A DNA stretch of 64,000 bases from Veillonella criceti (GTDB lineage Bacteria; Bacillota; Negativicutes; Veillonellales; Veillonellaceae): NCBI RefSeq assembly GCF_900460315.1, contig NZ_UHIO01000001.1, forward strand, positions 768,001-832,000, given 5' to 3'. Both the position numbers and the translations under genes were made by a program. Under the pieces are notes generated by a model that saw only the letters and a program-made list of their open reading frames with translations, did not search any database and was not told the origin of the DNA. The first letter of the stretch is position 1; every line of letters begins with the position of its first letter. Shown piece after piece: positions 1 to 64,000 of the stretch.

Positions 1-170
1 GTATCGACTATACTGATTAAGCTTATTGTATACATAACTCATCTGAAAAACGTCTAACACTATTCGATTTATCTTGAATTTTAACATCACTAATTTATAA
101 GAAATATCGTTACCGATCATACTCTTAGACACAATGAATAAACTATTTACGACAAACTCACTAAATTAAC

Positions 171-239
171 AAAAAGAGTTATCAATTCTGAAACCAACAT
201 TGAACTGAATGTTAGTTTTCAAATCGATAACTCTCTTTG
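171..239 (-). terminator. Rho-independent terminator downstream of the nfn fusion gene
   Basis: A long imperfect hairpin: GAGTTATC at the left arm pairs with GATAACTC at the right, with further pairing inside (GAAAC..AACAT against ATGTTAGTTTTC). Read on the minus strand it ends in a short run of T, as expected for the end of the gene that stops at 300. The rest of bases 1-299 is AT-rich and shows no gene. Confidence 0.65.
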
Positions 240-299
240 CTATCATTTTATTAAGCTTTGTACCCCACTTCCAGATACTTACATATAGCTAATGAAAAT

Positions 300-2585
300 C
301 TATTTACTTAAATACTCATCAATTGCCGTAGCCGCCTGCTTACCTGCACCCATAGCTAAAATTACAGTAGCCGCACCTGTTACGGCATCACCACCAGCAA
401 ATACGCCAGGACGGGACGTAGCCCCCGTATGTTCTTCGGCAATAATACCGCCCCAAGATTGTGTTTCAAGACCTTTTGTAGTGGACCGAATCAATGGATT
501 TGGATTTGTCCCTAAGGACATAATAACCGTATCACAAGGGATAACAAATTCGGAGCCTGCAATCTCTTGTGGACGACGGCGACCAGAAGCATCTGGTTCC
601 CCCAATTCCATCTTAATGCATTTCACACCAGTAACCCAACCTTTATCATCATGTAAAATTTCAATTGGATTGGTTAAAAGATTAAACTCAACCCCTTCTT
701 CTTTAGCATGATGTACTTCCTCTGCTCGAGCTGGAATTTCTTCTTCACTACGACGATATACAATCTTCGATTCAGAACCTAAACGTAACGCTGTACGAGC
801 AGCATCCATCGCCACGTTACCAGCCCCAACGGTTACACACACTTTGCCAATTGCAATTGGTGTATCGTAACTATCATCATAGGACTTCATAAGATTAGCA
901 CGAGTCAAAAATTCATTGGCCGATAATACACCATTCGAAGATTCACCTGGAATATGCATAAATTTAGGCAAGCCTGCACCAGAACCAATAAATACAGCTT
1001 TAAAGTTTTCTTTGTCCATCAATTCATCGATCGTCACAGTACGACCAATAATAACATCAGTTTCAAACTTAACACCTAAATTTTTAATATTTTCTACTTC
1101 TTTATTTACAATACGATCTTTTGGTAAACGGAACTCAGGAATACCATAGGCTAATACGCCACCTAATTTATGAAGGGATTCAAAAACAGTAACGTCATAC
1201 CCTTTCTTTGCTAAATCACCAGCACAGCTAAGGCCAGCAGGACCTGAACCAATTACAGCCACTTTAATGCCCTTAGCTGGTTCTTTTTCACCAAATACAA
1301 CCCCATTTTGAAGATTCGTGTCAGCCACAAAACGTTCTAGTTTACCAATGGCTACCGCTTCATTGCGGATTCCCATTACACAAGCTCCTTCACATTGTTC
1401 TTCTTGCGGACATACACGTCCACAAATAGCAGGCAAGGCACTTTGCTGAGCAATAATACGGCCAGCTTCTTCGATATTGCCATGTTTTAAAGCCTGTATA
1501 AACCCAGGAATGTTAATATGTACTGGACAAGCCTGTACGCATCGAGGTACTTTACAATCTAAACAACGCTGTGCTTCTAACATAGCTTCTGTTTTGCTAT
1601 ACCCATAACACACTTCTTCAAAATTGGTCGCCCGTATAGCTGGATCTTGTTCCCGTACAGGGATTCGTTTCGTTTTATCTGTTAATTCTGTAGTTTCAAC
1701 ACTCTCTTCCGCTTTGCAGGTACAATCTGGATTAGGATGAGCTTTATCCATTTCGCGAATTAACTTACGCCCTTCTTCTGTTTTATACATAGTTTGACGT
1801 TGCATTGCATTGTCAAAATCGACTAAGTAGCCATCAAATTCTGGACCATCAACACAAGTAAATTTCACTTCATCGCCAATCGTCACACGACAAGCGCCAC
1901 ACATCCCTGTACCATCAACCATAATGGAATTCAAAGAAACAACAATAGGAATCCCTAATTCTTTAGCTGCCAAGGTAGCAAATTTCATCATAATCATCGG
2001 CCCAATGGCTACAATATGATTATATTCTTTACCTTGAGCAATTAAATCTTTCATGCAGGCGACTACATTGCCATGAAAACCGGTAGAACCATCATCCGTT
2101 GCTAAATATAAATTACCTGCTACAGAACGCATATGATCTTCATAGATAATTAAGTCTTTATTACGTGCACCAATAATAACATCAGCTTCACAACCACGAG
2201 ATTTTAAATATTTTACTTGTGGATATACAGGTGCCGTCCCTACGCCACCACAAAGAAATAAAATCTTTTTTTCTTTCAATTCTTCATCAGAAAGTTCAGC
2301 CAAGTCAGTAGGATTCCCTAAAGGCCCTACAAAATCAGACAGCAAATCACCTTCTTCTAATTTAGCCAATTTTTGTGTTGAATCACCTAAGGTCTGAAAT
2401 ACGATACTTACAGTACCTGCTTCACGATCATAGTCAGTAATCGTTAATGGCACCCGTTCACCATATTCACCATGTTTAACAATAACAAATTGGCCTGGTA
2501 AGGCAGACTCTGCCAATCGTGGAGCTAAAATGTCATACTGATACATATTGGCATGTAAAATTTCTTTGCGTACAATCTTATACAA
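300..2585 (-). CDS. nfnAB: Fused NfnA-NfnB: NADH-dependent reduced ferredoxin:NADP+ oxidoreductase
   Basis: This cytoplasmic flavoprotein should couple ferredoxin, NADH and NADP(H) by electron bifurcation. Residues about 1-280 match the NfnA/SudB type (FAD/NAD-binding fold related to the dihydroorotate dehydrogenase electron-transfer subunit), with Cys229, Cys232 and Cys244 as [2Fe-2S] ligands; nearby Asp224 is interesting because NfnA is known to use one Asp ligand. Residues about 310-761 match NfnB/SudA/GltD, with the cysteine-rich segment CLDCKVPRCVQACPV, a second Cys cluster (CGRVCPQEEQCEGACV), the FAD motif GSGPAGLSCAG and the NADP-binding motif GAGNVAMDAARTALRLG. In many species these are two genes; here they are one chain of 761 residues. 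The start is TTG at 2585, preceded by AAAGGAG at good spacing. The alternative name, glutamate synthase small subunit, is less likely because no large subunit lies nearby. Confidence 0.88.
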   Translation of the reverse strand: MYKIVRKEILHANMYQYDILAPRLAESALPGQFVIVKHGEYGERVPLTITDYDREAGTVSIVFQTLGDSTQKLAKLEEGDLLSDFVGPLGNPTDLAELSDEELKEKKILFLCGGVGTAPVYPQVKYLKSRGCEADVIIGARNKDLIIYEDHMRSVAGNLYLATDDGSTGFHGNVVACMKDLIAQGKEYNHIVAIGPMIMMKFATLAAKELGIPIVVSLNSIMVDGTGMCGACRVTIGDEVKFTCVDGPEFDGYLVDFDNAMQRQTMYKTEEGRKLIREMDKAHPNPDCTCKAEESVETTELTDKTKRIPVREQDPAIRATNFEEVCYGYSKTEAMLEAQRCLDCKVPRCVQACPVHINIPGFIQALKHGNIEEAGRIIAQQSALPAICGRVCPQEEQCEGACVMGIRNEAVAIGKLERFVADTNLQNGVVFGEKEPAKGIKVAVIGSGPAGLSCAGDLAKKGYDVTVFESLHKLGGVLAYGIPEFRLPKDRIVNKEVENIKNLGVKFETDVIIGRTVTIDELMDKENFKAVFIGSGAGLPKFMHIPGESSNGVLSANEFLTRANLMKSYDDSYDTPIAIGKVCVTVGAGNVAMDAARTALRLGSESKIVYRRSEEEIPARAEEVHHAKEEGVEFNLLTNPIEILHDDKGWVTGVKCIKMELGEPDASGRRRPQEIAGSEFVIPCDTVIMSLGTNPNPLIRSTTKGLETQSWGGIIAEEHTGATSRPGVFAGGDAVTGAATVILAMGAGKQAATAIDEYLSK

Positions 2586-2847
2586 GAGAACTCACTCCTT
2601 TAAAAAACTAAATACCTACTTGATTTCAATATATCCCTATCAAAATCAATGCCTATTAGTTACTCCCTCTCGTTACATCGATATGTAAAATACGACCTTC
2701 CCATGTCATTACTATCATTGTACACCTAATATAGTAATAATAAAAATTACATTTACGCATAATAAGTGTATTATATTTATCAAGCAGTGTCCAATTCCTA
2801 TTAAATTATAAATCACTAGATTTTAATGCTTACGACACACTTTATTC

Positions 2848-2888
2848 TAAAAAAACAGAGCAGTCTGTATTCTACTGCTCTGTTTTTA
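2848..2888 (-). terminator. Rho-independent terminator after fchA
   Basis: Perfect stem AAAAACAGAGCAG / CTGCTCTGTTTTT around an 11-base loop, with a T-run when read on the minus strand. It lies 21 bases past the fchA stop. The rest of the interval 2586-2847 is AT-rich and probably carries the nfn fusion's upstream neighbour boundary; I see no gene in it. Confidence 0.85.
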
Positions 2889-2908
2889 ATATCCTACATA
2901 TCGAACTA

Positions 2909-3529
2909 TTATAAATTTACTTTATTCAATAAAGCTTGTTCTTTTTCGTCAACGCTATTTTCAATGGCTTCCATTTTAGCATTCAAATCAGCTACAAAAG
3001 CTTCATCTTTAATGCTACCTAAATTGATTTTTACATTTAGAAACGCACCATGTACAGATGTACGAGCATTCATAGTTGCAACAGCGCCATCAGTAATCGC
3101 ATTTTGGTTACCTTTTTCAATAACGGTCGCTGCTAATGGTAGTAAAGCATTAGCCAATTCCCCAATTTTAAAGGGAACTAAGGCTGCACCTTTAGTTGCT
3201 TCTTGAATAGCTGCCGAACGAGCTTTTTTATCTTCCTCTGTATCTTTTGGCAATTTAAACGCCGCCATAATTTTATTAAATGCAGCACTATCTTCATCTA
3301 TATAAGCTAAGAATTGAGCTTTCATTTCATGAGCTTTTGACTGAATTTCTTTCATTTCTGCTTCAACAGCTGCATATTTTTCTTTCCCAATTGTCAGCGA
3401 TGCTACCATTTCAATTAAAGCAGCACCAGCAGCCCCATTGAGAGCCGCAATACTACCACCACCAGGTGCTGGTGAACTAGAACCAGTTTCATTAATAAAG
3501 CCTTCTACGGATAATGCTTTTAATTCCAT
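2909..3529 (-). CDS. fchA: Formiminotetrahydrofolate cyclodeaminase / methenyl-THF cyclohydrolase
   Basis: Small soluble enzyme (206 residues, typical for stand-alone members) that converts 5-formimino-THF to 5,10-methenyl-THF with release of ammonia, and/or hydrolyses methenyl-THF to 10-formyl-THF. The family hallmark is the glycine-rich N-terminal segment SSSPAPGGGSIAALNG, followed by an all-helical body. The start has a strong AGGAGG site just upstream. It follows fhs by about 97 bases on the same strand, and ftcD lies upstream of fhs, so the three form a likely operon that feeds the one-carbon unit of formiminoglutamate into folate. The next step is carried out by Fhs running in the ATP-forming direction. 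Confidence 0.88.
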   Translation of the reverse strand: MELKALSVEGFINETGSSSPAPGGGSIAALNGAAGAALIEMVASLTIGKEKYAAVEAEMKEIQSKAHEMKAQFLAYIDEDSAAFNKIMAAFKLPKDTEEDKKARSAAIQEATKGAALVPFKIGELANALLPLAATVIEKGNQNAITDGAVATMNARTSVHGAFLNVKINLGSIKDEAFVADLNAKMEAIENSVDEKEQALLNKVNL

Positions 3530-3626
3530 TGTGCCTCCTATATAAGTATTATATCCACTTATTATTCATATATGGCCTTCATAGGCCGTTACCTATTATC
3601 AAATCATTATCTATGACTTAGACCTA

Positions 3627-5297
3627 TTAGAATAAACCAGAGATTTTACCATCCGCATCAATATCCATATTTAAAGCAGCTGGCTTCTTAGGAAGACCCG
3701 GCATTACCATGATATTGCTAGTTTGACAAACGATAAAACCCGCACCATTAGCTACACGTACGTCTTGCACATTAATAGTAAAATCTTTTGGTGCCCCTAA
3801 TAAAGCAGGATCATCACTCAAAGAATACTGTGTTTTCGCAATACATACTGGCAATTTATCAAGGCCCCAGTCTTCTAATTGCTTAATCTGTTTCTTAGCA
3901 TTGGCTGTAAATTCTACACCTGTGCCACCATAGATTTTTTGTACAATCTTGGTTAATTTTTCAGGAATAGAGTCTTCTTTATCATACATAGTAACCGGTT
4001 TAATGTTGGTACCTTCCACCATAGCCGCTACTTGTTTAGCCATGTCAATACCACCATCGCCACCTTTTTCCCAACATTCATTGAGTGTTACATCCACACC
4101 ATAACTATCACATTTCTGTAATAATTTTTCAATTTCAGCTGGCGTATCTGAGGAGAATTTATTAATAGCTACCAATACTGGTAAACCGTAAGCACGCATG
4201 TTTTCAACTTGTTTAGCCAAATTTACAAAACCAGCATTAACAGCTTCTACATTTTCTTCGCCTAAGTCGGTTTTCTTAACGCCACCGTGCATTTTTAATG
4301 CACGAATTGTGGCAACAATAATAACAGCCTGTGGGAAAATATCCCCGTATGGACATTTGATATCGAGGAATTTTTCAGCACCTAAATCAGCACCGAAACC
4401 AGCTTCCGTAATAACAATATCGCCTAATTTAAGTGCCATTTTGGTAGCTAAAATAGAGTTACAACCATGGGCTATATTGGCAAATGGGCCACCATGCACT
4501 AAAGCTGGCGTATGTTCTAAGGTCTGTACAATATTAGGCTTAATGGCATCTTTCATAAGCATAGCCATAGCCCCTTCACAGCCTAACTGGTGAACATACA
4601 CAGGTTCGCCTGCATAATTACAACCAATTACAATACGGCCAAAGCGTTCTTTTAAATCTTCAATGCTCGTTGCTAAACAAAGAGCAGCCATGATTTCAGA
4701 AGCTACTGTAATCATAAAATGATCTTCACGCGGGAAGCCACATACTTTACCGCCCATCCCCACAACTACATTACGCAACGCACGATCATTCATATCGAGC
4801 ACACGTTTCCATGTAATCTGACGCACATCAATATTAAGGTCATTTCCTTGATGGACATGATTATCAATCATAGCTGATAATAGATTATTAGCAGCTGTAA
4901 TAGCATGCATATCCCCTGTGAAATGTAAATTAATATCGTCCATTGGCACAACTTGCGCATAGCCACCACCAGCGGCGCCACCTTTAATTCCAAACACGGG
5001 CCCTAACGATGGTTCACGTAAGGCAACAATCGCTTTTTTACCAATTTTATTTAACGCTTGCGTCAAACCAATGCTCGTTGTCGATTTACCTTCCCCTGCT
5101 GGCGTTGGGGTAATCGCTGTTACTAATACTAATTTGCCATCTGGTTTATCTTTTAAACGTTTTAAAACGTCTAGCGATACTTTTGCTTTATAATGGCCAT
5201 ATTGTTCTAATTCTTCTGGTAAAATACCACATTTTTCAGCAATGGCCGTAATTGGTTCCATCTGATTGGCTTGGGCAATCTCAATATCACTGAACAT
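3627..5297 (-). CDS. fhs: Formate--tetrahydrofolate ligase (10-formyl-THF synthetase)
   Basis: Catalyses formate + ATP + THF to 10-formyl-THF, and in histidine or purine fermenters the reverse reaction, giving ATP and formate. The 556-residue length is normal. The nucleotide-binding loop [16 protein letters not shown] lies at about residues 64-79, and characteristic blocks such as [12 protein letters not shown] and [15 protein letters not shown] follow. It sits between ftcD and fchA. An AGGAGG-type site precedes the ATG. With an FNT-type channel and a formate dehydrogenase elsewhere in the window, the formate it releases could be exported or oxidised; this link is inferred. Confidence 0.95.
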
Positions 5298-5492
5298 GAA
5301 TGCACCTCCTGTAGGGCTGATATACGTTTGAAAAATAACTTTATACTTTTTAATTTACACTAAATATGTACTTTTTTCAACTCCTATTGTACATAATAAT
5401 TATGCAACTAAGCGCTGTATTCGGCCCTAAGCTGGCGCTCACGCATTAAATCAGTCCCCTAATTATGCTACTATAATCAAATTGCTTTCTAA

Positions 5493-6386
5493 TTAGTCTA
5501 GTAATTGTTTTTCTAAAATTTGGTTAATATCAAAGTTTTCTACTTGTAAATAATATTCAGCAGCCATCATCAAGGCAGCCATTGGTACAGTACCTATAAT
5601 TTCACTGCCTACAATGGATACACCATACCGCTTAGCTTCCATCTTAATCATTTCAAAAGCTTGATATACAGACGATTTTTGATAATTTACCAAGTTCATT
5701 GATACTTGTACTTGGTTACGTTCTTCTAACATAACGCCCATAGCTTTTACATAGCGCAAACCACCACCAATATGACGAATTTTCTTAGCAATCGCATCGG
5801 CTACAGCAAGATCGCTAGTATTTAAATTAACATTAAAGGCTACCAAGGACACGCGAGCCCCTACTGCGGAACAACCAGACTTTTCATTCATTTCACTTGG
5901 ACCATAATCAGGTTTCCAGTTTTCATCTTTAATTTTTTCAAAGAATCCTTCATACTGGCCTTTACGAACGGAGGCTAAATTGCGACGATCTTCTTTAGTG
6001 CACGCATCTTCATAAAGATATACAGGAATCCCCATTTCACCATAAGCTTTCCCAACTTTATTAGCAATCTCTACACATTCTTCCATAGTCACTTCAGAAA
6101 TTGGCGTAAATGGCACAACATCAACCGCTCCAAACCGAGGGTGAGCCCCTTCATGTGTACGCATATCAATCAACTCAATGGCGACTTTGGCCATATTAAT
6201 AGCCGCTTCAGTAACAGCTTCAGGTGAACCAATCAAGGTTACTACAGAGCGATTATGATCTGCATCACTTGAATAGTCAAGAATCTTTAAATCTTTAATT
6301 TTACGTGCTTCATCAACGATTTTCTCAACCTTTGCCTTATCGCGACCTTCACTAAAATTTGGAACAAATTCAACTAACTTAGCCAT
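5493..6386 (-). CDS. ftcD: Glutamate formimidoyltransferase
   Basis: Transfers the formimino group of N-formiminoglutamate (a histidine breakdown product) to THF, releasing glutamate. The protein is 297 residues, the size of the transferase domain alone; the cyclodeaminase is encoded separately by fchA. The segment RTHEGAHPRFGAVDVVPF contains His82, which matches the catalytic His of the family. The C-terminal half carries the formiminotransferase C-subdomain (GLRYVKAMGV and LVNYQKSS blocks). The first gene of a probable ftcD-fhs-fchA unit, separated from fhs by 195 bases with no clear terminator. It diverges from a hutD-like gene, but no hutH, hutU or hutI is in the window. Confidence 0.93.
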   Translation of the reverse strand: MAKLVEFVPNFSEGRDKAKVEKIVDEARKIKDLKILDYSSDADHNRSVVTLIGSPEAVTEAAINMAKVAIELIDMRTHEGAHPRFGAVDVVPFTPISEVTMEECVEIANKVGKAYGEMGIPVYLYEDACTKEDRRNLASVRKGQYEGFFEKIKDENWKPDYGPSEMNEKSGCSAVGARVSLVAFNVNLNTSDLAVADAIAKKIRHIGGGLRYVKAMGVMLEERNQVQVSMNLVNYQKSSVYQAFEMIKMEAKRYGVSIVGSEIIGTVPMAALMMAAEYYLQVENFDINQILEKQLLD

Positions 6387-6523
6387 ACGATTGCCTCCAT
6401 TCTAAAATGAATACGTTTATATCATGATTTTTAAAACAAAACATGAAATTCTATACGTCCAATATACATCAACTATAACCAAAAAAACATCAAATTTTCA
6501 ACTTTTTAAAAAATTTTTGATTT

Positions 6524-6553
6524 TTGACACTTTTTAGACGTAGCTGACTTATA
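6524..6553 (+). promoter_or_regulatory. Possible promoter of the hutD-like gene
   Basis: TTGACA at 6524-6529 is a perfect -35 box. A weak -10 (ACTTAT) lies 17 bases downstream; a better TATAGT at 6550-6555 would need a long 20-base spacer. It sits about 40 bases before the gene, in the region between divergent ftcD and hutD. Confidence 0.4.
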
Positions 6554-6595
6554 GTGTATGTAGCGAATAGATGAAGTACCTAAAACGGAGGTTTT

Positions 6596-7165
6596 ATGGA
6601 AATTACAGCGATTGCTCGTCACCAAGCGACTACTTCTACCTGGTCTGGTGGCTCCACAACAGAGTTTTTTATTTATCCACCACAAAGCTCTTATAAAAAA
6701 AGAGATTTTACTATTCGGATAAGCTCAGCTACGGTGGATGTAGAATCATCTGAATTCACCTTACTTCCAGGGTACACCCGTCTAATTACTCCGCTAACGA
6801 ATCAATTATACCTATCTTTTAAAGAAACAGCAGACACATATCATTTAAAACCGTACGAAGTAGCCTACTTCGATGGTGCTTATCACACCTTTTCAAAGGG
6901 GAAAGCAACTGACTTTAATGTTATGGTCCAACAAGGAATGAAGGTTAACTATTCTGTGTTAACTTCTTCTTCTCAACTTAATCCTCATGAACATAGATTT
7001 ATCTATGTTCCCAATTTACCTTTTGTACCCTCTGCCAAGGCTCGAATAGGTAACCTCCAAATACAACCGGATACATTATATTATCTGTCCGATTGCACGG
7101 AAACGGTTCCTTTATTCCTTGAGGATGCTGCTGTTACAGTTCTCTATGTTGAAATATCCTTTTAG
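6596..7165 (+). CDS. hutD: HutD/Ves family protein
   Basis: A 189-residue cupin-like protein of the HutD/Ves family. The N-terminal pattern W-S-G-G-S-T-T-E-F-F-I-Y-P, followed by RDFTIRISSATV and a later LLPGYTRLITPL, is typical of this family. In pseudomonads HutD is encoded with histidine-utilisation genes and has been proposed to govern pathway flux; its molecular activity is not settled. Here it diverges from ftcD, which fits a histidine-related role, although the rest of the hut pathway is not in the window. A GGAGG site precedes the ATG. A shared terminator follows. The family call is fairly firm; the function is not. Confidence 0.75.
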   Translation: MEITAIARHQATTSTWSGGSTTEFFIYPPQSSYKKRDFTIRISSATVDVESSEFTLLPGYTRLITPLTNQLYLSFKETADTYHLKPYEVAYFDGAYHTFSKGKATDFNVMVQQGMKVNYSVLTSSSQLNPHEHRFIYVPNLPFVPSAKARIGNLQIQPDTLYYLSDCTETVPLFLEDAAVTVLYVEISF

Positions 7166-7203
7166 GATACTCTATACAAACTTCATCTTCTTTACAAAAT
7201 GGC

Positions 7204-7237
7204 AAAACCCCTAAGTCTCCACACTTAGGGGTTTTGT
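7204..7237. terminator. Bidirectional terminator between hutD and a DAACS symporter gene
   Basis: AAAACCCCTAAGT / ACTTAGGGGTTTT forms a perfect stem with an A-run on one side and a T-run on the other. It serves two convergent genes. Confidence 0.9.
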
Positions 7238-7252
7238 TATGCTATACATATG

Positions 7253-8518
7253 CTATAAATTTTCTTCACTCAATATAGAGCGTTCATAATTATGTTCTAA
7301 TTCGTCAGCAGATACTTCTTTTTCCCACCGTGAAACAACAGCGGCCGCAATGCAATTCCCTGTTACATTACAAAATGTACGTGCCATATCAAGCACACGA
7401 TCTATGCCTAATAAAATAGCAATGCCTTCTACGGGTAAACCAAAAGCAGCCGCCGTCCCAGCAATTACTATCAAGGAAGCCCCTGGCACACCAGCAATCC
7501 CTTTAGTCGATAACATTAACGTTAATAACATAAGTAACTGCATTTCAATTGGAAAATTAATATCATAAACTTGCGCTAAAAATACAACAGCCACACAACT
7601 ATATAACGTTGAACCATCTAAATTAAATGTATAACCTAAAGGTAATACAAAACTGACAATTCGTTTTGGTAGCCCCAGTTTTTCAAGCTTTTCCATTGCA
7701 ATTGGCAAGGCCGCTTCACTAGCTGCCGTCGAAAAAGCTAGTACCAATGGCTCTTTCAATACTTTAATTAAAGGAAATAAATTAGTTTTTATTAACAGGG
7801 AACCCACTGACAAAACAAGTAATAGAAAAACGACAATAGCTACATATAGGCAAAGAATTAATTTTACTAGCGGTAAAAGCATAGTAATGCCAAAGGTTCC
7901 TACTGTATAAGCAATAGCACCAAATATACCGATTGGCGAAATATACATCACATAATGAGTAACTTTAAACATAACATGGGCCAAATCGCGGGCTAAATCA
8001 ATAATCTGTTTCCCTTCATGGCCAACACTCGCGCAGGCAATAGCAAATAGACAACTAAAAAATATAATTTGTAACATATCACCGCGCCCCATGGCATCAA
8101 TAATATTTGTTGGCACGATGTTGACTAACATAGCCACATGATCCAACCCTTTACTACTAGCCGCCTTTGTAACGGCTTCATTATTGCCACCGGACGATAA
8201 ATCAACGCCCGCCCTTGGTTGTAATACATTAACTGCTACTAATCCTACTATCAAAGCTAAGGTAGTGGCAAATTCAAACCAGATAATCGATTTACCACCT
8301 AATTTTCCTAATTTCTTAAAATCACCAGTACCAGCGATTCCCATGACTAAACAACTGAAAATCAAAGGCACTACAATCATTTTAATCATACGGATGAAAA
8401 TATCACCTAAAGGTTTTAAGGCTTTACCTATATCAGGTGCTATAGCTCCTACAGCAATCCCAGCCAGTAAACCAATCATAATCCATGTTGCTAAACTCAT
8501 CTTTCTCAAACTGTTCAT
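7253..8518 (-). CDS. Dicarboxylate/amino acid:cation symporter (DAACS family), copy 1
   Basis: Inner-membrane carrier of 421 residues related to GltP/DctA/GltT, driven by Na+ or H+. It has the alternating hydrophobic segments of the family. Diagnostic motifs are the serine-rich hairpin AFSTAASEAALP (about residue 260), NLDGSTLY in the TM7 region, and a C-terminal GVPGASLIVI followed by a substrate-site helix DRVLDMARTFCNVTGNC, where the Asp and Arg/Thr region normally contacts the substrate. The arginine in this helix is the usual sign of acidic substrates. It is a close paralogue of the next gene (8981-10267), with a 462-base spacer between them. Substrate (glutamate, aspartate, fumarate or succinate) cannot be told from sequence. 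Confidence 0.88.
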   Translation of the reverse strand: MNSLRKMSLATWIMIGLLAGIAVGAIAPDIGKALKPLGDIFIRMIKMIVVPLIFSCLVMGIAGTGDFKKLGKLGGKSIIWFEFATTLALIVGLVAVNVLQPRAGVDLSSGGNNEAVTKAASSKGLDHVAMLVNIVPTNIIDAMGRGDMLQIIFFSCLFAIACASVGHEGKQIIDLARDLAHVMFKVTHYVMYISPIGIFGAIAYTVGTFGITMLLPLVKLILCLYVAIVVFLLLVLSVGSLLIKTNLFPLIKVLKEPLVLAFSTAASEAALPIAMEKLEKLGLPKRIVSFVLPLGYTFNLDGSTLYSCVAVVFLAQVYDINFPIEMQLLMLLTLMLSTKGIAGVPGASLIVIAGTAAAFGLPVEGIAILLGIDRVLDMARTFCNVTGNCIAAAVVSRWEKEVSADELEHNYERSILSEENL

Positions 8519-8593
8519 ACATGCCCTCTTCTTTCCTCAACAGTTAATCACAGATAAAAACACTCTATATTAAACGTCTCCCGTAGACGTATT

Positions 8594-8661
8594 GAATATA
8601 CATATACATATACATACATATATATATATATATATACCAAATATATTACATATATATAAAT
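8594..8661. repeat. TA/CATA microsatellite between the two DAACS genes
   Basis: Tandem ATACAT units run into about ten TA dinucleotides, then another short TATATA stretch. It lies about 75 bases upstream of the 7253-8518 gene, in its likely promoter region. The remainder of the 462-base spacer 8519-8980 is AT-rich, with only a terminator at its far end. Confidence 0.85.
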
Positions 8662-8922
8662 CCATACCAGTCTTTTCTCTAATATATTAAATTGAATTCT
8701 ATTATAAATAATTTAAATAAAAAGGTCTTACTTTATAAGGAAAACATGCTATTTCACCCTATAAAATAAGACATTATCGCCTTCTATTTAATTATGAAAC
8801 ACAATCTTTAACAACCAAAAACTGTAAACATATATACAAATAGTAGAGTATTCCCTCAGTTAATAAAAATTCAATTTTTTATTCCTGCACTATTATACAT
8901 CTGTAGATTTGTATAAGTCAAT

Positions 8923-8960
8923 AAAAAACGCTCCTAACATGCATAAGTAACATGTTAGAA
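8923..8960 (-). terminator. Terminator after DAACS copy 2
   Basis: CTAACATG / CATGTTAG forms the stem, and a run of six T follows on the minus strand. It shows that the two symporter genes are probably separate transcripts. Confidence 0.75.
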
Positions 8961-8980
8961 ACGTCCTTTAAATGTATCAA

Positions 8981-10267
8981 TTATTTAGCTTCAAATTCTA
9001 AAGCTTCAATCTCTTCTTCGGTAAAGGGTTCTTTCATCCTTCTTGTTAATTCTTCTGGTGAAATTTCATTTTCCCAGCGTGCTACAACAGCAGCCGCTAC
9101 ACAGTTCCCAGTCACATTACAGAAGGTACGAGCCATATCTAAGATTCGGTCAACGCCTAAAATAATCGCAATCCCTTCTACAGGTAAACCAAAGGCAGCG
9201 GCTGTACCAGCAATCACTATTAAAGATGCTCCTGGTACGGCTGCAATCCCCTTAGTGGATAACATTAATGTAATTAACATTAATAATTGCAATTCTAAAG
9301 GAAATGGAATGCCATATACTTGTGAAATAAATACCACTGCTAAGGCACTATATAAAGTAGAACCATCTAAATTAAACGTATAACCTAAAGGCAATACAAA
9401 ACTTACAATATGTTTTGGCAAACCAGCCCGTTCTAGCTTTTCCATAGCAATCGGCAAGGCCGCTTCACTAGCTGCAGTAGAGAACGCTAATACCAATGGC
9501 TCTTTTAGCACTTTTAAAAGAGGGAATAAGTTCGTTTTTGTCAAGAATGAAGCAATAGAAATAGCAATAACTAAGAATAATATCAACGCTACATAGAGAC
9601 ACAAAACAAGTTTCAAAAGTGGTAACAACATGCCTAGACCAAATTCACCTACCGTATATGCAATAGCACCAAAAATACCTACTGGCGACACATACATAAT
9701 ATAATGTGTTACTTTAAACATAATATGGGCTAAATCTTTAGACAAATCAATGATTTGACGACCATCTTTTCCTGTACTCGCCGCTGCAATAGCAAACAAG
9801 CAACTAAAGAAAATGATTTGCAACATATCGCCGCGCCCCATCGCATCCACAATATTAGTTGGCACAATATTAACCAGCATTTCAACATGATCAACACCAT
9901 GAGCCGACGCTACTTTAGTGACTACTTCAGAAGCACCATTTTGAGTAAGTGCAACCCCTACACCAGGCTCCATAACGTTAACGGCAAATAGACCTACGAT
10001 CAACGCTAAAGTTGTGGCAAATTCAAACCAAAGAATCGCCTTACCGCCTAAACGACCTAATTTTTTAAAGTCACCTGTACCGGCAATCCCCATAACTAAG
10101 GAGCTAAAAATAAGTGGCACTACAATCATTTTAATCATTCGAATAAATACATCACCTAATGGTTTCATAGCTTTCCCCACTTCAGGTGCTACACCACCAA
10201 CGATAACCCCAGCCACTAAGCCAATGATAATCCATGATGCGAGACTTAATTTTTTTAGAATTTGCAT
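8981..10267 (-). CDS. Dicarboxylate/amino acid:cation symporter (DAACS family), copy 2
   Basis: A 428-residue paralogue of the 7253-8518 protein; the two are alike from the N-terminal RKMSLATWIMIGL / KKLSLASWIIIGL segment to the C-terminal CNVTGNC helix. The same AFSTAASEAALP, NLDGSTLY and GASLIVIAGTAAAFGLPVEG motifs are present. Differences cluster in the extracellular loop around residues 95-125 and at the acidic C-terminal tail (EEEIEALEFEAK). The start has AAGGAAGTGA upstream. It ends in its own terminator. The two genes probably arose by tandem duplication and may differ in substrate or regulation. Confidence 0.88.
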   Translation of the reverse strand: MQILKKLSLASWIIIGLVAGVIVGGVAPEVGKAMKPLGDVFIRMIKMIVVPLIFSSLVMGIAGTGDFKKLGRLGGKAILWFEFATTLALIVGLFAVNVMEPGVGVALTQNGASEVVTKVASAHGVDHVEMLVNIVPTNIVDAMGRGDMLQIIFFSCLFAIAAASTGKDGRQIIDLSKDLAHIMFKVTHYIMYVSPVGIFGAIAYTVGEFGLGMLLPLLKLVLCLYVALILFLVIAISIASFLTKTNLFPLLKVLKEPLVLAFSTAASEAALPIAMEKLERAGLPKHIVSFVLPLGYTFNLDGSTLYSALAVVFISQVYGIPFPLELQLLMLITLMLSTKGIAAVPGASLIVIAGTAAAFGLPVEGIAIILGVDRILDMARTFCNVTGNCVAAAVVARWENEISPEELTRRMKEPFTEEEIEALEFEAK

Positions 10268-10564
10268 ATTTCACTTCCTTTTTCTAACGTTAGGTCGATG
10301 CCTAGCAACACATAATCACGTATATATACGTACTAAAATTCCAAGCTATAAAAATAGCGTTACTGAATTATTATATATCTATAAATTTAGATTAGTCAAC
10401 CTAAAGGCCATATCAATTTTTCAAGTATGCCTAATTAACAATTGTCTACACTGACTTCACATGGTACTATTAGATTAATCGTATTAACCTATATTTTTAG
10501 TAGACAATAGTATTTATATACATTTTTATGATAAATAAATACGTTTTACCTAAGGAGGTTTTCT

Positions 10565-11302
10565 ATGTATTCACTATCTGCTACCAATCACTACGAATGT
10601 TTAGCCTATCACAAAGACAAAGGTTCTACTAAAGAGCAGCTCCATATTTCTCAAGAAGTCGCCTATAAGCTATATATAGAAAACCGTCTAATTTCTACAT
10701 TAATAGCCTCCCCCCATGATTTTCGCGATTTAATTATCGGTTATTGTCTTATGGAAGGTCATATAGAACAAGCAACCGATATTGCGACTATTTTTATGAA
10801 TAGTGAAACGCACCGCATTGATGTTACTTTAACTCACGATATTCAATACTTTCATGATGCCCTACCAACCTCACGACCTGCAAAAAACAATACATTTACA
10901 GTAACTGCTGATGAAATTTGTAGCTATGGGGGTTTGTTGGATTCCATTACTAAAGCACATCACACCTCTCACGGAGTTCACGAAGGCGCCTTAGTACAAG
11001 ATGGTAAAGTCATCGCTTATGCAGAAGACGTAGGCCGCCATAATGTGCTCGATCGATTATTAGGCATCATTGTTACTCAAAATATAGATACTTCTGACAA
11101 AATCCTAATTTTTAGTGGGCGTGTACCACAATCAGTCATAAAAAAAGTCCATCGTATTGGGGTTCCTGTCATGTGTTCGCGTGCTATGCCAACCGCCTTG
11201 GGTATTGTTCTAGCTGAAAAATACAACATTACGTTATGTAATGTATTGCGCCCTGATTCCTTTAAATGCCTAACACACAGCGAACGTATCCTTGATTTAT
11301 AG
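10565..11302 (+). CDS. fdhD: FdhD-like formate dehydrogenase accessory sulfurtransferase
   Basis: FdhD carries sulfur from a cysteine desulfurase to the bis-MGD cofactor of formate dehydrogenase; without it the enzyme is inactive. The family signature EDVGRHNVLDRLLG is at about 154-167, followed by the FSGRVPQSVIKK and VMCSRAMPTALGI blocks. Length is 245 residues. Oddly, the CxxC pair that shuttles sulfur in E. coli FdhD is missing; only Cys119 (DEICSYGG) lies in that region, with other cysteines at 204 and near the C-terminus. A TAAGGAGG site precedes the ATG. It converges on moeA of the formate dehydrogenase operon. Confidence 0.85.
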   Translation: MYSLSATNHYECLAYHKDKGSTKEQLHISQEVAYKLYIENRLISTLIASPHDFRDLIIGYCLMEGHIEQATDIATIFMNSETHRIDVTLTHDIQYFHDALPTSRPAKNNTFTVTADEICSYGGLLDSITKAHHTSHGVHEGALVQDGKVIAYAEDVGRHNVLDRLLGIIVTQNIDTSDKILIFSGRVPQSVIKKVHRIGVPVMCSRAMPTALGIVLAEKYNITLCNVLRPDSFKCLTHSERILDL

Positions 11303-11304
11303 GC

Positions 11305-11363
11305 AAAAGCCCTATTACAGGCCTTCCACCCATCATGGAAGGTCTCTGTAATAGGGCTTTTTA
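11305..11363. terminator. Bidirectional terminator between fdhD and moeA
   Basis: A very strong stem: AAAAGCCCTATTACAG pairs with CTGTAATAGGGCTTTT, and an inner GCCTTCCA / TGGAAGG stem extends it. A-run on one side, T-run on the other, serving two convergent genes. Confidence 0.92.
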
Positions 11364-11425
11364 TAATTATCAATAAATTCAACCTTTAATTAGATTGACT
11401 CTTAATCATGATTTTTAAGTAACAA

Positions 11426-12679
11426 CTAATTATGATTTTTAAGTAGCAATACAGGTATTCTATCGCCAATTTCATAGCTATGTTTTCCCTGTTCTAATTT
11501 GGCTAATCCATTGGCCTGAGCTAACCCCAGTAAAGCACTGGAAGTAAACACTCGATTTGGTATAAATACAGCACCTTGTGCCGTATAGGTAATAACACCT
11601 TGTACATAACGATCAAACGGATTTTTTTTATGAATAGCCGCTCCTAATGGCAATGTTACGCTCATTAATTCGGTATTAGCATAACCTTGACAAAAACGTA
11701 ATATGGGCAATACTAACAAATGAAAACCGTTATAGGCCGCCGTCGGATTCCCTGATAAACCAAAACAAAGTGTATACTCACCAGACTTGCGCGTGATAAG
11801 CCCACCATATGAAGCGGCACCAGGACGCATTAATACGCGGTTATACAGGGTATGTGCCCCGATTGCTTTATAAATGGCCGGCATAGAATCAAATAAGCCT
11901 ACGGAAACACCACCAGTACTAATAATAATATCAGCCTGCTGACTTAACTCTTGAACTTTAGCAATTTCACGGTCTAATAACTCTGGTGCATCACTTACAT
12001 GATAAGTCATTATATCCTGAAATCCATGCTCTGCTAATAGATTCGTTAACATAAACAAATTAGAATTATAAATTTTACCCGCCGTTAATGGTTCACCTAC
12101 CGGTATAATCTCACGGCCTGAGGTCAGTACAAGAATTTTTAACGTCGTATATACAGGTACCGTAGCATACCCTAAACCAACAGCGACTGCAATTACACCT
12201 GAATCCAACACAGTACCTGCTTTTATAACTACTTCACCGGTACTGCACTCTTCCCCTTGTGGCACAATATTATCACCTTGCTTAATTTCACCACGAACCG
12301 TAATATATTCGCCATCAAAATCACAGCGTTCCTGCATAATCATGGTATCACAATCATCAGGAATCGGAGCCCCCGTCATAATCCGAACGGCTTCCCCCTG
12401 AGCTACTGGCCCGTCAAAAACTTCGCCAGCCCCAATCAAACCAATCACTTTAAACCGATTTACTTGTGATTGATACGGAATGACAAAACCATCATAAGGT
12501 GATTTTCTAAATGGTGGCATATCACTTTGAGCGGTTAAGTCCTCGGCTAATACACGACCTAACGCTTGAGACAGTGGTATAGCTTCAACGGACTGCTTTG
12601 CTCGCTTTACTAGTTCCGTATGCCATTGTTGTTGACTTGCTTCTACTGTAATTGCATCCATAATATATTTCTGCTCCAT
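11426..12679 (-). CDS. moeA: Molybdopterin molybdotransferase
   Basis: Inserts molybdate (or tungstate) into adenylylated molybdopterin, the last step of Mo-cofactor assembly before nucleotide addition. The 417 residues fit the family. Typical blocks are MPPFRKSPYDGF, VRIMTGAPIPDDCD, GKIYNSNLFML, STGGVSVGLFD (the MPT-binding motif) and GLSGNPTAAYNGF. It is the last gene of the minus-strand thiT-mobAB-fdhF-ferredoxin-ferredoxin-moeA run, 59 bases after the second ferredoxin gene, so it is probably co-expressed with the enzyme that needs the cofactor. The start is uncertain: ATG at 12679 has only a weak ribosome site, and a second ATG lies six codons in. Confidence 0.93.
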   Translation of the reverse strand: MEQKYIMDAITVEASQQQWHTELVKRAKQSVEAIPLSQALGRVLAEDLTAQSDMPPFRKSPYDGFVIPYQSQVNRFKVIGLIGAGEVFDGPVAQGEAVRIMTGAPIPDDCDTMIMQERCDFDGEYITVRGEIKQGDNIVPQGEECSTGEVVIKAGTVLDSGVIAVAVGLGYATVPVYTTLKILVLTSGREIIPVGEPLTAGKIYNSNLFMLTNLLAEHGFQDIMTYHVSDAPELLDREIAKVQELSQQADIIISTGGVSVGLFDSMPAIYKAIGAHTLYNRVLMRPGAASYGGLITRKSGEYTLCFGLSGNPTAAYNGFHLLVLPILRFCQGYANTELMSVTLPLGAAIHKKNPFDRYVQGVITYTAQGAVFIPNRVFTSSALLGLAQANGLAKLEQGKHSYEIGDRIPVLLLKNHN

Positions 12680-12738
12680 TGTCTCAAACTACTATACTCT
12701 CATTTATTCTTAGCTTAAAAATAACTATTCATTAGTAT

Positions 12739-13230
12739 TTACGCAAATGTTTCCCGCTTATGCGTTAACAGATCTTTCATCGTCTCATCAGTCACCAAAG
12801 TCAGTGCTTTTTTAGGGCACCCTGTAATACAGGCTGGGGTCCCCTTTTCTGTATCAATGCATAGGTCACATTTTGTTGCTACTGTCCGTCCATCCTCCAA
12901 AGGAGCCATACGAACAGCACCAAAAGGACACGCCAATACACATTCACGACAACCAATACACATATCTTCGTCTACAAAAATCATATTGTCATTGCGTTTA
13001 GAAATGGCCTTTACTGGACAAGCCGCCATACAAGGTGCATTTTCGCAATGTCGGCAATGAACGGCTACTTTAAGTTCTGGTTGACGATAGGCCTTACAAC
13101 GAGCTCGTTGTAAGGGATTATCTAACTTAACGTCTGTCATAGCTAATCCATGATGTGCCATAATGCACTGTCGTTCACACATACCACAACCAATACATAG
13201 ACTTACATCGCAAAATACAAATTGATTCAT
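12739..13230 (-). CDS. Four-cluster [4Fe-4S] ferredoxin, HycB/HydN type (second copy)
   Basis: A 163-residue electron carrier. Four Cys-rich motifs are visible in order: CIGCGMCERQC, CRHCENAPCMAACP, CIGCRECVLACPFG and CDLCIDTEKGTPACITGCP, the layout of HycB/HydN/FdhB-like subunits that bind four [4Fe-4S] clusters. I chose the ATG at 13230 because AGGAGGGACAAGT lies just upstream and the start overlaps the stop of the preceding ferredoxin gene as ATGA; a longer reading of eight residues would remove this. It probably takes electrons from FdhF together with its neighbour. A longer chain of acceptors (hydrogenase, Nfn) is inferred. Confidence 0.88.
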   Translation of the reverse strand: MNQFVFCDVSLCIGCGMCERQCIMAHHGLAMTDVKLDNPLQRARCKAYRQPELKVAVHCRHCENAPCMAACPVKAISKRNDNMIFVDEDMCIGCRECVLACPFGAVRMAPLEDGRTVATKCDLCIDTEKGTPACITGCPKKALTLVTDETMKDLLTHKRETFA

Positions 13231-13757
13231 ACTTGTCCCTCCTTTGCAGCCCATGCTTTTCTCGCAGTTTGGAGGTTTTTCTGATTAGCAATATCAGTAA
13301 TACTATCTTCCACATAATAAGTTAACGCTTCTGTTGGGCAATGTGAAACACAGGCAGGGGCCCCTTCCTCAGTATGGACACAAAGATCACATTTATTAGC
13401 AACAACCCTTGCTCCTTGTGATTCTGACACTCGTTTCATTTGAATCGCCCCAAATGGACAAGCCATTGTACATTGTTGACAACCAATACAACGTTCTTCG
13501 TGAAGTACAATGCTATTGCTTCCTTTTTCAAGAGCACCTACTGGACAAACAGTAACACAGGGCGCATTTTCACAATGATGACATTGTACCGTCATAGTTT
13601 TAGTCTTAGTTTTTACCACATGAATGCGTGGAAAAAAATCTTCACTATCTGGATCGGTAGTAAAAATACCATTACCACGATGTGCTACTACACAAGCCAC
13701 CATACACGTACGACAACCAATACAAAGTAAAGGATTTCCTTTTACAAAACGATTCAT
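13227..13757 (-). CDS. Four-cluster [4Fe-4S] ferredoxin, HycB/HydN type (first copy)
   Basis: A 176-residue iron-sulfur protein with motifs CIGCRTCMVAC, CHHCENAPCVTVCP, CIGCQQCTMACPFG and CDLCVHTEEGAPACVSHCP, giving ligands for four [4Fe-4S] clusters. Its start overlaps the fdhF stop (ATGA), and its stop overlaps the next ferredoxin start in the same way, so translation of the three genes is coupled. It resembles the small subunits that pair with FdhF-type enzymes in formate-hydrogenlyase-like systems. It is related to, but not identical with, the following ferredoxin, an arrangement that looks like a duplicated subunit. Confidence 0.88.
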   Translation of the reverse strand: MNRFVKGNPLLCIGCRTCMVACVVAHRGNGIFTTDPDSEDFFPRIHVVKTKTKTMTVQCHHCENAPCVTVCPVGALEKGSNSIVLHEERCIGCQQCTMACPFGAIQMKRVSESQGARVVANKCDLCVHTEEGAPACVSHCPTEALTYYVEDSITDIANQKNLQTARKAWAAKEGQV

Positions 13758-15946
13758 GCGCCGGCACCTGCCTTTTCTATACCCATTTTTGCTCGAATGA
13801 GAGCATATTGTGACTTCACATATTCTTCTGCTTCCGCTTGATTATCTAACTTTTCTACACGACAAGCGCAATATTTATATTCTGGCGTTTTACTCTTCGG
13901 ATCAAGGACTCCATTAGTCAATTCATTACAAGCACCAATCCACCATTGATAGGTCATATAAGTAGCGCCTTCTTTAGCCCGTTCTGTTGGTAAACAACGA
14001 GTTATTAAACTGCCACGACGAGAACGTACACGAACTAAATCCCCCTGTTCAATACCTAAGGATTCACAATCCTTAGGATTCATAGCAATCCAACCAGGTT
14101 CATCTTCTAATTGACGAAGCATTCGACAATTCCCCGTCATCGTACGAGCAGAATAATGGCCAACTTCACGAACGGTGCAGAAGGATAGCGGATATTCATC
14201 ATCTACTTCTTCTTTTACCGGCTGATATTCATTGAATACCAAATTACCACGTCCATCGGCCGTAGCAAATTGCCCATCTTTATGCAAATACATAGTCCCT
14301 TTGTCATCCATGCTTTCCTCATAGCAAGGCCATTGTACACTACCAAGAGCTTCAATTTTTTCATAAGTAGCACCAGCAAATTTAGGTGCTAACGAACGCA
14401 TTTCATCCCAAATTTCCTGTGTATTATTATAATGCATTGGATATCCCATGGCCGTTGCCAAAAGGCAGAGAATTTCCCAGTCAGTTTTAACGCCGGCCGG
14501 TGGCTCAATCACTTTACGAACACGCTGGAACCCTCTATCACAGCAAGTATAAATTGCATCATGTTCGCCCCAAGCAGTCGCAGGCAATATTACATCAGCA
14601 TATTCAGATGTGCGATTCATAAAAATATCTTGCACAATAATAAAGTCTATTTTTTGTAACGCTTCACGAAGTTCCTCTAAATGTGGATCTGATTGCGCTG
14701 GATCCTCACCAATAATATAGTATGCATGAATTTGTTTCTTAGGATCTGCTTCTTCCAGTACCTTTTCAGGAACTTGAGTTAATTTTAAACCTACTGTCGG
14801 CGATAATTCTACACCCCAGGCAGTCTCAAATTTTTTACGAATATCTGCCTGCGTCACATCTTGATAACCTGGATATTCATTAGGTAAAAGGCCCATATCA
14901 CAAGTCCCTTGTACATTATTTTGACCACGTACAGGGCCTACACCAGTCGCATAATGACCATAGTTACCAGTTAACATTGCTAAGTTGGAACAAGCTGCTA
15001 CGCAATCAACCCCTTGTGAAAACTGAGTAATGCCCATGCCCCATAGAATAACAGAATGCTTGGAAGAAGCATATAAACGAGCCGCTTCCCGAATTTGTTG
15101 GGCTGAAACGCCCACTTTAGACGCTACCGCTTCTGGTGCGTACTTAGCAAGCTTTGGAGCAAACTCTTCATAGCCATTTACATGATTCTTAATGAAGTCT
15201 TCGTCCACCAAACCTTCGTCTACAATTGTATACGCTAATGCATTTAAGAGTAAAAGATTGGTACCACCTTTTTGTTGCAGATGAATGTCTGCAATGCGCG
15301 CCGTTTCAGAAATCTGTGGATCCGCACAAATAATCTTGGCGCCTTTCGCTTTAGCTTTAACAATGCGACGCGCCACGATAGGATGTGACGTAGCCCCATT
15401 ATACCCAATATTTAAGATGACTTCTGCATCTTCAATTTCAGGCACACTTAACGACATAGCCCCTTCACCAATTGTTTGCTTCAAACCAGCTACTGAAGCG
15501 GCATGACAGATTCGAGCACAATGATCCACATTATTCGTGCCCACAACGGCTCTCATAAATTTCTGTGTCATATAGCCCGCTTCATTACCAGGCCCACGAG
15601 CTGAACCAGCTCCCATCACGGCATCAGGACCATATTCTTTGATAATAGCCTGTAATCGTTCGGCCGTATACTGAATAGCTTCTTCCCAACTAACAGGCTC
15701 TAAAGGGCTCCCTTTGCCCCCTTTACGAATCATAGGTGATGTAATACGACGTGTTAAAATCTGTGGATCATTCAAATAGTCCCAACCATAAAATCCTTTT
15801 AAACAAAGCCTACCTTCATTAGTTCGACCAGGCGCGCCTTTCGCTTCAATGATACGATTTGCTTCCTTATCAACTGTAAACTCAATTTGACATCCCGAAC
15901 CACAATACGGACAAACTGTAACAATTTTCTCAAAGTTACGTTGCAT
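13754..15946 (-). CDS. fdhF: Formate dehydrogenase catalytic subunit, FdhF (FDH-H) type, cysteine form
   Basis: Oxidises formate to CO2 at a bis-MGD molybdenum or tungsten centre. The N-terminus binds one [4Fe-4S] cluster (VCPYCGSGC, then Cys in RLCLKGFYGWD). The block HCARICHAASVAGL corresponds to the E. coli stretch holding selenocysteine 140; here the residue is Cys (about 147) followed by the conserved His, so no selenocysteine is needed. The C-terminal molybdopterin-binding domain (about 600-715) is present; no signal peptide, so it is cytoplasmic. The start at 15946 (MQRNFEK) has GAGAGGG upstream; a start five codons earlier lacks one. About 730 residues, normal for FDH-H. Its partner subunits follow directly. 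Confidence 0.93.
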   Translation of the reverse strand: MQRNFEKIVTVCPYCGSGCQIEFTVDKEANRIIEAKGAPGRTNEGRLCLKGFYGWDYLNDPQILTRRITSPMIRKGGKGSPLEPVSWEEAIQYTAERLQAIIKEYGPDAVMGAGSARGPGNEAGYMTQKFMRAVVGTNNVDHCARICHAASVAGLKQTIGEGAMSLSVPEIEDAEVILNIGYNGATSHPIVARRIVKAKAKGAKIICADPQISETARIADIHLQQKGGTNLLLLNALAYTIVDEGLVDEDFIKNHVNGYEEFAPKLAKYAPEAVASKVGVSAQQIREAARLYASSKHSVILWGMGITQFSQGVDCVAACSNLAMLTGNYGHYATGVGPVRGQNNVQGTCDMGLLPNEYPGYQDVTQADIRKKFETAWGVELSPTVGLKLTQVPEKVLEEADPKKQIHAYYIIGEDPAQSDPHLEELREALQKIDFIIVQDIFMNRTSEYADVILPATAWGEHDAIYTCCDRGFQRVRKVIEPPAGVKTDWEILCLLATAMGYPMHYNNTQEIWDEMRSLAPKFAGATYEKIEALGSVQWPCYEESMDDKGTMYLHKDGQFATADGRGNLVFNEYQPVKEEVDDEYPLSFCTVREVGHYSARTMTGNCRMLRQLEDEPGWIAMNPKDCESLGIEQGDLVRVRSRRGSLITRCLPTERAKEGATYMTYQWWIGACNELTNGVLDPKSKTPEYKYCACRVEKLDNQAEAEEYVKSQYALIRAKMGIEKAGAGA

Positions 15947-16021
15947 AGGGTACCCTCTCATTCACTTGAATACAATAAATACCTTCTCGTATGACCCAAT
16001 ACCTATATTGCCTATATTACA

Positions 16022-17317
16022 TCAGCGTTCTGGTAAAATCTGTTGCTTTAACCACCCAGCTAAGGTTTCTAGTTGATGTAACGAAAAATGCGCTCGCTCT
16101 GAATCTTCAGATTGAGTCGCGCCTTCTTTAACATCGGCTATAACCATAGCCTCATTAATCACTGATGTTTCTATTAATGCCTCTTGCCTCGAACCTGCTG
16201 TATGGCTAGGTAATACCTCAATACTAGGTAGCATACCGCGACTTCGTGTTTCAACAATGACCAAGTCTACTAATAAGTTCTCCGCTAATGATATAATATC
16301 CTTCTTTTCATTATGCGAAACTAGCATAGCATACTGAGTAGGCCCACTAATGGCAATCGCTTTAGCTCCTGCCTGTGAAGCTAACCATGTATCACTGCCT
16401 TCTCGGTCCATAGTAAACCCATGTCCATCACTTTTCGCATAGCCAACCTCATAGCCTAATGCGGTAAATAGTTGTATTAACTTTGTAGCCACTAAAGTCT
16501 TACCTGTCTTAGACTGTTCTGCCACAACAAATATCATAGGCACTTTACGCTCCTTATTCAGAGCTAACGACTTCGCTAATTTATAATCTAAGGGCGTATT
16601 TATATTTTTATAATCTAACGCATGAGTATCCACTGCTATAAATTCTGTGTTTACTCTGTCAAATAAGGCGCGTACTTGAAATATACCTTGAGCTAACAAT
16701 TCTTTAATAGGTTCTACACAACGCCGACTATATAAAGCAGCCAACGGCTCTAACTGCCCTGCCATAGTGGGTACTACACAATCAGTAGGTGTCTTGCCTA
16801 GCTGCTGCAGCATATTACAAGTACTACCAAATGAAAAGTGATTAAAAAACGGCATATCAATTGAAACAGCTAAATACACTTCACTACGCCCTACAGATAA
16901 ACCAGCTAGCAAGCCACTAAGTGGTCCCCGACTTTCTCCTTGATCGGGCACCACATACATAGTAAGAGTAGGCTCATTCACTATTTCCCATTGATAGCGC
17001 ATAGTGCTGTCTGGTTGAATGTTGGCAACTTCTGTTTGGTTAAGTGCCACATGACCTTGTCGATCACTCAGTGGATGAGATGCATATAATTGACCTGGCA
17101 ATAAACTTAAATCAATCGATTCATTGGTTGAAATAACAATATCTATAGGATCGACAGCTCTTGTTTTTTCAAGGAGCGTTGTCAAAAAAGTACCATGCCC
17201 CCAAGCTAGGTTGGCTTTATTTTGCCCCATTCGCGAACTTTTACCACCTGTTAAAATTAAAACGCCTCGCTTATACGCATGATGTCCATCCGTGCGCTCT
17301 AAAACAAGTCGTTTCAT
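16022..17317 (-). CDS. mobAB: MobA-MobB fusion: molybdenum cofactor guanylyltransferase plus MobB GTPase
   Basis: Residues about 15-245 are a MobA-type nucleotidyltransferase that adds GMP to molybdopterin; the signature LTGGKSSRMGQNKA is near the N-terminus. Residues about 258-431 are a MobB-like P-loop protein: AEQSKTGKT at about 264-272 fits the GKT nucleotide-binding loop, and VIVETRSRGMLP resembles the MobB Walker B region (more usually VEGxK). The two are usually separate genes. bis-MGD made here is needed by FdhF. Start at 17317 is chosen because GAAGGTGATACT precedes it and it lies four bases after the thiT stop; the reading could extend 17 residues further upstream into thiT. Confidence 0.85.
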   Translation of the reverse strand: MKRLVLERTDGHHAYKRGVLILTGGKSSRMGQNKANLAWGHGTFLTTLLEKTRAVDPIDIVISTNESIDLSLLPGQLYASHPLSDRQGHVALNQTEVANIQPDSTMRYQWEIVNEPTLTMYVVPDQGESRGPLSGLLAGLSVGRSEVYLAVSIDMPFFNHFSFGSTCNMLQQLGKTPTDCVVPTMAGQLEPLAALYSRRCVEPIKELLAQGIFQVRALFDRVNTEFIAVDTHALDYKNINTPLDYKLAKSLALNKERKVPMIFVVAEQSKTGKTLVATKLIQLFTALGYEVGYAKSDGHGFTMDREGSDTWLASQAGAKAIAISGPTQYAMLVSHNEKKDIISLAENLLVDLVIVETRSRGMLPSIEVLPSHTAGSRQEALIETSVINEAMVIADVKEGATQSEDSERAHFSLHQLETLAGWLKQQILPER

Positions 17318-17321
17318 AGTA

Positions 17322-17852
17322 TCACCTTCTTTGTAATCCCTTCGTAATGCGCGTATAAAATAAAACAATAACCATTAAGTTAATAACTAATTCTGGAATC
17401 ATATAACTCGCATTATAAATCATCGAATATAGCCATGGATTTTGACCCGCTGGTGCATACGCCGCAAACACAACCGCCCCTGAAACGACAGAACAAAGCC
17501 ACCGCAAGGAACATCCAGCCAATACGCCCCCAATAGCACCACTGCGACTATTACGGAAAAAGCCAGCCACACCAATAGCACCATACCCCAAAATATAGTC
17601 TAATAAAATACTTAAGAAATGAAGAGAAAATTTAAAGCCTAATAAAAACTCAATAAGTCCATAGGCCATACAAGTAATCAGCCCCCATTTACCGCCCCAA
17701 CGCAATGCGAAAATAATGAGCGGTACCAAGTTAGCGGCATTCACTGATCCGCCTTGAGGCATTTGAAATAATACAACAAAATGCAGTACATATGCGATTG
17801 CAATGGAGAGTCCTGCTTCTACTAACATACGGGTCCGTTGTTTCTGTTCCAT
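17322..17852 (-). CDS. thiT: Thiamine-specific ECF transporter substrate-binding subunit
   Basis: An integral membrane S-component of about 176 residues with six hydrophobic segments. The stretch LFQMPQGGSVNAANLVPLII followed by RWGGKWGLITCMAYGLIEFLLG matches the ThiT family, in which the GGS region and W-containing loop bind thiamine. It would work with a shared ECF energising module encoded elsewhere. I start it at 17852 because AAAGGAGAAGAT lies just upstream. It is the first gene of the molybdenum/formate run, spaced four bases from mobAB, an unexpected partner. I looked for a TPP riboswitch in the 200 bases upstream and did not see the conserved core. Confidence 0.8.
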   Translation of the reverse strand: MEQKQRTRMLVEAGLSIAIAYVLHFVVLFQMPQGGSVNAANLVPLIIFALRWGGKWGLITCMAYGLIEFLLGFKFSLHFLSILLDYILGYGAIGVAGFFRNSRSGAIGGVLAGCSLRWLCSVVSGAVVFAAYAPAGQNPWLYSMIYNASYMIPELVINLMVIVLFYTRITKGLQRR

Positions 17853-18098
17853 ATCTTCTCCTTTGGGCTTAGCCCCTATACTCAAAAAACAACTAAATGT
17901 TAAGTATTAGCCTCTCCTTAAGCGTATGTTTACCCAATACCTGCCAATACAAATTAATTATACTTCTTTCCCTTCCCAAAAGGCAAATCAGAACGTTTTC
18001 AAAGATAGTATAAATAATGTTCGCAAAAGACTTGCCAAAGCATGACCTTTCCTTTATAATGTCTAATGGATTATTATGTTATTACAAGGAGGCCTTCC

Positions 18099-19085
18099 AT
18101 GATTAACACAACAAACATCTTTGATTATGAAGACATTCAATTAATTCCTAATAAATGCATTGTAAATAGCCGCAGTGAATGCGATACGACTGTAAAACTT
18201 GGTAACCGTACATTCCGTTTACCAGTTGTGCCTGCTAACATGCAGACTATTATTGATGAAGAATTAGCTGAAAAATTAGCAGCCAATAATTATTTCTATA
18301 TTATGCACCGTTTTGCACCACATACTCGCCTTGATTTTATCAAACGCATGAATGAAAAAGGCTTATATGCCTCCATTAGTATTGGTGTAAAAAAAGACGA
18401 ATTTAAGTTCGTAGATGAAATTAAAGCGGCTGGTTTATCACCTGAATACATTACAATTGACATTGCCCACGGTCATTCTAACTCTGTCATTGAAATGATT
18501 CAACACATAAAAAAACAATTGCCAAACAGCTTTGTTATTGCTGGTAACGTAGGTACCCCAGAAGCTGTTCGTGAACTTGAAAATGCTGGTGCTGATGCTA
18601 CTAAAGTGGGTATTGGACCAGGTAAAGTATGTATTACTAAATTAAAAACTGGTTTTGGTACTGGTGGTTGGCAGCTTTCCGCTGTTCGTTGGTGCTCCAA
18701 AGCCGCTACTAAACCAGTAATTGCTGACGGCGGCATTCGCGATCATGGCGACATTGCTAAATCCATTCGCTTCGGTGCTACATTCGTTATGATTGGCTCC
18801 CTCTTTGCAGGTCACACAGAATCTCCAGGTAAAGAAGTGGAAATTGATGGCAAACCATTTAAAGAATACTTCGGTAGTGCTTCTGAATCTCAAAAAGGCG
18901 AAAAGAAAAACGTAGAAGGTAAAAAAATGTACATCCCTTCTAAAGGCAGCTTATTTGATACCTTAACTGAAATGGAACAAGATTTGCAATCCTCTATTTC
19001 TTATGCTGGTGGCAATAACTTAACCGCTATCCGTAAAGTAGATTATGTAATCGTTAAAAACTCCATTTTTAATGGAGATCGCTAA
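18099..19085 (+). CDS. guaC: GMP reductase
   Basis: Cytosolic enzyme of purine salvage: GMP + NADPH to IMP + ammonia + NADP+. The IMPDH/GMPR (beta/alpha)8 barrel is present without CBS domains. The active-site loop [11 protein letters not shown] carries Cys178, and the phosphate-binding region [21 protein letters not shown] and [12 protein letters not shown] follow. Length from the chosen start is 328 residues, typical for the Firmicutes-type GuaC. The ATG at 18099 is preceded by ACAAGGAGGCCTTCC; an ATG 33 bases upstream has no such site. It diverges from thiT and ends in a strong terminator. Confidence 0.93.
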
Positions 19086-19132
19086 GTAGAAATAGAGAAA
19101 CCCTTAAATAGGGCAACACTACAATAGAATTT

Positions 19133-19212
19133 AAAAGAGTGTAACTAGTATATTCGCTCTCGACAAGTCAAACTCTGACGTTTGTTACATATACTAGTTA
19201 CACTCTTTTTCT
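19133..19212. terminator. Terminator after guaC
   Basis: AAAAGAGTGTAACTAGTAT pairs with ATACTAGTTACACTCTTTTT over about 18 bases, ending in a T-run on the plus strand and an A-run on the other side, so it can also serve the small minus-strand gene at 19215. Confidence 0.9.
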
Positions 19213-19214
19213 AT

Positions 19215-19325
19215 TTATATCTTTTTTATCAATGGCTCATCTATTTTTAGTGACACCTCAGGCGAATGTTTACTCCACGCTAGCCCCAAACAAACAATAA
19301 TAGATACTACAATCACCCATACCAT
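19215..19325 (-). CDS. Probable 36-residue single-pass membrane protein
   Basis: A short open frame: the first 17 residues (MVWVIVVSIIVCLGLAW) form a clear hydrophobic span, followed by a polar tail (SKHSPEVSLKIDEPLIKKI). It begins 34 bases after the stop of the aldo/keto reductase on the same strand and ends against the guaC terminator. A GAAGTGAT sequence seven bases before the ATG could serve as a ribosome site, though it is weak. I do not recognise a family. It could be a real co-transcribed small membrane protein or a chance frame. Confidence 0.4.
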   Translation of the reverse strand: MVWVIVVSIIVCLGLAWSKHSPEVSLKIDEPLIKKI

Positions 19326-19359
19326 ATTTCATATCACTTCGATTCGTAAAATCACATCC

Positions 19360-20235
19360 TTAACGATTACGGCGATCCTTAACTAAGCTAATAAAGAAAT
19401 CAACCGTAGCTGGATCTTGATGACTGAAAAACAAACTTTCTTTCGTATCTAGCGATTGAATTCGAGCCATATCATCAGTCGATAATTCAAAATCCCACAC
19501 ATTAATATTTTCTGCCATACGTTCTGGTTTCACACTCTTAGTTAAGCAAACAATACCACGTTGTACCTGCCAACGCACCATAACCTGTGCTGTTGATTTG
19601 CCATATTTTTTAGCAATATCGATAAGAACAGGATTATTAAAAATATCACCACGGCCTTCCGCAAAGGTAGCCCAAGATTCAATTTGCACATCATTTTTAA
19701 TCATATTTTCTTGAGCTTCAATCTGTTGATTAAGAGGATGTGTTTCTACCTGATTAACTTGAGGCTTAATTTCAGTAAAAGCGGCAATATCACTCAAACG
19801 ATCAGGATAAAAATTACTTACCCCAATAGCACGCACTTTTCCCTCTTTATAAGCATCTTCTAAAGCACGGTACGCCCCATAATAATCACTAAATGGTTGA
19901 TGCAATAAGAATAAATCAACATAATCTGTCTTTAATTTTTTAAGCGACTCAGCAATAGAAGCTTTGGTTTTTTCATAGCCATAATGATCAATCCAAACTT
20001 TAGTTGTCAAAAAAATCTCTTCACGAGGAATCCCAGATTCAGCAATGGCTTCGCCTACTTCCGCTTCATTAAAATATGCCTGCGCAGTATCAATATGACG
20101 ATAGCCGGCTTTTAAAGCAGCCAGTACAGCCTGCTTTGTTTCTTCAGCAGGTATCTGATATACACCAAAACCTAAAATCGGCATTTCTACACCATTGTTC
20201 AATATTACAGACTCTTTATTATTATTAATTGCCAT
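19360..20235 (-). CDS. Aldo/keto reductase
   Basis: NADPH-dependent carbonyl reductase of the AKR superfamily, close in pattern to the 2,5-diketo-D-gluconate reductase / YvgN type (AKR5). The catalytic tetrad is visible: Asp49 and Tyr54 (RHIDTAQAYFNE), Lys79 (TTKVW) and His112 (FLLHQPF). The cofactor-binding C-terminal motif is TKSVKPERMAENINVWDFELS. Length 291 residues. I favour ATG at 20235 over a GTG three codons earlier because TAGGAGTG is then at normal spacing. Physiological substrate unknown. A possible small membrane protein follows it. Confidence 0.88.
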   Translation of the reverse strand: MAINNNKESVILNNGVEMPILGFGVYQIPAEETKQAVLAALKAGYRHIDTAQAYFNEAEVGEAIAESGIPREEIFLTTKVWIDHYGYEKTKASIAESLKKLKTDYVDLFLLHQPFSDYYGAYRALEDAYKEGKVRAIGVSNFYPDRLSDIAAFTEIKPQVNQVETHPLNQQIEAQENMIKNDVQIESWATFAEGRGDIFNNPVLIDIAKKYGKSTAQVMVRWQVQRGIVCLTKSVKPERMAENINVWDFELSTDDMARIQSLDTKESLFFSHQDPATVDFFISLVKDRRNR

Positions 20236-20463
20236 ATCATTCACTCCTATATTTACTCTACTAACTGATAACTTATATCACATTTGTCACCTTATGTGAT
20301 GAGTATACGTTGTTACAATAAAAAAGTACAATAGAAGCTATCCATAGCAGTATAACATTCACGCATAGTGAAATAATAACCGCTTCAAACGCACCTACCA
20401 GTTCTGGCAAATAAATAAAACTATATGACTCAACATAGAAGAACCCTCAGTATATGTGTAACG

Positions 20464-20564
20464 ACCATCCGAGCTTGCCTCTCTCCTCATTCATATATCT
20501 GCTTATCAAACAATATTAAATAGAAAAAGCCCACCTTAGCTGTGTGAGTCACCATCCGAGCTTG
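20464..20564. repeat. Repeated 14-mer at a terminator loop
   Basis: The 14-mer ACCATCCGAGCTTG occurs at 20464-20477 and again at 20551-20564, where it forms part of the ascending arm and loop of the terminator below. The first copy has no matching right arm and looks like a remnant. The rest of the gap 20236-20523 shows no gene. Confidence 0.6.
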
Positions 20565-20600
20565 ACTCGACCGGTGACTCACACAGCTAAGGTGGGCTTT
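20524..20600. terminator. Very long-stem terminator after the enoyl-CoA hydratase gene
   Basis: AAAGCCCACCTTAGCTGTGT and GAGTCACC on the left pair perfectly with GGTGACTC and ACACAGCTAAGGTGGGCTTT on the right, a stem of about 28 base pairs with a 20-base loop. T-runs flank it on both sides. Confidence 0.9.
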
Positions 20601-20629
20601 ATTTATTTGTTTAATAACAGATATATCCC

Positions 20630-21421
20630 TTACTTCCCTTGGAAATTTGGTCTCCGTCGTTCAGAGAATGCACGTACGCCTTCCTTAAAATCTTCAGAAA
20701 AACCTAAGTATGTTTGCAATTCTACTTCTAATTTAGCATATTCATCCCAACCACTAAAGAAAGCGGCCCACATTTGCTCTTTCATAGCCTTATAAGAAAG
20801 TTCAGGTCCCTTAGCCAAACGCGTACAAAGTCGATCCGTTGTTTTTACTAATAACTCTGGTTCACACACTTTATACACAAACCCATACTCTTTTGCCTTT
20901 TCAGCAGTTACTGCTTCACCAGTCATAGCCAAATGCATAGCCCGATTCATACCAATAGCACGCGTCAATAAGAACATGCCACCTGCATCAGGTGCAAGAC
21001 CTACATTAACAAAAGCCTGAATAAAACGACTATTTGTAGAAGCTATGCACATATCAGCTGCCAATACCATATTAAATGCAGCCCCTGCTACCGCACCATC
21101 AGTACTCATTACTACAGGTTTAGACATTTTCTTCATAGCAAACGAAATCTGCATCACTAGTTCTGCAATGGCAACCAAAGATTGTTGATCATCTTCTTCC
21201 ACTGCACGTTTCATTTCAGATAAGTCGCCACCAACGGAAAAAACTTTGCCCACAGCATTAATTAAAAGCACCCGTGCTTCTGGATTCGCTTCAGTTTGCT
21301 CAATAGCATCTAAAATCTCATTACACATAGGAATATTAAAGCCATTTTGCACTTCTGGACGATTAAAAGTAATTGTTGCAATTTTGTTTTCTACTGAATA
21401 CAAGATATTAGTATATTCCAT
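20630..21421 (-). CDS. Enoyl-CoA hydratase/isomerase family protein
   Basis: Crotonase-fold enzyme acting on an acyl-CoA. Oxyanion-hole segments are GKVFSVGGDLSEM (about 62-74) and DGAVAGAAFNMVLAADM (about 107-123). The following FVNVGLAPDAGG has an Asp where PaaG/enoyl-CoA isomerases have theirs, and lacks the two Glu residues of classical hydratases, so isomerase or another activity is more likely than hydration. Length 263 residues. The second in-frame ATG (21421) is preferred because GGAG precedes it at seven bases. No fatty-acid oxidation partners are adjacent. Confidence 0.8.
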   Translation of the reverse strand: MEYTNILYSVENKIATITFNRPEVQNGFNIPMCNEILDAIEQTEANPEARVLLINAVGKVFSVGGDLSEMKRAVEEDDQQSLVAIAELVMQISFAMKKMSKPVVMSTDGAVAGAAFNMVLAADMCIASTNSRFIQAFVNVGLAPDAGGMFLLTRAIGMNRAMHLAMTGEAVTAEKAKEYGFVYKVCEPELLVKTTDRLCTRLAKGPELSYKAMKEQMWAAFFSGWDEYAKLEVELQTYLGFSEDFKEGVRAFSERRRPNFQGK

Positions 21422-21553
21422 CAATAACTCCATTTCTAATACGCGGAAACAAATACAGTCCGTAATCTTTTTAAAAATTCTGACATCTTATCTCTCTTTG
21501 TTACTAGTATACCGAATTTTTTCGATAATGAAAAGAGTTACCTACAGGATTTC

Positions 21554-22444
21554 TTATTTTAAAACCTCTTCTTTTACTTGTTCGATTAATTCATTACTTG
21601 GTTTCCCATGCCCATAAAGTAGAGCCATACCTACAAATACAATCCCCCCTACCATATTACCGATAGTAACTGGTATTAAATTATTGATAAGAAATGTTTG
21701 CCAGGTTAACTGTTGAAGGGCCTCTTCGCCTATATGCCACGCTGCCATAACTTGTTGTACATAGGCTGGATCATTAAGTGCCATAAGACCTGCTGGAATA
21801 TAATACATATTGGCTACACAGTGTTCAAAACCAGATACAATAAACATTAAAATTGGTAGATAAATGCACAATACCTTGCCTGAAGTTGACGTTGTGCCAA
21901 AACTCATCCAAACAGCTAAACAGACTAACCAATTACACAAAATACCTAACACGATAGCTTCTGTAAAACTTAATCCTACTTTTCCCAACGCTATTTTTAT
22001 CGTCATAGCGCCCGCCATATCGGCGCCACCATGCCATAAACCAGATAAACTGAGTAGCCAAGCCACAAAAATAGAGCCTATAAAATTACCAATATAAACA
22101 AAAATAGCATTTCGAATCATAGCACCTGCTGATACTTGTCCACACAGCCACGCACTAGCGATCAATACATTGCCTGTAAACAACTCAGCTCCAGTTAATA
22201 TGACAAAAACAAGACCACTGGCAAAAATAAGACCAGAAACCAAGCGTCCAAGACCATACCACCCGGGATCAGCGAGTAAGTTAAAAGCTCCCATAGTGGA
22301 GGCTTGTGCGGCCAATGCAATAAAGGCCCCAGCTAAAAATCCTAATATTAAAAGTTGTAAACTAGCAATACTACTCTTCTTCTTCCCAATAGCTAACGAT
22401 GCTGCTGACGTTTCTATTGGTTTTAATAACATGGGGGCTTTCAT
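21554..22444 (-). CDS. Formate/nitrite transporter (FNT) family channel
   Basis: Pentameric inner-membrane channel for small monovalent anions. The 296-residue protein has six hydrophobic spans; the LTGAELFTGNVL block (about residue 85) and the NWLVCLAVWMSFG block (about residue 175) are hallmark FNT half-helix regions. Start at 22444 has AAAGGAGT six bases upstream; a further 18 codons upstream lack one. With fdhF, fhs and ftcD in the same window a formate role (FocA-like) is likely, but nitrite, hydrosulfide or lactate/acetate cannot be excluded. Transcribed apart from the fdh run. Confidence 0.85.
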   Translation of the reverse strand: MKAPMLLKPIETSAASLAIGKKKSSIASLQLLILGFLAGAFIALAAQASTMGAFNLLADPGWYGLGRLVSGLIFASGLVFVILTGAELFTGNVLIASAWLCGQVSAGAMIRNAIFVYIGNFIGSIFVAWLLSLSGLWHGGADMAGAMTIKIALGKVGLSFTEAIVLGILCNWLVCLAVWMSFGTTSTSGKVLCIYLPILMFIVSGFEHCVANMYYIPAGLMALNDPAYVQQVMAAWHIGEEALQQLTWQTFLINNLIPVTIGNMVGGIVFVGMALLYGHGKPSNELIEQVKEEVLK

Positions 22445-22767
22445 AGGACTCCTTTCTATGTGATTCACATATAAATACAAAAAATTCATAAAAAGCATAA
22501 CAAAAATAACTTTTTATCATTTATAAGAATTAAACAATATTATATAGAATTTGTCAAGATTATATTCAGCCATATAAAACTTATAAAAATTGTAAATTCC
22601 TCGACTATCGGCTAGCTCTCTAAGCCATATGGTAATTGACTTTATAGGCTATATTACATTTCCTTTACAAATAATTTACTGCCTTTTTTCTGTATCTTTT
22701 ATAATGGCTTTGTTAGGATAAGAGCAGCAGAAGTTCATTATTTTTTGATACATTAGGAGGTATTTTC
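22445..22767. other. Divergent intergenic region between the FNT gene and the phosphatase gene
   Basis: AT-rich, 323 bases, probably holding both promoters. A TATAAT at 22700-22705 lies about 60 bases before the phosphatase ATG, with only a weak -35 (TTACTG) in front. I see no gene or RNA in it. Confidence 0.5.
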
Positions 22768-24627
22768 ATGAACGGAACGCAGCATTTACGTAAAATGGTA
22801 TTTTTTGCTTTAGCAGGTGCTTTAGCCTTTGGTATTAACACGCCCACAGCCCAAGCTAACACGCCTGCCCCAGCGGTAACCTTGAGTGCCCAAGCAAACT
22901 TACCAGCAACGGCTGTCACAAGTAAGGACATTAAGGTATTACCGATTAATCAGGCTAAATTCTGGCAAGGTCAACGCTTTGACTTTGAAATCGAATTGCC
23001 AAGTAGCACTCAACAAGTAGCCGTGACTATCAATGGTGAAGATGCCAGTAAAGTATTCAAACAGGAACCTACCATTACGCAACACAGCACTCATATTTCA
23101 TACCGAATTAATGATGTGGCGTTTAAAGAGGTAGGTGAAAAGCATGTTAATGTGGTGGCCGCAACGAGCCAAGGTACCTTGAAACAATCCGCTAATTATA
23201 ACGTTGTTAATGAAAAAGCCCAAAAGAAAGCTAAAAATGTAATTCTATTTGTGGGCGACGGTATGAGCATGCAAGCCAAAGAAGTAGCCCGTATCCTTTC
23301 TAAAGGCCTCTCTGATGGTAAATTTAATGACGTATTAGCCATGGAAAAAATGCCTCATATGGCGCTTGTAACTACCTCTGGTTATGATTCCCTCGTTACG
23401 GACTCTGCCAACAGTGCGTCCGCCTATAATACAGGCAACAAATCCGTAGTAAATGCCATGGGCGTCTATGAAAATAGTACCCCAGACCCACTGGATGATC
23501 CAAAAGTAGAAAATATATCTGAACTAATTTCACGTAGCAAAGATATGTCCTACGGCATGGTAACTACAGCTGCTGTAACCGATGCTACCCCAGCTGCTGT
23601 AACGGCACACACTCGTCGTCGTGGTGAACAAAACTTCATTGCAACGGACTTCTTAAACCGTGCAAAACCACCAGCTGTTATTCTCGGTGGCGGTTCTCAA
23701 TTCTTCTTACCATTAAGCACACCTGGTTCTAAACGCAAAGATAATGTAAATGTTATCCAAGAATTTAAAAATAAGGGCTATCAATTTGCTGGTAATAAAA
23801 CTGACCTTGCCAAAACAACAGCTGATAAACCACTGCTTGGTCTTTTCACATTAAACACTATGAATGTATATATGGATCGTGCGTTCTTGCCTGAAAATCC
23901 ATCGGTTCTTAAGAGTTTCAATGACCAACCAGGTCTAGTCGATATGACTAAGAAAGCCATTGAAGTTCTCGAAAAAAATCCTAATGGTTTCTTCCTTATG
24001 TCCGAAGCTGGTTCTATTGACAAACAACTCCATACTATGGATTGGCAACGTTCGGCCTATGATACTATCGAGTTTGACCAAGCTATTAAATATGCACAAG
24101 ACTATTCTAAAGCCCATGGTGACAATACCTTAATTATCGTCGTAGCAGACCACGCACATGGTATCAGCATCACTGGTACTTATAGCGAACAAGACGGTAA
24201 AGTGGGTCGCGAAGCCGTTCGTGTATATGGTGATGCTGGTTGGCCTACCTTTATCGATGCCAATCGCGATGGTTTCCCAGATAACCCAGATGCCGATGTA
24301 ACCTTAGCCGTTCAATATGCAAACTCACCAGATCATTATGAAAATTATCGTTTCCAAACAGAACCTCATGATCCAGCAACGGCTGGTAAAGATGGTAAAG
24401 TCATTGCCAATCCAAAACGAGCACCACAAGGCGCTCGCTTAGTCGAAGGGTCCTTGCCAACAACGACTGGTGAAACAAGTGAAGTTCACTCAGCTGATGA
24501 TGTTGTCCTTATGGCTCAAGGTCCTGGTTCAGAATACTTCAATGGCGTAATGGATAATACAGAAGTATTCTTTGGTATTCTCCGTGCCCTTGGCATTGAT
24601 GGCAATAAAGATGTAATTAAAAAATAA
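22768..24627 (+). CDS. Exported alkaline phosphatase (PhoA family) with an N-terminal extra domain
   Basis: Periplasmic Zn/Mg-dependent phosphomonoesterase. A signal peptide covers residues 1-30 with a likely cut after AQA. Residues about 55-148 form an extra, probably Ig-like beta domain. The catalytic domain starts at NVILFVGDGM (metal-binding Asp164); the nucleophile is Ser213 in TDSANSASAYNTG; later metal-ligand blocks are EAGSIDKQLHTMDW, VVADHAHG and ETSEVHSADDV. It is 619 residues, longer than E. coli PhoA because of the added domain. A TTAGGAGG site precedes the ATG. A secreted protein and an ABC transporter follow at short spacing, so the four may be one operon. No Pho box was recognised. 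Confidence 0.92.
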   Translation: MNGTQHLRKMVFFALAGALAFGINTPTAQANTPAPAVTLSAQANLPATAVTSKDIKVLPINQAKFWQGQRFDFEIELPSSTQQVAVTINGEDASKVFKQEPTITQHSTHISYRINDVAFKEVGEKHVNVVAATSQGTLKQSANYNVVNEKAQKKAKNVILFVGDGMSMQAKEVARILSKGLSDGKFNDVLAMEKMPHMALVTTSGYDSLVTDSANSASAYNTGNKSVVNAMGVYENSTPDPLDDPKVENISELISRSKDMSYGMVTTAAVTDATPAAVTAHTRRRGEQNFIATDFLNRAKPPAVILGGGSQFFLPLSTPGSKRKDNVNVIQEFKNKGYQFAGNKTDLAKTTADKPLLGLFTLNTMNVYMDRAFLPENPSVLKSFNDQPGLVDMTKKAIEVLEKNPNGFFLMSEAGSIDKQLHTMDWQRSAYDTIEFDQAIKYAQDYSKAHGDNTLIIVVADHAHGISITGTYSEQDGKVGREAVRVYGDAGWPTFIDANRDGFPDNPDADVTLAVQYANSPDHYENYRFQTEPHDPATAGKDGKVIANPKRAPQGARLVEGSLPTTTGETSEVHSADDVVLMAQGPGSEYFNGVMDNTEVFFGILRALGIDGNKDVIKK

Positions 24628-24658
24628 GTAACTAATAATCAAGGATGTGACTAGGAAC

Positions 24659-25108
24659 ATGATGCAATTAAAACAATGGCTTCGTCCTTTCATACTCGGT
24701 TTCACCTTACAACTTTTTATCGTAGCTGTTCCTCATACAGCCTTCGCTAATTGGCTTAGTTTTGGTGACATGTATGCAGGCGCCACTTCAGAAGGGTTAA
24801 TCTTATCAGACAGTCTTTTATCATTAAATGGACAAACAGTTACCATGCAAGGCTATATGGCGCCCCCATTGAAACCAAGTATCAACTTTTTTGTCCTTAC
24901 CGAAACACCTATGTCTATATGCCCCTTCTGTTCTACGGATGCAGATTGGCCTAGTGATATTGTAGTCGTATATTTAGATGATGCAGTCACTGCACTTCCT
25001 TATGACCAAGATATTACAGTCACTGGCCAGCTTGATGTAGGAAGTTATGTAGATGGTGAAACTGGCTTTGTTAGCCTTGTGCGACTCTTAGGATCTGAGG
25101 TCTACTAA
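24659..25108 (+). CDS. Secreted DUF3299-like protein next to an ABC transporter
   Basis: A small exported protein of about 149 residues: an N-terminal signal peptide ends near HTAFA (about residue 31), and the mature part is a beta-rich domain with the pattern NGQTVTMQGYMAPPLKPS, FFVLTE, CPFC and DIVVVYLDDAV...ITVTGQLDVG. This resembles the DUF3299 family; that is my reading, not a search result. The CPFC pair could bind a metal or form a disulfide. The stop is one base before the ATPase start. The start is uncertain: ATG at 24659 with AAGGATGTGA upstream is preferred; an immediately following ATG and a GTG at 24647 are alternatives. Confidence 0.65.
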   Translation: MMQLKQWLRPFILGFTLQLFIVAVPHTAFANWLSFGDMYAGATSEGLILSDSLLSLNGQTVTMQGYMAPPLKPSINFFVLTETPMSICPFCSTDADWPSDIVVVYLDDAVTALPYDQDITVTGQLDVGSYVDGETGFVSLVRLLGSEVY

Positions 25109-25109
25109 G

Positions 25110-25781
25110 ATGATTCATATTGAAAATCTAATACACCAATTCCCAGACGGCGAAACAACCGTAACCGCTTTAGAGTTACCTAACTTTTCAGCCCCTACTG
25201 GTAGCCAATGGTGTATTACCGGTGTCAGTGGCAGTGGCAAATCAACGCTATTACAATGTATAGCAGGTCTCTTACAGCCCACCAAAGGCCGACTTCAAGT
25301 TAATGAGTTGTTACTCAATGAAGCCACGTCTAAAGAACTTGATGTATGGCGCGGTAACGATGTAGGATACATATTTCAAGACTTTAATCTGCTTAATTTT
25401 TTGACAGCTGAGGACAACATCCTAAGTGGTGCCTTCTTTGCCAATCGGTTTACGCACAAAGAAATGGTGCAAGAAATGAATGAGCTTACCACTAAAATGG
25501 GTATTGCCCATTTGCGCCACAAAAAGCCGACCCAATTGAGCAAAGGTGAACAACAACGTGTTGCTATTGCTAGAGCGCTTATTAAAAAACCGCGTCTCCT
25601 CTTAGCCGATGAACCGACAGCTAGTCTCGACGAAGCCAATAGTCAACTTGTCATAGATTTACTCAAACAATATAGTGAATCACTACAAGCTACCCTTCTC
25701 ATTACTAGTCATGAAGAAACTGTAATACGCCAATTTTCCAATCGATTACACTTAATGAAACGAGGTACCCATGATTCATAA
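25110..25781 (+). CDS. ABC transporter ATP-binding protein, LolD/MacB type
   Basis: Cytoplasmic ATPase of 223 residues. Walker A GVSGSGKST is at about 38-46, the Q-loop YIFQDFNLLNFLT near 88-100, the signature LSKGEQQRVAIARAL near 142-156 (Lys in place of the usual Gly) and Walker B RLLLADEPTASLDE at 160-174. It starts one base after the secreted DUF3299-like gene and overlaps the permease gene by 11 bases, so the three are translationally linked. Type VII (MacB/LolCDE) ABC systems of this kind do mechanical work in the periplasm rather than classic import. Confidence 0.9.
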   Translation: MIHIENLIHQFPDGETTVTALELPNFSAPTGSQWCITGVSGSGKSTLLQCIAGLLQPTKGRLQVNELLLNEATSKELDVWRGNDVGYIFQDFNLLNFLTAEDNILSGAFFANRFTHKEMVQEMNELTTKMGIAHLRHKKPTQLSKGEQQRVAIARALIKKPRLLLADEPTASLDEANSQLVIDLLKQYSESLQATLLITSHEETVIRQFSNRLHLMKRGTHDS

Positions 25782-27006
25782 AATAGCCTGGCAACAACTT
25801 TGGTCTAAACCATTGACGACCACGCTACTCCTCATTGTCATGGCACTCGCCGTTGCATTAAGCGTGCTAGTCGTTTCATTAGGGAGTGGCCTTCAGCGGG
25901 GACTCATTGCCGCGACTGAACCCTTCACTCTCCTAGTTGGTTCACCCGGTAGCAGTCAACAATTTGTGCTAAATACAGTCTTTTTACAAGATAAACCCTT
26001 AGCCAATATACCATATACCGAAGTCGACCAATTACGTAATAAAACAAAATTAGTAAAACAAGCTATTCCTTTAGCCTTTGGTGATAGTATGCAAGGTTAC
26101 CGACTCGTTGGTACAGAGCCTGAAATTTTTACTATACGGCCTAGTAGTAATCAACCTGAATGGTTACGCCTTGCCGAAGGAAAGCCGTTTACCAAACCAT
26201 TTGAAGCCGTTATTGGCCAAGATGTAGCTCAACACACGGGCCTTAAAGTCGGTGATACCTTTTATTCTACCCATGGCACATTAGCTAAAGGCAAAGCACA
26301 CGAAAATCAACCTTTCACGGTAGTCGGTCTTTTAGCTAATACGAATGGCCCCTATAATCAAGCGATCCTAACCTCCATTGAGAGTATTTGGGACTTACAC
26401 ACGCATGGCCATGCTAATAAAACGCCTATAAAAGAAACGGATCCTACAAAAGGACTTAGTGCCAAAGGCGATGTGACGGCCATTATGATTGAGCCCGTTG
26501 GTTTTGGTCAAGCTTATACTTTAGCTAGTCTCTATGTCAACCGTAAAGATGCACAACTCGTTTTCCCTGCCCAAGTCATTACCCAACTTTTTAACTTAAT
26601 GGGACGTGGTGAAAAACTATGGCAACCTATCGGCTATTTACTAATTGCCTTAGCCATGTTAGTAGTTCTCGTAACAGCCTATCTGGCCACCCTAAATCGA
26701 CTTCGTGATTACGCGATTTTAAAAGCCTTAGGGGCCAGTCAAAAACAACTATATAGTATTCTAGGCCAACAGACTGCCTATGTCATCGGTCTAGGCGCTA
26801 TCCTTGGATGGTTACTTGGATTTAGTGCTTACCTTGGAATTGCTCACTGGCTCAACGCAAGTTCAGCCATAATTATGCCCGCTAGCATTTCGTTAGCCTC
26901 TATCCAACTAACTCTATTATGTATCTTCATAGGTTTACTGTTTGGCTTATTACCCATTCTCGCCTTTCATAGAAAAGCTAAACAACTCCATGACGTTATG
27001 AATTAA
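25771..27006 (+). CDS. ABC transporter permease, FtsX/MacB/LolC type
   Basis: A 411-residue inner-membrane protein with one N-terminal span (about 15-38), a large periplasmic domain (about 40-280) of MacB-like PCD type, and three C-terminal spans (about 285-310, 328-355, 370-400), the standard FtsX-family topology. The segment LRDYAILKALGASQKQLYSIL is the cytoplasmic coupling region that contacts the ATPase. No membrane-fusion protein (MacA) or outer-membrane channel is encoded nearby; the DUF3299-like protein is the obvious candidate partner. Similar DUF3299-plus-MacB-like clusters in Pseudomonas are zinc-starvation genes, a link that is only inferred here. Confidence 0.88.
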   Translation: MIHKIAWQQLWSKPLTTTLLLIVMALAVALSVLVVSLGSGLQRGLIAATEPFTLLVGSPGSSQQFVLNTVFLQDKPLANIPYTEVDQLRNKTKLVKQAIPLAFGDSMQGYRLVGTEPEIFTIRPSSNQPEWLRLAEGKPFTKPFEAVIGQDVAQHTGLKVGDTFYSTHGTLAKGKAHENQPFTVVGLLANTNGPYNQAILTSIESIWDLHTHGHANKTPIKETDPTKGLSAKGDVTAIMIEPVGFGQAYTLASLYVNRKDAQLVFPAQVITQLFNLMGRGEKLWQPIGYLLIALAMLVVLVTAYLATLNRLRDYAILKALGASQKQLYSILGQQTAYVIGLGAILGWLLGFSAYLGIAHWLNASSAIIMPASISLASIQLTLLCIFIGLLFGLLPILAFHRKAKQLHDVMN

Positions 27007-27079
27007 CCTCACAACCTCTATTTAGCATTTTACACAACCTTATACCCTTATTAACCTCACGTTTTATACAACCTCACTC

Positions 27080-27168
27080 AAAAAGGGATATACCTTGCGT
27101 AGCTAAGTAAAACGAACTTATACATAATAAGTCGATGTTTTGCTTATACACTCGGTATATCCCTTTTG
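27080..27168. terminator. Terminator after the ABC permease gene
   Basis: AAAAGGGATATACC / GGTATATCCCTTTT form the outer stem; an inner stem (GTAAAAC..ACTTAT against ATAAGT..GTTTTGC) makes it longer than usual. Flanking A and T runs suit both convergent genes. Confidence 0.88.
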
Positions 27169-27197
27169 CTATTTTATACTTAGCGACGCGCTTCTAT

Positions 27198-27707
27198 TTA
27201 CTTTACAATTACTAAAGCGCCACTATTTACAATCTCATATAATTCTGGTAAAGCTAGTTCTTCATACGTTTTTGGTTCTTTTGTCATGGTAAATACAACT
27301 TGTCGTTGATTACGAATTAACGCTTCAAATAAACGTTTTAAGGCACGCTGAGACAATTCATCCGCTTCACGTACTACATAATCAAATTCACTCACTAATA
27401 ACATATCAATTTTAACAAATGTTTCCATGAAGTCCGCTACATAACCATAAGTTACACTATCGGTATACGCTTCTACTAATTCTTGCCCCGACTTTTCTAA
27501 AATTACTAAATTAGGGGCAATCGTCAAACATTCACGTTTTACAATCTCACCCACATGAGCCATCCGATCTTCTGTACCAACTACAACTAAAGGATTATGC
27601 ACATCAGCCCCCAAAGCAGCCGCTACCGAATCAAAGGTATGACGAGCATCCGCTTTTACAATCGTATCTGTACACTTTAAAATATCTGTATTAACTGTAT
27701 CTTTCAT
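27198..27707 (-). CDS. Degenerate DnaA-like AAA+ domain protein lacking Walker A
   Basis: A stand-alone 169-residue protein. Its order of motifs mirrors the DnaA/Hda AAA+ core: HTFDSVAA (23-30) for the entry YTFDTFV; NPLVVVG (38-44) for NPLFIYG; then TEDRMAHVGEIV where DnaA has the P-loop GGVGLGKTHLMHAI, so ATP binding is probably lost; KIDMLLVSEFDYV (99-111) where DnaA has the Walker B VDVLLIDDIQFL; and RQVVFTMTKEPKTYEEL (135-151) for the sensor-1 strand KQIVISSDRPP. No C-terminal DNA-binding domain. It could regulate initiation by contacting DnaA, or be a clamp-loader-like relic. The similarity is by eye; the role is inference. A conventional ribosome site (GAGGAG) precedes the ATG. Confidence 0.6.
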   Translation of the reverse strand: MKDTVNTDILKCTDTIVKADARHTFDSVAAALGADVHNPLVVVGTEDRMAHVGEIVKRECLTIAPNLVILEKSGQELVEAYTDSVTYGYVADFMETFVKIDMLLVSEFDYVVREADELSQRALKRLFEALIRNQRQVVFTMTKEPKTYEELALPELYEIVNSGALVIVK

Positions 27708-27836
27708 CTCAAAACTCCTCTTAAAACAAACTTTTTATGTAAACCATATGATAAGACCCATTGTCTTTTATGTTAATATTGCTGAGAGTTATTATTACTT
27801 ACAGCAATCTACTCACATTATATCAGAATATCAGAA

Positions 27837-27870
27837 AAATCGGCAATCGAATATATCGATTGCCGATTTC
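27837..27870 (-). terminator. Terminator after the small basic protein gene
   Basis: AAATCGGCAATCGA / TCGATTGCCGATTT, a 14-bp perfect stem with a five-base loop and a T-run on the minus strand. It separates the small gene from the DnaA-like gene, so they are probably not co-transcribed. Confidence 0.85.
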
Positions 27871-27985
27871 CTTATACCTATCTACATCATTGTTATGTCA
27901 ATTTAAGCAAATATGCTTCACCTTACATCAAATGGCTTAACGATGAAGTAAACAATACCGGGACTCTCCCCAGTCCTCAATTGAC

Positions 27986-28162
27986 TTATTTCGCTTTAGA
28001 CGCTAAAGCAGCTGCTTCAGTACGTTTACGAATTGCGTCAATCAAAGGCTTCACTTCTAAAAATTCTGCATCCGTTAAACGGAAAGTACGACCTTTACGG
28101 TCGAATAAAGATTTTTTGCGACCTGCGCCCGCGCGTTTGCCGCCCCACTTGTTACTTTTCAT
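27986..28162 (-). CDS. Small basic protein with a GGKRAGAGRKK N-terminus
   Basis: A 58-residue protein: a flexible basic arm (KSNKWGGKRAGAGRKK) followed by a short predicted helical part (RLTDAEFLEVKPLIDAIRKR). The GGxRxGAGRK arm is a known N-terminal feature of many small, probably nucleic-acid-binding bacterial proteins. I start it at 28162 because GGGAGG is eight bases upstream; an upstream ATG has no ribosome site. No further function can be read from it. The gap 28163-28387 contains no gene. Confidence 0.65.
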   Translation of the reverse strand: MKSNKWGGKRAGAGRKKSLFDRKGRTFRLTDAEFLEVKPLIDAIRKRTEAAALASKAK

Positions 28163-28387
28163 AACGTTCCTCCCTTGGGAAATGCGTAACACTGCCATGC
28201 AAAAAAACTACCTATTCTTCTCTGTTTATAGTATATACTATTCAAGCGACAAAATTCAATATTCTAATTCATGTATACCTTAAACTTTTACAGAATTTTT
28301 ACATTTATTGCATACATAATTCAAAAATCTTGATTTTTCTACTTATAGATACAAAATTCATTATGATAAATAATTTCTTTTATCAAG

Positions 28388-30337
28388 TTAACGCTCTGCC
28401 AATTCTAGCCATCGCATTGTTTTTACCTCTAACTCATCCGCTACTTTTGATCGTTCCGCCATCGTATTTTCTATGGCTTCATAATCTTCCCCCGTTTGAT
28501 TAAGCATAGCATCATACGCTTTTAATAATCCTTCTAACTCAGCAATTTTCAATTCTAACTCATCTAATTCAGCCTGTTCGGCCTTTGTCAGTGGTTTTGA
28601 AATAATATTTTTAGCTGAGGTGTCGTTACTTGCTCCGCCTGGCTCACTTTCATTTGTAAGTATCTCACTAGTATGGCCAATAGACTGTTCTTTAATAGAC
28701 TCATGATTTTTATGAGCCTTAGCCGGTTCCGCCACTTTATTATCAGTAAGCAAACTTTCTTCTGCTTCTACCTGTTCTCGATATTCTGAATACGCCCCAT
28801 GAACTAACTCAATAGTCCCCTGCCCTTTAAATACAAATAATTTATCAACTACACGATCCAGAAAATAACGATCATGGCAAACCGTAATCACCACGCCACT
28901 AAAAGAATCTAAAAAGTCTTCTAATACTTCTAAAGTTGGAATGTCTAAATCATTAGTAGGTTCATCTAACAATAATACATTCGGTGCACTCATCAGTAAT
29001 TTAAGCAAATAAAGGCGTCGCTTTTCACCACCTGATAATTTGCGAATTGGCACTCCGTGAAGCTCTGGTGTAAATAAAAACCGCTCCAAGATTTGCCCCG
29101 CACTCAAAGTACTCCCATCCGCTAATACCATATAACGATGATCCTCACGAATATAATCTAACACGCGTTGATCTTCATCAAAAGGTGGTAATTCTTGCGT
29201 AAAATGAGCAATACGAACTGTTTCACCACGCCCTACTGTTCCTGCTTGTGGTTCATATGTCCCATCTAATAGGCGCATAAACGTCGATTTACCAATCCCA
29301 TTAGGTCCTACAATACCAATGCGATCATGCCGAACTACATGATAGGTAAAATCATTGACTAAGGTTTTGCCCCCTAATTCAAATGATAAATGCTCAATAT
29401 CAAAAATAGTTTTACCAAGCCGACTTTTTAACGCAATAGGATCTAATGTATCGGCTCGTCGTGCCACATCTTGCGCTTTAAGTGTTTCATATCGCTGTAA
29501 GCGTGCTTTTTGTTTGGTAGATCGAGCCTGTGCACCCCGCCGTACCCAAGCTAATTCGCGCTTTAAAAATTGACGCCGTTTCTCGGCGGTTGCCGCTTCT
29601 CGTTCTTCTCGCTCAGCCTTTAAAGTAAGAAATGTTTCATACGTTCCTTCATAACTATAAAAATGACGATCTGATAATTCTAAAATCTCATCACTTAACG
29701 CATCTAAAAAATAGCGGTCATGCGTACTGATAACTAGCCCGCCTTTACGAGCCAATAAGTATTTCTCTAACCATTCAATACTTGCTTCATCTAAATGATT
29801 CGTCGGTTCATCAAGAAGCAGTAAATCACTAGGATACAATAAGGCTTGCCCTAATGCTAACCGTCGTCGTTGACCACCTGATAGATATTTAACAGGTTTT
29901 GTCAAATCATCAAATCCTAATTTAGTTAAAATTGTCCTCGCTTGCTGTTCTACCTGCCAACCACCTTCCGTTTCCATACGGTTCAGAAGCCTTAAATGCT
30001 CATCACTACCTGGCGCCTGTTGATCCACACGTTCATATTCACGCACTAAACGTAACACGGGGTGATGTGCTAAGAAAATATTTTCTAATAAAGACGCTTC
30101 TTCATCAAATTCAGGCGCTTGCGCTAAATAATAGATAGAAGCTTTACCATTGCGCAAAATTGTGCCTTTTTCAGGCTCCATTAATCCCGCTAACAGCCGC
30201 ATAAACGTTGATTTACCAGTCCCATTAACGCCAATAAGACCAATGCGTTTAGTATCCGTAAAGGTCATATTGGCCCCTTCAAATAAACGTCGTGTCCCAT
30301 AGGATTGACTAACATCTTGTAAGGTTAATACATTCAT
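28388..30337 (-). CDS. uup: ABC-F ATPase, Uup type
   Basis: Soluble tandem-ATPase protein of about 649 residues that acts on ribosomes or branched nucleic acids rather than in transport. First Walker A GVNGTGKST is near residue 35, signature YLSGGQRRRLALGQAL near 150; second Walker A GPNGIGKST near 350, signature LSGGEKRRLYLLK near 435. A charged linker is followed by a C-terminal coiled coil (TKAEQAELDELELKIAELEG onwards), which identifies Uup. ATG at 30337 is preferred, with AAAGGA 11 bases upstream; the upstream ATG eight codons away has none. Confidence 0.87.
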   Translation of the reverse strand: MNVLTLQDVSQSYGTRRLFEGANMTFTDTKRIGLIGVNGTGKSTFMRLLAGLMEPEKGTILRNGKASIYYLAQAPEFDEEASLLENIFLAHHPVLRLVREYERVDQQAPGSDEHLRLLNRMETEGGWQVEQQARTILTKLGFDDLTKPVKYLSGGQRRRLALGQALLYPSDLLLLDEPTNHLDEASIEWLEKYLLARKGGLVISTHDRYFLDALSDEILELSDRHFYSYEGTYETFLTLKAEREEREAATAEKRRQFLKRELAWVRRGAQARSTKQKARLQRYETLKAQDVARRADTLDPIALKSRLGKTIFDIEHLSFELGGKTLVNDFTYHVVRHDRIGIVGPNGIGKSTFMRLLDGTYEPQAGTVGRGETVRIAHFTQELPPFDEDQRVLDYIREDHRYMVLADGSTLSAGQILERFLFTPELHGVPIRKLSGGEKRRLYLLKLLMSAPNVLLLDEPTNDLDIPTLEVLEDFLDSFSGVVITVCHDRYFLDRVVDKLFVFKGQGTIELVHGAYSEYREQVEAEESLLTDNKVAEPAKAHKNHESIKEQSIGHTSEILTNESEPGGASNDTSAKNIISKPLTKAEQAELDELELKIAELEGLLKAYDAMLNQTGEDYEAIENTMAERSKVADELEVKTMRWLELAER

Positions 30338-30502
30338 AAATAGGATAATCCTTTCCCACATTATCTTGATTCTATAGTTACTTCTACAGCCTACCTGTAA
30401 ATATTTATTCCACTATACATTTAGTTACTGCTTCGCCTACTAGGCTACTAAACTATGATTATTATACAATAAAGCTTAAAAACTTACCAAAAGAGAGTAT
30501 CA

Positions 30503-30560
30503 AAAAAAATTAGCTACTTTAGATTATCTATACGACATAATCTTAGTAGCTAATTTTTGT
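30503..30560 (-). terminator. Terminator after the DUF1292-like gene
   Basis: AAAATTAGCTACT..AGATTAT pairs with ATAATCT..AGTAGCTAATTTT, with a run of A on the left (T on the minus strand). Confidence 0.85.
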
Positions 30561-30565
30561 TCCTT

Positions 30566-30898
30566 TTAATCTAGGCTGTCATCATAACGAGCCATATTTT
30601 CTTGTCGAATATCTTTCAAGTTAGAAAGTAATTCATCCGTATCTTCTACGCGAGTAAATAATTCACCAAAGTATTCAGAATCTTCTACTGTCACACTCCA
30701 CTGAAACGAATCATTTTCATCATAAAGGGTAAAGATAATTGGTTCTTCTAACGAACGTGGTACATTACCGTCCTCATCCGTAATCGTCGCATAGTCACCA
30801 TTATCATCAATTTGATAAAATAAAGTTTCCCGATCATCAATTTCTACCAACTCAAACCCTAAATTTTCATAAAACGATTCCAGCGCGTCGCCGTCCAT
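30566..30898 (-). CDS. DUF1292-like acidic protein (YrzB type)
   Basis: A strongly acidic 110-residue protein. The central part (FYQIDDNGDYATITDEDG, FTLYDENDSFQWSVTVEDSEYFGELFTRVEDTDEL) has the mixture of beta-strands and acidic turns of the DUF1292/YrzB family found in Firmicutes. Function unknown. An AGGAGGATTCGT site precedes the ATG. It is alone on its transcript: terminator directly after it and about 130 bases to the next gene. Confidence 0.6.
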   Translation of the reverse strand: MDGDALESFYENLGFELVEIDDRETLFYQIDDNGDYATITDEDGNVPRSLEEPIIFTLYDENDSFQWSVTVEDSEYFGELFTRVEDTDELLSNLKDIRQENMARYDDSLD

Positions 30899-31032
30899 AC
30901 GAATCCTCCTTTAATGCATAACCCCAAATCCCCCTATGGGATGTTGAGTACATTGTACAAAAATTTCTAACTCTTAGCAAGAGACTTTTTTAAGACAATG
31001 TTAATTTTATCACTACAATTAATTAGTAAATC

Positions 31033-32148
31033 TTAACCTATACTATAGCCTAATAATTTCTTAGTAGACGTTACAATATTCGCCGCCCCATCAATTTGCC
31101 AACGTTGCTCTTGGGCTGACATTTGTTCTAATCGCTCAGGATTATTTAAAAGTACAGCCACAACATCCTCTAAATTGTGAATATCACGAGCCCATCGCGC
31201 ATATCCTTGTTGCTCAAAAAAGGCCGCATTACCTTCTTCTTGCCCTGGAATCGCACTAAAGAATACCATAGGTACCCCTACGGTAACACCTTCCATACAA
31301 GTCAACCCACCGGGCTTAGTTACCAATAAGGTAGCTTCTTGCATAAGCTTAGCCACTTCTAAGGTATATCCATACACCGTTGTGGGGGTACGCATCGAAT
31401 GACTCAGGGTCATCAAACCTTCGTAAAGATCGGCATTACGTCCGGTAATAACAATCAGTTCATCAATGCCCGATACCTCATCTAAGCGCTGTAATGCCGT
31501 CTCTAAGCAGCCTAACCCTAAGCCACCACCCATAATCAATACCCGCACTGGATAAGTAGGCTTATAGGTTGTTAAACGATGTTCAAAAAAGCTTCGACGC
31601 ACTGGTATGCCTGTAATCGTAATTTTATGGGCGGGAATCCCCGCTTCACACAATTCATTCACCATACTTGCGGTACCAACAAAATAGGCATCAATCTGTT
31701 TATATATCCAAAATTGATGTACCTGAAAATCAGTAATGACAGCCACTAATGGTACATCAATTAAATTCTGTCGCTTTAAAATACAAGCTGCTCCACAAGG
31801 AAATGGATGAGTAAATATCACCACATCCGGCTTCTCTCGATTAATTAACTTCAACATCCGCCGTTTTAGCATCCAAGCTAATGCAGTCTGAGCAGCACTG
31901 CCTTTCTTATCTCCCTGTGACAATCGATAAATCACATCGTACAACATAGGAAATACATCAATCATTTTTATATATGTTTCTTTCAATAAATTATCAAAAG
32001 AAAAACTATTAGTATCTAAAAAATCTACATGGGTAATAATCGCTTCTGGGTTTTGTGCAACCCAGTATTCCTCAATGGCTCGCGCCGCTTGGGTATGGCC
32101 CGTACCAATGGAAGCCGATACTATGAGTATACGTTCCTTCTTGCTCAT
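31033..32148 (-). CDS. Processive glycosyltransferase of the UgtP/MGDG-synthase family
   Basis: A GT28-type, MurG-related enzyme of 371 residues that would transfer sugars from a UDP-sugar to diacylglycerol at the inner face of the membrane. The N-terminal ILIVSASIGTGHTQAARAI is the acceptor-side glycine-rich loop of this family; VRVLIMGGGLGLG opens the second domain; KPGGLTCMEGVTVGVPMVFF with a following PGQEEGNA is the UDP-sugar site. No signal peptide. GGAGACC precedes the ATG. Role in glycolipid or surface anchor synthesis is inferred. Confidence 0.82.
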   Translation of the reverse strand: MSKKERILIVSASIGTGHTQAARAIEEYWVAQNPEAIITHVDFLDTNSFSFDNLLKETYIKMIDVFPMLYDVIYRLSQGDKKGSAAQTALAWMLKRRMLKLINREKPDVVIFTHPFPCGAACILKRQNLIDVPLVAVITDFQVHQFWIYKQIDAYFVGTASMVNELCEAGIPAHKITITGIPVRRSFFEHRLTTYKPTYPVRVLIMGGGLGLGCLETALQRLDEVSGIDELIVITGRNADLYEGLMTLSHSMRTPTTVYGYTLEVAKLMQEATLLVTKPGGLTCMEGVTVGVPMVFFSAIPGQEEGNAAFFEQQGYARWARDIHNLEDVVAVLLNNPERLEQMSAQEQRWQIDGAANIVTSTKKLLGYSIG

Positions 32149-32224
32149 GCTGGTCTCCTTCCCTGTTGTTTTATTATATCACATTTTACAAATTAACAAG
32201 CAGGAGCGAGCTTATTTTGCATAA

Positions 32225-32303
32225 AAAAAGAGACCCCCCTGCCACCTTAGTAGCGACGGCCGTAGCCGTCTATACCCTAAGGCACACAGTGCGGTCTCTC
32301 TTA
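32225..32303 (-). terminator. Branched terminator after the HU gene
   Basis: AAGAGACC / GGTCTCTCTT outer stem with two inner pairings (CCTTAG / CTAAGG and GACGGC / GCCGTC), followed on the minus strand by a run of T. More elaborate than a simple hairpin. Confidence 0.82.
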
Positions 32304-32317
32304 ACATCCTAACAAAA

Positions 32318-32620
32318 TTATTTTTTGCGAGGTTTAACTTTAGTTGTTACATTAACTAATTCTTTTAACTGTTTACCAGCTTTGAATGCAGGGGATTTAG
32401 AAGCTGCAATTGTAATAGCTTTACCAGTTTGTGGGTTGCGGCCTTCACGAGCGGAACGTTCGCGAACTTCAAAAGTACCGAAACCAATAACTTGTACTTT
32501 TTCGCCTTTTGCTAATTCTTCAGCTACTGTGTCGAACACAGCTTTAACTGCTTTTTCAGCATCCTTTTTAGTTAATTCGGCTTTCTGAGCAACGCTTGCG
32601 ATTAATTCTGTTTTATTCAT
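32318..32620 (-). CDS. HU-family DNA-binding protein
   Basis: A 100-residue nucleoid protein. It has the HU fold: N-terminal helices ([28 protein letters not shown] begins the family pattern), the beta saddle [25 protein letters not shown], and the DNA-contacting arm, then a basic tail KVKPRKK that is a little longer than in E. coli HU. TAAGGAGG precedes the ATG. It follows mazG, a gene order shared with many Firmicutes. Binds and bends DNA without strict sequence need. Confidence 0.93.
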
Positions 32621-32696
32621 GACAGAACCTCCTTAAAAAATAGAATGTATCCCATTCATCTGTAATGACTTGTAAGAGTATATCACGCTTTGCCAA

Positions 32697-33878
32697 TCAT
32701 TTCAATGAATGTTTTTGTTCAGACACCTTAGCCGAGTCCCAAAATGAGTCCAACTCGTCTAGTGAAAAATCTGCCCATGAACGGCCGCTGTCTTTTACAC
32801 AACGTTCCACATAAGCAAAACGACGACGGAACTTATTATTGGTGCGGTTTAGTGCATTTTCACCGCCTATTTTATACCATCTTAGAAGATTAATCAAGGA
32901 AAAAAGCACGTCTCCCCCCTCTAATTCTGCATTTTCATAGTCCCCCTGTGCAATTGCTTCCTTAAATTCGGCTATTTCCTCTTCAAATTTTGCCCACACT
33001 GGTGGCTCAGAATCCCAGTCAAAACCTACCTTGGCAGCCTTTTCCTGTAATTTTTGAGCCCCTAATAAAGCCGGTAATCCTTTAGAAACACCAGCCAATA
33101 CAGTTTTTTGCTGATGCCCCGGTTCTTGCGCCTTTAAGGCCTCCCAATTTAGCTGCGTCGTCGCTACTTCTTGTGCATTCGCTTGCGTAAATACATGAGG
33201 ATGACGACGAATCATTTTAGCACTAATATCATCAATAATATCTTGCACGGAAAATAACCCTTGTTCTTCAGCTAAACGTGCATGAAATACTATCTGTAAC
33301 AATACATCACCTAATTCTTCACGCAAATTCACTATGTCCTTATTATCAATGGCCTCCAATACTTCATAGACTTCTTCTAATAAATAACGACGAAGGGTGC
33401 TATGTGTCTGTAAGCGATCCCACGGACAGCCATTAGGGGCCCGCAAAGCGGCTACTACATCAATTAACGGTTGTAATGTAAAATTAGACACATCATGATG
33501 ATTAGAAGCCTCAACCACATCTGTAGCCCCCTTAATTAACAACCATCGAACAGCAGTGTCTCCTTTTTCACTTTCCTCTGCAAGATACGTCCGGCCAATG
33601 GATAGTAGCTGACATAATTTTATATGTTTAGGCCCAATGAGTTGGTTCGTTTCACGTATACCAACTAACTGAAAGCTTGTGTGTGCTTCAAATCTTAAAT
33701 TTAAACCCTCTAAAATGCGCTCTAAGCTCGTTTTATCTTTTTTAATACCGGTTATCACTAAAGCCCCTGCCAAATCAAATGGAACATATTCTAGCTGAGA
33801 GGATTCTATTAAAAAAACACCGGCCTTACTTTCTATGCCCAATTGTTCTATCACATGACTTATTTCTGCTAACGACAT
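32697..33878 (-). CDS. mazG: MazG nucleoside triphosphate pyrophosphohydrolase with an unusual N-terminal region
   Basis: Hydrolyses (d)NTPs to NMP and pyrophosphate. Two MazG modules are visible: the first, from GCPWDRLQTHSTLRRYLLEE through REELGDVLLQIVFHA, has the metal-binding EExxE and ExxD residues; the second has EEEIAEFKEAI and ELEGGDVLFSLINLL. About 130 residues precede them. In the Bacillus homologue YabN this position holds a full tetrapyrrole-methylase domain (about 220 residues); here it is shorter and does not show the methylase motifs, so it may be a decayed version. AAGGAGGTGGCAG precedes the ATG. Confidence 0.88.
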   Translation of the reverse strand: MSLAEISHVIEQLGIESKAGVFLIESSQLEYVPFDLAGALVITGIKKDKTSLERILEGLNLRFEAHTSFQLVGIRETNQLIGPKHIKLCQLLSIGRTYLAEESEKGDTAVRWLLIKGATDVVEASNHHDVSNFTLQPLIDVVAALRAPNGCPWDRLQTHSTLRRYLLEEVYEVLEAIDNKDIVNLREELGDVLLQIVFHARLAEEQGLFSVQDIIDDISAKMIRRHPHVFTQANAQEVATTQLNWEALKAQEPGHQQKTVLAGVSKGLPALLGAQKLQEKAAKVGFDWDSEPPVWAKFEEEIAEFKEAIAQGDYENAELEGGDVLFSLINLLRWYKIGGENALNRTNNKFRRRFAYVERCVKDSGRSWADFSLDELDSFWDSAKVSEQKHSLK

Positions 33879-33896
33879 ATAAATTCTGCCACCTCC

Positions 33897-35483
33897 TTAC
33901 TTATTATTATTACCTGTACGCTTTTGTAATCGCTTACCAATAAATGGCATCGCTTGCCACTCTTCATCTTTTACTGCTTTACTAATTAATAATCCTGCAC
34001 CATATACAATAACAGCGATTATAATAGCCCCCACAACAGATAAATTACCGCCTACTATAGAGCTTAAAAAAGCATAGGTAATAACTGTCGCACCACCCAT
34101 AGCAAAAGCAGCAAATGCTATTTTACCAAGTTCTACCCAAGGCACTTGATACTGAATATATTTACGTACAAAAATCATATTTAATAAGGCCGCTAACCCA
34201 AAGTCAATATTAGTAGACCAAGCAGCTCCATTGATCCCCCATTCAGGTAATGCTGTCAAATACCAGCTGAGAGGAATTTTAATCAATGTACTAATAAACA
34301 AATTAATCATAGGAATTGCCGTATGCCCTAGCCCTTGTAAAATCCCTGTACTTACTTGCTGTACGCCCAGCAAGAAAATACTAAGACTCATAACCGCGAT
34401 GGGACCGCCTGCATGAGGCGTTGCATACAATAATTCAGAAATAGGCGTTGCTAGGACACACAAGCCTACAAAAGCAGGCACTGTAATTAGCGCAGTAATT
34501 TTTAACGCTACATGACTTCGATTTTGAATCTCTAACATATCACGCTTTGTGTATGCTTCTGAAATAGCGGGTACTAAACTAGCAGCTAATGAAGTTGTTA
34601 AAATAATTGGCAAATTAACTAATGACGTCGCCATACCCGTCAAATACCCAAATAAGGTCGTCGCTTCACGAATGGAATAGCCCGCATCAATCAAACGCTG
34701 TGGCACAACCCCTAAATCAATCCCCGATACAATGGGCATCATAATATTTGCCATTGATACAGGAATGGCAAGAACTAATAGCCGTTTCATAATCTGCCCT
34801 GAGGATTCAACGATACTTTCCGGTGCTTGCTTAGCTCGTAATTCGGCACGTAAACGGCGTTGGCGATGATAAAAATAGATTAATACTAATACGCCACCAA
34901 CTACACCTGGAAATGTAGCTAAAGTAGCACCAGCTGCCGCCATAGGTAATCCATAGGGAAGCAAGAATAAAGCAAAACCAACCATACAGGCCACACGTAA
35001 GGACTGTTCCATAACTTGCGAGGCCCCTGTAGGCAACATATCTTGAAACCCTTGGAAATAACCTCGTAAACAGCTCAAAATAGTAACTACTACGATAGCC
35101 GGTGCTAAGGCCATTAATGCATAACTACTCCGTGGATCAGTAAGCCACTCTGACCTAACTAACCAAGGAACAGCTAGAAATAAAGCGACACTAAAAAAGG
35201 CCCCCAGAGCAAATAATACAGTAGCCGATACTCTAAAAATCTTAGAGGCCCCGCTAATATCTTGATGGGCTAATTTATCAGCAATCATAATAGAAATGGC
35301 CACCGGCAATCCGGCCGTGGCAAGACTAACAATAATCTGATAAATCGGATATGCCATCTGATATAGGCCAATCCCTTCGCCCCCTAAAATGCGCGCTAAT
35401 AAGACTTTACTAAAGGCGCCAATAATTTTAACTATAATGCCCGCTAGCGTAAGAATCATAGCGCCCTTCAAAAATCGGTTCAT
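33897..35483 (-). CDS. SpoVB/MurJ-like polysaccharide flippase (MOP superfamily)
   Basis: Membrane protein of about 528 residues with 13-14 hydrophobic segments. The N-terminus FLKGAMILTLAGIIVKIIGAF and ARILGGEGIGLYQMAYPIYQ match the SpoVB/YabM/MurJ group that flips lipid-linked sugars. A basic loop at about 210-230 (HRQRRLRAELRAK) separates the halves. Start at 35483 is backed by TTAAGGAGGGACC. It lies directly after mfd and before mazG, as in spore-formers where the gene is yabM/spoVB; Veillonella does not make spores, so a cell-wall role is more likely. Confidence 0.82.
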   Translation of the reverse strand: MNRFLKGAMILTLAGIIVKIIGAFSKVLLARILGGEGIGLYQMAYPIYQIIVSLATAGLPVAISIMIADKLAHQDISGASKIFRVSATVLFALGAFFSVALFLAVPWLVRSEWLTDPRSSYALMALAPAIVVVTILSCLRGYFQGFQDMLPTGASQVMEQSLRVACMVGFALFLLPYGLPMAAAGATLATFPGVVGGVLVLIYFYHRQRRLRAELRAKQAPESIVESSGQIMKRLLVLAIPVSMANIMMPIVSGIDLGVVPQRLIDAGYSIREATTLFGYLTGMATSLVNLPIILTTSLAASLVPAISEAYTKRDMLEIQNRSHVALKITALITVPAFVGLCVLATPISELLYATPHAGGPIAVMSLSIFLLGVQQVSTGILQGLGHTAIPMINLFISTLIKIPLSWYLTALPEWGINGAAWSTNIDFGLAALLNMIFVRKYIQYQVPWVELGKIAFAAFAMGGATVITYAFLSSIVGGNLSVVGAIIIAVIVYGAGLLISKAVKDEEWQAMPFIGKRLQKRTGNNNK

Positions 35484-35493
35484 TGGTCCCTCC

Positions 35494-38400
35494 TTAAGCA
35501 CCTTCTGGCAATAAACTAGGGTCTCGTTTTTCTAATTCACCCAATAATAGTTCTGTCTTAGCTAACACCCCATCGCTAGTGCCTAAGGTGTAACGAAGTA
35601 CATCGTTTGACATTTTTACATGGGCCCAAATTGCCCCATTTGGCAAACCAGGATGCCAACCGGCCATGCGTGAAATATCTCCCCAATGAATGGTGAGCAA
35701 ATTATCTCTAATGACCATACTCTTAATGCCTAACGCTCTCGCACGTTCTTTAATACGCGCCAATTTTAATAAGCGCTCTACAGGAGCTGTTGGCGTACCA
35801 AAACGATCAATTAATTCATCCGTAAATTCATCAAAATCTTCTAACTTGCGAATCTGCAATAATCGTTGATAAATGGTAATTTTACGGGCTGTGTCCTTAA
35901 TATAGGCCTCATCAATAAACGCATCAATTCCTAAATCAATAATAGGATCGAGTTCTACCGTCTTAACGACAGTCTTATTTTGTGCTTTAGCAATCGCTTC
36001 TTCTAGCATAGAGCAATATAAGGCAAACCCTACTGACGCAATATTACCATGCTGTTGTGACCCTAATAAACTGCCTGCCCCACGAATCTCAAGGTCGCGC
36101 ATAGCCAACTTAAATCCAGCGCCTAATTCAGTAAATTCTTCAATCGCTTTTAACCGTTTTTCCGCTGTTTCACTGAGCATTTTATCAGGACGATATAAGA
36201 AATATGCATATGCTCTACGACGTGAACGTCCTACACGACCACGCATTTGATAGAGCTGTGATAAGCCAAGGCGATCCGCATCATACACAATAATCGTATT
36301 GGCATTAGGAATATCAAGACCTGTTTCAATAATACTGGTACAAAGTAACAAATCATAGTGGCCTTCATAGAAATCAACCATAGTCGCTTCCATATCATTT
36401 CCTGCCATTTGACCATGAGCAATAGCAAATCGAAGTTCTGGCATTGCAGCCTCCAATAATTCTCCCATATGCTCAATAGAAGCCACTCGATTATACACAA
36501 AATATACTTGCCCACCACGTTGAATTTCTCGTCGAATCGCTTCCGCAATCAATTTCATATCATACTCAACAACGTAAGTTTGCACCGGTAATCGCTCTTC
36601 AGGCGGTGTATTAATAACACTCATCTCGCGAACACCGACTAAAGACATGTGCAGTGTTCGTGGAATAGGCGTAGCACTCAAGGTTAGCACATCAATATTT
36701 TGTGCCCAACTTTTCCATTTTTCCTTCTGGGCTACACCAAAACGTTGCTCTTCATCAACAACAAGTAAACCGATATCTTTAAACTTAACTTTTTTATTTA
36801 AAAGGGCATGCGTACCGATGAGCACATCCACATCTTTACTAGCCACTCGTTTAACAATATCCCGTTTCTCCGCGGCGGAACGAAACCGATTTAATACCTC
36901 TACCCGGACACCAAATGCGCCCAACCGATCAGTAAATGTCTGAAAATGTTGCTGAGCTAATACTGTCGTTGGCACTAAAACGGCAACTTGCTTACCACTC
37001 TTCACCGCTTTAAAGATAGCCCGCATGGCCACCTCAGTTTTACCAAAGCCTACATCGCCACAGAGTAAGCGATCCATAGGGTGTGCTTGTTCCATCGACG
37101 CTTTAATTTCCTTAGCGGCCTGTAGCTGATCTTCCGTCTCTTCATATGGAAAGGCTTCTTCAAACTCTGCCTGGAAGGTATCATCTGGTTCGAAAGCAAA
37201 GCCCTCTACCACTTCTCGTTGAGCATATAGTTCTACTAATTTATCGGCCAAATCATCAATGGATTTTTGCGCCTTCTGACGAACTTTGCCCCATTCGCGA
37301 CCACCCATTTTATGGATTTTAGGTACATCACCTTCATTACCAATATACTTTTGTAACTGGTCTAAATTATCAGCGGGCAAAAATAATTTATCAGTACCAG
37401 CATAGGCAATTTCAATATAATCTTTATGAATGCCTTCTGCTTCAATCGTCTTTAGTCCAATATATTTACCAATTCCATGAAGAGCATGTACCACATAATC
37501 CCCAGGTGTCAGATCAGTAAAGTACGTAATTTCTTGACCTTTAGGCACCTTCTTACGTAATTTACGCTTTTGTTGACCAAAAATATTACCTTCTGTAACA
37601 ACAACTAAATGACATAAAGGTAATTCAAAACCTTCTGACAAAAGTCCACTTACAATCAGCACTGATTGACTTGTATAGGTAAGTTCTGTTCCCTGTTCAT
37701 AACTGATATTGGCCTCTTGTAAAGCGCGCTCAACCCCTTCACGGCGCTGTAAATTATTCATAACAAGTACCACTTGACGGCCTTGCTGTAACCAAACTTG
37801 AATTTCATCCATCAAAAGAGGCATTTGTCGTTCAAACGACATCATTGATTTACTTTGTAAACCAGTCGTAGTAAAACCGGCTAAGCCACTAACACGTTGT
37901 TGTAAAAAGTTAAAGGCAATCTCACAATTACATTGATTCGTTTGCATCAATTCCGGCCAAGTAAAATGTTGTTGCCTATGTACGGCATCTTCTTTTAAAA
38001 ATCCCTTTAAACTTTCCTGCAAGCGATTAGGCTCATCGTAAAGCAACAAAGCGCCCTTACCATAACTTAATAAGGAACCCTCTTCGGAAGCCTCTGCTAA
38101 ATGAAAGGGCATCACTGTCATATGCTCTACCGATTGAATAGAACGTTGTGTATCAATAGCAAATGTGCGAATCGTATCCACTTCATCATCAAAAAATTCA
38201 ATTCTATACGGCATATCACTATTCACAGGAAAAATATCAATAATATCCCCGCGCACACTAAAATGGCCACGTTGTTCTACCTGGCCTGTTCGTTCATACC
38301 CTAATGCTACTAATTTATCTAATAATACCATGCGTTCTACTGTCTCTTCGATTTGCAAACGCACTACATGGTCTTTTAATTCCTCTGGTGTCAATAAGCG

Positions 38401-38781
38401 CTGTGTCGCTTCATCAATAGTCGCGACAACAATCACTGGCTCTTGATGTAGCAAAGCACCTAAGGCTCTCATTTGTAAGCCTTGATTTTCTAAGCTACGG
38501 GCCGCCGTAATAAAGCTAACTTTTTCTGTAATAGGAAATGGCATGACGTCTACCTGAGGTAAGAAAAATGCTAAATCTCGTTCCCATTGCTCTTTATGTG
38601 CTTTATCATGAACTAATACTATCGTCGACTGTTGTCCCTGTTTTGACATCGCCCTACTATATATAAAGGGCTTCTGTGAACCACCTAACCCGGAAATAAC
38701 ATGCTTACCAGTACTAGTAAACAGCTCTTCCGCTTCCTTATAGGCGGGATATTTATATAATAAATCTTGTAGTGATGCCAT
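35494..38781 (-). CDS. mfd: Transcription-repair coupling factor
   Basis: An ATP-dependent translocase that removes stalled RNA polymerase and recruits UvrA. About 1,095 residues: N-terminal UvrB-like region; the RNA-polymerase-interacting domain near the TPGDYVVHALHGIGKYIGL block; Walker A LLCGDVGFGKTEVAMRAI (about 605-625); the DEEQRFG box; motif VI in QMRGRVGRSRRRAYAYF; C-terminal TRCF domain. Start at 38781 is chosen for GGAGGG six bases upstream; the frame remains open 32 codons further but crosses a stable hairpin. A conserved mfd-flippase-mazG-HU gene order follows. Confidence 0.95.
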   Translation of the reverse strand: MASLQDLLYKYPAYKEAEELFTSTGKHVISGLGGSQKPFIYSRAMSKQGQQSTIVLVHDKAHKEQWERDLAFFLPQVDVMPFPITEKVSFITAARSLENQGLQMRALGALLHQEPVIVVATIDEATQRLLTPEELKDHVVRLQIEETVERMVLLDKLVALGYERTGQVEQRGHFSVRGDIIDIFPVNSDMPYRIEFFDDEVDTIRTFAIDTQRSIQSVEHMTVMPFHLAEASEEGSLLSYGKGALLLYDEPNRLQESLKGFLKEDAVHRQQHFTWPELMQTNQCNCEIAFNFLQQRVSGLAGFTTTGLQSKSMMSFERQMPLLMDEIQVWLQQGRQVVLVMNNLQRREGVERALQEANISYEQGTELTYTSQSVLIVSGLLSEGFELPLCHLVVVTEGNIFGQQKRKLRKKVPKGQEITYFTDLTPGDYVVHALHGIGKYIGLKTIEAEGIHKDYIEIAYAGTDKLFLPADNLDQLQKYIGNEGDVPKIHKMGGREWGKVRQKAQKSIDDLADKLVELYAQREVVEGFAFEPDDTFQAEFEEAFPYEETEDQLQAAKEIKASMEQAHPMDRLLCGDVGFGKTEVAMRAIFKAVKSGKQVAVLVPTTVLAQQHFQTFTDRLGAFGVRVEVLNRFRSAAEKRDIVKRVASKDVDVLIGTHALLNKKVKFKDIGLLVVDEEQRFGVAQKEKWKSWAQNIDVLTLSATPIPRTLHMSLVGVREMSVINTPPEERLPVQTYVVEYDMKLIAEAIRREIQRGGQVYFVYNRVASIEHMGELLEAAMPELRFAIAHGQMAGNDMEATMVDFYEGHYDLLLCTSIIETGLDIPNANTIIVYDADRLGLSQLYQMRGRVGRSRRRAYAYFLYRPDKMLSETAEKRLKAIEEFTELGAGFKLAMRDLEIRGAGSLLGSQQHGNIASVGFALYCSMLEEAIAKAQNKTVVKTVELDPIIDLGIDAFIDEAYIKDTARKITIYQRLLQIRKLEDFDEFTDELIDRFGTPTAPVERLLKLARIKERARALGIKSMVIRDNLLTIHWGDISRMAGWHPGLPNGAIWAHVKMSNDVLRYTLGTSDGVLAKTELLLGELEKRDPSLLPEGA

Positions 38782-38817
38782 GAACATCCCTCCAATTAAT
38801 TTAACTAACGACAAAAC

Positions 38818-38846
38818 GGGCTTTAGCAATGCCAAAGCCCTTTTTA
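38818..38846. terminator. Hairpin in the mfd leader
   Basis: GGGCTTT / AAAGCCC with a nine-base loop and a T5 run on the plus strand (A5 on the minus). On the minus strand it lies 37 bases before the mfd start and is followed by CGTTTTGT, so it could act as an attenuator; or it is the boundary of a lost plus-strand unit. Confidence 0.5.
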
Positions 38847-38885
38847 ATTCCTTTTTATAGTACCATAGGCCACTCAAATTCGCAA

Positions 38886-38946
38886 TAAAAAGTAAAAGAG
38901 CTAAGTCTTCTCATTGAGTTATACTCTTTGAAAAGTCTTAGCTCTC
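38886..38946 (-). terminator. Terminator after the giant adhesin gene
   Basis: AGAGCTAAG pairs with CTTAGCTCT, with a T-run (TTACTTTTTA) on the minus strand. It lies about 130 bases past the adhesin stop. Confidence 0.75.
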
Positions 38947-39073
38947 TACCATTCTATTATGGATTGATAAACCAACACTATAAAGTTTGGTTTTTAAATA
39001 ATTAATCTAACTTTTTACAATTGGTACTCTCTATTATTAGTCGTTAAATCTAATATTCCTAATAGAATATAAA

Positions 39074-42000
39074 TTAGGATTTCTGAATTTTGCCACCATA
39101 CACATCACGGAAAATTTCATTTGTTTTATCGTCTTCATTATTAATACGAACACGCTCAACTTTATGACGATCATTATCTTCGCCAGATACGCGATCAACA
39201 CGACTATGATCTAAATTACTCAATAATGTTAATTCCGTTTGGAATTCTTGAATCCCTTTTAGCATATCACCATTCATTGGTGCACCATTTTGTAAAGCAC
39301 GATATAAAGCGGCTGCAAATTCATAGCGAGTCAAATTACGGTCACCTTTATATTCACCATCAGGATACCCTTTTAATAAGCCTCTATTCGCTAATGATTT
39401 AACAAACTGATAGGCCCAATGCTCTTTAGGTAAGTCTTGGAAATTAGTTTCCGTAGTAGCCATAGCTGGTGTGCCAATAGGAACCGTGCTATTTCTTAAT
39501 TTAGCAATTTCAGCACTTTGTGCCTGTAATTGAGCACTTTGTGCTTTAACAATTTCTTTAAGTGCTTCTACATCTTTAGCCAAAGCAACTTTAGAATTAT
39601 TAACACCACTACTTTGACCAAGTTTGAAACTTACGCCAGCATTAACCATATTTTCGCCACCGCCAAAGCTACCGCCAATACTAAACATAGTATCTTCGTT
39701 AGGACGATAATAAGCACCTACAGCAGCTGCATTAGCACCACGATAATTACCATAGCCTGCGGAGAAATCCCACTTGTCATCTGGATTAAAGTCTAATGGT
39801 TGAAGGGCTGCTAACGCTGCCGAAGCCGCACCAACACGATCAATACGATTACCAAGTTTAGACACAGCACCGCCAATAGCATTTACGGTTTTATTAGTTT
39901 CTTCTAAGTGATTTCCTAATTCAGATACTGTACCACTAATAGCATTTACCACTTGATTAGTAGCATGTAATTGACCACCATTAATAGCATCAGTAGAACC
40001 TTCACCGATTCGACCAGCTCCTACATTAGTCACCGCATTGCCACCAGCATCAATCCCTGCTTTAGTGATAGATGGACCATTAGCAATTGTTAACCCTTCA
40101 CTAGTAAGTGCCGTATTGCCAATAGTTACACCACTATTATTAACCGTTGTGCTTCCAATACTTACCGAACCTTCATTGCCAAGATTTACATCCTTAGCCA
40201 ATTTAATGGTCATTATATTGCCCTCAGCAACAACGCCAATATTATTATTTGAAAGTTTAGCCGTCTCGGTAATACCACCAGTAATACGCAATGCTTCACC
40301 AAAGCCAATGGATGCAACACCTACATCACCGTTAAAGTCTCGTTTACCCTGAATTTTATCATCTAAATCTTTTAGTTGACCTTCGGTAGCCGCTCTATTA
40401 GCTACAAAACCATTTGCCTCAGGCTTCCAAGATGTATTACCTAAGCCCGTCACATAATTGCCGGTAGTTGGACCACCAATCATATTACCGTCACTATCAA
40501 CTGGTTGAGAAGACTGATTTCCTATTTTGATACCTGTTTGACCACCAACTGTAATCGTGCCTTCCTTCTCACCATCAATAGCAATGGCTTTATCGCCTTT
40601 ACCTAATGTAATAGAATCATTAAGGTTTACTTTGTTCGTATTCTCATCAACAGTAATATTTTTACCATCTTGAGCTTTTACAGCATTGGCCGCTTTAGTA
40701 GCTTCTGTTTTAGCAATTGTTTCCACATCGCCAATGTTAGCACCATTACTATATGATTTCTCAGAGTAAACATGATTCCCCTTTTCATCTTTTACATAGG
40801 TGCCATCAGCGTTTTTATCACCACCACTAGCTACATTAGTAAGTTGTGTATTGCCTGCATTAATACCCTCTTTGGTAATACTAATTTGAGAGTCTTTAAT
40901 AGTGATTTCACCAGCATCTACTTTATTAGTATCTACACCAGACTGATTAATTGTAGTATCACCAGCTTTTATAGTATCTGCATTCACTGTACCGGCATTC
41001 ACTGTACCGGCTATAACAGAACCATCTTTACCTAAGTTAACATCTTTGTTAAGACTAATTTCTACAGCATTATCTTTTACTTTAGTTGTAATATTAGAAA
41101 CGCCTGTATTAGAAGTTTCACCAGTAGATGTCCCTTCGGTTATGCCACCTTTAATTTGGATAGCTTTACCAAGATCTTGTTTAGCGGATATTAACTTACC
41201 ATCGGCATCTGTATTTTCACCAGTTAAAGCAAAACCACCAGTCGCATTAGGTCCCGTACCATTGGTTACAGACTGTACTGCCTTGGATACAACTTCAAGC
41301 TGATCTTCTGTCGCTGCACGACCAGATACAATATCTGGATTTGCTGTATTCCATTCTGTATTCGTTAAACCAGTAACGAAATTACCTTCTTTTGTTACGC
41401 CACCTTTAGTCGTAACTGATTGTGCACCTACTTTTACGGTTCCAGCAGTCACAGTATTTAAACCAATAATATCTTTAGCTAAGCGTACATCAAGAACAGC
41501 ATTGCCGTCTTTATCTTTCGTCGCTACCACACCAACATTGTTAGCGTCAGATAAAGCATCGCTCTCAGTTACACCACCAGATACAGTGACTTTCTTATTT
41601 AATTTAACTGCTGCACTGCCTTGGTCGCCAGCATATACCATGCCATCATCAAGGGTCGCCACTTCATGCGTTGTACCTGCTTGGTCTTCGTATACGATAC
41701 GAGTTAAGCCATCTTTACCATTTTGACCACTTACACCATCAACACCTGGTTGGCCTTCTATTACATGGATGTCAGCAGAAGTAGATTGTCCATCTTTGCC
41801 TGGTGCACCAGTTAAACCGATGTGGCCTTCAGAGCCGTCTTTACCATCTTTGCCATTTTTAGCAGAAATAGTTACGCCATCTTTACCATCTTTGCCTTTG
41901 ACACTAATGCCATCTTTGCCATCAATGCCTACGCCAGACTTACCATCAGCACCATTGATACCCATCTTGCCATCAACGCCATCTTTGCCGTCTTTACCTG

Positions 42001-45000
42001 GGCCACCAATGGATACATCACCAGTTAAGCCTACCGTAATCTTACCGGTTGTTGGATCTGCCACAGTTGAGATATTTTGACCATCCCCAACGATTTGTAA
42101 AGTATCACCAAGGTTACGATGTACTTTAGTACCATTGTCATCAGAGAAGTTTAAGCCTTTTTGCTCAGCTTCACTAGCAAAGTGTTTCACATCACCAATA
42201 TTCGCTGCATTGGTATTATTATCATATACTGGTTTATCGTTTGCATCCTTACCAGAAGCACCACTAGCTACGTTCTGAATTTGTGTACCATCAGCATCGC
42301 CTTCAAGAGATACCTTATTTTTATTGATTGTGCCATCATCATTCAAATCATACTTAACAGCACGATCATTTAGATGATTTAAACCAGCAGCAGATGCCAC
42401 ATCATCAATAACAACATCTTCAATGGCCGCATTAGGATCATTAACATTTTTCACCTTCAACGTCACTTTATTATCAGTTACTTTATATGCACCATTAGAA
42501 CCATCAGCTGGATTTTGGATTAAACGATAGTCTGTTTTAGCATTAATTTTTTCTGTTAAATCACCAGATACTACTTTCAATTGATCTTCTGTAGCTGCAC
42601 GGCCAGATACAATATCTGGATTTTTTGTATTCCAGTCTGTATTCGTTAAACCAGTAACGAAATTACCAGTTTCTGTTACCTTGCCTTCAGTCGTAGCCGA
42701 TTGTGCACCTACTTTTGCGGTTCCAGCAGTCACAGTATTTAAACCAGTAATATCTTTAGCTAAGCGTACATCAAGAACAGCATTGCCGTCTTTATCTTTC
42801 GTCGCTACTACACCAATATTATCATCAGTAGACAACGCTTTGCTATCAGTTACGCCACCCGATACAGTGACTTTTTTATTTAATTTAACTGCTGCACTGC
42901 CTTGGTCACCAGCATATACCATGCCATCATCAAGGGTCGCCACTTCATGCGTTGTACCCGCTTGGTCTTCGTATACGATGCGAGTTAAACCATCTTTACC
43001 TGGAGTTCCACCAACACCTGGTTGTCCTTCTATTACATGAATGTCTGCAGAAGTAGATTGTCCATCTTTACCCGGCGCACCGGTTAAACCGATGTGGCCT
43101 TCAGAACCGTCTTTACCATCTTTGCCATTTTTAGCAGAAATAGTTACGCCATCTTTACCATCTTTGCCTTTGACACTAATGCCATCTTTGCCATCAATGC
43201 CTACGCCAGATTTACCATCAGCACCATTGATACCCATCTTGCCATCAACGCCATCTTTGCCGTCTTTACCTGGGCCACCAATAGATACATCACCAGTTAA
43301 GCCTACCGTAATCTTACCGGTTGTTGGATCTGCCACAGTTGAGATATTTTGACCATCCCCAACGATTTGTAAAGTATCACCAAGGTTACGATGTACTTTA
43401 GTACCTTTGTCATCGGAGAAGTTTAAGCCTTTAGTTGTTACATCAGAGCTAATGCCATCAACAGCTGCTTTCACTTGACCTTCCGTAGCGGCACGATTCT
43501 CTACAATACCCTCGGTACTTGGATTCCAAGTCGTATTATCTAGACCAGTCACATAATTTTCAGTTTTAGCAGTACCACTAGTTTTATTACCATCAGCATC
43601 AATCACAGTAGGTGTTACTTCTTGCTTACCAATTACTATGCCTGGTTTACCATCATTGCCATCGTTACCGTCTTGACCATTTACAACGATTTTGTCAGCA
43701 CCGATAGTAGTTGTACTCTTAGTACCTTCTGCACCAGCTTCACTACCTTCAGCCGGTGTAGTCTTCGTAATCGTTACACCATCGTTATTTACAATTGTAT
43801 CACCTGTAGTCACAGAACCTGTGTTACCAAGATTGATATCTTTAGCTAATTGGACTTTTAATTTTCCGTCAGCCGTTGCATTCACACCAATATTTTTATC
43901 AGTTAATATATTAGCATCGGCACCACCGATAATATCTAATTGTTCATTAAGTTTTTTCTTAATGACTTTAGATTCATCAGTTACCCCTTCAGCATTTGGC
44001 TGTCCATTATCACCGGCATATTTTTGGCCATCTTCAAGTGTCGCTACTTGATGTGTCGCACCCGTTTCATCTTCATATACAATACGAGTTAAACCATCTT
44101 TACCAGCTTCACCATCAGCGCCTTTAACACCATTAACGCCTGGTTCACCTTTAATAACATGGATGTCTGCTGAAGAGCCTGGCTTACCATCTTTACCAGG
44201 TGCGCCAGTCAAGCCAATATGACCTTCAGAGCCAGGAATGCCGTCTTCACCATCTTTGCCATCCTTAGCATAGATAGTAACACCATCTTTACCATCAGCC
44301 CCTTTAACGCTAATGCCATCTTTACCATCAATACCTACGCCAGACTTACCATCAGCACCATTAATACCCATCTTACCATCAACGCCATCTTTGCCGTCTT
44401 TACCTGGGCCACCAATAGATATATCACCAGTTAAGCCTACCGTAATCTTACCGGTTGTTGGATCTGCTACAGTTGCAATATTTTGACCATCACCAATGAT
44501 TTGTAAGGTATCGCCAAGATTACGATGTACTGTAGCACCTGTATCACCGGAGAAGTTTAAGCCTTTTTGTTCTGCTTCACTAGCAAAGTGTTTCACATCA
44601 CCAATATTCGCTGCATTTGTATCATTATCATATACTGGTTTATCGTTTGCATCCTTACCAGAAGCACCACTAGTGAGATTTGTAATCTGATCATTACCAG
44701 CATCAATACCAGCAGTAGTTACCGATGGACCATTAGCAATTGTCAAGCCACTATCCGTAACTGTAGTCGTGCCATTGGAACCAACAACAGTTAAACTATC
44801 TTTATTAAGACTAGTTACAGGATTTACTGGCTTACCATTTTCATCAACTTCAGCACCATTAGGTGTAAAGTTAATGGAACCATCTTCAGTAAGGTTAACA
44901 TCTTTCGCTAATTGAACTTTTAATTCTCCATCAGCTGTTGCATTAACCCCAATATTGTTATCCGTTAATGTATCAGCCTCAGCGCCACCGATGATGTTTA

Positions 45001-48000
45001 ATTGTTCATTAAGTGTCTTAGAAATTACTTTATCAGCTTTGTTATCCCCAGCAAATTTCAAGCCATCATCCATGGTCGCTACATTATGACCATCTACATC
45101 TAAACGAGTGGCTGGCTTACCATCTAAGGTATTAACTACATCACCCATAGCAATTGTTACAGATGGATTAGTAGGTTGGCCATTTGTGCCCGTTACTGGT
45201 TCGCCTTTAATAGTAATTGTGCCACTTTCACCATTAAGAGCCACACCGGAACCGTCTTTGCCATTAGCAGATACAGAACCTTTATCACCATCAACAACAG
45301 CAGAGGTACCATCTTGGCCCTTAGCTGTCACTGTGCCTGTTGCGCCATCAATCGCTACGGAAGAACCATCTTTACCATTGACTGCAAGAGCGCCGTCTTT
45401 ACCTTCAACTGCATTGCCTTCACCGTCAACACCGTCTTTGGAACCTAAGCTTACGTTATTGCTCAAGCCCACTTCGATAGTTCCATTTGTGCTGTCAGTC
45501 GAAGTTACAACACCATCTTTACCAACAATGCCTAAAGTCTGACCCAATTCACGTTTAACAGTGCCCTTGTCATCAGCTGTAAAGGTTAAGCCTTTTTCTA
45601 CTACAGCATCTGTCGCTGCTTTTACTTGCCCTTCAGTGGCGGCACGATTTTCTACAATACCGTCTTTACTTGGATTCCAAGTGGTATTGTCTAAACCAGT
45701 CACATAATTACCTGTTGTCGCCGTACCAGTAGATTCCTTGCCATCGCTTGCAATCACAGTTGGAGTGACTTCTTGATTACCAATTACTACGCCTGGTTTA
45801 CCATTTTCACCACTTGTAGTATTAACAACAACTTTGTCTGCCCCAATAGTAGTAGTCGCACTTGGCGTTGTAGCGCCTTCTTCAGTGTTAACTACGGTTA
45901 AGCCATCTTTATTTAATGTTGTAGTACCTACATCACCAAAAGAAACGCTACCAGTATCACCTAAATTTAAGTTTGGATTTAAAGAGACTTCAAATTCTTT
46001 GCCCTTTGTTGCATTAAGTTTTGTCTGCTCCACTTTAATGTTAGTTTCGCCAGCTTTAGCCACTACAGATTCTTCTTTATTGGCATTTGTAAGCGCTGTC
46101 ATAGCCTCATTGGAAAGACCTACAGTATATCCAGTGGTACGATCCGCAGCCGTACTTGCAGTGCTCTCTACGGTAATGTAGTTTTGGCCTGTAGCCGCAC
46201 CTACAGTGGCTTTATCTGCACTTACTACATAAGTTGTAGGCTCACTAGCTGTGCTAGCTATAGTGGAAACAGAAGTATTCACACCAGCCGTTACTTTAGA
46301 CGTAGCCGCTTTAATCTGACCTACCGTCGCGGCATCGCTGTTATTTACACCATCCGCTAAGCCTGTAATCTTCTTATCGCCCATAGCAATACCAGCATCA
46401 GATAGAGTCGGACCATTGGTTACCGTAACTTTATTGGTTGTAATGCCACCCTCATTAGAGATAGAGGTTTGGCCTGCTGTTACCCCTTGGTTAGTAAAGG
46501 TATTGTCACCGGCTTTTACACCACTAGCATTCACTGTTGTGGTATTCGTACCATCAGTAAAGATTGCGCTAGTTAAACCAGTTAATTCTTTAGCTAACTG
46601 TACTTTTAATTCTCCGCCAGTAGTTGCATTAACACCAATATTTTTGTCGGTTAATTTATTGGCCTCAGCGCCACCAATGATATCTAATTGCTGGTTAAGG
46701 GTCTTAGAAATTACTTTATCAGATTTATTATCACCAGCAAATTTCAAGCCATCATCCATGGTCGCTACATTATGACCATCTACATCTAAACGAGTGGCAG
46801 GCTTACCATCTAAGGTATTAACTACATCACCAGTAGCAATTGTTACGGATGGAGTTGTTTTATTTTCACCTTCACCCGTTGGATTACCAGTAATTGTGAT
46901 AGTGCCAGCTTCACCATTAAGAGCCACACCGGAACCGTCTTTGCCATTAGCAGATATAGTGCCTTTATCACCATCAACAACAGCAGAGGTACCATCTTGG
47001 CCCTTAGCTGTCACTGTGCCGGTTGCGCCATCGATAGCTACAGAAGAACCATCTTTACCATTGACTGCAAGGGAGCCATCTTTACCTTCCACTTTATTGC
47101 CTTCACCGTCAACACCGTCTTTGGAACCTAAGCTTACGTTATTACTCAAGCCCACTTCGATAGTTCCTTTTGTGCTGTCAGTCGAAGTTATAACACCATC
47201 TTTACCAACAATGCCTAAAGTCTGACCCAATTCACGTTTAACAGTGCCCTTGTCATCAGCTGTAAAGGTTAAGCCTTTTTCTACTACAGCATCTGTCGCT
47301 GCTTTTACTTGCCCTTCCGTGGCGGCACGATTTTCTACAATACCGTCTTTACTTGGATTCCAAGTGGTATTGTCTAAACCAGTCACATAATTACCTGTTG
47401 TCGCCGTACCAGTAGATTCCTTGCCATCGCTTGCAATCACAGTTGGGGTGACTTCTTGATTACCAATTACTACGCCTGGTTTACCTTCAACGCCATCTTT
47501 ACCGTCTTGACCATTTACAACAATTTTGTCCGCACCGATAGTAGTAGTCGCACTTGGCGTTGTAGCGCCTTCTTCAGTTTTAACTACGGTTAAGCCATCT
47601 TTATTTAATGTTGTAGTACCTGCATCACCAAAGGAAACGCTACCAGTATCACCTAAATTCAAGTTTGGATTTAAAGAGACTTCAAACTCTTTGCCCTTTG
47701 TTGCATTAAGTTTTGTCTGCTCCACTTTAATGTTAGTTTCGCCAGCTTTAGCCACTACAGATTCTTCTTTATTGGCATTTGTAAGTGCTGTTATAGCCTC
47801 ACTGGAAAGCCCTACAGTATATCCAGTTGTACGATCCTCAGCCGTACTTGCAGTGCTTTCTACGGTAATGTAGTTTTGACCTGTAGCTGCACCTACAGTG
47901 GCTTTATCTGCGCTTACTACATAAGTTGTAGGCTCACTAGCTGTGCTAGCTATAGTGGAAACAGAAGTATTAACACCAGCCGTTACTTTAGACGTAGCCG

Positions 48001-51000
48001 CTTTAATCTGACCTACCGTCGCGGCATCGCTGTTGTTTACACCATCCGCTAAGCCTGTAATTTTTTTATCGCCCATAGCAATACCAGCATCAGATAGCGT
48101 AGGACCATTGGTTACCGTAACTTTATTGGTTGTAATGCCACCCTCATTAGAGATGGAGGTTTGTCCTGCTGTTAATCCTTGATTAGTAAAGGTATTGTTA
48201 CCGGCTTTTACACCACTAGCATTCACTGTTGTAGTGTTAGTACCATCAGTAAAGATTGCGCTAGTTAAACCAGTTAATTCTTTAGCTAATTGAACTTTTA
48301 GTTTTCCGTCATCTGTTGCATTAACCCCGATATTGTTATCCGTTAATGCATTAGCATCCGCACCACCAATGATGTCTAATTTTTCATTAAGTTTCTTCTT
48401 AATAATTTTAGAATCATCAGTTACGCCTTCAGCATTTGGTTGACCATTATCGCCGGCATATTTTTGACCGTCTTCAAGTGTTGCTACTTGATGGGTCTCC
48501 CCCGTTTCATCTTCATACACAATACGAGTTAAACCATCTTTACCAGCTTCACCGTCAGCGCCTTTAACACCATTAACGCCTGGTTCACCTTTAATAACAT
48601 GGATGTCTGCCGAAGAACCTGGCTTACCATCCTTACCAGGTGCGCCAGTCAAGCCAATATGACCTTCAGAGCCAGGAATGCCGTCTTCACCATCTTTGCC
48701 ATCCTTAGCGTAGATAGTAACACCATCTTTACCATCAGCGCCTTTAACGCTAATGCCATCTTTGCCATCAATGCCTACGCCAGATTTACCATCGGCACCG
48801 TTAACACCAACAGAGCCATTCACGCCGTCTTTGCCATTTACGCCATCTTTGCCACCGATAGTCACTTCGTTGCTTAAACCAATAGTAACCGTTTTATCTT
48901 CCGCATTGGCTTCTGTCGTAATGCCATTACCACCGGCAAGCTTAATTGTACTGCCCAAATCTTGTTTAACTTCCACAGATTTGCCATTGCCATCTGTATT
49001 GTCAGCCGTTAAACCAAATGGACCAGCGGCTTCAGGTAATTGGATTCCGTCAACAATACGTTTAACATCGTCAATATTAGCTGCATTGGAGCCAATATCA
49101 CCACCACTTGCTACATTAGAGATCTGCTGACTACCAGCACTAATACCGTCTTTCGTAATGGCGATGTTCTTCGTTGCATCACCTGTCGGATTAGCGATTG
49201 TTAAACCATTATTATTTAAAATGGTAGTCGTATTATCTGTTGGATTACCAAAGTTAATAGAACCTGCATTAGTAAGATTAATGTCTTTTACTAATTGAAC
49301 TTTTAACTCTCCACTAGCCGTTGCATTAACACCAATATTTTTGTCGGTTAATTTATTGGCCTCAGCGCCACCAATGATATCTAATTGCTGGTTAAGGGTC
49401 TTAGAAATTACTTTATCAGCTTTATTATCACCAGCAAATTTCAAGCCATCATCCATGGTTGCTACATTATGACCATCTACATCTAAACGAGTGGCGGGCT
49501 TGCCATCTAAGGTATTAACTACATCACCAGTAGCAATTGTTACGGATGGAGTTGTTTTGTTTTCACCTTCACCCGTTGGATTGCCAGTAATTGTGATAGT
49601 GCCATCTTCACCATTAAGAGCCACACCGGAACCGTCTTTGCCATTAGCAGATACAGAACCTTTATCGCCATCAACAACAGCAGAGGTACCATCTTGGCCC
49701 TTAGCTGTCACTGTGCCAGTTGCGCCATCGATAGCTACGGAAGAACCATCTTTACCATTTACTGCAAGGGAGCCGTCTTTGCCTTCACCGTCAACACCGT
49801 CTTTGGAACCTAAGCTTACGTTATTGCTTAAGCCCACTTCGATGTTTCCTTTTGTGCTGTCAGTCGAAGTTACAACACCATCTTTACCAACAATACCTAA
49901 AGTCTGACCCAATTCACGTTTAACAGTGCCCTTATCATCAGCTGTGAAGATTAGGCCTTTTTGTGCTACAGCATCCGTCGCTGCTTTTACTTGCCCTTCA
50001 GTGGCGGCACGATTTTCTACAATACCGTCTTTACTTGGATTCCAAGTGGTATTGTCTAAACCAGTCACATAATTACCTGTTGTCGCCGTACCAGTAGATT
50101 CCTTGCCATCGGTTGCAATCACAGTTGGAGTGACTTCTTGATTACCAATTACTACGCCTGGTTTACCATTTTCACCACTTGTAGTATTAACAACAACTTT
50201 GTCTGCCCCAATAGTAGTAGTCGCACTTGGCGTTGTAGCGCCTTCTTCAGTTTTAACTACGGTTAAGCCATCTTTATTTAATGTTGTAGTACCTACATCA
50301 CCAAAAGAAACGCTACCAGTATCACCTAAATTTAAGTTTGGATTTAAAGAGACTTCAAACTCTTTGCCCTTTGTTGCATTAAGTTTTGTCTGCTCCACTT
50401 TAATGTTAGTTTCGCCAGCTTTAGCCACTACAGATTCTTCTTTATTGGCATTTGCAAGTGCTGTTTTAGCCGCATCGCTTAAGCCTACAGTATATCCAGT
50501 GGTACGATCCGCAGCCGTACTTTCAGTGCTCTCTACGGTAATGTAGTTTTGGCCTGTAGCCGCACTAACAGTCGCTTTATCTGCGCTTACTACATAAGTT
50601 GTAGGCTCACTGGCTGTGCTAGCTATAGTGGAAACAGAAGTATTAACACCAGCCGTTACTTTAGACGTAGCCGCTTTAATCTGACCTACCGTCGCGGCAT
50701 CGCTGTTGTTTACACCATCCGCTAAGCCTGTAATTTTTTTATCGCCCATAGCAATACCAGCATCAGATAGCGTAGGACCATTGGTTACCGTAACTTTATT
50801 GGTTGTAATGCCACCCTCATTAGAGATGGAGGTTTGTCCTGCGGTTAACCCTTGATTAGTAAATGAATTGTCACCGGCTTTTACACCACTAGCATTCACT
50901 ATTGTAGTATTCGTACCATCGGTAAAGGTTGCGCTAGTTAAACCAGTTAATTCTTTAGCTAACTGTACTTTTAATTCTCCGCCAGTGGTTGCATTAACAC

Positions 51001-54000
51001 CAATATTTTTGTCGGTTAATTTATTGGCCTCAGCGCCACCAATGATATCTAATTGCTGGTTAAGGGTCTTAGAAATTACTTTATCAGCTTTATTATCACC
51101 AGCAAATTTCAAGCCATCATCCATGGTCGCTACATTATGACCATCTACATCTAAACGAGTGGCTGGCTTACCATCTAAGGTATTAACTACATCACCCGTA
51201 GTAATTGTTACGGATGGAGTTGTTTTATTTTCACCTTCACCCGTTGGATTACCAGTAATTGTGATAGTGCCGTCTTCACCATTAAGAGCCACACCGGAAC
51301 CGTCTTTGCCATTAGCAGATACAGAACCTTTATCGCCATCAACAACAGCAGAGGTACCATCTTGCCCCTTAGCTGTCACTGTGCCGGTTGCGCCATCGAT
51401 AGCTACAGAAGAACCATCTTTACCATTGACTGCAAGGGAGCCATCTTTACCTTCCACTTTATTGCCTTCACCGTCAACACCGTCTTTGGAACCTAAGCTT
51501 ACGTTATTACTCAAGCCCACTTCGATAGTTCCTTTTGTGCTGTCAGTCGAAGTTATAACACCATCTTTACCAACAATGCCTAAAGTCTGACCCAATTCAC
51601 GTTTAACAGTGCCCTTGTCATCAGCTGTAAAGGTTAAGCCTTTTTGTGCTACAGCATCCGTCGCTGCTTTTACTTGCCCTTCAGTGGCAGCACGATTTTC
51701 TACAATACCATCTGTACTTAGATTCCAAGTAGTATTATCTAAACCAGTCACATAATTACCAGTTTTAGCCGTACCACTAGATTCCTTGCCATCGGTTGCA
51801 ATCACAGTTGGAGTGACTTCTTGATTACCAATTACTACGCCTGGTTTACCATTTTCACCACTTGTAGTATTAACAACAACTTTGTCTGCCCCAATAGTAG
51901 TAGTCGCACTTGGCGTTGTAGCGCCTTCTTCAGTGTTAACTACGGTTAAGCCATCTTTATTAAGACTAGTTACAGGGTTTACAAGCTTACCATTTTCATC
52001 AACTTCAGCACCATTAGGCGTGAAATTAACAGAACCAGCTTCAGTAAGATTAATGTCTTTAGCTAATTGAACTTTTAGTTTTCCGTCATCTGTTGCATTA
52101 ACACCAATATTGTTATCCGTTAATGCATTAGCATCAGCACCACCAATGATGTCTAATTTTTCATTAAGTTTCTTCTTAATAATTTTAGAATCATCAGTTA
52201 CGCCTTCAGCATTTGGTTGACCATTATCGCCGGCATATTTTTGACCGTCTTCAAGTGTTGCTACTTGATGGGTCGCCCCCGTTTCATCTTCATACACAAT
52301 ACGAGTTAAACCATCTTTACCAGCTTCACCGTCAGCGCCTTTAACACCATTAACGCCTGGTTCACCTTTAATAACATGGATGTCTGCCGAAGAACCTGGC
52401 TTACCATCCTTACCAGGTGCGCCAGTCAAGCCAATATGACCTTCAGAGCCAGGAATGCCGTCTTCACCATCTTTGCCATCCTTAGCGTAGATAGTAACAC
52501 CATCTTTACCATCAGCGCCTTTAACGCTAATGCCATCTTTGCCATCAATGCCTACGCCAGATTTACCATCGGCACCGTTAACACCAACAGAGCCATTCAC
52601 GCCGTCTTTGCCATTTACGCCATCTTTGCCACCGATAGTCACTTCGTTGCTTAAACCAATAGTAACCGTTTTGTCTTCCGCATTGGCTTCTGTCGTAATG
52701 CCATTACCACCGGCAAGCTTAATTGTACTGCCCAAATCTTGTTTAACTTCCACAGATTTGCCATTGCCATCTGTATTGTCAGCCGTTAAACCAAATGGAC
52801 CAGCGGCTTCAGGTAATTGGATTCCGTCAACAATACGTTTAACATCGTCAATATTAGCTGCATTGGAGCCAATATCACCACCACTTGCTACATTAGAGAT
52901 CTGCTGACTACCAGCACTAATACCGTCTTTCGTAATGGCGATGTTCTTCGTTGCATCACCTGTCGGATTAGCGATTGTTAAACCATTATTATTTAAAATG
53001 GTAGTCGTATTATCTGTTGGATTACCAAAGTTAATAGAACCTGCATTAGTAAGATTAATGTCTTTTACTAATTGAACTTTTAACTCTCCACTAGCCGTTG
53101 CATTAACACCAATATTTTTATCCGTTAATGTATCAGCATCAGCACCACCAATGATGTTTAATTGTTCATTAAGCTTTTTAGAAATTACTTGCTTAGCTTT
53201 ATTATCCCCAGCAAATTTCAAGCCATCATCCATGGTTGCTACATTATGACCATCTACATCTAAACGAGTGGCGGGCTTGCCATCTAAGGTATTAACTACA
53301 TCACCAGTAGCAATTGTTACGGATGGAGTTGTTTTGTTTTCACCTTCACCCGTTGGATTGCCAGTAATTGTGATAGTGCCATCTTCACCATTAAGAGCCA
53401 CACCGGAACCGTCTTTGCCATTAGCAGATACAGAACCTTTATCGCCATCAACAACAGCAGAGGTACCATCTTGGCCCTTAGCTGTCACTGTGCCAGTTGC
53501 GCCATCGATAGCTACGGAAGAACCATCTTTACCATTTACTGCAAGGGAGCCGTCTTTGCCTTCACCGTCAACACCGTCTTTGGAACCTAAGCTTACGTTA
53601 TTGCTTAAGCCCACTTCGATGTTTCCTTTTGTGCTGTCAGTCGAAGTTACAACACCATCTTTACCAACAATACCTAAAGTCTGACCCAATTCACGTTTAA
53701 CAGTGCCCTTATCATCAGCTGTGAAGATTAGGCCTTTTTGTGCTACAGCATCCGTCGCTGCTTTTACTTGCCCTTCAGTGGCGGCACGATTTTCTACAAT
53801 ACCGTCTTTACTTGGATTCCAAGTGGTATTGTCTAAACCAGTCACATAATTACCTGTTGTCGCCGTACCAGTAGATTCCTTGCCATCGGTTGCAATCACA
53901 GTTGGGGTGACTTCTTGATTACCAATTACTACGCCTGGTTTACCATTTTCACCACTTGTAGTATTAACAACAACTTTGTCTGCCCCAATAGTAGTAGTCG

Positions 54001-57000
54001 CACTTGGCGTTGTAACGCCTTCTTCAGTTTTAACTACGGTTAAGCCATCTTTATTTAATGTTGTAGTACCTACATCACCAAAAGAAACGCTACCAGTATC
54101 ACCTAAATTTAAGTTTGGATTTAAAGAGACTTCAAACTCTTTGCCCTTTGTTGCATTAAGTTTTGTCTGCTCCACTTTAATGTTAGTTTCGCCAGCTTTA
54201 GCCACTACAGATTCTTCTTTATTGGCATTTGCAAGTGCTGTTTTAGCCGCATCGCTTAAGCCTACAGTATATCCAGTGGTACGATCCGCAGCCGTACTTT
54301 CAGTGCTCTCTACGGTAATGTAGTTTTGGCCTGTAGCCGCACTAACAGTCGCTTTATCTGCGCTTACTACATAAGTTGTAGGCTCACTGGCTGTGCTAGC
54401 TATAGTGGAAACAGAAGTATTAACACCAGCCGTTACTTTAGACGTAGCCGCTTTAATCTGACCTACCGTCGCGGCATCGCTGTTGTTTACACCATCCGCT
54501 AAGCCTGTAATCTTTTTATCGCCCATAGCAATACCATCATCAGATAGCGTAGGACCATTAGTTACCGTAACTTTATTGGTTGTAATGCCACCATCATTAG
54601 AGATAGAAGTTTGACCTGCGGTTAACCCTTGATTCGTAAAGGTATTGTTACCAGCTTTTACACCACTAGCATTCACTGTTGTAGTATTAATACCATCAGT
54701 AAAGATTGCGCTAGTTAAACCAGTTAATTCTTTAGCTAACTGTACTTTTAATTCTCCACCAGCTGTTGCATTAACCCCGATATTGTTATCCGTTAATTTA
54801 TTGGCCTCAGCACCACCAATGATGTTTAATTGTTCATTAAGCTTTTTAGAAATTACTTGCTTAGCTTTATTATCACCAGCAAATTTCAAGCCATCATCCA
54901 TGGTCGCTACATTATGACCATCTACATCTAAACGAGTGGCTGGCTTACCATCTAAGGTATTAACTACATCACCAGTAGCAATTGTTACGGATGGAGTTGT
55001 TTTGTTTTCACCTTCACCCGTTGGATTGCCAGTAATTGTGATAGTGCCATCTTCACCATTAAGAGCCACACCGGAACCGTCTTTGCCATTAGCAGATACA
55101 GAACCTTTATCACCATCAACAACAGCAGAGGTACCATCTTGACCCTTAGCTGTCACTGTGCCTGTTGCGCCATCAATCGCTACGGAAGAACCATCTTTAC
55201 CATGTACTGCAATAGAACCGTCTTTACCAGCACCCTTAGAATCAGCTGCTTCTCCAAGCTGTAAGTTATTATCGAGTCCTACTGTAAGAGTACCTGTTTC
55301 AGCATTAGCTGTTGTTACAACACCATTTTCGCCCACAACCTTAATGCTTTCTCCTGATGGCTTCGTCACCGTGTTATTATCCCCATCAGATAAAGCAAAT
55401 TGACCATTACCAGCACTTGGCGCTAAGGTACTAACAATACGTTTAACATCATCTATATTAGCTGCATTAGAACCAGTGTTTCCACCACTAGCCACATTAG
55501 AAATTTGTTTATTCCCTGCATTAATACCTGTATTTGTTATAGAAGGACCATTAGCAATGGTTAAGCCGTCTTTATTTAGCGTTGTGCTGCCAGTATTACC
55601 AAAAGATACACTGCCATTTGCACCAAGATTTAAATTAGGATTTAGAGAGACTTCAAACTCCTTACCCTGTGTTGCATTAAGTTTTGTCTGCTCTACTTTG
55701 ATATTAATTTCACCAGCTTTGGCTACTACCGATTCCTCTTTATTGGCATTAGTAAGCGCTGTTTTAGCCGCATCACTTAAGCCTACAGTATACGCAGTGG
55801 TTCTGTTGGCCGCCGTACTTGCCGTGCTCGCGACAGTAACATAAGTAGGATCCGCGGTTGCCACAGTAGCTTTATCCGCACTTACAGTATATTTTTTAGG
55901 AGCTGCACTTGTGCTATTCGTTGCACTTACCACTGTATTAACCCCAGCCTCTACCACTGGTAATTGTCCAACATTAGCTGCATCACTAGCTACACTCCCA
56001 GCTTTAAGATTCGTAATAGGGGTACCGCCCATACTAATTCCAGTATTGTTAATAAATATCTTCTGTCTATAGCCAGGAGCACCTGGAATCTCAACACTAG
56101 AAACACTTACAGTATTGCCAGTAATAGTAGTTGTACCATTTCTAAAGCCACTATTATCAATCGTAGTATTACCAGTGGTTACGCTACCTGTTTCACCTAA
56201 GTTTAAATTAGGCTTTAAGGACACTTCAAATTGCTTGCCACCTGTAGAGTTTAGTGCACTCTGAGGATTAACAACAAGATTGACTTCACCGTCTTTAGCT
56301 ACAACCGATTCTTCTTTATTGGCATTAGCTAGTGCTGTTTTAGCCGCATCACTTAAGCCTACGGTATAGGCCGTTGTTCGGTTGGCCGCTGTACTTGCGG
56401 TGCTATCTACAGTCAAATAGGTTTCACCAGATTTTGCAGCCAGAGTCGTATGATTAGCGCTTACTGTATATGTTACTGGAGACGATGCCGTACTGTTAGT
56501 GGTAGACACAGATACATTTGTGCCAGCTACTACATTAGGAAGTTGTCCTACTGTAGCCGCCGAATTACTCGCTGTACCATTTGCTACATTAGTAATAGGC
56601 TTTCCATCCATATTAAGCCCTGTTTTATTTAAAATGATTCGTTTAAAAGAACCATCTGCTTTTGGTATATTAATTTGGTCTACAGTAATTTGATCGCCTA
56701 AAATTTTAGTCGTTCCATTAGACAGACCCTCCTTATTAATCACTGTATTACCAACGGTTAAACTACCACTTTCACCTAAGTTTAAATTAGGCTTTAAGGA
56801 CACTTCAAATTGCTTACCGCCAGTAGCATTTAGTGTACTTTGTGGATTAACAACAAGATTGATTTCACCGTCTTTAGCTACAACCGATTCTTCTTTATTT
56901 AATTTACTTTTACTATCAGACGTAAGATCTAATGTATACGCTGTTGTGCTCGTGTTCGCATTCACTGTGGATGTAACAGCCACTACTGAATTAGGGGCTG

Positions 57001-58537
57001 CTGCCACAGTAGTCTTTACGCCGTTTACAGTATACGTAACTGGTGTGGAGGCTGTACTTGCCGTGCTCGTAACTGTAGTATTTTGCCCTGCTTCTACCTT
57101 AGGCAATTGACCAACTGTAGCTGCCCAATTACTACCAGTACCATTCGCTACATTAGTAATAGGCGTACCATCCATATTTAAACCAGTATGATTTAAATAG
57201 ATTTTGCCACGTGAGCCAGTAGATCCCGGAATACTTAAACTAGCTGTACTTACTCCACTTCCATTAATAACGGTATTACCAGCAGTCACACTACCATTAT
57301 CACCTAGATTAATATTTCGAGCTAATCTAACCACAAGTGAATCTGTACCATTAGCCTCTACAGCAATATTGCCATCCAAAAATGTAGCGCCACCAAGAGG
57401 ATTTCCCTTGATTGTAATAGTACTACCAGGCTCACGCACTACATTCGTCCCATAATCACCAGCAAATGTTAATGGTGCCGAAGAGCCACCACCAGCTTTT
57501 GACATGGCTGCATACAGCTGTGAACCATTAATAGCATCGGTAGAAGTCGCTGAAATTCGACCTGCTGCCACATTAGTCAAAGTACGCTCTTGACCTGTAC
57601 TACCAATACTTACAGTACCAGTAGGTTTTGTGCCGGCAAATCCATTATAGGTGACACCACCTACCGTAGCAGTAGTAGTCCCTACAGCCGTTGCTGTTGT
57701 AGCACCAGAACCTAAGGCCACACTATTCGCTGTACCTGCTGTGGCACCACGGCCAAAGGCCAACGCATTAGCTACCGTAGCACTGGTACTAAGCCCCATA
57801 GCAATGGTATCAGCACCAGTAGCTTGACCTCCACCACTAGCAAAGGAGTTTGCACCAGAAGCCTTAGATGGCGTAATCACTTCTTTTCTATTAACAGTTG
57901 CACGCGTTCCACCAGTAGCAAATGAATTCGCACCAGAAGCAATAGCACCACTAAGTGCAACCGCTTCATTAGCAGTCGCTTCACCATTACTCATAGCTAA
58001 TGCTTGACGCCCAAAGGCTTTAGACTTATCACCACCAATGGCAACAGCGGCCTCCCCCTTAGTAAAGGTCCAGCCAATGGCTACCTGACCAATACCACGA
58101 TTAGCGGTCTTGTCATTTGCGCCTGTTGGATTCGCTACTTCTAAACCAGCTTTACCGCCACCAATAGCAACAGACGATTTACCATACGCCCAAGAGGCAG
58201 CACCTAGTGCCACTGTATTAGCATTACCATTAGCCCTAGCTATATTTTTACCACCACCAATAGCCAAGCCATTGCTAGTTTCACCATAACCACCTTCAAA
58301 TTGGCCATATATGCCTGTACTATTAGTAGAATCTGTACGTAAATGATAGAATGAATCAACTGCCAGTACACTTGTCACACCAAAAGTGCTTGCTAAAATT
58401 GTCGCCACTGCTATGCTTAAACTAATTTTTCGTGTAACTGCTGGAGACTTAGCTTTTGTATGCCCTTTGGCAAATTCCGAGGCTACTACATAACAATTCT
58501 TAGTTCTACTCCAAATAATCTTATAAATTTTGTTCAA
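39074..58537 (-). CDS. Giant YadA-like trimeric autotransporter adhesin with C-terminal SLH domain (Hag type)
   Basis: A surface adhesin of about 6,487 residues. Order: extended signal peptide region (MNKIYKIIWSRTKNCYVVAS) and hydrophobic signal, likely cut after VLA (about 59); YadA left-handed-roll head repeats of the GLAIGGG/NSVALGSG type (about 80-310); a neck (INGSQLYAAM); a very long stalk of repeated modules; a final neck (STDAINGGQL); a four-strand YadA anchor (about 6233-6307); a coiled coil (about 6315-6350); and an SLH domain (about 6365-6417) with an acidic, charged tail. The stalk carries five collagen-like Gly-X-Y blocks and six copies of a RLDVDGHNVATMDDG module. Start is TTG at 58537, with AAAGGAG eight bases upstream; the upstream in-frame TTG lies inside that site. 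Related Veillonella Hag proteins mediate attachment to oral bacteria and cells. Own promoter and terminator; monocistronic. Confidence 0.93.
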   Translation of the reverse strand: MNKIYKIIWSRTKNCYVVASEFAKGHTKAKSPAVTRKISLSIAVATILASTFGVTSVLAVDSFYHLRTDSTNSTGIYGQFEGGYGETSNGLAIGGGKNIARANGNANTVALGAASWAYGKSSVAIGGGKAGLEVANPTGANDKTANRGIGQVAIGWTFTKGEAAVAIGGDKSKAFGRQALAMSNGEATANEAVALSGAIASGANSFATGGTRATVNRKEVITPSKASGANSFASGGGQATGADTIAMGLSTSATVANALAFGRGATAGTANSVALGSGATTATAVGTTTATVGGVTYNGFAGTKPTGTVSIGSTGQERTLTNVAAGRISATSTDAINGSQLYAAMSKAGGGSSAPLTFAGDYGTNVVREPGSTITIKGNPLGGATFLDGNIAVEANGTDSLVVRLARNINLGDNGSVTAGNTVINGSGVSTASLSIPGSTGSRGKIYLNHTGLNMDGTPITNVANGTGSNWAATVGQLPKVEAGQNTTVTSTASTASTPVTYTVNGVKTTVAAAPNSVVAVTSTVNANTSTTAYTLDLTSDSKSKLNKEESVVAKDGEINLVVNPQSTLNATGGKQFEVSLKPNLNLGESGSLTVGNTVINKEGLSNGTTKILGDQITVDQINIPKADGSFKRIILNKTGLNMDGKPITNVANGTASNSAATVGQLPNVVAGTNVSVSTTNSTASSPVTYTVSANHTTLAAKSGETYLTVDSTASTAANRTTAYTVGLSDAAKTALANANKEESVVAKDGEVNLVVNPQSALNSTGGKQFEVSLKPNLNLGETGSVTTGNTTIDNSGFRNGTTTITGNTVSVSSVEIPGAPGYRQKIFINNTGISMGGTPITNLKAGSVASDAANVGQLPVVEAGVNTVVSATNSTSAAPKKYTVSADKATVATADPTYVTVASTASTAANRTTAYTVGLSDAAKTALTNANKEESVVAKAGEINIKVEQTKLNATQGKEFEVSLNPNLNLGANGSVSFGNTGSTTLNKDGLTIANGPSITNTGINAGNKQISNVASGGNTGSNAANIDDVKRIVSTLAPSAGNGQFALSDGDNNTVTKPSGESIKVVGENGVVTTANAETGTLTVGLDNNLQLGEAADSKGAGKDGSIAVHGKDGSSVAIDGATGTVTAKGQDGTSAVVDGDKGSVSANGKDGSGVALNGEDGTITITGNPTGEGENKTTPSVTIATGDVVNTLDGKPATRLDVDGHNVATMDDGLKFAGDNKAKQVISKKLNEQLNIIGGAEANKLTDNNIGVNATAGGELKVQLAKELTGLTSAIFTDGINTTTVNASGVKAGNNTFTNQGLTAGQTSISNDGGITTNKVTVTNGPTLSDDGIAMGDKKITGLADGVNNSDAATVGQIKAATSKVTAGVNTSVSTIASTASEPTTYVVSADKATVSAATGQNYITVESTESTAADRTTGYTVGLSDAAKTALANANKEESVVAKAGETNIKVEQTKLNATKGKEFEVSLNPNLNLGDTGSVSFGDVGTTTLNKDGLTVVKTEEGVTTPSATTTIGADKVVVNTTSGENGKPGVVIGNQEVTPTVIATDGKESTGTATTGNYVTGLDNTTWNPSKDGIVENRAATEGQVKAATDAVAQKGLIFTADDKGTVKRELGQTLGIVGKDGVVTSTDSTKGNIEVGLSNNVSLGSKDGVDGEGKDGSLAVNGKDGSSVAIDGATGTVTAKGQDGTSAVVDGDKGSVSANGKDGSGVALNGEDGTITITGNPTGEGENKTTPSVTIATGDVVNTLDGKPATRLDVDGHNVATMDDGLKFAGDNKAKQVISKKLNEQLNIIGGADADTLTDKNIGVNATASGELKVQLVKDINLTNAGSINFGNPTDNTTTILNNNGLTIANPTGDATKNIAITKDGISAGSQQISNVASGGDIGSNAANIDDVKRIVDGIQLPEAAGPFGLTADNTDGNGKSVEVKQDLGSTIKLAGGNGITTEANAEDKTVTIGLSNEVTIGGKDGVNGKDGVNGSVGVNGADGKSGVGIDGKDGISVKGADGKDGVTIYAKDGKDGEDGIPGSEGHIGLTGAPGKDGKPGSSADIHVIKGEPGVNGVKGADGEAGKDGLTRIVYEDETGATHQVATLEDGQKYAGDNGQPNAEGVTDDSKIIKKKLNEKLDIIGGADANALTDNNIGVNATDDGKLKVQLAKDINLTEAGSVNFTPNGAEVDENGKLVNPVTSLNKDGLTVVNTEEGATTPSATTTIGADKVVVNTTSGENGKPGVVIGNQEVTPTVIATDGKESSGTAKTGNYVTGLDNTTWNLSTDGIVENRAATEGQVKAATDAVAQKGLTFTADDKGTVKRELGQTLGIVGKDGVITSTDSTKGTIEVGLSNNVSLGSKDGVDGEGNKVEGKDGSLAVNGKDGSSVAIDGATGTVTAKGQDGTSAVVDGDKGSVSANGKDGSGVALNGEDGTITITGNPTGEGENKTTPSVTITTGDVVNTLDGKPATRLDVDGHNVATMDDGLKFAGDNKADKVISKTLNQQLDIIGGAEANKLTDKNIGVNATTGGELKVQLAKELTGLTSATFTDGTNTTIVNASGVKAGDNSFTNQGLTAGQTSISNEGGITTNKVTVTNGPTLSDAGIAMGDKKITGLADGVNNSDAATVGQIKAATSKVTAGVNTSVSTIASTASEPTTYVVSADKATVSAATGQNYITVESTESTAADRTTGYTVGLSDAAKTALANANKEESVVAKAGETNIKVEQTKLNATKGKEFEVSLNPNLNLGDTGSVSFGDVGTTTLNKDGLTVVKTEEGATTPSATTTIGADKVVVNTTSGENGKPGVVIGNQEVTPTVIATDGKESTGTATTGNYVTGLDNTTWNPSKDGIVENRAATEGQVKAATDAVAQKGLIFTADDKGTVKRELGQTLGIVGKDGVVTSTDSTKGNIEVGLSNNVSLGSKDGVDGEGKDGSLAVNGKDGSSVAIDGATGTVTAKGQDGTSAVVDGDKGSVSANGKDGSGVALNGEDGTITITGNPTGEGENKTTPSVTIATGDVVNTLDGKPATRLDVDGHNVATMDDGLKFAGDNKADKVISKTLNQQLDIIGGAEANKLTDKNIGVNATASGELKVQLVKDINLTNAGSINFGNPTDNTTTILNNNGLTIANPTGDATKNIAITKDGISAGSQQISNVASGGDIGSNAANIDDVKRIVDGIQLPEAAGPFGLTADNTDGNGKSVEVKQDLGSTIKLAGGNGITTEANAEDKTVTIGLSNEVTIGGKDGVNGKDGVNGSVGVNGADGKSGVGIDGKDGISVKGADGKDGVTIYAKDGKDGEDGIPGSEGHIGLTGAPGKDGKPGSSADIHVIKGEPGVNGVKGADGEAGKDGLTRIVYEDETGETHQVATLEDGQKYAGDNGQPNAEGVTDDSKIIKKKLNEKLDIIGGADANALTDNNIGVNATDDGKLKVQLAKELTGLTSAIFTDGTNTTTVNASGVKAGNNTFTNQGLTAGQTSISNEGGITTNKVTVTNGPTLSDAGIAMGDKKITGLADGVNNSDAATVGQIKAATSKVTAGVNTSVSTIASTASEPTTYVVSADKATVGAATGQNYITVESTASTAEDRTTGYTVGLSSEAITALTNANKEESVVAKAGETNIKVEQTKLNATKGKEFEVSLNPNLNLGDTGSVSFGDAGTTTLNKDGLTVVKTEEGATTPSATTTIGADKIVVNGQDGKDGVEGKPGVVIGNQEVTPTVIASDGKESTGTATTGNYVTGLDNTTWNPSKDGIVENRAATEGQVKAATDAVVEKGLTFTADDKGTVKRELGQTLGIVGKDGVITSTDSTKGTIEVGLSNNVSLGSKDGVDGEGNKVEGKDGSLAVNGKDGSSVAIDGATGTVTAKGQDGTSAVVDGDKGTISANGKDGSGVALNGEAGTITITGNPTGEGENKTTPSVTIATGDVVNTLDGKPATRLDVDGHNVATMDDGLKFAGDNKSDKVISKTLNQQLDIIGGAEANKLTDKNIGVNATTGGELKVQLAKELTGLTSAIFTDGTNTTTVNASGVKAGDNTFTNQGVTAGQTSISNEGGITTNKVTVTNGPTLSDAGIAMGDKKITGLADGVNNSDAATVGQIKAATSKVTAGVNTSVSTIASTASEPTTYVVSADKATVGAATGQNYITVESTASTAADRTTGYTVGLSNEAMTALTNANKEESVVAKAGETNIKVEQTKLNATKGKEFEVSLNPNLNLGDTGSVSFGDVGTTTLNKDGLTVVNTEEGATTPSATTTIGADKVVVNTTSGENGKPGVVIGNQEVTPTVIASDGKESTGTATTGNYVTGLDNTTWNPSKDGIVENRAATEGQVKAATDAVVEKGLTFTADDKGTVKRELGQTLGIVGKDGVVTSTDSTNGTIEVGLSNNVSLGSKDGVDGEGNAVEGKDGALAVNGKDGSSVAIDGATGTVTAKGQDGTSAVVDGDKGSVSANGKDGSGVALNGESGTITIKGEPVTGTNGQPTNPSVTIAMGDVVNTLDGKPATRLDVDGHNVATMDDGLKFAGDNKADKVISKTLNEQLNIIGGAEADTLTDNNIGVNATADGELKVQLAKDVNLTEDGSINFTPNGAEVDENGKPVNPVTSLNKDSLTVVGSNGTTTVTDSGLTIANGPSVTTAGIDAGNDQITNLTSGASGKDANDKPVYDNDTNAANIGDVKHFASEAEQKGLNFSGDTGATVHRNLGDTLQIIGDGQNIATVADPTTGKITVGLTGDISIGGPGKDGKDGVDGKMGINGADGKSGVGIDGKDGISVKGADGKDGVTIYAKDGKDGEDGIPGSEGHIGLTGAPGKDGKPGSSADIHVIKGEPGVNGVKGADGEAGKDGLTRIVYEDETGATHQVATLEDGQKYAGDNGQPNAEGVTDESKVIKKKLNEQLDIIGGADANILTDKNIGVNATADGKLKVQLAKDINLGNTGSVTTGDTIVNNDGVTITKTTPAEGSEAGAEGTKSTTTIGADKIVVNGQDGNDGNDGKPGIVIGKQEVTPTVIDADGNKTSGTAKTENYVTGLDNTTWNPSTEGIVENRAATEGQVKAAVDGISSDVTTKGLNFSDDKGTKVHRNLGDTLQIVGDGQNISTVADPTTGKITVGLTGDVSIGGPGKDGKDGVDGKMGINGADGKSGVGIDGKDGISVKGKDGKDGVTISAKNGKDGKDGSEGHIGLTGAPGKDGQSTSADIHVIEGQPGVGGTPGKDGLTRIVYEDQAGTTHEVATLDDGMVYAGDQGSAAVKLNKKVTVSGGVTDSKALSTDDNIGVVATKDKDGNAVLDVRLAKDITGLNTVTAGTAKVGAQSATTEGKVTETGNFVTGLTNTDWNTKNPDIVSGRAATEDQLKVVSGDLTEKINAKTDYRLIQNPADGSNGAYKVTDNKVTLKVKNVNDPNAAIEDVVIDDVASAAGLNHLNDRAVKYDLNDDGTINKNKVSLEGDADGTQIQNVASGASGKDANDKPVYDNNTNAANIGDVKHFASEAEQKGLNFSDDNGTKVHRNLGDTLQIVGDGQNISTVADPTTGKITVGLTGDVSIGGPGKDGKDGVDGKMGINGADGKSGVGIDGKDGISVKGKDGKDGVTISAKNGKDGKDGSEGHIGLTGAPGKDGQSTSADIHVIEGQPGVDGVSGQNGKDGLTRIVYEDQAGTTHEVATLDDGMVYAGDQGSAAVKLNKKVTVSGGVTESDALSDANNVGVVATKDKDGNAVLDVRLAKDIIGLNTVTAGTVKVGAQSVTTKGGVTKEGNFVTGLTNTEWNTANPDIVSGRAATEDQLEVVSKAVQSVTNGTGPNATGGFALTGENTDADGKLISAKQDLGKAIQIKGGITEGTSTGETSNTGVSNITTKVKDNAVEISLNKDVNLGKDGSVIAGTVNAGTVNADTIKAGDTTINQSGVDTNKVDAGEITIKDSQISITKEGINAGNTQLTNVASGGDKNADGTYVKDEKGNHVYSEKSYSNGANIGDVETIAKTEATKAANAVKAQDGKNITVDENTNKVNLNDSITLGKGDKAIAIDGEKEGTITVGGQTGIKIGNQSSQPVDSDGNMIGGPTTGNYVTGLGNTSWKPEANGFVANRAATEGQLKDLDDKIQGKRDFNGDVGVASIGFGEALRITGGITETAKLSNNNIGVVAEGNIMTIKLAKDVNLGNEGSVSIGSTTVNNSGVTIGNTALTSEGLTIANGPSITKAGIDAGGNAVTNVGAGRIGEGSTDAINGGQLHATNQVVNAISGTVSELGNHLEETNKTVNAIGGAVSKLGNRIDRVGAASAALAALQPLDFNPDDKWDFSAGYGNYRGANAAAVGAYYRPNEDTMFSIGGSFGGGENMVNAGVSFKLGQSSGVNNSKVALAKDVEALKEIVKAQSAQLQAQSAEIAKLRNSTVPIGTPAMATTETNFQDLPKEHWAYQFVKSLANRGLLKGYPDGEYKGDRNLTRYEFAAALYRALQNGAPMNGDMLKGIQEFQTELTLLSNLDHSRVDRVSGEDNDRHKVERVRINNEDDKTNEIFRDVYGGKIQKS
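39285..39445 (-). other. SLH domain of the giant adhesin
   Basis: Codes for FQDLPKEHWAYQFVKSLANR, then GLLKGYPDGEYKGDRNLTRYEF with AAALYRAL: the F-x-D-x-P-x-x-H-W-A start, the G-Y-P-D-G turn and the T-R-Y-E-F-A box of SLH domains. In Negativicutes such domains (for example in OmpM) bind modified peptidoglycan. Here it comes after the barrel. Confidence 0.88.
39615..39840 (-). other. YadA-type C-terminal membrane anchor of the giant adhesin
   Basis: Encodes RVGAASAALAALQPLDFNPD then four amphipathic strands (WDFSAGYGNYRG, AAAVGAYYRP, TMFSIGGSFGG, MVNAGVSFKLG). Three chains would build a 12-strand barrel. It ends in an aliphatic/aromatic-rich strand, but the protein continues for about 180 residues. 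Confidence 0.9.
41700..42005 (-). repeat. Collagen-like block 5 of the adhesin
   Basis: Gly-X-Y triplets such as GKDGVDGKMGINGADGKSGV, then GIDGKDGIS and GKDGKDG. Four related blocks lie at about 43000-43275, 44090-44412, 48533-48863 and 52310-52640. Confidence 0.85.
43000..43275 (-). repeat. Collagen-like block 4 of the adhesin
   Basis: Same Gly-X-Y layout as block 5, nearly identical in the part beginning GPGKDGKDGVDGKMG; ends GQPGVGGTPGKDG where block 5 reads GQPGVDGVSGQNGKDG. Confidence 0.85.
44090..44412 (-). repeat. Collagen-like block 3 of the adhesin
   Basis: Gly-X-Y block that starts like blocks 4 and 5 (GPGKDGKDGVDGKMG) but ends like blocks 1 and 2 (GEPGVNGVKGADGEAGKDG), so it is a hybrid between the two types. 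Confidence 0.85.
48279..51428 (-). repeat. 3.15-kb direct repeat in the adhesin gene, C-terminal copy
   Basis: Matches 52056-55205 at a constant offset of 3,777 bases, checked at several points (for example the collagen-like block, and TAATACCGTCTTTCG at 49141 and 52918). Includes collagen-like block 2 and two of the six VATMDDG modules. The copies differ in short patches, such as 49320-49430 against 53097-53207. Confidence 0.88.
52056..55205 (-). repeat. 3.15-kb direct repeat in the adhesin gene, N-terminal copy
   Basis: Partner of 48279-51428, separated from it by 627 bases (51429-52055) of different module content. In the protein this is about residues 1111-2160 repeated at about 2370-3420. 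Collagen-like block 1 lies inside it. Confidence 0.88.
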
Positions 58538-58612
58538 CGAATTATCTCCTTTCAACCTAACCTAAAATTCCTAGCTCACTCACAAAATAAAGTGTAATTA
58601 AATACTTATCAG

Positions 58613-58643
58613 ACTATACTATTTTCATCTTGTTTAAAATCAA
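58613..58643 (-). promoter_or_regulatory. Possible promoter of the giant adhesin gene
   Basis: On the minus strand TTGATT is followed 19 bases later by TATAGT, about 75 bases before the TTG start. Spacing is a little long. The region 58538-59130 is very AT-rich and contains no gene. Confidence 0.3.
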
Positions 58644-59131
58644 ACTTCATCTTCAACAAAAATAAAAACAACATATTCTCAACGTTCACAGCATCAAAAT
58701 ACACTTTAATTCCTACTAAAACATAACAATAATATTAATAACTTTATTTACATAAGAAACATATTATCACAAAAAATTATTTCTTTCAATTAATCCATGA
58801 GTAAAAATCATAGAAAATTTCATCATTCCTTAATGTATTTTCAATATTTTTATTCATCTATTTCTTATATTTTTACAATTAAAAATTAGAGAGCTATTAA
58901 AGCCAACACAATCATTCCTATAGTTCTAAATAATTAGATATTATAATGTAACTATACAAAAAATCATTTCGTATATAAATGCATATAAAAAAGAATTTAT
59001 TCATTTTATTCGATATAATAACAATTCCCATAATTGCAAAATCAGTATAATTAATTGTATAAAATTAGACTTATATACAATATAGACAGCAATAAAACTA
59101 TTCTTTATCTCCTAAAAGTCCAACTAAATAA

Positions 59132-59280
59132 AAATGGCGATGAACCCAGTTAAATACTGAATTCATCGCCATTTACAGCAACACATTTTGTTCACCCTTT
59201 AAATACTATATATAAATTTAAAACCGCTATAACACCAGATAATTACTGATATTATAACGGTTTTTACCAACACATTTTGT
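59132..59280. repeat. Two hairpins, each followed by AACACATTTTGT
   Basis: Hairpin one: AAATGGCGATGAA / TTCATCGCCATTT (59132-59174). Hairpin two: AAAACCGCTATAA / TTATAACGGTTTT (59220-59264, one wobble). Each is followed by a copy of CAACACATTTTGT (59178 and 59268), giving a 90-base periodic arrangement between the tRNA and the adhesin gene. Could be terminators or a mobile-type small repeat. Confidence 0.6.
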
Positions 59281-59376
59281 CCTATAACCCTAAATTACTT
59301 CTTACCTATTCTCATTAACAATAACTTACATTATCATAAACTAGTCACACATCACCAGATAAAAAGTGGTCAAAAA

Positions 59377-59404
59377 AATAGCCTAGCGAAAATCGCTAGG
59401 CTAT
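59377..59404 (-). terminator. Terminator after tRNA-Leu
   Basis: ATAGCCTAGCGA / TCGCTAGGCTAT, 12-bp perfect stem with a three-base loop and a run of T on the minus strand. Confidence 0.9.
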
Positions 59405-59418
59405 CAAAATCTAAAGGC

Positions 59419-59503
59419 TGGTGCGGGAGAAGGGACTTGAACCCCCACGCCCGAAGGCGCCAGATCCTAAGTCTGGTGCGTCTGCCAATTCCGCCACTCC
59501 CGC
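59419..59503 (-). tRNA. tRNA-Leu (UAG anticodon)
   Basis: The minus strand folds into a class II tRNA of 85 bases. Acceptor stem GCGGGAG / CTCCCGC; anticodon stem CCAGA / TCTGG around the loop CTTAGGA, giving anticodon UAG; long variable arm with GCGCC TTCG GGCGT; T-arm GGGGGTTCAAGTCCCTT; encoded 3' CCA. It reads CUN leucine codons, mainly CUA. Its own terminator follows. Confidence 0.96.
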
Positions 59504-59776
59504 AACACAGTTATAATACCACATATTACTACAACTCGTCAATATATTTTTTACTAAGTTTTTACAGTCCCTAATTAAAAACATGCTCCAAATACTAAGA
59601 GCGCTAAAAATACCCATCACAGTACTTCTAGCGCTTCTAGTTAGGAGATGATGAAAATGTACGCCCATACATTATCATGACAATATATTAACACTTACGT
59701 GATAATACCAAACCACATAGCCATGACCTTGCATAGGTTTCATCGTATGTTCGGTTAAGAATTGGAATATATCCAA

Positions 59777-59810
59777 TAAAAAAGCCTTTCCCGACACATG
59801 CGAAAAAGGA
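59777..59810 (-). terminator. Terminator after the cobalamin riboswitch
   Basis: On the minus strand CCTTTTTCG pairs with CGGGAAAGG (two wobble pairs) and is followed by CTTTTTTATT. It is 50 bases past the end of the aptamer and is the natural expression platform. Confidence 0.65.
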
Positions 59811-59854
59811 TTTATAATTCTCCTCCCTATCGCTCGTAGGTCAAATGGTGAATG

Positions 59855-60010
59855 ATGAATAGGCAGTTCTCCTGACTTAGCTTCTACGCGCTTCTCGCCT
59901 TCCCAGTATTCCCCAGTGACTTAATGAGATTTGCTCAGCTTTACAGTGGCGGGACCGTGTCGGATTTACACCGACTTCTCTATTATGCATTTCTGCACCT
60001 ATTCCCAACT
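59855..60010 (-). promoter_or_regulatory. Cobalamin (B12) riboswitch aptamer without a recognisable target gene
   Basis: Read on the minus strand, the conserved B12 aptamer elements are all present in order: AATAGGTGC..GCATAATAGAGAA, GTCGGTGTAAATCCGAC, the core GGTCCCGCCACTGTAA, AGTCACTGGG, CTGGGAAGGC, and the B12 box AAGTCAGGAGAACTGCCT. The downstream side (towards lower coordinates) has an AGGGAGGAGA ribosome-like site at about 59825 but no ATG; an open frame of about 50 codons without ATG runs through the terminator to a TGA at 59675 and is not recognisable. The next features are a tRNA and the adhesin gene. Confidence 0.9.
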
Positions 60011-60163
60011 ATGTATTTTATTTATTGTTCACTTTCTATACACGTATAGTACCATGATTTCTATAGATTGTCAATAAAGTTACACTAGATAAGTCATAGG
60101 ATCAAAAATCAATTAGTTATTTTTTTATATCTAATAAAGAAACTTTCTTTCACCAGTTCTTTA

Positions 60164-60693
60164 TCAATAATCCCCCTCTATCTGCCACTGTTTTAGTGCT
60201 GTATCTAATACCGAAGAATCGGTTAGGTCAAATGCATTTCGTAATTCAAAATAATGTATATGTGGATGTGCTTCCATTATTTTACTTAACATCTTTTCAG
60301 AAAAAGGTACTGATTTAGCTTGTATAGCATTATTAGTTACTGCTTGTATATGCCTTACCATCTCACCGTATGAAAATACGCCACTAACAACTAACTGTTT
60401 TTTTATTATATTCAATTAAATACGATGGTAGCGCTCGAATAGCATACATTTCACATAATTTTAAATCATCAAGTAATGCGAGTTCAACAGTTTCACTAGC
60501 ATAGGTTTTGAGAAATATTTCACGAGGAATACCAAAAGTAGTCGCCAATTCACAAAGTTCTGCTACTTCAGTCATCTGCTTTTGTTCAACAATCGTTACA
60601 TATAGTACATCATAGAAAAAGTTCTGTGCCTTATGAGGTGTTAGTAACTCCATCGCTTTATATGCTAAATTTAAAGGTTTAGACGTTATATGC
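60164..60693 (-). pseudogene. Broken DsbA/FrnE-like thioredoxin-fold oxidoreductase
   Basis: Two overlapping frames together read like the C-terminal two thirds of a DsbA-family (FrnE/2-hydroxychromene-2-carboxylate isomerase) protein: NLAYKAMELLTPHKAQNFFY, EVAELCELATTFGIPREIFL, then AIRALPSYLIEYNKK, and after the shift QLVVSGVFSYGEMVRHI. The cis-Pro segment (LPSYLI) is present, but the N-terminal CxxC active site is absent. The frame break sits in a run of seven A (T on the plus strand, 60398-60404). The last part (VPFSEKMLSKIMEAHPHIHY) may belong to a further domain. Upstream the frame collides with the remnant of an old-yellow-enzyme gene. Confidence 0.65.
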
Positions 60694-61206
60694 TCAGTAT
60701 TTTACAACAGGGCTTACAAAGCGACTGAGTAAAAAAAAATGAGCTATATGGATTTGTACATCATCATACCCAGCTTGTTCAGCACGGACAGCGGCCGTAA
60801 TAAATTGATCGACTACTTCATGAATCTCAGCCTTTGTCATATTATTAATATCTGTTTCATGATACATCCCAGACGCAGACTTTTTATAAAAAGCGCCTAA
60901 TGCTAATTGACTAAAGGCAGGCGTATTCGTTGCGTGTAAAATATCAACCAATTTTTTATGTTGTGAAATTAGCGAATCATTGGATAATCGCATCATACCA
61001 CCCATATAAAAATCATTATCTGCTACAGATGTAAAACCTGTAATAATTCCGCCAATATGACCTTTGGCCAATTCTTCATATATGTCATACCCAATATCAG
61101 TAGTACCACCATCTGGTGTAGCAATGCCTTCCCATGTATCTGATCTAATAATACGATTGTTAAATGTTACATGATTCAATGTAACTGATTCAAATAATTG
61201 CTTCAT
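60694..61206 (-). pseudogene. N-terminal fragment of an old yellow enzyme (NADH:flavin oxidoreductase)
   Basis: About 170 residues of an FMN-dependent (beta/alpha)8 barrel that normally has 340 or more. Recognisable blocks: LFESVTLNHVTFNNRIIRSD at the N-terminus, GGIITGFTSV, AFSQLALGAFYK, and AGYDDVQIHIAHFFLLSRFVSP, where the normal protein has [22 protein letters not shown] and then continues. The coding sequence stops a few residues after this block, next to the DsbA-like remnant. The promoter side is intact and faces the hxlR gene, as is common for HxlR-controlled oxidoreductases. Probably non-functional. Confidence 0.75.
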
Positions 61207-61396
61207 ACTTTCACATCCCATTTTATATACTTTAATTACATTTTTATTACATTGACTAATTTAGTTTCAACTGATGTGCTTATTATAGCAACAAGAGTAT
61301 TTTTATGTAAGTACACAACTTTTTCTGCCTTACTTTTAATACTTAAAATGTTACGTATAAAACTAACTTGTATCTAAAAGGAGATATTATAAAGAA

Positions 61397-61762
61397 ATGA
61401 AAAATGCAACTATACAATATCCTATTGACAGCAATATGACTAATATCAATAAACAAGAATGTCCTATTCTCTATGCCTTACAAATTATCGGACAAAAATG
61501 GAAATTACCTATTTTATGGTATTTACACGAACAACAAACAACTCGTTATAATGAATTAAAACGTCGGATTCCAGGCATAACTAACATAATGTTAACAAAA
61601 TCTTTAAGAGAATTAGAAGAAGCAGGTTTAGTAGCTCGTCATGCCTATGAAACGATTCCTCCTAAAGTAGAATATAGTTTAACAGATGTAGGACTCAATT
61701 TATTGCCCACATTAAATGAACTCTACAAATGGGGCGAAACACAAATGAAAAAAAACAAATAA
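61397..61762 (+). CDS. HxlR-family winged-helix transcriptional regulator
   Basis: A 121-residue dimeric DNA-binding protein. The HxlR pattern is clear: CPILYALQIIGQKWKLPILWYL, then the recognition helix region GITNIMLTKSLRELEEAGLVARHAYETIPPKVEYSLTDVG. Cys at the family position (ECPIL, about residue 23) is used by YodB/HypR-like members to sense electrophiles or disulfide stress. It diverges from the broken old yellow enzyme gene, which would have been its natural target; with that gene dead it may be an orphan regulator. AAAAGGAG lies rather far (13 bases) from the ATG. Confidence 0.88.
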   Translation: MKNATIQYPIDSNMTNINKQECPILYALQIIGQKWKLPILWYLHEQQTTRYNELKRRIPGITNIMLTKSLRELEEAGLVARHAYETIPPKVEYSLTDVGLNLLPTLNELYKWGETQMKKNK

Positions 61763-61809
61763 TAAAAGGGCTTCTTTGCTAAAATTTATATAGCAAAGAG
61801 GCCCTTTTC
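61763..61809. terminator. Terminator after hxlR
   Basis: AAAAGGGC and TCTTTGCTA on the left pair with TAGCAAAGA and GCCCTTTT on the right; A and T runs on either side, suitable for both convergent genes. Confidence 0.88.
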
Positions 61810-61914
61810 CGTTAAATTATTATAAACTATTTAGTTTTAATACTAAACGACTTCTACTTTATTTTCTATTTTATGCTCTATTTCATTTTCTACTTCATCT
61901 TCTATCGTATATGA

Positions 61915-63300
61915 TTAAGCAATTTCCTTTTTTAATTGGTAAATCAATAATAACAATATAAACCAAATAGGGGTAACAAATAAAGCAACCCGCGTAGCTG
62001 GATTAAATGCCAAAGTAACAATAACAAAAGCAAAAAAAGCTAATACTACATAATTTAAAATAGGAAATAAAGGCATTTTAAATGTGCTTTTTGCCGCTAA
62101 ATCAGGTCTAGCCTTAATGTATTTCATGTGACAAATCGTAATAATCCCCCAAATATAAAGAAAACAAAACGTAGCCACGCTGGTTATAATAACAAATACG
62201 CCTTCAGCAATTACATATTGTAACGCTACGACTAAACAAATGACTAAAACGGATAAAAATAAAGCATTAGCAGGTACTTGTTTGTTTGTTAATATTTCTA
62301 ATATCCCCGGAGCATGGCTACGTTTAGCTAGCGAATAAAGTAAGCGACTCGTGCTAAATACACCGCTATTACAAGCAGAAGCAGCCGAAGTAAGCACAAC
62401 AAAATTTACTAAAGATGCCGCGCCTACAATACCTACAGCTAAAAATACTTCCACAAATGGACTTCTATCAGGATTTACTGAATCCCATGGAAAAATGCTC
62501 ATTATAACCCCTAAAGCACCTACATAAAAGAGGATAATACGAATAGGAATACTGTTAATAGATTGAGGTATTACCTTCTTAGGATTTTCTGTTTCACCAG
62601 CTGTCAAACCAACTAATTCAATGCCTGCAAACGCAAATACAACCATCTGGAATGATTGGATAAAGCCATCTAATCCTTTAGGAAACCAGCCACCGTGACT
62701 CCATAAATTACTAAAACTAGCAATACCTACTGATGTGGGTTGACCTGTCATAATAAAATATATACCTAATACAATAAGGGCTACAATTGCCGCCACTTTT
62801 ATACAAGCAAACCAAAATTCTAATTCACCAAATAATTTTACTGTCAATAAATTCATCAATAATAATAAAAATAAAGTAACTAAACTCGGTATCCAAGCTT
62901 CAATCGAAGGAAACCAATATTTCACATATATACCAACAGCCGTTATATCAGCCATAGCTACTGAAATCCAACAGAACCAATACGTCCAACCTGTAACAAA
63001 CGCTGTTTTCTCTCCCATATAATCTTGTACAAATTCAATGAATGTATGGTATTTCGTATTAGATAAAAGTAATTCACCTAGGGCTCGCATCATAAGAAAA
63101 CAAATACCACCGGTAATGATATACGCAAATAAAATAGCTGGCCCTGCTAATGCAATAGAATGGCCTGATCCTAAAAATAGTCCTGTACCAATAGCACCAC
63201 CAATTGCAATTAATTGAACATGACGATTCTTTAGCCCTCTGGCAAGGGTCTGTTCTTGATTTACCTCTGAGCTCGGCACTGGTTCTAGTTCTTGATTCAT
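61915..63300 (-). CDS. Amino acid permease, CycA-like (APC superfamily)
   Basis: Proton-coupled amino-acid importer of 461 residues with 12 hydrophobic spans. It is close to E. coli CycA (D-serine/D-alanine/glycine): RGLKNRHVQLIAIGGAIGTG, LFLGSGHSIALAGPAI, MRALGELLLSN, TGWTYWFCWISVAMADITA and KLFGELEFWFACIKVAAIVA. The GGAIGTGLF motif binds the substrate backbone. AAAGGAGGGA precedes the ATG. After the TAA stop (61915-61917) the same frame stays open for 23 codons rich in Glu and Lys. Substrate is inferred from similarity only. Confidence 0.85.
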   Translation of the reverse strand: MNQELEPVPSSEVNQEQTLARGLKNRHVQLIAIGGAIGTGLFLGSGHSIALAGPAILFAYIITGGICFLMMRALGELLLSNTKYHTFIEFVQDYMGEKTAFVTGWTYWFCWISVAMADITAVGIYVKYWFPSIEAWIPSLVTLFLLLLMNLLTVKLFGELEFWFACIKVAAIVALIVLGIYFIMTGQPTSVGIASFSNLWSHGGWFPKGLDGFIQSFQMVVFAFAGIELVGLTAGETENPKKVIPQSINSIPIRIILFYVGALGVIMSIFPWDSVNPDRSPFVEVFLAVGIVGAASLVNFVVLTSAASACNSGVFSTSRLLYSLAKRSHAPGILEILTNKQVPANALFLSVLVICLVVALQYVIAEGVFVIITSVATFCFLYIWGIITICHMKYIKARPDLAAKSTFKMPLFPILNYVVLAFFAFVIVTLAFNPATRVALFVTPIWFILLLLIYQLKKEIA

Positions 63301-63692
63301 CTAATAATTCCCTCCTTTAGGCTAACTATGAACTAATAAATAATTAATAATTATCTATTATAACAGCTTACTGTATAGTTTTTCTATAGAAGTTATAAAA
63401 AATACAATATACATATGGTGAATTATGGAAGGATAGGTAGATACGCGAATATACTAAAATATTATATTTTTCCTAAGCACTATTTAAATACGTCCGTTCG
63501 GTTGCTGTGGATTTCTCTTCGAGAAATCTTACGCCCCGAACTATGCGATTCGCAATAATTTATGCGTCGCTCTGCTCCTATAAATTATGCTCTCTGCATA
63601 CCAGGACCACTTCTATTGTACTAATACCAATTGTGTTACCTCTACAATATTGGCTGGAAGCTAACATGATGAGATACGTAGTATCTCATCAG
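63301..63692. other. Spacer between the permease gene and the rRNA operon end
   Basis: No gene. It contains two clean hairpins: GATTTCTC TTC GAGAAATC (63510-63528) and GATGAGATAC GTA GTATCTCATC (63668-63690). The GC-richer part 63490-63660 has a composition unlike the AT-rich flank and may be a copy of a sequence that borders rRNA operons. Confidence 0.5.
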
Positions 63693-63693
63693 T

Positions 63694-63737
63694 AAAAGCA
63701 AAAGGGCCATACCTTTCGGTATGACCCTTTGCTTTTA
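63694..63737 (-). terminator. rRNA operon terminator
   Basis: AAAAGCAAAAGGGCCATACC pairs with GGTATGACCCTTTGCTTTT (one bulge/wobble region) across a short TTTC loop; T-run on the minus strand, directly after the 5S gene. Confidence 0.9.
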
Positions 63738-63742
63738 TTAAT

Positions 63743-63854
<112 letters not shown>

Positions 63855-64000
63855 AATCTGTCAGAGCTTGTACTCTGAAAACCACATAGAAGTGTAGATT
63901 TTGTAAGTTACACATTAGATAATTTCTATTTATTGAAGTTTCTTACTACATACTAGTATCTGCCATTTACAATATACCTTGTGTCCGGCGCCTGTGGATT
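63855..64000 (-). other. 23S-5S internal transcribed spacer (partial)
   Basis: AT-rich spacer upstream of 5S on the minus strand. No tRNA is seen. The end of the 23S gene is not within the window. Confidence 0.7.

Follow-up and report, generated by a model that had tools for sequence, protein, structure and literature searches.

The window that we analysed, i.e. the whole stretch of 64,000 nucleotides from Veillonella criceti, encodes a very large trimeric autotransporter adhesin, and the locus raises the question what such a protein does with the residues that follow its YadA-type barrel, in particular with the SLH domain among them. An earlier reading of the sequence only had placed a coiled coil, an SLH domain and a charged tail there, and had proposed that these parts hang into the periplasm and could tether the adhesin to peptidoglycan, as the SLH domain does in the case of OmpM. 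Going by the comparative evidence set out below, the tail probably does grip the cell wall from the periplasm.

The open reading frame of the adhesin extends over 39074..58555 of the minus strand. Its start codon is likely the TTG at 58537, which is preceded at eight bases by AAAGGAG and which yields 6,487 residues, the same figure as was given before. A Pfam scan restricted to the two ends of the protein recovered ESPR (4.5e-14) and YadA_stalk (2.8e-11) at the N-terminus and, within the last 500 residues and in this order, YadA_stalk (9e-9), YadA_anchor (6.8e-12; 45.7 bits against a cut-off of 22.7) and SLH (9.3e-9), where the latter three all exceed the curated cut-offs; a match to YadA_head (1.6e-4) lies below its cut-off. 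The protein is a type Vc trimeric autotransporter by its YadA_anchor, ESPR and stalk repeats, and is predicted to form a homotrimer with a passenger at the surface. The neighbouring genes (mfd-like, a polysaccharide exporter, MazG and an amino acid permease) suggest no functional link. The features are collected in the table.

Features of the adhesin gene and of its C-terminal region (positions refer to the window)
Feature	Position	Strand	Evidence
Trimeric autotransporter adhesin	39074..58537	-	ESPR and YadA_stalk N-terminal, YadA_anchor near the C-terminus
YadA membrane anchor, four barrel strands per chain	39623..39787	-	E 3.8e-13 (genome search), Pfam, model strands
34-residue helix after the barrel	39497..39598	-	model helix, residues 84-117
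Linker, partly disordered	39443..39496	-	pLDDT <50 at model residues 125-134
Single SLH domain with HWAY and TRYE	39314..39442	-	E 1.5e-9 (genome search), 9.3e-9 (Pfam), alignment with OmpM of the same genome
Conserved post-SLH element: EF..EL helix, beta hairpin ending ERVRI, RDVYG	39083..39250	-	E 1.3e-22, model strands 215-221 and 230-235

Two observations on the surrounding DNA stand on their own. The passenger (window 41286-55763) contains long direct repeats, namely a 300-base block that is present six times (84-95% identity to the reference copy) and further blocks 3,777 bases apart with an identity of up to 99%. The repeats suggest that parts of the gene were duplicated recently, or else that misassembly is a risk. 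Furthermore, a 175-residue open reading frame at 60694-61221 covers only the first 186 of the 342 positions of Oxidored_FMN and is probably a truncated gene.

The last strand of the YadA barrel is internal to the adhesin chain: 182 residues lie C-terminal to the Pfam anchor match, in keeping with the earlier count of about 180, and the protein thereby has no barrel at its extreme C-terminus, unlike the proteobacterial type Vc members. An AlphaFold2 model of the last 257 residues (single chain, based on the 61-row alignment A4; mean pLDDT 75.5, pTM 0.40) shows barrel strands at residues 26-35, 38-47, 53-61 and 67-74, and arranges the chain as barrel (26-74), helix (84-117), linker, SLH helices and a hairpin (215-221/230-235). 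Together with the Pfam matches, the model thus bears out the order barrel, coiled coil, SLH and tail that had been read from the sequence. Judging by the model, the 34-residue helix is likely to be a coiled coil, which would be trimeric. In the case of the barrel, Foldseek returned YadA (2lme, 1.1e-3), Hia (2gr8, 1.3e-3) and AtaA (9vnj, 1.7e-3), all with probability 1.00. In solved barrels of the YadA/Hia type the C-terminus of the chain faces the periplasm, and for this reason the tail should hang into it; the topology proposed in the sequence-only reading therefore agrees with an established fold, of which YadA and Hia themselves are among the matches. What had been called a charged tail is present as well, reaching 39077, but it is not mere charge, as it holds a conserved beta-hairpin motif, which reappeared in a second model that comprised SLH and tail (123 residues, pLDDT 72.5).

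The starting point of the earlier reading, namely that the barrel strand normally comes last, does not apply in Negativicutes, where a post-barrel tail is usual. All 18 YadA anchors of the V. criceti genome are followed by a tail of 50 to 182 residues, which consists of helix, SLH and conserved tail in six cases and is without SLH, and coiled-coil-like in appearance, in the other 12. Elsewhere in the class 29 YadA loci were fetched, 27 of which could be read to the stop (i.e. were uncut by a contig end), and all 27 have a tail, of 28 to 189 residues, with an SLH in eight of them (degenerate in one). A tail peculiar to the adhesin gene, considered as a candidate explanation, was rejected, given that all 18 YadA proteins of the genome and many genomes of the class have one. 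The tails are not uniform: in the YadA proteins L209 and L215, from another family of the class, the post-barrel tail has 45 residues and is not coiled-coil-like by eye, and in L213 a degenerate SLH, with its loop and TRYE altered, comes after a long Pro/Thr/Gln-rich linker.

The specific order of barrel and SLH is also recurrent. A search with a profile of the six SLH tails of the genome (A3) matched all 200 class genomes, a bare tally that was left unused because the SLH part also matches OmpM-like proteins, but in 59 of the 200 the best match has an E < 1e-80, spanning the barrel through to the SLH in the rows listed at that level, and this order is therefore not a matter of chance. Among the best 80 of 188 relatives, the architecture was seen in named genomes of Veillonella, Megasphaera, Anaeroglobus, Dialister and Negativicoccus, and likewise of Colibacter, Acidaminococcus, Phascolarctobacterium, Succiniclasticum and Mitsuokella, the best named relative within that set being found in Veillonella sp. 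R32.

As two thirds of the tails in the genome do without an SLH (12/18), tails have a role apart from this domain. It is conceivable, then, that the tail serves mainly in assembly, i.e. that its coiled coil, SLH and hairpin initiate trimer formation in the periplasm, or secure the trimer there, during export of the passenger, with wall binding secondary or absent. A stabilisation of the trimer was likewise suggested by Poppleton et al. 2017 (PMC5491611, in the sections available), and one YadA adhesin (L222) combines barrel, coiled coil and hairpin without any SLH. We nevertheless consider an assembly role of this kind rather unlikely as the main explanation, and what weighs against it is the nature of the SLH itself: it has near-invariant OmpM-type tyrosines and a near-invariant arginine and glutamate in TRYE, which trimerisation alone would hardly need.

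Whole-genome and Pfam scans found one SLH match in the adhesin frame and no three tandem SLH repeats of the S-layer type. The solved structures nearest to this domain are those of OmpM1 of V. parvula (8bz2, 1.8e-19; 8bys, 3e-19), with SlpA (5.3e-15) and Sap (8.5e-12) behind them. At the level of the fold, the model of SLH and tail matches 8bz2 in Foldseek (5.3e-5) and, by VIA-align, with a Z of 10.6 over 77 residues (2.3 A, 40% identity), the next row having a Z of 3.4. Within the genome, the SLHs of the six adhesins have a mean identity of 45% to those of three OmpM or OmpM-like proteins versus 27% to the repeats of a triple-SLH protein. The HWAY and TRYE motifs correspond to positions Y36 and Y65 of OmpM1; W34, Y36, G58 and TRYE are identical between the adhesin SLH and an OmpM of the same genome, and both tyrosines are absent from all three repeats of the triple-SLH protein. 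The conservation was assessed in alignment A4, which combines the window adhesin with 60 of the 80 best loci (four were lost to a failed anchor pattern and 16 were left out by hand, several of them as near-copies). The Y36 equivalent is a tyrosine in 60 of the 61 rows and the Y65 equivalent in all 61, and the arginine and glutamate of TRYE are kept almost throughout. The Y36 equivalent is also present in 79 of the 80 loci, a count that is biased upward because these loci are the top 80 of 188 in a ranking by similarity to a query that itself has an SLH; the one apparent lack of Y65 among them (L097) is a pattern error, TRYE being present. Residue counts were taken from A4 and the 80 loci only, because the pattern of W and Y by which a further alignment was chosen (A5, 50 of 75 loci) excludes L115.

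The two tyrosines of OmpM1 have been proposed to recognise polyaminated peptidoglycan; they are located away from the sugar groove, and Y36 is not conserved among non-OmpM SLH domains (Silale et al. 2023, PMC10628300, cited here and below from the sections available). The tyrosine signature and the overall likeness of the SLH hence favour an OmpM-type ligand for the adhesin, as far as homology can indicate this, and the analogy with OmpM that had been drawn earlier is strengthened at three levels, namely those of sequence, chain fold and the two tyrosines. Experimentally, full-length VpOmpM1 bound the sacculi of V. parvula, whereas its barrel alone did not, and E. coli sacculi were not bound; with the SLH in isolation, no binding to the sacculi of either species was obtained (PMC10628300), which implies that the context (barrel, trimer) matters, and which can also be counted in favour of a role in assembly. 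Moreover, 8bz2 represents a compact form of the isolated OmpM1 stalk that its authors think is non-binding (PMC10628300), so that the conformation which our model matches is probably unable to bind.

Taking these lines together, we hold it reasonably probable that the protein is a type Vc adhesin whose periplasmic tail adds a second attachment to that of the barrel. The three barrel ends would continue in the periplasm as a trimeric coiled coil and linkers, after which the three SLH domains, one per chain, would come together in a single three-fold head as in trimeric OmpM. This head would bind polyaminated peptidoglycan non-covalently, so that the wall would hold the fibre in addition to the outer membrane, in which its barrel sits. 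The hairpin at the end of the chain would be a conserved companion of the head, probably a cap or a trimer clamp.

Results from V. parvula bear on how much such an attachment would contribute. Single deletions of vtaG, vtaH and vtaI, which encode SLH-tailed adhesins, left aggregation and plate biofilm unchanged, whereas biofilm was reduced when eight cluster genes, among them a split gene with an SLH, were deleted together (PMC7549365, in the sections available). In the same species the outer membrane detaches upon loss of three of the four ompM copies (PMC10628300), and since V. parvula encodes SLH-tailed adhesins all the same, these cannot replace OmpM. The vta deletions and the effect of ompM loss both speak against a strong role of the tails. 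The length of the fibre provides no further argument for one. In the V. criceti genome, the open frames of SLH-tailed adhesins range from 893 to 6,495 residues, with two of just 893 and 941, and those of the others from 338 to 3,364, and the lengths do not differ significantly (Mann-Whitney p = 0.57, 6 versus 12 genes). The supposition that longer fibres carry the SLH thus had to be dropped for this genome, and the earlier suggestion that the second anchor would help a 6,500-residue fibre withstand pull finds no support in it.

The absence of a link between SLH tail and fibre length would fit a different explanation, namely that SLH tails provide general tethering of the outer membrane beside OmpM and do not hold the fibre against pull, and the sharing of residues and chain fold with OmpM would fit it too. 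We deem this improbable, however, considering that the outer membrane of V. parvula detaches on loss of three ompM copies despite its SLH-tailed adhesins (PMC10628300), and that only 6 of the 18 anchors in the V. criceti genome have the domain.

The distribution of the SLH on a tree of barrels (45 rows and 81 columns, of low resolution; L193 and L217, cut by a contig end, were left out) requires 8 changes of the label, compared to a mean of 12.2 after shuffling, and none of 500 shuffles came out as low. At least 2 changes are forced by supported branches. The label is clustered, yet not stable, and tails have been gained, lost or swapped, as these forced changes imply. Such turnover, together with the existence of the degenerate SLH of L213, could be taken to mean that the domain binds no wall polymer at all and is a shuffled element that is kept by recombination among adhesin genes and has little function. 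The near-invariance of the proposed ligand-site residues across genera and the clustering of the label make that reading very improbable.

The element behind the SLH has a distribution of its own. All six SLH adhesins of the genome keep EF..E, VD and ER.R in this position, and a profile of the hairpin piece (A6) matches exactly these six genes (E up to 0.01), the next match in the genome having an E of 0.297; the possibility that the hairpin is common to OmpM or other SLH proteins was discarded for this genome on the same grounds. In the case of 100 class genomes, A6 gave 71 matches in 24 genomes, and YadA anchors numbered 280 in 49 genomes. Of the 71 matches, 34 were fetched, 35 were placed by their coordinates inside listed A3 matches, and the last two are both in genome G055. 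Barrel and hairpin share one frame in 32 of the 34 fetched matches (6 from V. criceti, 26 from others); in the remaining two, the locus starts at a contig edge (L170) or the open reading frame opens within the barrel (L186). G055 encodes the SLH-free adhesin with coiled coil and hairpin referred to above (L222, C8:13500-15300) and, near a contig end, a 46-residue open reading frame that matches the hairpin profile (L223). The motif is found in 79 of the 80 loci that are the best of 188 relatives. The barrel tree, with its 45 proteins, includes 14 SLH tails; 10 of these have the motif, and it is absent from the other four (L198, L201, L202 and L213). Two simple rules were rejected as a result, namely that the hairpin is universal on SLH adhesins (the latter four have an SLH and no hairpin) and that it occurs only beside an SLH (L222 has a hairpin and no SLH). 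The hairpin accompanies adhesin tails, mostly but not always next to an SLH, and L222 hints either at a loss of the SLH or at a hairpin that acts alone. The PDB profile alignment extends past the SLH into the stalk and the start of the barrel of OmpM, a low-confidence stretch for which no homology is claimed. The fold searches with the model of SLH and tail listed no PDB match to the hairpin, a negative of no weight, since the hairpin was folded only as part of longer models. We tentatively put forward, as a doubtful though not far-fetched extension, that Negativicute adhesins have in the combination of SLH and hairpin a periplasmic anchor module separate from OmpM, and that its ERVRV hairpin would make an independent contact (with the wall, the SLH head or another envelope protein) by which the pull on the fibre would be coupled to the wall.

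The ompM genes themselves provided a separate observation. The ends of contig C1 share an overlap of ~26.8 kb at 98.7-99.8% identity by segment (L188, i.e. G000 C1:1-20000, versus L189), and between the two copies a segment of 8.6 kb is inverted (10836-19413 of L188 versus L189). The inverted segment ends within two inverted ompM genes. Common to both is a 427-base inverted repeat of 98% identity, running from the gene start through the signal peptide, SLH and stalk, so that the same 5' part of ompM is paired with different porin barrels. The inversion may be a real swap of ompM barrels or an artefact of the assembly. In the region 12574-19934 of L188, the inverted ompM genes have transposase genes of the Mutator-like and ISL3 types both between them and next to them, along with a 175-residue open reading frame with a recombinase zinc-ribbon domain as its only Pfam match. 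We found no report of an ompM inversion in Veillonella in the open-licence literature.

The architecture and the wall-binding hypothesis are already known. Three V. parvula adhesins were described as having an SLH after their YadA anchor, together with a suggested OmpM-like interaction with peptidoglycan in the periplasm (Poppleton et al. 2017, PMC5491611), and all Veillonella YadA anchors were described as having an SLH or a coiled coil behind them, with non-covalent attachment to the wall named and with the proteins kept within the trimeric autotransporter family (Béchon et al. 2020, PMC7549365; both in the sections available). The proposal of a wall tether is therefore not new, having been published in 2017 and 2020. 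Our additions are modest, namely the OmpM tyrosines in adhesins, the conserved hairpin and the lack of a tie between SLH tail and fibre length; the available main-text sections of these two papers contain no mention that we found of the hairpin or of OmpM tyrosines in Veillonella adhesins. A search of the open-licence literature by title and start of the abstract found no later paper on Veillonella SLH-tailed adhesins. If the tail does bind the wall, the adhesion force on a giant fibre would reach the peptidoglycan, beyond the outer membrane alone, and the residue signature and hairpin make it easier to test both this binding and its importance.

With respect to known systems, PDB 9gh4 ('Cell surface protein'), which we take to be CbpF of Fusobacterium nucleatum, aligns with the adhesin through the anchor and the start of the coiled-coil tail (E 1.4e-15), and its aligned stretch, unlike the adhesin, is without an SLH. 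The closest counterparts are the Veillonella proteins Vpar_0041, Vpar_0100 and Vpar_1664 (PMC5491611) and VtaG, VtaH and VtaI (PMC7549365), which have the same YadA anchor followed by an SLH and for which the same periplasmic, non-covalent attachment to peptidoglycan was proposed; the window adhesin is a different and much longer member of this group. Two of the V. parvula SKV38 genes described by Béchon et al. 2020 were recovered by their coordinates, with L101 overlapping vtaG and L148 overlapping FNLLGLLA_00037. OmpM (VpOmpM1; 8bz2, 8bys, 8bym) forms trimers to which every chain contributes one SLH, and has a periplasmic coiled coil (PMC10628300), as we propose for the adhesin, but its SLH is N-terminal and each of its chains has a 16-strand porin barrel, whereas the SLH of the adhesin is C-terminal, behind a YadA-type barrel. 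The trimeric autotransporters of Streptobacillus have a domain with affinity for peptidoglycan behind the YadA anchor as well, albeit one of the OmpA family where the adhesin has an SLH (PMC7549365). AtaA of Acinetobacter (9vnj) offers a proteobacterial precedent, being a trimeric autotransporter anchor that is reinforced from the periplasm, in this case by TpgA, which about doubles the extraction force in simulations (PMC13082670, in the sections available); TpgA is a separate protein, whereas the tail of the adhesin is part of its own chain. If our reading is true, the reinforcement that TpgA gives to AtaA would be built into the adhesin itself, and diderm Firmicutes would put the OmpM-type SLH to a second use.
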